Origin: a virus
Reading direction: 5' to 3' (one strand)
Length of the DNA: 32,999 bases
IMG/VR virus record: IMGVR_UViG_3300042090_001375
Location: 1-32,999 of that record
Made by a program: the position numbers and the translations under genes. Positions 1 to 32,999 of this stretch are shown here, in pieces. Each line of letters starts with the position of its first letter. Within the stretch, counting starts at the first letter, position 1. The notes beneath the pieces were generated by a model. The model was not told the origin of the DNA and did no database searches. It was given only the letters and a program-made list of their open reading frames with translations.

Positions 1-3000
1 GAGGCAAGAAACAATGGAGCAGGGTCAGAAACTATCAACCGACTTACTAGAAACAGAGATGCCGCAATCAGTGATGTTAGCGATGCTCGTGTTTATAGCT
101 TGATTACCAAGGTGGGAGCACTAAACAATCCCGCTACAAGAGGTGCAGTAGATGATATCTATAGTACAGATCAGATATCGAGCAACAACAAGGCGGCATT
201 GCAAACAGCGGCAATTGCGGCTCTGGAAGCGTCTAGCGATATATCTCATTTTCAATTGACAAGAAATGGCAAACTTCAAGATACCCCTTCGAATAATACA
301 GCAGTAAATACAATAGCTACTGGAGTGAGAAACAGCATTACCAGTTTATCTCCACAACAGATACAAGGACTGAAGACATTACTTGACAAGAATCCGCAAG
401 CCGCTTTTGATTTTCTTCAACATCGTGGTGGATTATCTTGGGACGAAGTCAACTCTACCCACCCCAATTTTATAACGGATTCCGATACATATCCCGCATT
501 GGTAAAAGCTGGTATCACCAAAGCCATAAATACCAAACCAGATCTGGCAAGCACAACAAAAGCTGATGATGAGGCATCCAATGCCGCCGCCAACCTTACC
601 AAACAGATACGTGAGATGGCACAGTATTTCCAGATAGCGGCAAAAGTGGGAGAGGTTGTTACCCAAGGATTCATAAAGATAACAGATGCCATAAACAAAA
701 CCATACAGGCAACCACATTACAGACCAAGGCCGATGAGATTGCTCAACAAGGCGTCTTTGATCAAGCCAACATCAGAACGACATTTTCTAGTCAGATTTC
801 ACAAACCTCTCAAAGTGCACGTGCAGGACTATTGGGGGTACTAGGAAAATCTGGATTGGATGGCAGAGATCCCAATGTGCAGAGCCTGATCGACAAAGTA
901 GCAAATGCCAAAAGTATAAATGATTTTGTAGCGCTGCAAACATTGTTCAATTCCAGAGGGGGTACGCCAATTACCGGAGAAGGTGCAAACGAGTATTCCA
1001 AGCTGCTACAAGAGGCGGTTGACAAACTGAAAGAAATCAGTGTCAGCGAACAAGTTTCTCTTAGAGTGGCCAGTGTTACCAATGAGCTGTTGCAAATACA
1101 GAACACCAGCAAAGAACGCGATACACTGCTTTCTAACTCCAAGTACGATCCCGCACTTTTTAATCAGATAGAGCTAAGTAATCGCTTGGGAAATCTTGAT
1201 CAATTCTCTGGTTTTGGCCAGCAAAGTTTGTTAAATGCACAAAGCGGATTAAACTCCCTTGGACTTCCAGCCACACAAACATCCCTTGACTATGCTTCGG
1301 GTCTTCAGGAAGATCGTACTCGTAGCACATTGGCACGAATTCTCAGTAATCGGTTGGGTAGAAATGTTGGAACCGAAGATCAAGATCTTAAAAGTGCCGC
1401 GTTAAGTCTCAACCCCGACATACAGGGAAACTCTGCCCTGTCTTCGCAAATATTGGCTGCCGCAGATCCAAAAACAGGATTGTTGAATTTTGACGCTTCA
1501 AGCAGAATAAAAGCCGTGCAGACGTCTATTGGCGGTGGTGGTAGCTTAAGCGACTTCCAAAACACACTACAATTCGCCGGGCTAAGTACAACTGATAGCC
1601 TTCTGGCCACAGGGTTCAAAAGCGTAGTCGATGCGATCAAAGGCGCTGGAGGTGTTGTTGATGTTCTTAAGAATGGCAAGAACACATCGGCAAAGGATAC
1701 CGCCACAAGCACACAATCTAATCCAGCGACAGGATACACCATGGAACCGTTTGTTGTGGGTTCAAAAAACAATACCGCTTCACCATTGTTGTCGTCGTCC
1801 AACAATCCCTTTACAGGATTCTACACCGGTTTTCAGGGTGCTTCTACATCCTATACCACCGCTATTCAAGATATGGCAAATATAGGCGCTTCAGTTGCCG
1901 ATAGTATTCAGTCGCATTTCAACAGGCTCTGGGATGGTTTTGCGACAGGAACTGTAAAAAGCCGTATAGCGTTCAGAGAATTTGCCGCTGGTATTACTGG
2001 AGACGCTTCTAAGGCATTTGCTGATAAAGCATTTAGTCAGTTGTTCGGCGCTCTTTTTGGTCTTAATAGCAGTATAGGTACTGCCATTGGAAACTTTTTC
2101 AGTCCTAAAGGTTCAGCCAATGGCGGCGTCATCGGCATGGCCTCCGGCGGTAAGATTCCCGCCATGCTGACCGGCGGCGAATACTACATCAGCTCCGACG
2201 CTGCACGTAAGATCGGTTATACCCAGCTCAACGCCATGAATCGCGGATATGCAAGCGGCGGCCTTGTGATGGGCGGCTCCGGCGTGAAGGACGATGTCCC
2301 TGCCATGCTGGATGCAGGCAGCTTCATTCTCAAGAAGTCGGCTGTCCAACGCTACGGTGTCGGGCGGCTCAACTCTATGGTCAGGGGGGTTAGAAGGGCG
2401 GGTGGTGGTGCAGTGTTCATGGATCTGGGTGGAGATCCCTCCATGTCGGACATCACCCCCTTCGATACGCCTGACGCGAACAGTGTCCTTGGCGGCACAT
2501 CCGACGGTTTTTCAAGCATAGGAGGGTCGAGCGGCGTCAACTCCATATTCGGCAGTTTCAATGCGGCGGGTCTTGGTGTCAACCTTGCCGCCGGGGTATT
2601 ACTCAAGCTGATTGAAGGTCTTTTACAACCAAGGTACGGCCTGCTCGACACCGCCCAAACCACAGCAAACGCCAACAACATCAGGAACACCCAGCAGGGT
2701 TACTTCTCCAACCCGTCGTCGGTGCCCAACAACGTGCCGGGCTACGGGGGCAGCACGGGCGGCTTTGCCTATATGGTGCCGGATGGAAACGGAGGCTACC
2801 GTGTCGTCAATTACGGCGGCCCCGCCGCGTCAGTCACGAACTACAGCAGTAATGGCGGCATGATCTCCATGCAGGGTTATGATTCGGGCGGCACCGTGGG
2901 TCCCACGCCCGGCGCTCCATCCTCTTCCAGTGCTACTCCGCAGGTGGGCGTGCAGGTGATCGTGCATAACTATGGGGCAAGTGGTGGTGTGTCCGCCACG

Positions 3001-3156
3001 ACCCAAACACAGGGGTCTGATGCCCAAAGCAGGGATTTCGCCGCCAAGATGGGACAGCAGGTACAGGCAGCCGTACAGAAGCAACTACAGGAGGAGCTTC
3101 GTTCAGGTGGCCTGTTTTCTCAGCAGCGTCGTTACTTCCCAGCCACCCAGCAATAA
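1..3156 (+). CDS. Tail tape measure protein, C-terminal part (gene cut by window start)
   Basis: The frame is open from base 1 with no stop, so the 5' end lies outside the window; the TTG at 100 is only an internal codon. About 1,050 residues are visible. The N-terminal two thirds is helical, Gln/Ala/Ser rich and low in Cys, as in tape measure proteins, which set tail length and line the tube. Near the C-terminus are two copies of a glycine-rich unit (SGGKIPAMLTGG and KDDVPAMLDAG, each followed by an A-x4-G-x3-LNxM-RG segment), which I recognise from the C-terminal parts of many phage tape measure proteins. The next genes are gpM-, gpL-, gpK-, gpI- and gpJ-like, the order that follows tape measure gene H in lambda. 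Base composition shifts from AT-richer to GC-richer near 2105. The role is inferred from the C-terminal motif and synteny; the N-terminal transmembrane region cannot be checked. Confidence 0.85.
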   Translation, partial: EARNNGAGSETINRLTRNRDAAISDVSDARVYSLITKVGALNNPATRGAVDDIYSTDQISSNNKAALQTAAIAALEASSDISHFQLTRNGKLQDTPSNNTAVNTIATGVRNSITSLSPQQIQGLKTLLDKNPQAAFDFLQHRGGLSWDEVNSTHPNFITDSDTYPALVKAGITKAINTKPDLASTTKADDEASNAAANLTKQIREMAQYFQIAAKVGEVVTQGFIKITDAINKTIQATTLQTKADEIAQQGVFDQANIRTTFSSQISQTSQSARAGLLGVLGKSGLDGRDPNVQSLIDKVANAKSINDFVALQTLFNSRGGTPITGEGANEYSKLLQEAVDKLKEISVSEQVSLRVASVTNELLQIQNTSKERDTLLSNSKYDPALFNQIELSNRLGNLDQFSGFGQQSLLNAQSGLNSLGLPATQTSLDYASGLQEDRTRSTLARILSNRLGRNVGTEDQDLKSAALSLNPDIQGNSALSSQILAAADPKTGLLNFDASSRIKAVQTSIGGGGSLSDFQNTLQFAGLSTTDSLLATGFKSVVDAIKGAGGVVDVLKNGKNTSAKDTATSTQSNPATGYTMEPFVVGSKNNTASPLLSSSNNPFTGFYTGFQGASTSYTTAIQDMANIGASVADSIQSHFNRLWDGFATGTVKSRIAFREFAAGITGDASKAFADKAFSQLFGALFGLNSSIGTAIGNFFSPKGSANGGVIGMASGGKIPAMLTGGEYYISSDAARKIGYTQLNAMNRGYASGGLVMGGSGVKDDVPAMLDAGSFILKKSAVQRYGVGRLNSMVRGVRRAGGGAVFMDLGGDPSMSDITPFDTPDANSVLGGTSDGFSSIGGSSGVNSIFGSFNAAGLGVNLAAGVLLKLIEGLLQPRYGLLDTAQTTANANNIRNTQQGYFSNPSSVPNNVPGYGGSTGGFAYMVPDGNGGYRVVNYGGPAASVTNYSSNGGMISMQGYDSGGTVGPTPGAPSSSSATPQVGVQVIVHNYGASGGVSATTQTQGSDAQSRDFAAKMGQQVQAAVQKQLQEELRSGGLFSQQRRYFPATQQ
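2137..2409 (+). repeat. Two-copy glycine-rich unit in tape measure C-terminus
   Basis: The translated region holds two diverged copies of a unit of about 40-50 residues: SGG...PAMLTGG...ISSDAARKIG...LNAMNRG, then DDVPAMLDAG...LKKSAVQRYG...LNSMVRG. The unit recurs in tape measure C-termini and was used here to identify the gene. Confidence 0.7.
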
Positions 3157-3165
3157 CATCTAACC

Positions 3166-3921
3166 ATGGCCTACGTTTCCTACTACTTCGGACCCTACAA
3201 CGCTGGTATCACCTATTCACAGTTCGATATCCTGTGGGATGGTTACAACTACTACTACTCGACGCAACCCAACAACGTGGGTAACAACCCCTATGCAATC
3301 TACCAGTACAACCTGACGTCATATGGTCGATATCAGGACTTGGCCACGCTCACCTTCACCTATACTGGTGGACCCTCCTTTGCCCCCGGCAGCATGGTAT
3401 CCACCTCCGTAACAGCCGACGGCGGTTACAGCTATAACGGGATGATCACGCAGGGAAGCGCGGGCGCTGTCTCTGGTGTTGGCAGCGTGTCGTATATCAA
3501 CGCCGGATGGGACGAGCCAACCCTGTCAACCGCTGGCACTATCACCTCGATTGTCTGCCCCGCTTGGACAACCGGGTTCATGTTCATACCCAGCTATTCC
3601 TCCCCATACGAGAACCAGCAGGGCGTGATCTCCGCTCAGTTCGAACAGGGTTACGAGCAGCGGCAGGCGGCATCCATCAACCCCAACACGGACATATGGT
3701 CGTTGGCCTTCTTGGACAGAAGCTCCAAGGAGGCGCGTGCCATTCGTGTCTACACCCAAAACGCCGCTGGTGTATATTCCTTCCCCATCATGATCACCGA
3801 CCCCAACTTTGGAAACCAGCCGAACCAGAAGTTCATCACGGCTGCTGGTGTCAAGATCAATCCCAAGAGCTTCAATGTCAATGACGTGTCAGTACAGGTA
3901 AGACGAGTATTCGACCTATAA
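3166..3921 (+). CDS. Lambda gpM-like minor tail protein with extra N-terminal domains
   Basis: 251 aa, against about 109 aa for lambda gpM. The C-terminal about 100 residues match the gpM pattern: FEQGYEQRQAASINPN (compare the gpM-type FGDGYSQRAPxGLN segment), a Trp/Leu strand, and a closing NVNDVSVQVRRVFDL strand. gpM-family proteins join the tail tip complex at the distal end of the tube. The N-terminal about 140 residues are extra. Residues 10-45 (GPYNAGITYSQFDILWDG, then YYYSTQPNNVGNNP) look like a small carbohydrate-binding fold of the CBM5/12 type, and the next stretch resembles beta modules common in tail fibres. Start is ATG 10 nt after the tape measure stop, with a weak ribosome site. 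Position between tape measure and gpL homologues supports the call; the added domain is inference. Confidence 0.78.
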   Translation: MAYVSYYFGPYNAGITYSQFDILWDGYNYYYSTQPNNVGNNPYAIYQYNLTSYGRYQDLATLTFTYTGGPSFAPGSMVSTSVTADGGYSYNGMITQGSAGAVSGVGSVSYINAGWDEPTLSTAGTITSIVCPAWTTGFMFIPSYSSPYENQQGVISAQFEQGYEQRQAASINPNTDIWSLAFLDRSSKEARAIRVYTQNAAGVYSFPIMITDPNFGNQPNQKFITAAGVKINPKSFNVNDVSVQVRRVFDL

Positions 3922-3932
3922 CCCATAGGTCG
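3912..3932 (+). other. Intercistronic hairpin between gpM and gpL homologues
   Basis: Perfect 8-bp inverted repeat, CGACCTAT / ATAGGTCG with loop AACCC, spanning the stop codon of the gpM-like gene and ending just before the AAAGGA ribosome site of the gpL-like gene. There is no U-run after it, so it does not look like a terminator. It may stabilise or process the mRNA, or tune initiation of the next gene. Confidence 0.5.
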
Positions 3933-3951
3933 GCAAAGGAACGGAAATACA

Positions 3952-4881
3952 ATGCCAGAACAACTAGTACAGCAGGAAAGCATGAGGTTCACCCCCTCGA
4001 CTCTGGTGAGCCTATTCACGCTAAATGGACAAAACATTGGACTGGAAGAACCCTTCTACTTCTGCGATGGTGTGGCCAGCTCGTGGCAACCCATCGTGTT
4101 CAACGGTCAGGCTTATGCCCCCTTCCCGATTCTTGCCACCAAGTTCGGCTATGACGGCACTGGCAAACCTGTGCGCCCTACCCTGACCGCATCCAACATA
4201 AACGGGTTTGTGTCACAGCTGCTTTTGAACAACCAGAACCTCATCGGTGCCATGTTCATCAGGCAAAGAGTGTTTGCTCGCTTTCTGGATGCGGCAAACT
4301 TCCCCAACAATGTGAATCCATGGGGCACTCCAGATCCCACGGCGGCATACCCAGAGGAGATATGGTATGTGAACAGGAAGGTGCAGGAGAACCAGCAGCT
4401 GGTGGAATGGGAGCTTGCTTCCCTGTTCGAAACGGACGGGCTAAAGCTGCCGCGCCGTCAGATTATCTCCAACGTGTGCGGGGTCAAATATCGCGATCCC
4501 CTTACATGCGGTTATAGCGGCGTGCCGCTGGCGGATAAGAACAACATCCCGTTCATTGGAAGCTACTATGGCTTCTCGTCTCTAAACAATCGCGGATTGT
4601 GGAGCCCGAGCACCGGATACAACGCCGGGGATTACGTGTATATAGTCAGCAACCTGCCGCAGTTCTCGGGGTTGCGGATTTTCTATGTGTGTCTGGTTAA
4701 TGGAACAGCAGGCAATGCCAATTCTCCGATCAACAACCCCAGCGCGTGGGTTCAGGACTACTGTCCCAAATCCATTGCCGGATGCAAGATCAGATTCCCA
4801 GCCCCGGCCACGATCAGGGGAGGATTCTTTCCCGGCACCGCACAGGCACCTTGGATTTCCCAGCAGTCCCAACTGATCTAA
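3952..4881 (+). CDS. Lambda gpL-like tail tip protein (Fe-S cysteines) with CBM-like insertion
   Basis: 309 aa. The N-terminal part resembles phage minor tail protein L. Four cysteines are arranged as in the gpL family, which binds an iron-sulfur cluster: C176 and C186 (SNVCGVKYRDPLTCGYSG), then C271 and C278 (CPKSIAGCKIRF). The second spacing is C-x6-C. Between the pairs lies an insert of about 60 residues, larger than I recall for lambda gpL, carrying WSPSTGYNAGDYVYIVS, a YVC strand and NPSAW, which looks like a CBM5/12-type carbohydrate-binding module. AAAGGA about 11 nt upstream supports the ATG. The stop overlaps the next start by 1 nt (TAATG), so it is translationally coupled to the gpK homologue. 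The Fe-S family call is fairly safe; the CBM reading is inference from the W/Y/GD pattern. Confidence 0.85.
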   Translation: MPEQLVQQESMRFTPSTLVSLFTLNGQNIGLEEPFYFCDGVASSWQPIVFNGQAYAPFPILATKFGYDGTGKPVRPTLTASNINGFVSQLLLNNQNLIGAMFIRQRVFARFLDAANFPNNVNPWGTPDPTAAYPEEIWYVNRKVQENQQLVEWELASLFETDGLKLPRRQIISNVCGVKYRDPLTCGYSGVPLADKNNIPFIGSYYGFSSLNNRGLWSPSTGYNAGDYVYIVSNLPQFSGLRIFYVCLVNGTAGNANSPINNPSAWVQDYCPKSIAGCKIRFPAPATIRGGFFPGTAQAPWISQQSQLI

Positions 4882-5600
4882 TGCACACCAGACTAAAGCA
4901 GAGTATCATAGAATGGGCCAAGGTGTCTAATGAGGAAATCTGTGGGTTCTTATATGCCACAACCACAGAAGTCAAAGCGTATCCATGTGTCAATATCTCC
5001 CCCGACCCAAAGAACGAGTTCAAGATCGCCGTTGATGATCACCTTGCCTGCATCAAGCTGGGAACAGTCATGGGAGTCTATCACTCGCATCCCACCGGCC
5101 CCGCCGGGTTCAGCGAGGAGGACCTGTCCATTTCGGAAGAGGCTTCCCTGCCGTTTTACCTATACGATGTGGCGAGCGGGACATGGTCCGAATATCTGCC
5201 GTCAAGCTATTCCGTGAAACTGGAAGGCAGGCCGTTCTACTGGGGATTTGACGACTGCTATGGTGCCATCCGACATTATTATCGGGAAACACTGCGCTTA
5301 TATTTGAAGGACTATGACAGGGATGAGACTTTTGGTCCCAGCAAATCCATGGCAATTCTGGATCATTTTGTCGATGAAGGGTTTGTGTCTATTCCAGTGA
5401 CGGAAAAGATACGTCCTCATGACGCATTGCTGTTCGACATCTCCAAAAACTGCCCCCAACATTTGTCCGTTTTCGTAGGCAACCAGCGCATGTTCCATCA
5501 CCCTCTTAACATGCTGTCTAAGATCGAGCTGCTGGACGGCAGATATCTTAGCCATCTTTCTCACATATTGAGGCATAAAACACTGGTCGGTTCAGTGTAA
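4881..5600 (+). CDS. Lambda gpK-like tail assembly protein: JAMM peptidase plus NlpC/P60 domain
   Basis: 239 aa from the ATG at 4881, which overlaps the preceding stop by 1 nt. A longer reading from 4746 only runs into the upstream gene and is rejected. The N-terminal half is a JAB/MPN (JAMM) metallopeptidase: E19 in NEEICG, then H68-x-H70-P and S78-x2-D81, exactly the HxHx7SxxD zinc signature. The C-terminal half is an NlpC/P60 cysteine peptidase: C126 in WGFDDCYGAIRHYY and H194 in CPQHLSVFVG. In lambda, gpK has this two-domain layout and joins the tail tip; the NlpC/P60 half is thought to cut peptidoglycan and the JAMM half to process another tail component. All key residues are present, so both activities look intact. 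Confidence 0.9.
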   Translation: MHTRLKQSIIEWAKVSNEEICGFLYATTTEVKAYPCVNISPDPKNEFKIAVDDHLACIKLGTVMGVYHSHPTGPAGFSEEDLSISEEASLPFYLYDVASGTWSEYLPSSYSVKLEGRPFYWGFDDCYGAIRHYYRETLRLYLKDYDRDETFGPSKSMAILDHFVDEGFVSIPVTEKIRPHDALLFDISKNCPQHLSVFVGNQRMFHHPLNMLSKIELLDGRYLSHLSHILRHKTLVGSV

Positions 5601-5618
5601 TATCATATAAGGCACGGT

Positions 5619-6350
5619 ATGGCAGAAGGAATCACAGTACATTTGGGTGGCAGACTCGGCACTCTGTTCGGCAAGGAGTGGAAAGGTCTCTGCGTGTCTA
5701 GCCCCGCTGAGGCATTCAGAGCCATCGACATCAATACCAAGGGGCGTTTCAGACAGTATCTGGCCAAAGACCCCAAGAGAGAATATCATGTCACCATACA
5801 GAAGAAGAGCGCCGAGACTTGCTTGTCGGCTGAAGAGCTTAAGCACAGAACCGGAAACGGAGACATATACCTGTTACCGGCCATTCAGGGGCGCAATAAC
5901 GGGTGGGTGAAGATAGTTGCCGGAGCGGTGTTGGTGGTTATAGGAGTTGCAATAGATTACTTTTCTGGAGGAAGTTTGTCGTTGTTAGGTAATGCGTTTA
6001 TAGCCATGGGATCTTCTCTCATTCTTGGCGGTATTACTCAATTGCTTACTCCCATTCCCAAACAGAATCAACAGCTTCAATCCTACAACTTCCAAGGGAA
6101 TGCCACGACCGTGAATCAAGGTGGGTGCGTACCGATCTTCTATGGTCGTTACCTAATATCTCCAGTGCCGATCTGTGTGTCCTTCAGCGCTTCTGACATC
6201 AACTACTCAACCAACAACATACAGGGTGGCACTGTTACCTCCAGTTACTCCTCAAACGGCAACGGCGTTCAATACGGTCCCGGCGATACCACTTATCCCA
6301 CTGTCCCCGCGCCAATTGGCTTTGTGCCCCCATATTCAGGAGACGGCTAA
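5619..6350 (+). CDS. Lambda gpI-like tail assembly protein
   Basis: 243 aa, preceded by AAGG about 7 nt before the ATG. The N-terminal domain (residues 1-90) starts with a short beta strand and contains FRAIDINTKGRFRQYL and GDIYLLPAI, as in gpI-family proteins. Residues 96-143 are strongly hydrophobic and glycine-rich (two membrane-type segments), followed by TVNQGGCVPIFYGR, the TVxQGxPVPxxYGR signature of this family. The C-terminus is Ser/Tyr/Pro rich. gpI is needed for tail tip assembly and acts just before gpJ, and the gene lies 3 nt before the gpJ homologue. The hydrophobic block is typical of the family, but whether it enters a membrane is unknown. Confidence 0.85.
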   Translation: MAEGITVHLGGRLGTLFGKEWKGLCVSSPAEAFRAIDINTKGRFRQYLAKDPKREYHVTIQKKSAETCLSAEELKHRTGNGDIYLLPAIQGRNNGWVKIVAGAVLVVIGVAIDYFSGGSLSLLGNAFIAMGSSLILGGITQLLTPIPKQNQQLQSYNFQGNATTVNQGGCVPIFYGRYLISPVPICVSFSASDINYSTNNIQGGTVTSSYSSNGNGVQYGPGDTTYPTVPAPIGFVPPYSGDG

Positions 6351-6353
6351 CCC

Positions 6354-9300
6354 ATGGCAAGCACACCACAGGAAGCCCCCAACAACCTAATCTCGAACCC
6401 GTCGCTGAATATTCTCGATTTGCTCGGCGAGGGTCAGGTTCAGGGGTTTGTGATACAGAGCGGGCAGTATGGCTCTGACCCGCTCACCTCCACGTTCTAC
6501 GATAATGTGCCCGTCAGGAATCTGGACGGCAGCTACAACTTTGACGTGTCGGGGCAGGGCTTTCAGATGTCTTACACTCTGGGGACGACCGGGCAGGCAG
6601 CAATGCCGGGTTTTGCCAATGTCGAGAACATAGTTCCGCTAAGCTCTGATACTCAGGTAACCTATCCACCGACCGGTGCCGGAAACCAGAAGAACGTCAC
6701 AGTCACGTTCAACACGTCAATGTATCCCGATGCGGATTCTGTGCGTGTCACCATGCGTGTTCCAGCTCTTTATACAGTGGACGGCAATGGCAACGTCAAT
6801 GGATTCGATGTCAGCTATGCCATCAACATCTCCCTCAACAACGGGCCGTTTTACGAGCTGGACGCCGTCACGATACAAGGCAAGTGTACCAATCCCTATC
6901 TGCATTCGACAACATATGCACTGCCCAAAACGTCCCCCGCCTCTTCGTCTTACTCGTGGACAATAGTCATCACCAAGACGGATTTGGATGTGTTGTCCAC
7001 CAATACGGAAAACAGTCTGTACGTAGACTCCATAGGGATCATCTCTTCCAGCTCGCTCAACTATCCCAACAGCGTTCTGGTTGGCACCTTCATCGATGCT
7101 GATCAGTTCTCGCAGATACCCAACCGCGCCTATCTGATGGATGGGTTGTTGGTCAACGTTCCTGTTGGATACACACCAACATCCTATTCTCAAAACGCCT
7201 ACTTTACCCGCAACTGCTTCTTCAACAACGACAACCAGAACATCAACATAGACACGTATATCGATCCAAACGGCACCGGTTTGGCGGGAATGGCGGTTGG
7301 TATGCCCGTATATGGACCGGGATTACCGGCGGGTTGCGCGATCACATACATCCATAATTCTCCATCACCCGGATACTACTTCAGTATCAATCAGCCCACG
7401 ATTAGCGCGGAAAGCGGTATATCTCTTACGTTCCAGACCAACGGATTCACCCCAATTACCCCCGCCTCCTATCCCGACATATGGTACGGCAACTTCCAGA
7501 GCGGTGTGTGGACAGACAATCCAGCGTGGATCTTCTATGATCTGTTGACAAATTCGCGTTATGGTCTTGGTGATTTCATTCAACCCGAATGGGTGGACAA
7601 GTGGACGATGTATCAGATCGCGCAATACTGCGATCAACTGGTAGATAACGGTCAGGGAAACAGCGGTGTTGAGCCGCGTTTTGCGTGCAACATACATATT
7701 CAGCAACCCGACGACGCTTACAATGTCCTAATGAACTTTGCTTCCGTCTTCAGGGGCATGATATACTACGCTAACGGAACCATATACACAACCCAGCAAG
7801 ACGACAAGTCCCCTGTTTACGGATATACCAACGCCAACGTAATCAAGGGCCAATTCAGCTATGCCGATTCTGCCCGCAACACCCGTTCCACCGTCGCTCA
7901 GGTGCGGTGGAATGACCCCACCAATCTGTATCGTCAAAACGTTGCGTATGTGGAAGACACGGACGGAATCCTTCGTTATGGATACGTGTTGAAGGAATTG
8001 GCGGCAATCGGCTGCACGTCGCCGGGGCAGGCTTATCGTCTAGGGCAGTGGGCTCTTCTGGCCGAGCGCACCCTGACCGAGACAATCACCTTCCAAGTGG
8101 GGCTTGAGGGTCTTTACATCAGGCCGGGAGACGTGTTCAACGTCTACGACAACTTCCGAAACAACATGAATCAAGGTGGCAGGATAACGGGGTTCAGCCC
8201 GAACCTGCAAACCATGTATCTCGACAGGCCGGTGCTCATCGGCTCGGGGCTGAACTATAACTTTTCTGCCATCGTGCCCGCTTTGACATTGGACGATCCC
8301 GGCGCTAACGTGACGGGTTCTGATCAGATCAACCTGATACGCAACTCGCAGTTGCAGACGTGTGCGGTAACAAACACATACACCAATACGCCCACTACCG
8401 CTATCACACTTGCCACCCCCATGGGTACTGGCCTTTTTATCGGATCACCATGGATTTTGTCGGCAACCGGCGGCGGCAATATCTTCAATAACGCTTCCAT
8501 CTATCAGTGTCTAGCCACCAACGAGGTGCAACCCGGCATCATCGAGGTTGTCGGTCTTCAGTACAATACCGGATTGCTGACACTGGTCGAACAGAACTAT
8601 AACATCGTTCCCACCCCTCCGAACTCTGGCAACAACTCGCCGATCTCGCCGCCAACCGGTTTGAACATCGCCGCCGTTACCGGCATGTTCACCAATAGCG
8701 TGTTCTACTATTATCTATCTCTGGCGTGGAGCGGCACGTCTTCGACCAATCTTGCCTACTACGAAGTGTCTGGACAATCGTATGGCGGCGGTTGGGAAAT
8801 GATATATGACGGTTCGACCACGGGCACCTTCTACAACACGGAGACAACCGGATTGCAGAACTTCTTGGTTGCTTCCGTAAGCAAGGGTGGCATATACTCT
8901 CCGTGGTTGAGCGGGGCGTTTGAAATCGCCGCCAGCAATCCGCTTGGCACGCCACCCCTTTCCGGCATATACATATCGGCGGCGTATGATGACACGTATA
9001 TAGCCTCCAATGGTCAGTTCACCGGATATGTGGGCACGACTCCTACCTTCACTTGGGTGTTGCCACAGGACGAGAACGGCAACACGCTGGTAAACTTTGC
9101 CTACAACAACGGATTCCAGTTGTCACTGACCAGCTACAATGGCGTGACCACTTATGCCGGTCCATATTCCCTCGGACAAAACGTCACCAGCTGGACGGTC
9201 CCCACCGGGTTGCTCTATACCATGGGCGGCGGCTATCAGCGCGGGTTCAGGGTGGTCGTCAATAGTGTTGACGCGTTCGGTGTCGTTGTGAACGGCGCGA

Positions 9301-11603
9301 CGCTCAACGTCAACAACCCATATCCTCGCCCACCCCTTGGCGAAACCTTCATCGGGTTCAACGGCGGTTTGCTGTACGGTGTAACGCCCAATCCGACTGA
9401 TTTTGACATTAGCGGAATCTTCCTGTGGTCCAATGGCAACAGCGGATTCGTCCCCATTGACACGGGTGCGGGCAACTCGTACTACTCCTCTCCCTCTCTG
9501 GCGTCTCTGGCATTGAACAGCATCACCACCGGTTATTACACGTGGTTCGCTCTGGCAGACACCTTCGGAGTGAATGGAGCCCCTGTCTATGGCCCGTACG
9601 CCATGAGTCCGAACGACAGCATATCAGGGTTCCTCATACAGTACAACAACGCCATCTCTGGCTTCAACACCTCCATTGCCGGAGCGGAAGCGCAGATATC
9701 GGGGCTGCAAACCCAGATAACGGGATATCAGGCACAGGCCAATCTGGCTATTTCCGGCGCGTTTAGTCAGCTGACCGGAATGATCACGTCCTCAAGCCAG
9801 ATCTTCTCAGGGGACAACTCCCTGCTTGTTAGCAACGTCAACGGATTAAGCGGCCAGATCACCGGTACAAGCGTGATCAACACGGCGTTGCAGGTTCAAA
9901 CGAACAGTATTGTGGTGTCGGCCAGCGGAGCATTGGTCACGACCATCAACGCGATACAGGCCAACCTTCAGCAAAGCGGCTCCAATCTGACGGCGTTGGT
10001 TGGTACGGTTTCCACCGCCCTTACCGCCACGGGCGTGGCGTTGGCCACCCAGATAGGCATCCTGACAGCCTCGGTATACACCAGTGGAACCGGCTATTCA
10101 ACCGCCCAGACGACAACCATCAATACCGCGATGGCCCAAAGCGGCACCGCCTATGCCGCCCTGATCAACGCCGTCTCTGCCGCCCTTACAACCAGCGGGG
10201 CGACATTAACGGCCAACATCAACAATGGGGCCACCACTCTTGTCAATGCCAGTGGCGTATTGGTGACCGACATCAACGCCGTGTCGGCGTCCCTCACCAC
10301 CAGCGGGGCAAATCTTGGCGCACAGATTGCCACGGTTTCCAATGCCGTGGTTACATCCAGCGGTGCGCTGGCCAACCAGATCAACATCGTTTCGTCCAAC
10401 CTTACCACCAGCGGCGCAAGCCTGTTTGCCCAGATTGGTACGGTATCCACCACCCTAGTAAATGCCAGTGGTTCGTTGGCTACCCAGACTAACGTTGTGG
10501 CGGCCAACTTGGTGACAAGCGGACAGTCTCTTGTCTCTCAGATTGGCACGGTATCCACGGCTCTCACCACTACCGGCGCGGCTCTGACAAACGTGATCAC
10601 CAACGTGTATGCTGGTGTCAATTACGGAAGCGGATACACAAACTCCCAGATTACAAGTGTGTCGAATGCCGTGGCCTCAACAGGCGGGGCGCTAGCCCAA
10701 TGGATCAACTACCTTTCTGCCGTCACTTCCGGCAACAACGCATCTGTAAACATCGCCGCCCAAGCCTTCGTGACAGGCGGTTCCAATGGCATAGGCGGTG
10801 TGGCGGTGGCGACATATGGGTTTGCCCTCAATGCCAACGGCTACGTGGTAAGCATGCAGGCCACGGCGGCACAGGGGGGTTCAGTCGGATCTTACGGCAA
10901 CATCGTGTTTGGCAACGCCAATCTGCTGTCGAACAATTACGTTGCGGGAACCGCCGGATGGCTGCTCACGGCTGGCGGCTCTCTTGAGGCTAGCAGCGCC
11001 ACCATACGCGGCAATCTATACGCAAATGCATTTGGCACAGATCCATTGACGTTGACCAATGCAGGCTTGGTCCTTGGGGTGGCGGGTGGCGACAGGGTTT
11101 CAATACCCACTGTGGGGTCCAACCAGCATATAATAGAGACCTACAACTCCAATAATCACTTGACCACCGCCATGGGCACCTACAATTATGGAAGTAGTAA
11201 TTATGGAGGTCAGATACAGTGTTTTGATCAGAGCGCAAACGCGTGTGTTACTCTTCAGGGTCTAAACGGTATTGGGTCCGTTATATTTGCATCACCCGCC
11301 GGAACCACTTTCCCGGGGTTGATGTATTGGACCCAAGCCACGGTCACGCTGGCGGGAACCGGCACCTCTCAGGCGTTTAACATCAATATATCAGCCGCTA
11401 ACTTCGGCACTTATCCATCCGTTGGCCTCATAGACTGCGGGTCGGTCAATGGCAATACCAATACCGCTTACCGTGCTGGATATGTGTTCCACGCCCAAAA
11501 TGCCGGTACTACTGCCTCAAACGCAGTCGTTATAATCAGCCGTTATGACGGTGGTTCGCTTGGATCTGGTCCAGTCGTTCTGTCGTGCTTCTTCGGAATC
11601 TAA
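6354..11603 (+). CDS. Lambda gpJ-like tail tip / host-specificity protein
   Basis: 1749 aa, longer than lambda J (1132 aa). The N-terminus has the J-family opening (NLISNPSLNILDLLGEGQVQG). The first about 750 residues form the conserved tip hub, with WxxNPAWIFYDLLTNSRYG (near residue 390) and a trimming motif around RPGDVFNVYD. A fibronectin-III-like domain follows PPTGLNIAAV (about residues 765-860). Residues 1187-1421 are an array of 18-residue TSGxxL repeats, probably a fibrous stalk. The C-terminal part (NGIGGVAVATYGFALNANGYV, then GWLLTAGGSLEASSATIRG) matches the distal modules of J-like central fibres, ending in a beta-rich receptor-binding end. This protein closes the tube tip and contacts the receptor. 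The ATG follows a GGAG sequence. Identity is strong from the N-terminus, size and synteny; domain borders are approximate. Confidence 0.9.
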   Translation: MASTPQEAPNNLISNPSLNILDLLGEGQVQGFVIQSGQYGSDPLTSTFYDNVPVRNLDGSYNFDVSGQGFQMSYTLGTTGQAAMPGFANVENIVPLSSDTQVTYPPTGAGNQKNVTVTFNTSMYPDADSVRVTMRVPALYTVDGNGNVNGFDVSYAINISLNNGPFYELDAVTIQGKCTNPYLHSTTYALPKTSPASSSYSWTIVITKTDLDVLSTNTENSLYVDSIGIISSSSLNYPNSVLVGTFIDADQFSQIPNRAYLMDGLLVNVPVGYTPTSYSQNAYFTRNCFFNNDNQNINIDTYIDPNGTGLAGMAVGMPVYGPGLPAGCAITYIHNSPSPGYYFSINQPTISAESGISLTFQTNGFTPITPASYPDIWYGNFQSGVWTDNPAWIFYDLLTNSRYGLGDFIQPEWVDKWTMYQIAQYCDQLVDNGQGNSGVEPRFACNIHIQQPDDAYNVLMNFASVFRGMIYYANGTIYTTQQDDKSPVYGYTNANVIKGQFSYADSARNTRSTVAQVRWNDPTNLYRQNVAYVEDTDGILRYGYVLKELAAIGCTSPGQAYRLGQWALLAERTLTETITFQVGLEGLYIRPGDVFNVYDNFRNNMNQGGRITGFSPNLQTMYLDRPVLIGSGLNYNFSAIVPALTLDDPGANVTGSDQINLIRNSQLQTCAVTNTYTNTPTTAITLATPMGTGLFIGSPWILSATGGGNIFNNASIYQCLATNEVQPGIIEVVGLQYNTGLLTLVEQNYNIVPTPPNSGNNSPISPPTGLNIAAVTGMFTNSVFYYYLSLAWSGTSSTNLAYYEVSGQSYGGGWEMIYDGSTTGTFYNTETTGLQNFLVASVSKGGIYSPWLSGAFEIAASNPLGTPPLSGIYISAAYDDTYIASNGQFTGYVGTTPTFTWVLPQDENGNTLVNFAYNNGFQLSLTSYNGVTTYAGPYSLGQNVTSWTVPTGLLYTMGGGYQRGFRVVVNSVDAFGVVVNGATLNVNNPYPRPPLGETFIGFNGGLLYGVTPNPTDFDISGIFLWSNGNSGFVPIDTGAGNSYYSSPSLASLALNSITTGYYTWFALADTFGVNGAPVYGPYAMSPNDSISGFLIQYNNAISGFNTSIAGAEAQISGLQTQITGYQAQANLAISGAFSQLTGMITSSSQIFSGDNSLLVSNVNGLSGQITGTSVINTALQVQTNSIVVSASGALVTTINAIQANLQQSGSNLTALVGTVSTALTATGVALATQIGILTASVYTSGTGYSTAQTTTINTAMAQSGTAYAALINAVSAALTTSGATLTANINNGATTLVNASGVLVTDINAVSASLTTSGANLGAQIATVSNAVVTSSGALANQINIVSSNLTTSGASLFAQIGTVSTTLVNASGSLATQTNVVAANLVTSGQSLVSQIGTVSTALTTTGAALTNVITNVYAGVNYGSGYTNSQITSVSNAVASTGGALAQWINYLSAVTSGNNASVNIAAQAFVTGGSNGIGGVAVATYGFALNANGYVVSMQATAAQGGSVGSYGNIVFGNANLLSNNYVAGTAGWLLTAGGSLEASSATIRGNLYANAFGTDPLTLTNAGLVLGVAGGDRVSIPTVGSNQHIIETYNSNNHLTTAMGTYNYGSSNYGGQIQCFDQSANACVTLQGLNGIGSVIFASPAGTTFPGLMYWTQATVTLAGTGTSQAFNINISAANFGTYPSVGLIDCGSVNGNTNTAYRAGYVFHAQNAGTTASNAVVIISRYDGGSLGSGPVVLSCFFGI
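9912..10616 (+). repeat. Array of 54-bp (18-residue) repeats in gpJ homologue
   Basis: Eleven in-frame units of exactly 18 codons: three units, a 37-residue spacer, then eight units. Examples are LTTSGANLGAQIATVSNA, LTTSGASLFAQIGTVSTT and LVTSGQSLVSQIGTVSTA. The consensus is L-x-T-S-G-x-x-L-x-x-Q-I-x-x-V-S-x-x. The fixed period and hydrophobic spacing suggest a repeating trimeric fibre or coiled-coil stalk. Copies are diverged at DNA level, so this is an old protein repeat, not a CRISPR or fresh tandem duplication. Confidence 0.85.
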
Positions 11604-11609
11604 CATCTT

Positions 11610-11843
11610 ATGAGTAAGGAAATAACAAAGGCAGTACTAGAAAGTCAAGTCGCCCGTCTTGCGAAAGATGCGGCGGACATTCAAGAAGGAATCAGAGCCA
11701 CGGAACGGCAGATACAGGAACTCGTGAAGCAGATAGACAGAAATCACGGCGCATTGAGCTACAACGCCATTCTCGCGGCATCCCTGCAAAAGCAGCTGGA
11801 GGAGCTTAAGGCTGTTCCAGATGCACCGCCGGTCACTGGATAG
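11610..11843 (+). CDS. Small coiled-coil protein after gpJ
   Basis: 77 aa, beginning 6 nt after the gpJ stop and ending inside the convergent tube gene (11-bp overlap of stop regions). The sequence is almost all helix, with heptad-like Leu/Ile/Ala spacing (VARLAKDAADIQEGIRATER, LVKQIDRNHG, LQKQLEELKAV), so a coiled coil is likely. No known family recognised. Its place at the end of the tail operon suggests a tail accessory or chaperone, but this is context only. There is no strong ribosome site, so coupling to gpJ translation is plausible. Confidence 0.65.
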   Translation: MSKEITKAVLESQVARLAKDAADIQEGIRATERQIQELVKQIDRNHGALSYNAILAASLQKQLEELKAVPDAPPVTG

Positions 11844-13119
11844 TGGCCACTATCTGCTCGATTTCGGTTGAACCAGACACATTGGCCTGAAGCACGACCG
11901 TGTTGGCCGTCTCGTTGTTCATGACCACGATATTACCGCTCAGAAATGCCGCGCCCTGAATGATCGACAGATAAACATACTTATTCAGGTTGAGTACGGA
12001 AGATGGTTCCCCGACCCCACTGATCCAATTGGCACCGCTGAAGATGATGGAATTGTAGGCGGTTTGTGGGTAGTTGATGTAGAAGTTGGCGGCATTGCCG
12101 CTGGTCCTATTAATGTCATAAATATGAGCGCTCCAATCCATACTGACCTTGTTGTAGCCACCGATGCCAGCGGTAATGCTTTGATTGTCCAACTTGGCAT
12201 TGACGAAGGAGAATGATGTAAGCTCTATTGCCCCCCCGCTGTTTAGGAACCCAACGTTGAAATTCCATCCTGAATCTGGGCAGCCAAAACGATTCAGATT
12301 GTCCAACTGCATACTGTTCAGGTAGGCGTCGGCGTGAATGGATATGATTACCGGCCACTTGATGGCGCGTGTTGACGCATAGGCCCACCCCAGATTTTGG
12401 GAGGGCATTCTAGGAAGGTCGATGGATACGCTGAAGTTCTGCAGGGGGCAGGCTAGGTTTCCGCTGAGTATGGCACCGATTGCCGCCCCGGTATTCATGC
12501 TGAGGACGATGTTGCTGGGCAACGATTCGGTGGCATTAACCGTGTTTTGCGAGAAAGGGGGCAGCTGGTATTGTCCCGTGGACGCCAGCCCCGATTGCTT
12601 GTATATGGACGGCAATATGTGTCCCGTGCCCGTTCCCTGAATCAACAGGTTGAGACAGTCCACCGACACGCTGCATAGCGTGGGCTGTGAAACGGATGCT
12701 TTCATCTCGTATTTGGTTATCACACCATTGCCGAGCGACATGACGAAATTGTTGGCCCCGGAATATCCAATCAGGTCTATGTTTCCCTGATTGACCAAAA
12801 CGTAGTAGTTGCGCTCGTTGTTGAGGTTGGACAACGCTGGAATGCTTCCATTGAACACGAACCCGAGTGCCTGTTCGTTGATGCCCTGTGAAAATATGTA
12901 GGAGAACTGAAGCGTGGCTGTCGGCCTGTTGATCAAAACAGGATCTCCACCCCCTGCCCAATCCATCGTGTCATGACGAGGATAATTGAGTGTCACCATG
13001 CTGGACTTTACCCCGTTGACGGGGGTCACTGAAGACGATTCGAATGCCGCGCTGTAGGGCGCTATTCCTCCCACCATGACACCCTGCGTGGCATAGTTGA
13101 ATATGGTGTCATTAGGCAT
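11833..13119 (-). CDS. Probable tail tube protein, long paralogue
   Basis: 428 aa. Closely related over its first about 350 residues to the 349-aa product of the neighbouring upstream gene: shared segments include LQFSYIF / LGFSYIF, LANLNSERNYY-type, GNGVITxYxxK, CSVSVDCLNLLIQGTG and NRFGCPDSGWNFNV. It adds about 76 residues at the C-terminus (after NFYINYP) that look beta-rich. Its ATG overlaps the stop of the paralogue by 8 nt (ATGCCTAA), so the pair is translationally coupled. Lying after the capsid and neck genes, and opposite the tape measure arm, they fit major tail tube proteins; the extension could be a surface domain like the C-terminal Ig domain of lambda gpV. The tube role is inference from position and duplication; no family signature was recognised. 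Confidence 0.55.
   Translation of the reverse strand: MPNDTIFNYATQGVMVGGIAPYSAAFESSSVTPVNGVKSSMVTLNYPRHDTMDWAGGGDPVLINRPTATLQFSYIFSQGINEQALGFVFNGSIPALSNLNNERNYYVLVNQGNIDLIGYSGANNFVMSLGNGVITKYEMKASVSQPTLCSVSVDCLNLLIQGTGTGHILPSIYKQSGLASTGQYQLPPFSQNTVNATESLPSNIVLSMNTGAAIGAILSGNLACPLQNFSVSIDLPRMPSQNLGWAYASTRAIKWPVIISIHADAYLNSMQLDNLNRFGCPDSGWNFNVGFLNSGGAIELTSFSFVNAKLDNQSITAGIGGYNKVSMDWSAHIYDINRTSGNAANFYINYPQTAYNSIIFSGANWISGVGEPSSVLNLNKYVYLSIIQGAAFLSGNIVVMNNETANTVVLQANVSGSTEIEQIVATIQ
11839..11854. other. 16-bp perfect palindrome at the convergent junction
   Basis: GATAGTGGCCACTATC is self-complementary over 16 bases and covers the stop codon of the + strand 77-aa gene and the last codons of the - strand tube paralogue. 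An overlapping alternative hairpin, GGTCACT / AGTGGCC with loop GGAT (one G-T pair), starts at 11831. Neither has a U-run. It could be a weak two-way transcription stop or a protein-binding site. Confidence 0.4.
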
Positions 13120-14161
13120 AGTTCATGAAGAGGTTGCCAGCCGTACCGCTGATCCTGTTGATATCATATATCTTGGTGGTCCAATCCATGGATACTTTAG
13201 TGTAATCTCCGATCTGTTCGGAAAACGATTCGTTGCCGAGTTTAGCCCCTATGAACTGAACAGAGTAGTAATCTACTGTGCTTGCCCCGCTTTTGAAGGT
13301 CACGTTGAAGTTCCATCCCGAGTCTGGACAGCCGAACCTGTTTAACGCATCTGCTTGAAACCCATTGACATATGCGTCGGCATGAATAGACACGGTCACC
13401 GGCCAGTGAATAGGGCGGTTATCCGGGTATGCGTATCCAAGCTGTTTGGACGCCAGTCGCGAAAGATCGACCGAGAACCCGAAGTTCTGAACCAGACACG
13501 AGACGTTTCCACTCATGATTGCACCTATGGCTGATCCTGTGTCAAAGCTGAGTATGATGTTGCTGGGGGCAGCCTCGAAATATCCGCTGATTGCCTGACT
13601 GAAAGGCGGCAGGGAATATTTACCAGTGCACGCCGCCCCGTTCTGTTTGTTGATATAGGGAATGATGTTGCCGGAACCGGTGCCCTGAATCAACAGGTTC
13701 AGGCAGTCTACCGACACCGTGCAGATGGTCGGTTGTCCCACCGAGGATTTGAAATCGTATCTGGTGATCACCCCATTGCCAAACGCCATCACGAAATTGT
13801 TGCCGCCCGCATATCCTATCTGATCGTAGTTGGCTTGGTTTATCAGTATGTAATAGTTCCTTTCGCTGTTGAGGTTAGCCAGTGCGGGAGTACCGCTTCC
13901 AAACACAAAACCCAATCCCGATTCGTTGGTGCCGTGGGCGAAAATATAGGAGAAACCAAGCGTGGCTATGGGCCGCGTGGCCAGAAACGGATCACCACCC
14001 TCCGACCAGTCTATGGTATCCTGACGTGGATACGTGAACACCACACTGCTGCTTTGCGCCCCATTTATCGGGGTGGAACCCGTATACTCAGCAGTCCAGT
14101 TCGACGGCGATGTGCTGCCGATTATGATCCCTTGGGTGCCGTAATTGAACAGTTGGCTCAT
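13112..14161 (-). CDS. Probable tail tube protein, short paralogue
   Basis: 349 aa, ATG 3 nt after the stop of the 159-aa neck-like gene. It shares the whole fold of the downstream 428-aa paralogue (MSQLFNYGTQGIIIG against IFNYATQGVMVGG at the N-terminus; KVSMDWTTKIYDINRISG against KVSMDWSAHIYDINRTSG at the C-terminus) but lacks the C-terminal extension. The sequence is beta-rich with a conserved DTIDWSEGGDPFL segment. Two tube proteins, one with an added domain, would allow a mixed tube, or one copy may serve as a tube initiator or terminator. Function inferred from gene order only. Confidence 0.55.
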   Translation of the reverse strand: MSQLFNYGTQGIIIGSTSPSNWTAEYTGSTPINGAQSSSVVFTYPRQDTIDWSEGGDPFLATRPIATLGFSYIFAHGTNESGLGFVFGSGTPALANLNSERNYYILINQANYDQIGYAGGNNFVMAFGNGVITRYDFKSSVGQPTICTVSVDCLNLLIQGTGSGNIIPYINKQNGAACTGKYSLPPFSQAISGYFEAAPSNIILSFDTGSAIGAIMSGNVSCLVQNFGFSVDLSRLASKQLGYAYPDNRPIHWPVTVSIHADAYVNGFQADALNRFGCPDSGWNFNVTFKSGASTVDYYSVQFIGAKLGNESFSEQIGDYTKVSMDWTTKIYDINRISGTAGNLFMNYA

Positions 14162-14164
14162 GCA

Positions 14165-14644
14165 TTACGGACTGGGATAGCTATACGGACGTGCATAGTG
14201 CACGCTTTGGGGAACTGATATACGCAGCTTGTAATCGTGAATGGCCAGACGCAGGTTCTTGTCATTGTCTGTCTTCATGGCTATATACGACTGGGCAATC
14301 TTGGCGGCATCCAAGCGTGAAATTTTGGTATCGCCCTCAGCTATGGATGTCCAGAACGAGCCGCCGTTGGCCAGCGTGTTTAGGGAAGCGCTGGCATAGT
14401 AAGACGACAAATATGTCATGTTATAGATGTCTGCTTCCTCGCCGCCAAAGTTGCCACAGTTATCTGTGATGCCACCATCCCCGCTTACCCAAAAGCTGGT
14501 TGACAGCTTGTTGTTCAGTCCTCCAAGATTGCCGGAATCAAGCAGCCATCCAGATATGAATCCCACCGATATGTTGGAGGGGGAACCTATGTTGGTGTAA
14601 ATGTTCGTCGCAAGATCAACGACCTGATAGACATCGTAACTCAT
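14165..14644 (-). CDS. Head-completion / neck-like protein
   Basis: 159 aa. Lies between the capsid-side genes and the tube genes, where head-tail connector proteins are coded. A segment WTSIAEGDTKISRLDAAKIAQSYIAM resembles the EGDxxIxR...IA..Y pattern I associate with phage head-completion (connector) proteins; ahead of it is a probable helix (EEADIYNMTYLSSYYASASL). The ATG lies 4 nt after the stop of the 47-aa small gene. I am not certain of the family; another virion protein is possible. Confidence 0.5.
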   Translation of the reverse strand: MSYDVYQVVDLATNIYTNIGSPSNISVGFISGWLLDSGNLGGLNNKLSTSFWVSGDGGITDNCGNFGGEEADIYNMTYLSSYYASASLNTLANGGSFWTSIAEGDTKISRLDAAKIAQSYIAMKTDNDKNLRLAIHDYKLRISVPQSVHYARPYSYPSP

Positions 14645-14648
14645 ATCA

Positions 14649-14792
14649 TTATTTACACGACAAATCGGATCGAGTATGTCTCTTGTTGCCGAATAGACGC
14701 TTCAATTGCCGCCATAGCTTGGAGAGCACCTTTTCCGTAACGAAGTCGAGGCAGGATTTGTAAAGAAAGTGGATGAAAACCCACTCCCACAT
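14649..14792 (-). CDS. Small basic 47-aa protein
   Basis: Short open frame (MWEWVFIHFLYKSC start, ending RSDLSCK) filling the otherwise empty 149 bases between the 145-aa and 159-aa genes. It starts 1 nt after the stop of the 145-aa gene and stops 4 nt before the next ATG, the same tight packing as its neighbours. GCAGGT sits about 4 nt before the ATG. The N-terminal half is aromatic/hydrophobic and the C-terminal half is rich in Lys/Arg (KLWRQLKRLFGNKRH), giving an amphipathic, possibly membrane- or nucleic-acid-binding helix. No family recognised. Confidence 0.5.
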   Translation of the reverse strand: MWEWVFIHFLYKSCLDFVTEKVLSKLWRQLKRLFGNKRHTRSDLSCK

Positions 14793-14793
14793 G

Positions 14794-15231
14794 TTACCTG
14801 CACCTAGAAGACAAAATGCGTATTGCCTGATCTCTTTCGGATTCCTCTTTTGACGGTGCCTGATTAAAGGAACGATCAGAAGCGCCGACGGCGGTTTTGA
14901 ACTTGGACGTTTCCTGAATGAATTTCTTCTCCAGTCGGTCGATCAGAACCTCCTTGCTGTCAGTGGCAAGCACGGCGCGGTTATATGCCTCTTCCTGCAG
15001 CTGATACAGGTTCATGCCCCTTAGATCTGCGCTGTATGCCGCCAAACTGCTGCTCTTATACCCGTGTGTTGGAATGCCCAGTATTTCATACACGGACGTT
15101 GGCGATTTGATCTCTCCGTCTGCCACTTTTGCCGTGGCTATATTCACGCGTTTACGCGTGCGTTTGACTGGGGCCGGTGCCGGGGTGGCAGCGACCGTTT
15201 CAGTAACCTGTCCCGTTGATTCAGTTGACAT
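14794..15231 (-). CDS. Unknown structural-region protein
   Basis: 145 aa from the ATG at 15231 (MSTESTGQV). A longer start at 15246 is possible but would place GAAAGG, a good ribosome site 6 nt before 15231, inside the coding region. Residues 1-45 are disordered, with Ala/Pro then a basic KRTRKRVN stretch. The rest is helical (YEILGIPTHGYKSSSLAAY, LYQLQEEAYNRAVLA, LIDRLEKKF), ending in a charged tail. First gene after the terminator that follows the capsid gene, with a GTGTAATAC element 45-50 nt upstream, so it may start its own transcript. Function unknown; a connector or capsid-interior role would fit. Confidence 0.65.
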   Translation of the reverse strand: MSTESTGQVTETVAATPAPAPVKRTRKRVNIATAKVADGEIKSPTSVYEILGIPTHGYKSSSLAAYSADLRGMNLYQLQEEAYNRAVLATDSKEVLIDRLEKKFIQETSKFKTAVGASDRSFNQAPSKEESERDQAIRILSSRCR

Positions 15232-15275
15232 AATTTGCCTTTCCATGACCCAGCCGAAGTGGCCGGACAGACGTA

Positions 15276-15281
15276 TTACAC
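15276..15281 (-). promoter_or_regulatory. GTGTAATAC element before the 145-aa gene
   Basis: On the - strand: GGTTTTTGGTGTAATACG. The six-base core GTGTAA is followed by TAC, as before the decoration and portal genes. It lies 45-50 nt before the start and just downstream of the capsid terminator, which is where a promoter would be expected. Confidence 0.4.
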
Positions 15282-15311
15282 CAAAAACCAGTTAGGTTAT
15301 ATCACAAACTC

Positions 15312-15341
15312 CATAAAAAACAAACCCGCATTTCTGCGGGT
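15312..15341 (-). terminator. Rho-independent terminator after major capsid gene
   Basis: On the - strand: ACCCGCA, loop GAAA, TGCGGGT, then TTGTTTTTTATGG. The 7-bp GC-rich stem with a GAAA tetraloop and U-rich tail is a textbook intrinsic terminator. It lies about 28 nt after the capsid stop codon, so it separates abundant head transcripts from the neck and tube genes. Confidence 0.88.
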
Positions 15342-15368
15342 GTGTTGTAAGTATTTGATACAGCCTGC

Positions 15369-16508
15369 TTAGAATACAAGGCCCACGACGTTCCTGCCGT
15401 CAAGAGCCACACGGCCCTCGCGCAGCTTGGCGTAGAATCCGATTTCCTCGGACCTTACACTCCACTGGTTGTCCGTTAGGACGCTCAGTGTGGAACCATC
15501 ATCAGGGTTTGTCTCGACTAGACGGGCAAGGAAGTCCTGCCTCTTGTCGATACCGAGAACGAGCTGCTCAGAACCGGGAGAGAACACCGAGGTCGTGGTG
15601 CTGCCGATACCCTGACCGAAGTTGGGGTACTGATAGACCGTGGGACCGTTGGCATACGAACTGAAGACGATGTTGTAGGGGAAGCCCTGACCCATGTCGT
15701 ACACGTTGATCAGCTCCATGCCATAGATGGAAGGATTGCCGACCGACTTGTAGATGTCCTCACGGAACTCCTGAGGACCACCAAGGGGATAGGTGTTGGA
15801 AACCGTATTCAGGGGCTCGAAGGCCATGTTGCGGATCTGCTGGTGGAATTCGGGAGAACCCACAAGCGTTGTGATTGCGCGGCTGGCACCAGCGGGCGTA
15901 CCACCAACCCACGAGGAGTTGACGCGGCTCATTAGGGTGAACAACAGCGAAAGGTCCTGAGGAATCACGCGACCCTGCGTATTGGAGCGAAGAATCTGGT
16001 TCGTCAGAACACCCTTGTAGTAGAACTGGGACTGTGCAGCGACAGCGGCCAGAACCGCGAAGGAGTTGGCCTCCTGCTTGTACAGGAATTCCTGCGCCAT
16101 GCGCTGTAGATAGGCGGCGACCACATCGACACGGGCGGCGCGAAGGTAGTTGAGGGGGAATGACACCGCGCTCTGGAGAGCGTAGGTCATGACCATCAGC
16201 TCGGACACATCCGAGTTCGAGGAGGTTGCGAGACCACCCGGACGGGACTGTGTCCAGACCTTGATGAAGTCGTTCTGCTTGATATCAAACAGAGGAGCCA
16301 GAGGAATCGAGGACGGCGTGCCGTAGTCGTATGTCCATGTGGTGAAGAGGTTGCCGATCACGGGCTCAGACTCGATAACTTCAAGGATGGGCGAGGTGAT
16401 AAAGGCGGCGAAGGCTTCACGGGCGGCCAAAGCCTTCTGAGAGTCTTTGTCTGCCATCAGCTTCAGGAGCTTTGCGTTGTTCGCTGTCTTGTCAATGGTG
16501 ATTTTCAT
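15369..16508 (-). CDS. Major capsid protein
   Basis: 379 aa. The position (after protease/scaffold and decoration genes, before a strong terminator), size and HK97-fold-like pattern fit: a long helix with AAYLQRMAQEFLYKQEANSF, a central domain with proline-rich loops, and a C-terminal beta segment VLGIDKRQDFLARLVE...EEIGFYAKLREGRVALDGRNVV. TAAGGA 10 nt before the ATG is a strong ribosome site. The N-terminal about 25 residues are Lys/Asp-rich and helical and could be trimmed by the upstream protease; no large delta domain is fused, consistent with a separate scaffold. Two residues that would form HK97-type crosslinks cannot be assigned. No exact family was matched, so the call rests on context and general fold pattern. 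Confidence 0.8.
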   Translation of the reverse strand: MKITIDKTANNAKLLKLMADKDSQKALAAREAFAAFITSPILEVIESEPVIGNLFTTWTYDYGTPSSIPLAPLFDIKQNDFIKVWTQSRPGGLATSSNSDVSELMVMTYALQSAVSFPLNYLRAARVDVVAAYLQRMAQEFLYKQEANSFAVLAAVAAQSQFYYKGVLTNQILRSNTQGRVIPQDLSLLFTLMSRVNSSWVGGTPAGASRAITTLVGSPEFHQQIRNMAFEPLNTVSNTYPLGGPQEFREDIYKSVGNPSIYGMELINVYDMGQGFPYNIVFSSYANGPTVYQYPNFGQGIGSTTTSVFSPGSEQLVLGIDKRQDFLARLVETNPDDGSTLSVLTDNQWSVRSEEIGFYAKLREGRVALDGRNVVGLVF

Positions 16509-16531
16509 GTTGCTTGATCCTTAAGTGTTTA

Positions 16532-17218
16532 TTAGACTGAGGTGTCGAATTGGAAGAGGGCGTATCCACCCATCGTGGCCCACTCGTTCTGGAGGCCGGT
16601 GTTGGTTGCTACAGGAAGCTGTGTCAGCCACTTGCCGACAACCTGCTGGCTGTGGTAGATCTGGTTGGAGGCACCTGTGTTTGCCGTCTGGAAGTACACC
16701 GAGTTGTTCGGATCGACTGCGGCCACCAGACCGTTGCCGGAACGAGAGATCACCACGACGTTGCCGGGGTGAATCTGGCCAATCGACTGGTCAATGTACT
16801 GACCCCACAGACCGATGATGCCCTTGGTGATAATCGGCACAGTCTCACCGGAGATAATCGCACCAATTTCCTTGGCACGACGCTCGTTGTAGCGAAGGGG
16901 CTGACCGTTTTCGTCAAATTCAAGCGTGCTCAGCTCGGTAAATCCAAGTGCGCTGTAGATCGTGTCACCCGAAATGGTGGCCGTGACCTTCAGCTTGGTC
17001 TCATAACGCTGGGAGATGGCCTGCTGATTGTAAATCTGAGGACCGCCGCCGACATATGTGCCAACCGCCCAACCGTCAGCGTTCTGAGGGTTGGCGGCAC
17101 CAGTGATAATTTTCACGAGTGTACCAGCGAGTCCGGTCACATCCATGGAGTACAGGGAAACAACCTCGTGCTCGTCGAACTGGTGTAGGGGATAGAATCT
17201 ATTGCGAATTGTTGACAT
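16532..17218 (-). CDS. Probable capsid decoration protein
   Basis: 228 aa, between the protease/scaffold gene and the capsid gene. In lambda and many phages this slot holds the head decoration protein. The sequence is beta-rich and Gly/Val rich, with few charged clusters (SGETVPIITKGIIGLWGQYI, HPGNVVVISRSGNGLVAAVD) and no signal peptide. AAGGAG 9 nt before the ATG predicts high expression, as for an abundant virion protein. A GTGTAATACC element lies 29-34 nt upstream. An alternative is a minor capsid or vertex protein. Assignment rests on position and composition. Confidence 0.6.
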   Translation of the reverse strand: MSTIRNRFYPLHQFDEHEVVSLYSMDVTGLAGTLVKIITGAANPQNADGWAVGTYVGGGPQIYNQQAISQRYETKLKVTATISGDTIYSALGFTELSTLEFDENGQPLRYNERRAKEIGAIISGETVPIITKGIIGLWGQYIDQSIGQIHPGNVVVISRSGNGLVAAVDPNNSVYFQTANTGASNQIYHSQQVVGKWLTQLPVATNTGLQNEWATMGGYALFQFDTSV

Positions 17219-17236
17219 GTTTATTTCTCCTTGAGA

Positions 17237-17253
17237 GTATTAGGTATTACACT
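17237..17253 (-). promoter_or_regulatory. AGTGTAATACCTAATAC element before decoration gene
   Basis: On the - strand AGTGTAATACCTAATAC, 19-35 nt before the start. The 11-mer AGTGTAATACC recurs exactly before the portal gene (21043-21053). The 16-base core matches the element inside the protease gene (18090-18105) at 14 of 16 positions. Candidate promoter or leader signal. Confidence 0.5.
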
Positions 17254-17257
17254 ATTT

Positions 17258-18079
17258 TTAGGCGGTTTTCTTATTTTTTAAGGATTTTCCATCAATTTTG
17301 AAAGAATCTGCAAACGCGGCCTTCATCTCGTCTAGCATGTTGGTATCAACCTGCACGCTGGTTGTGACTGTAGCCTCACCCTTGTTCGCAATGATAGAAG
17401 CGAGAGCTTCGCGGACTAGCTTCTCTGCCTTTGTTTCAGAAGCCTTCGAGGCTTTGTCACCCTTCTTTTTCTTACCGTCCTTCTCGCCGTCTTCGTCATC
17501 TCCATCCTCGTCGTCGTCATCGGGGTCGTCTGTGTTTTTACCCTTGGGCTCTTTGCCCTTTTCAGCATTGAAGGCGGAATCATCTTCCTTGCCCTTCTTA
17601 GCCGCTTCGGATTTGTCATCCTCTTTCTTGTCTTCCTTCTTGTCGTCGGCCTTTTTCTTGGCCTTGCCAGCAAGGAGCTTCTTGCACTTGGACATATAAG
17701 CCGCAAAAGACTCATCATCGAGAGAGGTAATGTCCTTAGCGATCAGCTTGATATCTTCCTCATCAAGATCAAATGTCTCGGCAAAAGCATTCATGCGCTC
17801 TTGGAATTTCTGGGCTGTCTGTTGTGCGGCAGCCTCTTCCTTAAGCTCGCTCAGTTCCTTCTTAATGGCTTCAAGGGAAGCCTCCAGCTCCTGAGCGCGT
17901 TTCTCATTGGCGGCGCGAGCCTCTTCTGTCGTCTTGATCAGATTCTCCTTGGCCTCTAGGTTTTTGAGATAATCCGTGGCACCCTTTTCAATAGACTTTA
18001 CGAAGTCTATGACGGAGGCTGCTCCTTCAAATTTGCTGAGTGCTGCTTCCAGTTCCTGTAGATTGGTAATCTTGCTCAT
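17258..18079 (-). CDS. Candidate nested scaffold protein (internal start)
   Basis: In-frame product of 273 aa from the ATG at 18079 (MSKITNLQELEAAL), sharing the stop of the protease gene. The ATG lies exactly where the protease/linker ends and the coiled-coil scaffold begins. The 16 bases at 18090-18105 match the leader element of the decoration gene at 14 of 16 positions, spaced 11-26 nt before the ATG. Lambda Nu3 is the known model: a scaffold made from an internal start within protease gene C. There is no strong ribosome site, which lowers confidence. Confidence 0.5.
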   Translation of the reverse strand: MSKITNLQELEAALSKFEGAASVIDFVKSIEKGATDYLKNLEAKENLIKTTEEARAANEKRAQELEASLEAIKKELSELKEEAAAQQTAQKFQERMNAFAETFDLDEEDIKLIAKDITSLDDESFAAYMSKCKKLLAGKAKKKADDKKEDKKEDDKSEAAKKGKEDDSAFNAEKGKEPKGKNTDDPDDDDEDGDDEDGEKDGKKKKGDKASKASETKAEKLVREALASIIANKGEATVTTSVQVDTNMLDEMKAAFADSFKIDGKSLKNKKTA

Positions 18080-18958
18080 GGTATTTTCGGTATTAGGGTT
18101 TACACTGGCATTTACGGGAGTTATATTTTTTTCTTCACTTTTCTGACAAATTTCTGTTGGTTGCACGATTTCTGATGCTTTATCATCATGACCATCCGGG
18201 TCTTTAGGCTTGACATATTCGGGTGTTTCCACGGGGAAAATACCTTTGACTTCAGCAGCGGGATTGGGGACAATGCTATAGCCCAAAATCATGGATTGTC
18301 CGCCAATGATACGAAACACCGGTTTGCCAGAAGGATCTTTTCCATCTCCCTTATTGACACGTAGATAACGATCATATGCCGCGAATTTAGGGTCTTCGGG
18401 TTTGATGATTTCCGCATCAAACAGGTTGCGGCTGCCCACTCCGATGGAATAGCTATTGAAGGCAATCTCCCACGACATCGATAGGGAATCAGCGCTATCA
18501 TCCGCGTTGTTACGTATATATTTGGAAAGCATTGGGTTAATGGTTTTCCAAAGCACTCCGGCAAACGCCATATTGAAAGGTTCTTTCAGTGCCGCGCTCT
18601 GTTCAAACGTAAGTGGTTCATTAGTACCAAACTTGGAGAACCCGGGATACAACACTACACCAACGGGCTTGGAACGGTCATGATCGGTCGTTATATATTT
18701 GTTCTTGGCTGTATCGTGTATAGCAAGAGCATCTTCGTTGCTGATTCCATCATCATTCTTGTTGACCAATCCGGCCACCGCCCCGTTGCAGCTGATGAAT
18801 AGAAGGTCGGGACTATCTTCTGGATTGATGTCTGGAGGAAGGATGCTCTTTAGAGGAGCCAGTGAAGCCTTTGCAATGAATCGATCCTCTTCCGTGGGAT
18901 TGATTACGCGAGCCGTTGCAGTGAAGGTAGTAGTATACTTGAAGAGCATGGACAACAT
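17258..18958 (-). CDS. Prohead protease fused to scaffold protein
   Basis: 566 aa. Residues 1-240 look like a prohead serine protease: H93 in YITTDHDRSKPVGVVLY, a Ser in SLSMSWEIAF (S162, or S160), and the family-typical GYSIVPNPAAEV that follows the catalytic core. After a Lys/Pro/Glu linker comes a scaffold-like region: a long coiled coil (residues about 300-400), then a very acidic/lysine-rich tail (about 430-525) and a final helix. The protease would cut the scaffold and itself to mature the prohead. An in-frame ATG at residue 294 with its own upstream element suggests a separate scaffold product, as lambda C/Nu3. No clear ribosome site at 18958; ATG at 18949 is also possible. Protease and scaffold calls rest on motifs and position before decoration and capsid genes. 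Confidence 0.8.
   Translation of the reverse strand: MLSMLFKYTTTFTATARVINPTEEDRFIAKASLAPLKSILPPDINPEDSPDLLFISCNGAVAGLVNKNDDGISNEDALAIHDTAKNKYITTDHDRSKPVGVVLYPGFSKFGTNEPLTFEQSAALKEPFNMAFAGVLWKTINPMLSKYIRNNADDSADSLSMSWEIAFNSYSIGVGSRNLFDAEIIKPEDPKFAAYDRYLRVNKGDGKDPSGKPVFRIIGGQSMILGYSIVPNPAAEVKGIFPVETPEYVKPKDPDGHDDKASEIVQPTEICQKSEEKNITPVNASVNPNTENTMSKITNLQELEAALSKFEGAASVIDFVKSIEKGATDYLKNLEAKENLIKTTEEARAANEKRAQELEASLEAIKKELSELKEEAAAQQTAQKFQERMNAFAETFDLDEEDIKLIAKDITSLDDESFAAYMSKCKKLLAGKAKKKADDKKEDKKEDDKSEAAKKGKEDDSAFNAEKGKEPKGKNTDDPDDDDEDGDDEDGEKDGKKKKGDKASKASETKAEKLVREALASIIANKGEATVTTSVQVDTNMLDEMKAAFADSFKIDGKSLKNKKTA
18090..18105 (-). promoter_or_regulatory. GTGTAA-type element inside protease gene, before nested start
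   Basis: On the - strand GTGTAAACCCTAATAC, 14 of 16 identical to the element before the decoration gene, but located inside coding sequence (linker between protease and scaffold). It supports an internal transcript or translation start for the scaffold. Confidence 0.42.
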
Positions 18959-18963
18959 TGGTT

Positions 18964-18969
18964 TTACAC
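18964..18969 (-). promoter_or_regulatory. GTGTAA element at protease start
   Basis: On the - strand ATTGGTGTAAAACCAATG. The core sits in a 6-bp hairpin (ATTGGT / ACCAAT, loop GTAAA) whose 3' arm touches the ATG at 18958. It may be the promoter-like element seen elsewhere, or a structure that limits initiation at 18958. Confidence 0.35.
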
Positions 18970-18984
18970 CAATATCAGCCGTGT

Positions 18985-21024
18985 TTATTCGCCAATAAGC
19001 GGTTTTGTCTTGCTGTGATACAACAATATGGCGTCACGATTATCCAAGTGATGTTCAGTGGCGATGTCGTCAAGCTCGTTGGCGACAGCAGTGGGCACTA
19101 ACGGAGGCTGCTTGATTGCCCCGGCCACAGACTTGATCCACCGGTTGCGGGGATAGGTGGCCATGATGCTGTCCACCAAAGAGTCGGCGATTTTGGCTTG
19201 TGTCTCGTCCAGCTCTTTGACCTTGAAACGTTTTTTGATATGGGCAACCACCTCGTTGTATAACGTGTCGCTCATCTTCATGTTGTCCACATACTCTTTG
19301 ATGGAAAATGCATACCCGCCCCTGCTTGTGCCAATCTGCCCCGGTTTTCTGTTGGGCATTTTGGTTCCGCTTGTACCGGGAGGTCGGCCATTGCCAGCGG
19401 GGCCTACGGCACTTCCATCCTCTTCCGGTGCGGAAGCACCCACCAACGGATAGTACTTGCCAGCATCCCTATCCTTTTTATACTGAGTCTGAGCATCTTC
19501 CATCTCGTCGGCATCGGGAAGAATGCCTGTTTCAATGGCCTTTACAGCCTGTTCCGCCGTGAGAATGCCAAGTTGCGCGAGCTGCGTGTAGATCCTGTAT
19601 ATGACAGTGTCGTCCTGTAAGTCAATCTTGCGGAAGCTGATCTTGGGAATGGTGCGGAACCCCATGTCCTCACACACCTGAATTATCTCGGGCATCAGGA
19701 AATCGTGAAGAAACGCCTCCTGTCCTTCCTTTAGACGTTGAATGAATATCTTGGCCTTGGTCTGGGCGTTGGCAAACTTGTCCTGATCCTTGCCGCCCAT
19801 GATCGATTGAAGTCCATCAAGAATGTCTTGGTTGACCACCTCATATTTTTCTGGCCCCAAAATGTCTTCCAGAGGAGGAATAACCCATTTTGCTTCAGTA
19901 GTAAAATCCGCCACCAATACGCGTCCAATTGCGGGGTTGTTGAATAGGTTTTGCAGACGCGCAATGTTGTTGGGGTTGATTCCGTTGCCGCCATTGTATT
20001 GTGATGCAGTTTCGCCCGTTGTAACCAGCAGAATTGCATGCTCAATCGTGCGGGCAAGCTGCTTGTCCATCTTGGTAAGAGCGAGCTTCCATTCGACGGA
20101 AGGCAGCACCGGGAAGCACATTGGCGTGGCCAAAGGTTCGTAAGACTGCTTCTTATAGAAGGCAAAGCGCAAACGCGTGGGGTCCATTGGAATGAAAATG
20201 CCCAGAGGATAGGCCGCTGTTTGCTTGATCTGATCCTTGACGAATTGCGGCAAATCGTTGAACACCTGTTTGTCCTGTTCCGTCATCGGATGACGCAAAC
20301 GTTCGATGTCATATATAGACAACAGACGTGTGTACGTATAGGGAAACGTCAAACCGGTGGGAACGAATACGCTTGCCGGGTTGAGCAGACTGTAACGAAT
20401 TGGGATGCGGTTGTTGGTTGCTCCGAAAGACTCTTGCAGGTTCTTGTAGTATGCTGGGCCAAACTTGCCACTGAACTTGTAGATGAACACGTTACCGGAA
20501 CGGTAGTATTCTCTAAAAAACTCCTCCTTCAGTCTGTGCATCTGAATGGCGTGGAACCATTCCTTGAAGAAGATACGAACCGTCTCGTTGGTTGTCTTGA
20601 TATGAAGGGGCTGATTGGAAAACTCAACGGCAATCTCAATTGCGTTGCGAATGGAAGGCACACCGGTCCAAGCTCTCATGCATAGTTCCACAGCGTCCTT
20701 GACACCGGTATAAGCCCGATTGTCGCCGAATCCGGCGTAGGGGACTGGCATTGCTCTGATGTTTGAGAACGCATCCGGGTCTGTCCACCCCCTGTTGTGG
20801 ATTGGTCCACGCCCTTCTGACCCGGAATCTGGCACTGCACTCCCGTGTGCTATAGTGGTTGATCCATAGGCTAAATCAGGAAACGGTTTTGGCGTGATTT
20901 GGGGGCTGGCCGCCTCCGTGTGAACGTGAATGGGCGTGGGGGCTGGGGCGGCAGGGGTTGCGGGCATATTCGCGCTACGGCTTTCCCAATACGCGGTGTT
21001 GTGTTTGGTATACGTTCTTGGCAT
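18985..21024 (-). CDS. Portal protein
   Basis: 679 aa from ATG 21024 (MPRTYTKHN). A longer start at 21078 would put the GTGTAATACC element in coding sequence and is less likely. The N-terminal about 60 residues are Pro/Ala-rich and disordered. The core has portal features: KDAVELCMRAWTGVPSIRNA, then EEFFREYYRSGNVFIYKFSG, a wing with strands and PxxFPVLPSVEWKLALTKMDK, and the long helices of the stem/crown (KFANAQTKAKIFIQRLKEG, QLAQLGILTAEQAVKAIETG). The pattern 'ILTAEQAVKAIETGILP' near the crown is common in portals of this type. Twelve copies form the DNA entry vertex and dock the terminase. It lies directly after the terminase gene and before the protease, the standard order. The C-terminal about 130 residues are charged and helical. 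Confidence 0.85.
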   Translation of the reverse strand: MPRTYTKHNTAYWESRSANMPATPAAPAPTPIHVHTEAASPQITPKPFPDLAYGSTTIAHGSAVPDSGSEGRGPIHNRGWTDPDAFSNIRAMPVPYAGFGDNRAYTGVKDAVELCMRAWTGVPSIRNAIEIAVEFSNQPLHIKTTNETVRIFFKEWFHAIQMHRLKEEFFREYYRSGNVFIYKFSGKFGPAYYKNLQESFGATNNRIPIRYSLLNPASVFVPTGLTFPYTYTRLLSIYDIERLRHPMTEQDKQVFNDLPQFVKDQIKQTAAYPLGIFIPMDPTRLRFAFYKKQSYEPLATPMCFPVLPSVEWKLALTKMDKQLARTIEHAILLVTTGETASQYNGGNGINPNNIARLQNLFNNPAIGRVLVADFTTEAKWVIPPLEDILGPEKYEVVNQDILDGLQSIMGGKDQDKFANAQTKAKIFIQRLKEGQEAFLHDFLMPEIIQVCEDMGFRTIPKISFRKIDLQDDTVIYRIYTQLAQLGILTAEQAVKAIETGILPDADEMEDAQTQYKKDRDAGKYYPLVGASAPEEDGSAVGPAGNGRPPGTSGTKMPNRKPGQIGTSRGGYAFSIKEYVDNMKMSDTLYNEVVAHIKKRFKVKELDETQAKIADSLVDSIMATYPRNRWIKSVAGAIKQPPLVPTAVANELDDIATEHHLDNRDAILLYHSKTKPLIGE

Positions 21025-21042
21025 TGTAGAATTCTGTTCTTT

Positions 21043-21062
21043 GGTATTACACTGAAAATACC
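21043..21062 (-). promoter_or_regulatory. AGTGTAATACC element before portal
   Basis: On the - strand GGTATTTTCAGTGTAATACC. It contains the same 11-mer AGTGTAATACC as before the decoration gene, 19-29 nt before the portal ATG, and can fold as a 6-bp stem (GGTATT / AATACC). Confidence 0.5.
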
Positions 21063-21096
21063 ACTGGTTATGAAACAAAGTAGAATCTAACCAAAA

Positions 21097-24000
21097 TCAA
21101 CCGCCTATCCAATAAGGGAAGTCTTGCGGCCCCGTTTGAACATTGATTTCTAGCGAATCTAGATAAAGCTTCACAGCCCAATTACATAGCAGTAATGCGC
21201 TGTATGAGTCTTTGCGCTCTTTGGCGGGACCGCTTGTGCGTTTGGCACTTTGTGGCAATCCGAATGTAAGCGTACCTAATTCAGTGCTCTTGACCTGAAT
21301 CATTGCACATTCCTTGCGTGTTAGATCCAATAGACGATCCTGCCATTCGATGAAGTCGTTGTTACTGAGGCGTTTAGTATCAGTGTCGATCAAATCCGCG
21401 TGAGACTGAAGCATCCCAAGGTCTACGTTAAGTGCGTGTCCTATCACCGCCCCGTCATGCGCACCTATTTTGCCGCCGAACATAATGCGATGATGGTCAA
21501 AACAAGCTTGCAGATACTCGTTTGCCGCCCTCTGGAACGCGGAGCTGAACGGCTGTTTCTGTAAAATACGACCCGCCGTTCGGTTGTAACTGCGACGTAT
21601 CTGGGTGGGCAACTCTTTGTAGTCATCCTTCTTGAAGTCCGCCTCGATTGACGACAGCTTGATACGTTGATCTATGAAAGCCTTGGACTGGTTGCAAGAA
21701 TTGACAAACTCCAGTTCATCACCCTGCGAGGCATCCAGCGCTATGTATACCACGTTGAAATGAGTGAGGATGTATAGGAAATACGTCATATGATCCGTAA
21801 GACTGCCACCAGCCACAGCATAGGAGTGCACCACCATACCGATACGCCTGTCGTCAGTGGGGCGTTTGACTAGTTTCATGACACACATTGCAAAATGGTC
21901 AGATCCCTCGCTTCCAGACAGGGCTTGGTCGATGCCAACCACATATTCCGCATCCTTTTCGCCCACCAGCTCTAGACATGGTAGCTGTCCATCTTTCACA
22001 CTGCAATCGAACATCTTTGATGCGCGGAAATATCCATCGGAGTCACTGGAGAACACGGCACCATATTCACGCTTAAACATGGCTTCTGATATATCCTTCT
22101 TGGCCTGTTCGATTTCCTTCATGTTGAGCAACCCGGCTGGAGCAGCCTCGTATCCGATTCGTGACACGAAATACGACGTGCCGGATTCCCTCATCTCCTG
22201 TGCACGTTTCTCATCAGTGATCAGGCTCACCCAATCCTTGTAACGCTTAAACATGTGTTCAAATTCGTAGCAAGCCGAACTTAGGAAGATTACCTTCTTG
22301 AAATCATCGATCAAAGTACGTTCCGCTTCTGTCATTACACCCTGAGCAATCAGCTTGTCTTCATTTTCCTTGTTTTCTATCTGTTCTTTGATCTTGTTGT
22401 TTGCCGTAAGAAACGGACGAAGCACTTCGCCAATGATGGTTTCAGGCAGGTAGGCAAATTCATCCACAATCAATGTGTCGGCTCGGGTACCACGAATCTT
22501 GGTGCCGTCGCCCAACGGCAGACACTGAATTGTCGATCCATTGGGAAGTTTGAGCAACCATTCATCAGTCTTTCTCTGTATATCCTTGTCAAAGCACGCC
22601 TTGAGAAGATACGCGTCTTCGTCTTGAATGAACTTCTCGACCTGTTCCAAAATTCGACGGCTGGCACGAAAGGCGAAGCTGACTATGACTATACGATTCT
22701 TCGGGTTTAGTATCCCCCAGATGATGGCAAACAGGGCAACTGTCCAGCTGTTGTGATTGATAAATCCATTGGCCCAATATCGTGATCCAGTAGGAACGTT
22801 GAAATCGAGACAATCATGTTGGAATGCCTCTATGCCAGTAATAGGCGAGTAGTAATAATGATCCTGAGCCATCACACGCATGGGGGCAAGTTCGTATCCA
22901 GATACATCATTGCGTTCAAAAAACTCAATGTAACGATCTAATGTATCATACGTCAGATGCCGCTGATTATTCTTACGACGAATCACGTTGCGCCATTCAG
23001 TACTAGCCTCTCCTTTGAGGCGATAACGTGATTTTACACGCTGAGCATATTCCTTGGCTCCCGGTACCACATCCTTATTGGTATTGCGCTTGTGATAAGA
23101 ATTAGATTTAAGAACCTCGCGTTTACGTGTAAGACGAAAACCAATCTTGGCGGCAAATATGTCTTGATCTGCGCCCATAATTAATATGGTATATACCTTG
23201 CCAAACGTCGAAGGCGTTTTGCGTACTGAACGAGTAGAGACAATGCCAAAAGTAAGTAGCAAGAGTTGTATTTGGTGAGATAATCTCTCGGAAACGGTGC
23301 TGTAACCAATACCACCTTTCGTATATGCCGTGCCATCTGTATCAAACAAGCCTCGCAGACATTCACACGACAACGCTTTGCTCTTAAGAATACTGGGCGG
23401 GATTATCTTGTCGTACGATAGACAGCTTTTGAACCCATATTTGGCTTGGAAAGCCCTGCCGTATTCAGCGTTAAAGTCAATGTCCACAGCAGCAGTCTTG
23501 CTCTTGGAATATCGCTTGGTGTGCGGAAAGCGTTCGAAGAACGCGAGTATCTCTTCGTCAATAGAAGTGATGCCAATTCCTCCACGTTTGGATGGGGCAT
23601 AGCAGCCGTCTCCTATAAGCAAGCCCATTAGGTAAGCTTCGTCTAAATCCTGTTGAGTAACCGCTTCTCCCCATTCGGATTCGGAACGACTGATACAGGC
23701 GTAATCACCCTCTTTGATTTCATGAAAGCGCTTCCATTCGGCTTCCAGTGTGTTGGTGTTAAGCACCTTGATAAGATGATTAGTGGACCCCTCCAACAGG
23801 TATCCATCACGGGTTGTAAGACGCAGACAATCTTTTTGTGGTTGTACGTATATCTTTGATGTCAATTGCCACGACTCACCATTCCACAGATATGTTTGTG
23901 GTATATCAACCCATCCCTCTTGGGCGAAGTCTATACCGGGAAGCAAATCAGGTAATGCTATGAGACCATGATCGCGAGATAGCAACTGGCTTGAAGCATT

Positions 24001-24315
24001 ATACGTGAGCGTTTTGGAAACGCCTCTCCCCCAAACACCTAGATTGTAATCGTTGTGCATCCATCCTTTGATTATCACCTCCTGCATGGGAAACAGCTTG
24101 ATGCCCGCAATCAGGTCCACCATGAATGCCGGATTGGCAAACAAGAACTCGGCCAGTGTTGCCATGGCCTGATCGTCGGTCAACTCGCCCTGCAGGGCCA
24201 TCATCTTATTCGTGACGTTTTCGCGGGGTTTGATATTGTTGTATCCTTGTACCCAAGATGGCGGTTTGAATGTTTCTGTTACTGGCATGGCAAAGGATCG
24301 ATCAATTGTTTGCAT
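21097..24315 (-). CDS. Terminase large subunit, split by an intein
   Basis: 1072-aa precursor; about 651 aa after splicing, a normal TerL length. N-extein residues 1-101 end in WGRGVSK, and the C-extein resumes at S523 (SWTVALFAIIWG), so splicing restores GRGVSKS, the Walker A loop. Walker B is TLIVDEFAYL (D618, E619); motif III is FLSSACYE. The nuclease domain starts at YVVGIDQALSGSEGSDH (D796), with IALDASQGDE (D861) and GAHDGAVIGHALN as later acidic motifs. TerL pumps DNA into the prohead and cuts it. Without splicing the ATPase is broken. The gene overlaps the end of the nuclease gene: 37 nt from ATG 24315, or 10 nt if translation starts at ATG 24288 (MPVTETFKPP). No clear ribosome site is seen at either. 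Confidence 0.92.
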   Translation of the reverse strand: MQTIDRSFAMPVTETFKPPSWVQGYNNIKPRENVTNKMMALQGELTDDQAMATLAEFLFANPAFMVDLIAGIKLFPMQEVIIKGWMHNDYNLGVWGRGVSKTLTYNASSQLLSRDHGLIALPDLLPGIDFAQEGWVDIPQTYLWNGESWQLTSKIYVQPQKDCLRLTTRDGYLLEGSTNHLIKVLNTNTLEAEWKRFHEIKEGDYACISRSESEWGEAVTQQDLDEAYLMGLLIGDGCYAPSKRGGIGITSIDEEILAFFERFPHTKRYSKSKTAAVDIDFNAEYGRAFQAKYGFKSCLSYDKIIPPSILKSKALSCECLRGLFDTDGTAYTKGGIGYSTVSERLSHQIQLLLLTFGIVSTRSVRKTPSTFGKVYTILIMGADQDIFAAKIGFRLTRKREVLKSNSYHKRNTNKDVVPGAKEYAQRVKSRYRLKGEASTEWRNVIRRKNNQRHLTYDTLDRYIEFFERNDVSGYELAPMRVMAQDHYYYSPITGIEAFQHDCLDFNVPTGSRYWANGFINHNSWTVALFAIIWGILNPKNRIVIVSFAFRASRRILEQVEKFIQDEDAYLLKACFDKDIQRKTDEWLLKLPNGSTIQCLPLGDGTKIRGTRADTLIVDEFAYLPETIIGEVLRPFLTANNKIKEQIENKENEDKLIAQGVMTEAERTLIDDFKKVIFLSSACYEFEHMFKRYKDWVSLITDEKRAQEMRESGTSYFVSRIGYEAAPAGLLNMKEIEQAKKDISEAMFKREYGAVFSSDSDGYFRASKMFDCSVKDGQLPCLELVGEKDAEYVVGIDQALSGSEGSDHFAMCVMKLVKRPTDDRRIGMVVHSYAVAGGSLTDHMTYFLYILTHFNVVYIALDASQGDELEFVNSCNQSKAFIDQRIKLSSIEADFKKDDYKELPTQIRRSYNRTAGRILQKQPFSSAFQRAANEYLQACFDHHRIMFGGKIGAHDGAVIGHALNVDLGMLQSHADLIDTDTKRLSNNDFIEWQDRLLDLTRKECAMIQVKSTELGTLTFGLPQSAKRTSGPAKERKDSYSALLLCNWAVKLYLDSLEINVQTGPQDFPYWIGG
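22750..24012 (-). other. Intein with LAGLIDADG homing endonuclease in TerL
   Basis: 421 residues (precursor 102-522). N-terminal splicing block begins TLTYNASSQLLSRDHGLIAL; block B is TTRDGYLLEGSTNHLIKV with the TxxH-type TNH. The endonuclease carries two dodecapeptide motifs, LMGLLIGDG (residues 229-237) and LRGLFDTDG (320-328), both with the catalytic acidic residue. C-terminal blocks are CLDFNVPTG and ANGFINHN, followed by Ser+1. The penultimate His and final Asn are present. The insertion is exactly at the Walker A Lys/Ser junction, a site often used by inteins in ATPases. The first residue appears to be Thr rather than Cys/Ser. Splicing is expected because the host protein is essential and otherwise intact. 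Confidence 0.9.
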
Positions 24316-25190
24316 TCGTAAGCGTATTGGAGATCCACACTCTTTATGCTTATTCCCGCACTTAAGATTCTAGTCACGGCATGAGACGCCTCTACACGGT
24401 CCTTGACAAAAAGCGCCTGTACATTGTCATAGTGACTGAGTAAGTCACGCAGGCGCTTGAACACGTGTGCGGCTGTAACCGTTCCGTGTTTTGGCTTGAA
24501 CTCAAGAGCAACGGATATGGGTGACTCAACCAATATTATGACATATGCGCCCACCTCCTTTGCACGTTCCATCTCCCTAAGAAAACGATCATGCCCCAAC
24601 GATAAAGTTCCCACTAGATCCACCAGACTTTTTCGTTCCACATAGACGCCCAAGTCCCTATCTGGAATGAGCCCATAATCGCCCACGTTCAGTTTGGAAT
24701 GAATTGCCCCCACCAATCCCAACGGATTCTGTTCTCGCGTGTCTATAACCATCGATCCCAGCGGCAATGATTCGTAGGTCAATTGACCGGTGAACCTGAT
24801 TTGGTACCCAAGCTGGGTGCATATGGCGTTATAGCCGCCCACCCTGTTGTAGTAGTGAATTGACGGACACATGAGAGATTCCAGTTCTACCTGTGTGGGA
24901 GGATATATCAGATCCTTCTCGGACTTTCTCTTCATTAGCCAATCGACAGCCCACTGTCGTCCCTCGACGGGATTGGCAGCAATCCACTTCTTCAGATTGT
25001 CCTTGCACAGGAACTCTGTGGCAAGGTATTTGTCCACCGTGGTAAAAGGAATGGTTTGGCCAGTTAACCGGTCTCTCCTGTCATAGTATGTAACGTAGTA
25101 GGTCTCCTTTTTAACCTTAAGCTTGCGCAAATGCTTATGCAGGTCAGCAAGTGATTCGTGCCACGTTTGATCTATGAGACAGTTGAACAT
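24279..25190 (-). CDS. ERCC4-type (XPF/Mus81 family) nuclease
   Basis: 303 aa. Residues 146-290 hold the full ERCC4 nuclease signature: MVIDTREQNPL (D150), NVGDYGLI (GDY 170-172) and VYVERKSLVDLVGTLSLG (ERK 185-187), then RFLREMERAKE. Such enzymes cut branched or flap DNA. The N-terminal about 110 residues include a basic segment (KVKKETYYVTYYDRRDR) and a possible small DNA-binding unit (PTQVELESLMCPSIHYYNRVGGYNAI-like fold). It lies between the putative small terminase and TerL, overlapping TerL, so it is co-expressed with packaging. It could resolve branched replicating DNA before packaging; this role is inference. Confidence 0.85.
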   Translation of the reverse strand: MFNCLIDQTWHESLADLHKHLRKLKVKKETYYVTYYDRRDRLTGQTIPFTTVDKYLATEFLCKDNLKKWIAANPVEGRQWAVDWLMKRKSEKDLIYPPTQVELESLMCPSIHYYNRVGGYNAICTQLGYQIRFTGQLTYESLPLGSMVIDTREQNPLGLVGAIHSKLNVGDYGLIPDRDLGVYVERKSLVDLVGTLSLGHDRFLREMERAKEVGAYVIILVESPISVALEFKPKHGTVTAAHVFKRLRDLLSHYDNVQALFVKDRVEASHAVTRILSAGISIKSVDLQYAYECKQLIDPLPCQ

Positions 25191-25191
25191 G

Positions 25192-26343
25192 TCAATTTAG
25201 GATGTCGTCCTTACTCAGACCAAAAATCTCCGCTTTGAGCGAATCCATATCACTCAACCTTTCTATCTCCTGCTTTAACGCTGCCTTTTGTTTGCGCTCA
25301 TTCATCTGGATTATCTTCTTCCTATCCTCCTCGTGTTTCCACCTCTCGACTAGATTGTGCAGTGAAGCGCTAGCCTGTATCTTGTCGTTGAGTCGTTTTG
25401 CACGGTCCCCCACCAATGTCTTAAGCAGCGAGGCGCTCTGCTTCATTGAAGCATTGGCCTTTTCTCGCACGGCGTTAAGAAACTCCACCTCGTTGAATTG
25501 GATCTTTGCGCCGGGGGTTTCCAAAACCGACTGCATACGCTCATCGAGTTGTGCAATCGTCCTCTCTATCTGTGTGCGTCTAACGGTTTCAGCCGCGAAC
25601 GATATGTACTGTATCACCTCTTCAGACAATAGATCGGGCTTGTCCCAACATACCGCGATGAAGGTTGATTCGAACAGCTCGCGGTCATCCCTGCGAATGT
25701 ACTTGTTTCCCTCTATACGATAAAGCACCATTTTCATGTAGCTGAGCAAGCCCTGTAGCTGCTTGCGGTCGTTGTTGCTTAGGTTGGCATAATCGTATAT
25801 GGGTTTGCCGTCCTTCTTAGGGTTGACAGCATACCGGTTGACCTTGGGGACAAGCTGCTTCATGTCAGATGGCGGCTCATAAGGGCCGTCCACCCATTCT
25901 TCACCGCGTCTGAACGAGGGGTCTATTTCCCGGCAGTAAGAGACGATCATGCGGCACTGAGGGCTGCCCACCATGATGTTGTCGTTGCCAAAGAGTACTT
26001 TTGCCATCTCCAGCGGAGATGAGCCCCCCATGTTGTTGCGTATATACTCTTTCTGGTCCTCGGTTAGGACACTGTCGCTTTCTGGTGTGGCGGGCACCAC
26101 TGGTACACTTGCCTTTCCCGTTGCCGCCAAGCGCAGTTTTATAGCCTTGCATTTGACGCTGCGACCATCGATGGTGGGGTCATTGAATACTAGCCGCGTC
26201 AGTTCTTTGACATCCATTTGCCAGTTTTCATCGATTAGCTTGTTCTGCTCATCGGTCAACACGGGTATGGGCTGGGCAGACTTGGCATACTGCTTTTTGC
26301 CCCCATTTTCCAGTGTGGACTCAGATGTTTCTATATCACTCAT
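25192..26343 (-). CDS. Possible terminase small subunit (DNA-binding, two repeats)
   Basis: 383 aa. Two similar N-terminal units, residues 28-73 (VLTDEQNKLIDENW...ELTRLVFNDPTIDGRSVKCKAI) and 92-139 (VLTEDQKEYIRNNM...EMAKVLFGNDNIMVGSPQCRMI), look like helix-turn-helix domains with a shared pattern. The C-terminal half is a long coiled coil (QIERTIAQLDERMQSVLE, then lysine-rich helices to the end). A DNA-binding head plus a helical oligomerisation region, one gene before the nuclease and two before TerL, fits TerS. It stops 1 nt before the nuclease start. No TerS family was recognised; another transcription or packaging factor is possible. Confidence 0.5.
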   Translation of the reverse strand: MSDIETSESTLENGGKKQYAKSAQPIPVLTDEQNKLIDENWQMDVKELTRLVFNDPTIDGRSVKCKAIKLRLAATGKASVPVVPATPESDSVLTEDQKEYIRNNMGGSSPLEMAKVLFGNDNIMVGSPQCRMIVSYCREIDPSFRRGEEWVDGPYEPPSDMKQLVPKVNRYAVNPKKDGKPIYDYANLSNNDRKQLQGLLSYMKMVLYRIEGNKYIRRDDRELFESTFIAVCWDKPDLLSEEVIQYISFAAETVRRTQIERTIAQLDERMQSVLETPGAKIQFNEVEFLNAVREKANASMKQSASLLKTLVGDRAKRLNDKIQASASLHNLVERWKHEEDRKKIIQMNERKQKAALKQEIERLSDMDSLKAEIFGLSKDDILN

Positions 26344-26353
26344 ACACAGTAAG

Positions 26354-26359
26354 TTACAC
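26354..26359 (-). promoter_or_regulatory. GTGTAA element in the gap before the TerS-like gene
   Basis: On the - strand TCTGGTGTAACTTACTG, in the 68-base gap between the sigma-like and TerS-like genes, 11-16 nt before the ATG. It is the least similar of the set beyond its six-base core. Confidence 0.3.
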
Positions 26360-26411
26360 CAGATTTGGAACGAGTTGTGTATTGCATCATATCTCGATGC
26401 ACATCAATCAG

Positions 26412-27092
26412 TTATGCTAGGTCCTGCTCTTCTATGATCTCTTTGGCCTTGAGAACAATAAGCTTCTTGAGCTTGAGAAGCATCTGATACCCCTCGTAGG
26501 TCTTCGTGCCCGTTTTCTTGTAACCAAGTTCCTTGCCAACTTCCTGCTCTGATTTGCCCTCGATGTATATCATGCGATAGATCATGTACTCGTTTGCATC
26601 CAGCTTGTCCTTCATTTTTTCATCGATGATGGATTTGGAACCGGCTATATCAAGAAAGTCGCTTTGTATTGAGTTGACCTCCTGCATATGATTCTCAAGA
26701 GGAAGAGTCTGCTGCACCCTGAAGTGATCGAGTTTGCGACGCTCCCAATTGCGATATAGAGGACATTCAGCGCATTGGAGCTTGCTGGGGGTCATAAGAC
26801 AAGCGTCCCCGCCTCCATTGTGCGGGCAACCGGTCACGCAAGGTCGGCTGAACTTGGTATGGTTGTTTCGAAGAATGTTGGTCTTCTCGTTGGTGATCAG
26901 TTTTGACAGCCAGTGGGAAAACTTGCCCTTCTCGGGATCGAACTTATGGTACTTGAAGAACACCCGAGTCAGCAACTGCTGCCTCACATCCTCCCAAGGC
27001 ATGCTCGCCAGCTTCCAGTCGCCCTTTCGCTTCTCTATCTGACTCTCTATAGTTGGTACTAGAGATTCGAATGTTGGCTTGTCGATAGGCAT
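26412..27092 (-). CDS. Sigma-factor-like protein with cysteine-rich insert
   Basis: 226 aa. Residues 31-76 (PWEDVRQQLLTRVFFKYHKF, then GKFSHWLSKLITNEKTNILR) follow the sigma-70 region 2 pattern, including the FSHWL-x-I-x-N-x-x-x-x-x-R stretch. Residues 160-215 (KLDANEYMIYRMIYIEGKS, EQEVGKELGYKK) look like region 4, the helix-turn-helix that binds -35 DNA. Between them is a cysteine cluster, C85-x3-C89, C98, C107-x2-C110, probably zinc-binding, which standard sigma factors lack. A phage sigma could direct host RNA polymerase to late promoters. The ATG overlaps the stop of the zinc-ribbon gene by 1 nt, so the two are coupled. The call is by pattern; it could be a divergent ECF-like factor or a sigma-derived DNA-binding protein. 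Confidence 0.62.
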   Translation of the reverse strand: MPIDKPTFESLVPTIESQIEKRKGDWKLASMPWEDVRQQLLTRVFFKYHKFDPEKGKFSHWLSKLITNEKTNILRNNHTKFSRPCVTGCPHNGGGDACLMTPSKLQCAECPLYRNWERRKLDHFRVQQTLPLENHMQEVNSIQSDFLDIAGSKSIIDEKMKDKLDANEYMIYRMIYIEGKSEQEVGKELGYKKTGTKTYEGYQMLLKLKKLIVLKAKEIIEEQDLA

Positions 27093-27496
27093 TAACGCAT
27101 AGGGGTAGGATGAAGCATGTGCTTGAGAGCTTCCTCCTTGGCCTTGGGAAGACCCGCGTCAGCCTCGGCAAATCCAGTGCCATTCTCGAAACGTTCAAAC
27201 GACATATCCTTGGGTATTGTGCTGCCAACCACCTTGCCCTCCTGCGTTATATTCACGGTTACCTTCTGCCGTTTTTCCCCCTCGACATGCACGCTTAGGG
27301 ACGATGGAATTTCCTCCTGAATCTCTTCCATTCGCTGAGCCTTCTCTTGGAATCGATCAACCTTGCGTGCTGTGGTGGAGGATGATCCCCTTTCAATCTT
27401 TCGCACGAATGGTTCTGAGCAGAAAGCACAGAAGGCGGGCTTGCGTTCAGACCAGTCTGTCGCGCCCCCACACGATTGACAATATAGCTTGGGCAT
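27092..27496 (-). CDS. Zinc-ribbon protein upstream of sigma-like gene
   Basis: 134 aa. N-terminal zinc ribbon: C6-x2-C9 and C23-x2-C26 (LYCQSCGG...AFCAFCSEP). Residues 40-65 are a charged helix; residues 65-95 form likely beta strands (LSVHVEGEKRQKVTVNIT); the C-terminus is helical. Its stop overlaps the start of the sigma-like gene, pointing to a linked role in transcription or DNA handling. No specific family recognised. It begins 12 nt after the stop of the membrane protein gene. Confidence 0.65.
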   Translation of the reverse strand: MPKLYCQSCGGATDWSERKPAFCAFCSEPFVRKIERGSSSTTARKVDRFQEKAQRMEEIQEEIPSSLSVHVEGEKRQKVTVNITQEGKVVGSTIPKDMSFERFENGTGFAEADAGLPKAKEEALKHMLHPTPMR

Positions 27497-27508
27497 GAGT
27501 ATCCTTGG

Positions 27509-28606
27509 TTATGTTGATGGATGGGCTGCCGCCGGAGCTGCCGTCACAACAGCCGGAGCGGTTGCCGGGGCGACAAGTGGCACAGGGGTTTGAGCCGCCG
27601 CATTGGCTGTACTTGCCATGGAGGCAACCAGCTGATCTGCTACGGTTGGAGTAGTGGCCACGGTGACCAAATGAGCCTGTGTGGTGGCAAGGGTGCTCTT
27701 AGTTACCGCATGAGCGGCCTGTTCGGCTGCCAGCTGGGTTTGGGTGGCTGCGTGCAAGGCTTTCACTTCGGCCACCGCCTTGTCGGCGAGCGCGTGCCAC
27801 AGGCCGAGAATCCAGCTTGTTCCTGCCTTGATGGCGGGTTCAAGAACCGGAAACGCTTGTGCGATAATGGGTAACGCTACGAACAAAAGGATGACCCCCG
27901 CGATACCGAACAGCCCCAATCCGAGGAACCATGCTTTGACACGTTGCTCCCAAGAGATCTGCACGATCTGAATCTGTTTTGCACTGGAAGCGGCCACGCC
28001 ATTGGCTATAACCACCTGCTTTACAGCCGTGTCTCTGGCAACCGTCATGGTTTGGGCTGCCTGTTCTGCCAAAGCCAGATTGCCCTTGACCTGCGCGTTC
28101 TCCAGCGTGACGTTGTTGAGAGACTGAGTCGTGATCAGGTTGACGTTTTTCAGGTTGGCATTCTGCTTGACTAGGTCAGCGTTTGCCGCGCTCAGCTCCT
28201 TGATGATGTTGGTGAACTGGGTCACTTGGGAGGCGGTGGCGGGTCCGCTCACATCCAAAGCGTTGGATATCATCAAATCGGCGATCTTGGACTGAAGCGA
28301 TGGATTGGGATCTTGTTCTATGGCCAGCTTGCCGCCCGTAATGTAGCCAGCCAACAGCTGATCCTTGGCCTGATGAGCCTTCTCCAGATCGGCCAGTGCT
28401 GCGTCAGCCTTGGCATTTGCCACCGCAAGGGCGTCTGATGTCTGCTTTGCAGCCTGCACCTCGGTGACAGTTGCGACCACCGCCTTGGCCGTATTCTTCT
28501 CTCTGGCCACATGCCATTCGTAAGCACCAGCGCCCCCCAGCCCCAATACTGCCAGCACCACCACCAACACGAGTGCCGCCACTCCCCTGTTTTTCTTGAT
28601 GTTCAC
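27509..28606 (-). CDS. Membrane/coiled-coil protein of unknown function
   Basis: 365 aa. An N-terminal hydrophobic segment (residues 8-29, VAALVLVVVLAVLGLGGAGA) after KNR fits a membrane anchor. Residues 40-215 are Ala/Gln/Asn-rich helix, likely coiled coil. A second hydrophobic stretch spans 225-252 (FLGLGLFGIAGVILLFVALP), followed by an Ala/Thr/Pro-rich low-complexity tail. The ATG is 1 nt from the stop of the unknown 144-aa gene. It resembles no tail or lysis family that I recognise; a virion membrane-interacting protein, spanin-like or injection protein are all possible. Codons and alanine content agree with its neighbours. Confidence 0.65.
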   Translation of the reverse strand: MNIKKNRGVAALVLVVVLAVLGLGGAGAYEWHVAREKNTAKAVVATVTEVQAAKQTSDALAVANAKADAALADLEKAHQAKDQLLAGYITGGKLAIEQDPNPSLQSKIADLMISNALDVSGPATASQVTQFTNIIKELSAANADLVKQNANLKNVNLITTQSLNNVTLENAQVKGNLALAEQAAQTMTVARDTAVKQVVIANGVAASSAKQIQIVQISWEQRVKAWFLGLGLFGIAGVILLFVALPIIAQAFPVLEPAIKAGTSWILGLWHALADKAVAEVKALHAATQTQLAAEQAAHAVTKSTLATTQAHLVTVATTPTVADQLVASMASTANAAAQTPVPLVAPATAPAVVTAAPAAAHPST

Positions 28607-28607
28607 G

Positions 28608-29039
28608 TTATTCCTTAATGATGTCGCCCAGACCGTCCAGCACGGTAAGGGGAATCTTGTTCACTTTAGTGATGTCCTCTTCCTCCAGACCAAGATCCTT
28701 GGGCGTGACGGTTAGCAGGCCATTGATCTCCTCCTCTTGGCTGTTCACTTCAGCCAGCTGGGCAGTGAACCTCTTGATCTTGTCCGTGTCACCTTCGCTG
28801 ATTTGGTCTTCGCCGCCACTGACCTCCTTGATCAGATCGTCCCGCACCTTGCCGAAAGCGTCCACATGTTCCTTGAGGATGCGCAGATTCTTGGCAAGAT
28901 TCCATCTCACCTTGCCGGTGAAGTTGTAGGGCTTCTTGATCACCCCGTTCTTACCGTTAACCTCTACTACTTCTTCGATGCCGTCCAAGGCTGACAAGGC
29001 GGCGTACAACTGGCAGATTTTGCTGATTTTTAGTTTCAT
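28608..29039 (-). CDS. Unknown conserved-looking helical protein
   Basis: 144 aa from ATG 29039 (MKLKISKICQLY). The longer start at 29063 would put GGAGGT, a perfect ribosome site, inside coding sequence; the spacing from it to 29039 is 13 nt, longer than ideal. The first helix (KISKICQLYAALSALDG), a short beta turn (VVEVNGKNGVIKKPYNF), then a long helical pair (GKVRWNLAKNLRILKEHVDAFG) and an acidic C-terminal part form the protein. No catalytic motif is visible and no family was recognised. Confidence 0.62.
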   Translation of the reverse strand: MKLKISKICQLYAALSALDGIEEVVEVNGKNGVIKKPYNFTGKVRWNLAKNLRILKEHVDAFGKVRDDLIKEVSGGEDQISEGDTDKIKRFTAQLAEVNSQEEEINGLLTVTPKDLGLEEEDITKVNKIPLTVLDGLGDIIKE

Positions 29040-29146
29040 GGTTTGATGCAATACCTCCATCATGAGTGACTTGATCGAAATGTCAAGCCTAAATGAGATC
29101 AGGTCTCAGTTGCATCAGAGAGGACATGTTATAAGCTCTGCTAATA

Positions 29147-29416
29147 TCATGGTACCAACCCGCTGATAAACGTAAGGCCCAGATTGGCGGCAAGGCAGGT
29201 GGGTAGGTATACCTCGTCATTGGCCTGTCCCGACCAGTTGACATACTGGCCGGATGTTAGGGTCACGTTTTGCGGAGCGGTGAGGGGGTTGCCGCTACAG
29301 TCCAGAATGCGATATTGGGCGGTCAGGGTAACATTGGGCGCTATGGTAAACGCGTACAAGGCCAGCTGGCAGCCGGAGGATGGGAACATGGGAACGGGAG
29401 TAATCGCGACGATCAT
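29147..29416 (-). CDS. Small beta-rich protein after tailspike
   Basis: 89 aa, starting 12 nt after the tailspike stop. Likely all beta (NVTLTAQYRILDCSGNPL, NVTLTSGQYVNWSGQAND), with two cysteines that could pair. Its place directly after the tailspike suggests a tail appendage accessory protein, but the family is unknown. It is followed by about 107 bases before the 29039 start, in which I see only short weak inverted repeats and no clear promoter. Confidence 0.55.
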   Translation of the reverse strand: MIVAITPVPMFPSSGCQLALYAFTIAPNVTLTAQYRILDCSGNPLTAPQNVTLTSGQYVNWSGQANDEVYLPTCLAANLGLTFISGLVP

Positions 29417-29428
29417 GTGTGTGTTGGG

Positions 29429-32400
29429 TTACAGGTTGTAGTAGGGAATCTTGAACACGTTGTTGCCGGTAATCTTTAGCTGAATGAAGCCCACTGGATT
29501 GGAGGGCAACGAGGCGCTGCCTATGTCGGCAGAAGTGGAAGTGGGATACAGCAACTGGGGAAAGCTGCCGACAGTTAGCGAGCCACTGATGATGACGTTC
29601 TGGCTGGTAGCCAACCCGTTTGCTGGCCCCATGGACACCAGATTGTTGCTGGGCGTGGAGGCTCCGCTAGCAGGGGTAATGAAAGGCTGCATTCTGGGGC
29701 CGATGCCCGCCACTGTAATCGGAGAAGATCCCGTTCCGATGACCAACACGTCGCAGTATACGGTGGCCCCACCATTGTTGCCGATGCGTATCTGGCTTAC
29801 CGTGTCTGCCCCTCCATACTGGCTGTGACGCACCCAGTTGATCAGACCATTATCGCTTCCATATCCGTCCACGCTTATATATATCTCCTCATCCGTATAG
29901 GTGTTGTTGTCGGAGGAGGGGGCGCTGATCCTGAGAATGCCACCTACGTATTCATACGAGCCACTGAGAAGCCTCCACCAGCCGGTGGCAAAAGGCACGA
30001 AGGTGGTTGTGTTGCCGAGAGAGGCCCCCACGTTGGTCCCCGCAACAGTGAGAGTGCCTGCCACGTTCATGTTCTGGCTGGTTGAGATCCCGTTGATGGG
30101 CGACAACACGGTCACGCTTGATGCTGGGGTAGAGGCACCGTTGGTGATTTTGGTCAATAGCGGAGCGCCTCTGGGGCTATACAGGGACACGTACAGGGGA
30201 TATTGTCCGGTTTCCGATACATACAGGTCAACGAGGCAATTGGGGCCGCCATCGTTTCCGATTCTACCACTGCCGATCACGGGACCGTTGGCGTAGTTCG
30301 AGTGCCGCACCCAGTCTATAGTGCCAGCATTGCCATATCCGTTCACGTCGATCCATAGCTCGTCGTCCACGTAACAGTTGGCATTGTTGGTATATCCAAG
30401 AGGATCAAACACCCTCAGTATGCCGCCGACGTGCTCATAGCTTCCGCTTAACACACGGTACCATCCAATCGCGCTTGGAATTAACTGGCTGTTTGACTGT
30501 ACTACATTCGAGTTAAGGGGCAATGGTATCGTCACATCGGGTATGAAAAATCCCGCACCGCTTGGATTGCCAAGGTTGTTCCTGTGCGTATAGCTGATGG
30601 CCGAATTGGTGTTTGAGCCAGCGGATGCGAATCCTACCATGCTGGCGTACTGGCCGACCTGATTGGTAAACGACACCGACTTGACGTTGTGGGTCCTGTT
30701 GTTCTCTATCAGCACGTTGGCGTTGCCGCCGAGGTTGGAGCTATAGTAAACGATGCCCCACTGATTGACGGACCCATTGAAGTCGTTATCCGATATGGTG
30801 ATACCACTTGTGTTGGGTTGGGCGGCAGTGCCGTCGGAAGCATCTAGGAAGATGAAGTAGTTGCCTATACCGGAATGGGTCAGGCTGTTTTCCGAGAAGT
30901 TGACGAACGAGGTGGCCTGATTGTAGAACAGCGTACCATAACTGTTGGGGTAGTTGCTGTTGACTATGGTGTTGCCGACGATGTTGACGTTCTTGGCGTA
31001 GTACGTGTTGACGTTATAGGTATAGCAGTCTTTGATCGTGTTGCCGACCACGTTGTAGTAGTTGGGATAAGGATACGTATTGACGCCGTTGCAGATGATG
31101 CCGTCAAGCAGAATCACGTTCGGATTAACGCTGCCCGTTACACCATCAATGGAGTTGTCAACCACGTTGACGTAGTACGAGTCAGCCATCTCGATTCCCA
31201 GATAGGATGTCCCCTTGATGGTGTTGTTCGCTATCACGATGTTCTTCGAGAAGTGGGCGATGCTGATGCCCCACGCGCTGTTTTCGATGTAGTTGTCGCA
31301 CACTATCGTGCTGGCTATGTCACCCCACAGCTCGATACCCATCTGATTGGTGTTGACCAGTATGTTCTTGGAGATGAAGTTGCCAGCTGAGTACCCGCTT
31401 TCGTTTTGCAGGGCTTGGAACTTGATGCCGCCGAAGTAGTTCTGGCCGCCCGCCCCCTGATATCCCATGCTGCTGCCCCATGAATCGTTGAACTTGTTGT
31501 TCGTGATCCTGATTTTTTGGGGTTGGCCGGTGCCGTACATGCCATATTGGAAGGCACTCTGCGTGTACACGCCAATCTGAAAGTTGGCAAAGCGGTTGTT
31601 GTCGATCACCGTCTCGTAGTTGGAGCCGTACAGGAAGATGCATTCCCCAATCGTGTTGGCAATGTAGGAGTTGCGGATCGTAAGGCTGGTGGTGTTGTTC
31701 GCGTTGATCGTGCCGTTGGTCGGCGCGGATGTGGATGAGGAACGGCCACCCAGCACGTTGATGCCGTCCCAGATGACGTTGGAGCATCCCGTGAAGAAAA
31801 CGGAGGCATAGTCCAAATCGTTGGCGGCACTGATCGTGGCACCGCCGAACCCAAGGAAGCTCAGGTTGCTGCCGCTGATCACCAGTACGCCGGTCTTGGC
31901 GTAGTTGAGCGGCGGGAAGTAGAGCCCGGCATAGCCGGTGCTGTTGTTCTGGTAGTAGCTGATGGCCGTCTGAATGGCAAAGGTGTCGTTGGTAGATCCG
32001 TTGCCGACCACGCCGAACTGCTGGACGTTCAGGAAGGGGCCAGCCCCGCCCGCGCCACCTCCGATATTGGCCTTGACGTAGCCGGAAAGAGCGGCGATGT
32101 TGGCGTTGAGTGTCGAGCCGGTCTGACCGAAAGCCGTGGCAAACACACCGCTCATTCCCATAATGTCCAGATATAGCGCCGCCCCAGTTGCCGTCATGCC
32201 TCCCGATAGGTTGATACCGTTGTTATTCGCGGCAATCCAAGCCAGCTGGCCGGTAGACGCTATGCTGATGGCCAGTGTGTTGAACGTGGCGTTGAAGGTG
32301 GTGGCCAGATTGATACCCGTCTGGGTGAGGTTGGACACCAGTGAAGTGACCGTCGGGGAAATCGCGCCGCTCCAGTTGGTCAGGTCCAGATACAGTGTCT

Positions 32401-32677
32401 GGCCGCTAGTAGAGAAGTTGGCGCGATCCGTCACGATCTGAGATTGAAGATTCGAGCCGGTATTGAACAGGTTGAGGGCCGTGGCAAAGGTCCCATTCAT
32501 CACCCCGCTCAGGCCCACGATGTCGGAAAGCAACAGCTGCCCGCTGGCCCCCGCGCTGCCTTGAGCGTCGAAGTTGCCGGAGCCGACCAGCAATCCCCCA
32601 AGAAACAGCTGGTTACCCGTCACGGTAAGCATCTGCCCGTTGAGGAATATCTGGTCGAATACGCTGATGTTGGCCAT
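29429..32677 (-). CDS. Tailspike with right-handed beta-helix (pectate-lyase fold)
   Basis: 1082 aa. Residues 1-210 are an N-terminal region with TSGxxL-type repeats related to the gpJ array, ending in a Gly hinge. Residues about 215-690 begin with LNVQQFGVVGNGSTNDTFAIQ, the entry signature of phage pectate-lyase-superfamily tailspikes, and continue with many NxIxNN-type coils (VIDNNRF, IRITNNKFND, IVIANNTIKG), typical of a right-handed beta helix. Residues about 733-1036 are two tandem copies of a module (GWYRVLSGSYEHVGGILRV and GWWRLLSGSYEYVGGILRI). Such spikes bind or cut surface polysaccharide. The ATG follows the S74-domain gene by 1 nt. No depolymerase catalytic pair can be assigned by eye. 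Confidence 0.88.
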   Translation of the reverse strand: MANISVFDQIFLNGQMLTVTGNQLFLGGLLVGSGNFDAQGSAGASGQLLLSDIVGLSGVMNGTFATALNLFNTGSNLQSQIVTDRANFSTSGQTLYLDLTNWSGAISPTVTSLVSNLTQTGINLATTFNATFNTLAISIASTGQLAWIAANNNGINLSGGMTATGAALYLDIMGMSGVFATAFGQTGSTLNANIAALSGYVKANIGGGAGGAGPFLNVQQFGVVGNGSTNDTFAIQTAISYYQNNSTGYAGLYFPPLNYAKTGVLVISGSNLSFLGFGGATISAANDLDYASVFFTGCSNVIWDGINVLGGRSSSTSAPTNGTINANNTTSLTIRNSYIANTIGECIFLYGSNYETVIDNNRFANFQIGVYTQSAFQYGMYGTGQPQKIRITNNKFNDSWGSSMGYQGAGGQNYFGGIKFQALQNESGYSAGNFISKNILVNTNQMGIELWGDIASTIVCDNYIENSAWGISIAHFSKNIVIANNTIKGTSYLGIEMADSYYVNVVDNSIDGVTGSVNPNVILLDGIICNGVNTYPYPNYYNVVGNTIKDCYTYNVNTYYAKNVNIVGNTIVNSNYPNSYGTLFYNQATSFVNFSENSLTHSGIGNYFIFLDASDGTAAQPNTSGITISDNDFNGSVNQWGIVYYSSNLGGNANVLIENNRTHNVKSVSFTNQVGQYASMVGFASAGSNTNSAISYTHRNNLGNPSGAGFFIPDVTIPLPLNSNVVQSNSQLIPSAIGWYRVLSGSYEHVGGILRVFDPLGYTNNANCYVDDELWIDVNGYGNAGTIDWVRHSNYANGPVIGSGRIGNDGGPNCLVDLYVSETGQYPLYVSLYSPRGAPLLTKITNGASTPASSVTVLSPINGISTSQNMNVAGTLTVAGTNVGASLGNTTTFVPFATGWWRLLSGSYEYVGGILRISAPSSDNNTYTDEEIYISVDGYGSDNGLINWVRHSQYGGADTVSQIRIGNNGGATVYCDVLVIGTGSSPITVAGIGPRMQPFITPASGASTPSNNLVSMGPANGLATSQNVIISGSLTVGSFPQLLYPTSTSADIGSASLPSNPVGFIQLKITGNNVFKIPYYNL
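29573..30484 (-). repeat. Tandem pair of C-terminal modules in tailspike
   Basis: First module 30002-30484, second about 29573-30001. Shared landmarks are GW(Y/W)R(V/L)LSGSYE, VGGILR, INWVRHS-type, RIGN(D/N)GG, GASTP, and a closing SQNxxxxGxLTV segment. They look like receptor- or trimer-binding beta domains duplicated within the gene. Confidence 0.75.
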
Positions 32678-32678
32678 G

Positions 32679-32999
32679 TTACTGGTTCTCCAGCTGGGCG
32701 ATACGCTGCACCAGCTCCTTGATCGAATTGACCAATGCGGCTATGATCGGACGGTCGTCCAGAGAAAGCATGCCATCCGGCGAATCGTGGAACACAGCCT
32801 CCGGTATGTAGGCTTCGACCTCGTGAGCGTAGAAGCCCGCCCGCGTCAGATGGTGGATGTCCTGCTTGAAGTCGTACACCACGGGATTGAGCGCCAAAAC
32901 GGCCTCCAACCCGCGTGAGAAGATGCCCTTCGGGTTCTTGACCCTGATGTCGGACGATACTGAGAACACGCCGCTGGTGGCCGACACGGAGCCGGTTCC
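32679..32999 (-). CDS. C-terminal S74 peptidase chaperone domain of a tail fibre (gene cut by window end)
   Basis: 106 codons are visible, and the frame is open to the window edge, so the N-terminal part is missing; the GTG at 32987 is internal. The visible part is an intramolecular chaperone auto-processing domain (Peptidase S74): SSDIRVKNPKGIFSRGLEAV, then FYAHEVEAYIPEAVF, and a C-terminal helix ALVNSIKELVQRIAQLE. The Ser-Asp pair with the following Arg/Lys is the known self-cleavage site. These domains help trimeric fibre or spike folding and then cleave themselves off. It lies 1 nt before the tailspike start, so the two are co-expressed. Confidence 0.87.
   Translation of the reverse strand, partial: GTGSVSATSGVFSVSSDIRVKNPKGIFSRGLEAVLALNPVVYDFKQDIHHLTRAGFYAHEVEAYIPEAVFHDSPDGMLSLDDRPIIAALVNSIKELVQRIAQLENQ

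Follow-up and report, generated by a model that had tools for sequence, protein, structure and literature searches.

What is the function of the hexamer GTGTAA, which recurs in the short gaps before genes of this viral DNA, and which factor would recognise it? The window referred to throughout is the whole 32,999 nt stretch that was analysed. The original prediction offered two readings, a shared leader and a promoter used by a phage-specific polymerase factor, of which the second is supported by enrichment in gene gaps, a two-part structure with near-constant spacing, placement at orthologous genes and an adjacent sigma factor gene. A promoter role for the GTGTAA sites is strongly suggested, and we put at a little over three in four the probability that the repeats are phage late promoters, read by the sigma factor encoded at 26412-27092 on the host RNA polymerase core.

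The six copies first reported were all found on the minus strand, at 15276-15281, 17247-17252, 18100-18105, 18964-18969, 21047-21052 and 26354-26359. The 11-mer AGTGTAATACC is, as claimed, the same at 17243-17253 and 21043-21053, and the ATAACC...TGGT-TTTT stretch said to precede two copies lies upstream of 15276 and 21047. Two sites beyond these six were located at 14653-14658 (minus strand) and 5595-5600 (plus strand). The expected enrichment was present in the gene gaps of the window and its relatives; over the whole window the bare hexamer was not enriched, with 18 copies counted and 13.9 expected in shuffles. Non-coding DNA makes up 2.1% of the window bases, yet it holds 6 of the 18 copies (binomial P 1.2e-6), so the enrichment is one of position and not of count. 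Each of these six is on the coding strand of the following gene. The copies at 15455, 22335, 23034 and 31138 are intragenic and look like chance occurrences. When up to two mismatches were allowed, AGTGTAATACC occurred 14 times against 6.15 expected (0/100 shuffles).

Since the record that makes up the window is a virus fragment of just 33 kb, relatives were sought. Portal and terminase protein queries retrieved 14 IMG/VR records, including one of 205 kb (G014) and a distant relative of 85 kb (G011). Portal identity to the window was 79% for G001, 38% for the G011 group and 31% for G012. No cultured relative was detected by DNA, portal or capsid protein in the phage collection, and the terminase matched cultured phages only at about 25%; no portal relative was found in the bacterial genome collection. 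Among 6-mers in gene gaps, GTGTAA ranked first in the window (5 sense vs 0 antisense), in G014 (19 vs 1), in G011 (15 vs 3) and in the pooled close relatives (19 vs 3), and it is common to groups of 32% and 52% GC. In two unrelated control phages it ranked 1099th and 1124th among 6-mers.

When the copies were aligned and the relatives compared, GTGTAA proved to be the downstream half of a bipartite element of the approximate form AAC(C/T)-N12-14-GTGTAA(A/T), in which the upstream half often reads ATAACC/T or ACAACT. Counted from AAC, the spacing is usually 14, and 12 and 13 were also seen, at 17252, 18969 and 5595. In the distant, AT-rich G011 group, no upstream AAC half was apparent. For the bipartite pattern there were 20 matches in G014, and for a reversed control 2. 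A scoring matrix (PWM) built solely from sites of G014 found six window sites scoring at least 10.5, against 1.08 in shuffles, and none of 200 shuffles reached six. The top six window sites by this matrix are all at gene starts or at a nested start. The sites and the features around them are as follows.

5577-5600, plus strand: site before the tail-assembly gene 5619-6350; score 17.2 with spacer 13
14653-14677, minus strand: site before gene 14165-14644, upstream half weak; score 10.7 (G014 orthologue's site, 28.3)
15276-15300, minus strand: site before gene 14794-15246, ATAACC-N13-GTGTAAT; score 15.9 (G014 orthologue's site, 28.7)
15324-15341, minus strand: intrinsic terminator that follows the major capsid gene and closely precedes the next candidate promoter site
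17247-17269, minus strand: site before the decoration gene 16532-17218 and the major capsid gene; best with spacer 12
17258-18079, minus strand: nested ORF from an in-frame ATG downstream of the internal site; coiled-coil-like, putative scaffold
18100-18124, minus strand: nested site within the protease ORF, 26 nt before the ATG at 18079, ATAACT-N13-GTGTAA; score 22.0
18964-18987, minus strand: site before the protease/scaffold gene 17258-18958; score 16.1 with spacer 13
21047-21071, minus strand: site before the portal gene (start ATG 21024), ATAACC-N13-GTGTAAT; score 12.4
26354-26378, minus strand: site before the TerS-like gene 25192-26343, ACAACT-N13-GTGTAA; score 24.3, the highest in the window
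26412-27092, minus strand: phage sigma factor gene, proposed reader of the sites; sigma2, cysteine-rich insert, weak sigma4
29059-29086, minus strand: TTGACA-16-CATGAT, sigma70-like, opening the run of genes whose last member is the sigma gene; consensus match only

The names protease, decoration and TerS-like are labels given earlier from sequence, for which profile searches gave no confirmation; the capsid gene has a weak profile match.

Placement was compared at orthologous genes. Relatives carried a site in 15 of 26 comparisons where the window gene has one and in 0 of 36 where it does not (Fisher 8e-8), and the contrast persisted when G014 was removed (9/19 vs 0/24; 1.6e-4). This count omitted the G011 group, and the G002 protease was scored as lacking a site since a run of N put its start in the wrong place; a site lies 15 bases before the likely start. 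Sites precede the protease orthologue in G001, G002, G004, G005, G013 and G014. GTGTAA (GTGTAG in G014) is found in the portal gap of all seven close relatives, and orthologues of 5619-6350 have a site in G003 (14.8) and G014 (32.3), the latter being assigned to PHROG tail assembly. Most relatives have only a weak site, or none, at the orthologue of the decoration gene, and counterparts of the TerS-like gene lacked a site in the orthologue comparison. That the hexamer was simply repeated by chance accords with its unremarkable whole-window count, but this explanation is refuted by the cross-genome matrix, the orthology comparison and the control phages, and we give it practically no weight.

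Two features might be expected of a signal acting in translation or in the leader, for example in ribosome binding or RNA stability: the element is close to start codons, on their upstream side, and Shine-Dalgarno sequences are weak in some of these phages (G014 and G004). However, start codons lie at variable distances from the element, about 10 to 98 nt, and no leader would include the upstream half, so the shared leader of the original prediction fits less well than a promoter. The two parts with near-fixed spacing, the lack of the element at operon-internal genes and the position of one site closely 3' of a terminator also count against a leader signal, which we consider very unlikely.

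The promoter reading draws further on the two classes of element seen in G014. There, nearly all GTGTAA sites fall within 59-200 kb, ahead of genes for tape measure, tail assembly, protease, portal, PhoH and exonuclease/nuclease. A second, sigma70-like class (TAGAC/TTGAC-N17-TATA.T with a preceding TG) lies almost wholly at 4.5-56 kb and precedes small genes, mostly of unknown function. This arrangement fits early and late promoters. TTGACA also heads the sigma-gene run in G014, in the same place as 29059-29086 in the window; this consensus match is as expected if the host sigma factor makes the phage sigma first. The separate sigma70-like class, which serves different genes, also counts against the GTGTAA sites themselves being -10 elements for the host's housekeeping sigma. 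TGTAAT matches TATAAT in 5 of 6 letters, sometimes with a TG before it, but neither the AAC half nor the conserved G of GTG is typical of sigma70 promoters, GTGTAA recurs across the difference in GC content noted above, and no GTGTAA site was among the minus-strand matches to TTGACA-N17-TATAAT in the window; recognition by the housekeeping sigma is thus highly improbable. Many of the early-like promoters at 4.5-56 kb of G014, CCCTATAGAC...AATCTGCTATAGT, have their -10 just 7 nt or so ahead of the start codon, so that early mRNAs may be leaderless. At 107931 (minus strand) of G014, a site overlaps a terminator-like hairpin, with ACAACC in the loop and the T-run beside GTGTAA.

The candidate reader is encoded next to the packaging genes. 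ORF 26412-27092 matches Pfam Sigma70_r2 (PF04542; region 2, core binding and -10 recognition) at 24.4 bits, with a cut-off of 24, and a PHROG sigma factor at 6e-6. Three relatives' sigmas score 31.0, 24.7 and 25.4 bits with PF04542 and two fall below the cut-off; that of G014 is unlisted. Region 4 (-35 recognition; PF08281, r4_2) matches weakly, at 13.5 bits with a cut-off of 25.7. The TIGR02937 score of 36.2 bits is below the curated cut-off of 42.9, and the protein, which appears to work like an ECF sigma factor, is not filed in any ECF group. In an AF2 model (mean pLDDT 75.5) the C-terminal part folds with good confidence into a helical domain, but the domain packing is unreliable because pTM is 0.39, and the best Foldseek matches to the model are sigma factors at E of only about 0.01. 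Between the two sigma domains is a cysteine-rich insert of about 25 residues (C85, C89, C98, C107, C110), which is probably metal-binding; C85, C89, C98 and C110 are present in 8/8 homologues and C107 in most. Homologues were found in 10 of the 14 relatives; the four records without one are fragments, which may end short of the locus. Searches of cultured phages with the sigma protein gave only chance-level matches, and single-protein and profile searches of viral contigs found nothing. A small gene beside it, 27092-27496 (minus strand), has weak zinc-ribbon-like matches, and a related gene is also near the sigma in G002 and G011.

The sites might be promoters read by another factor, whether a second phage sigma, a sigma with an activator or an alternative host sigma. 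Further factors may be missing from the window, as it is a fragment, and both G014 (59310-59927, minus strand) and G011 (70481-71071, plus strand) encode a second sigma-like protein, without the cysteine insert, which leaves the insert-bearing sigma as the best candidate but not the sole one. However, these second sigmas show hardly any similarity to each other (E 0.05, in region 2 alone). The homologue of 26412-27092 is the only detected sigma common to these two largest relatives, and the group as a whole has retained both GTGTAA and the sigma with the cysteine insert. We therefore regard another reader as unlikely. A phage-encoded RNA polymerase was considered and rejected, as no multisubunit beta domain was found in four relatives in searches with working controls; a search for a single-subunit polymerase, run without a working positive control, gave no match.

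Phage sigma factors with their own promoters have been described. In Salmonella phage 7-11, whose sigma is SaPh711_gp47, the late-promoter consensus GTAAtg-16-aCTA was mapped experimentally (PMC8948821). As there, the window has a phage sigma with a putative region 4, bipartite elements at presumed late genes, a presumed use of the host core polymerase and sigma70-like early promoters, and a switch like that of 7-11 is the best-supported model by analogy. The 7-11 consensus itself is not that of the window, and the cysteine-rich insert and the site inside the protease gene are differences. An earlier in silico promoter prediction for 7-11 (PMC4331800) failed to match the promoters mapped later (PMC8948821), which calls for caution with the present one. 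The evidence here is stronger in that several genomes and position-matched orthologues were used, but it is still evidence from sequence. The sigma of Escherichia phage phiEco32, gp36, lacks region 4 and uses a single element, tAATGTAtA (PMC8948821). It likewise switches to middle and late genes through short repeated promoters, but most sites here have two elements and the sigma has a region-4-like domain. T4 late transcription depends on the sigma-like factor gp55, together with gp33 and the sliding clamp, at TATAAATA without a -35 element. Like T4, the window has a sigma-like phage factor and, ahead of genes for head and tail, a conserved short -10 element; it differs in the -10 itself and in the added upstream element. 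E. coli sigmaE, an ECF sigma, recognises a -35 of GGAACTT (PMC3397946). The AAC of the upstream element and the two-domain architecture, best matched by ECF profiles and structures, recall this class, from which the sigma is set apart by its score under the curated cut-off and its inter-domain insert.

Under the model preferred here, early transcription by the host sigma would make the phage sigma, which would bind the host core polymerase and recognise the bipartite element. Each site would then start its own late transcript, for the packaging genes, the portal, the protease, decoration plus capsid, and the small genes that follow; the decoration and capsid transcript would end at the terminator 15341-15324, and the tail-assembly transcript would come from the plus-strand site. 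A start distance of 6-9 bp is known for 7-11 and phiEco32, and a similar distance here would give some transcripts very short leaders or none.

The site within the protease gene would give the nested scaffold-like protein a separate transcript. ATAAC(T)-N13-GTGTAA occurs in the same frame inside this gene, ahead of an in-frame ATG, in seven genomes (ATAAAT in G005; the G001 record stops short of the ATG). Within it, isoleucine is encoded by ATA in 7/7 genomes (5-34% of their isoleucine codons), valine by GTA in 7/7 (9-35%) and threonine by ACT in all six that have threonine there (11-24%). Rare codons fixed in this way point to selection on the DNA; the flanking residues are also conserved, and selection on the protein could still be the cause. 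The extended nested-site pattern had no match in the bacterial genome collection and, in 2.9 million viral contigs of IMG/VR, matched only four known relatives.

The strategy is well known; what is new is the DNA signal, the odd sigma protein and a candidate promoter hidden within another gene. It is possible, though we hold it with somewhat less than even confidence, that a sigma with a metal-binding insert between its DNA-reading domains has stayed paired with GTGTAA while protein identity fell to about 36% and GC content ranged between 52% and 32%, and that an internal promoter gives the scaffold its own transcript, in an uncultured lineage of large phages. In the 7-11 study it was predicted that more phage sigma-promoter pairs await description (PMC8948821), and the present one is a candidate found by sequence alone in phages without a cultured relative. 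The lineage offers a natural set of diverged pairs for studying sigma/promoter co-evolution, and the GTGTAA element permits annotation of late operons across it.

Two other features of the window genes were recorded. The terminase large subunit (21097-24315, minus strand) contains an intein with a LAGLIDADG endonuclease at about residues 159-526, which is not present in the terminase of the closest relative. The tandem genes 11833-13119 and 13112-14161 (minus strand) both match a single G014 gene, 86130-87401, and are probably the result of a duplication.
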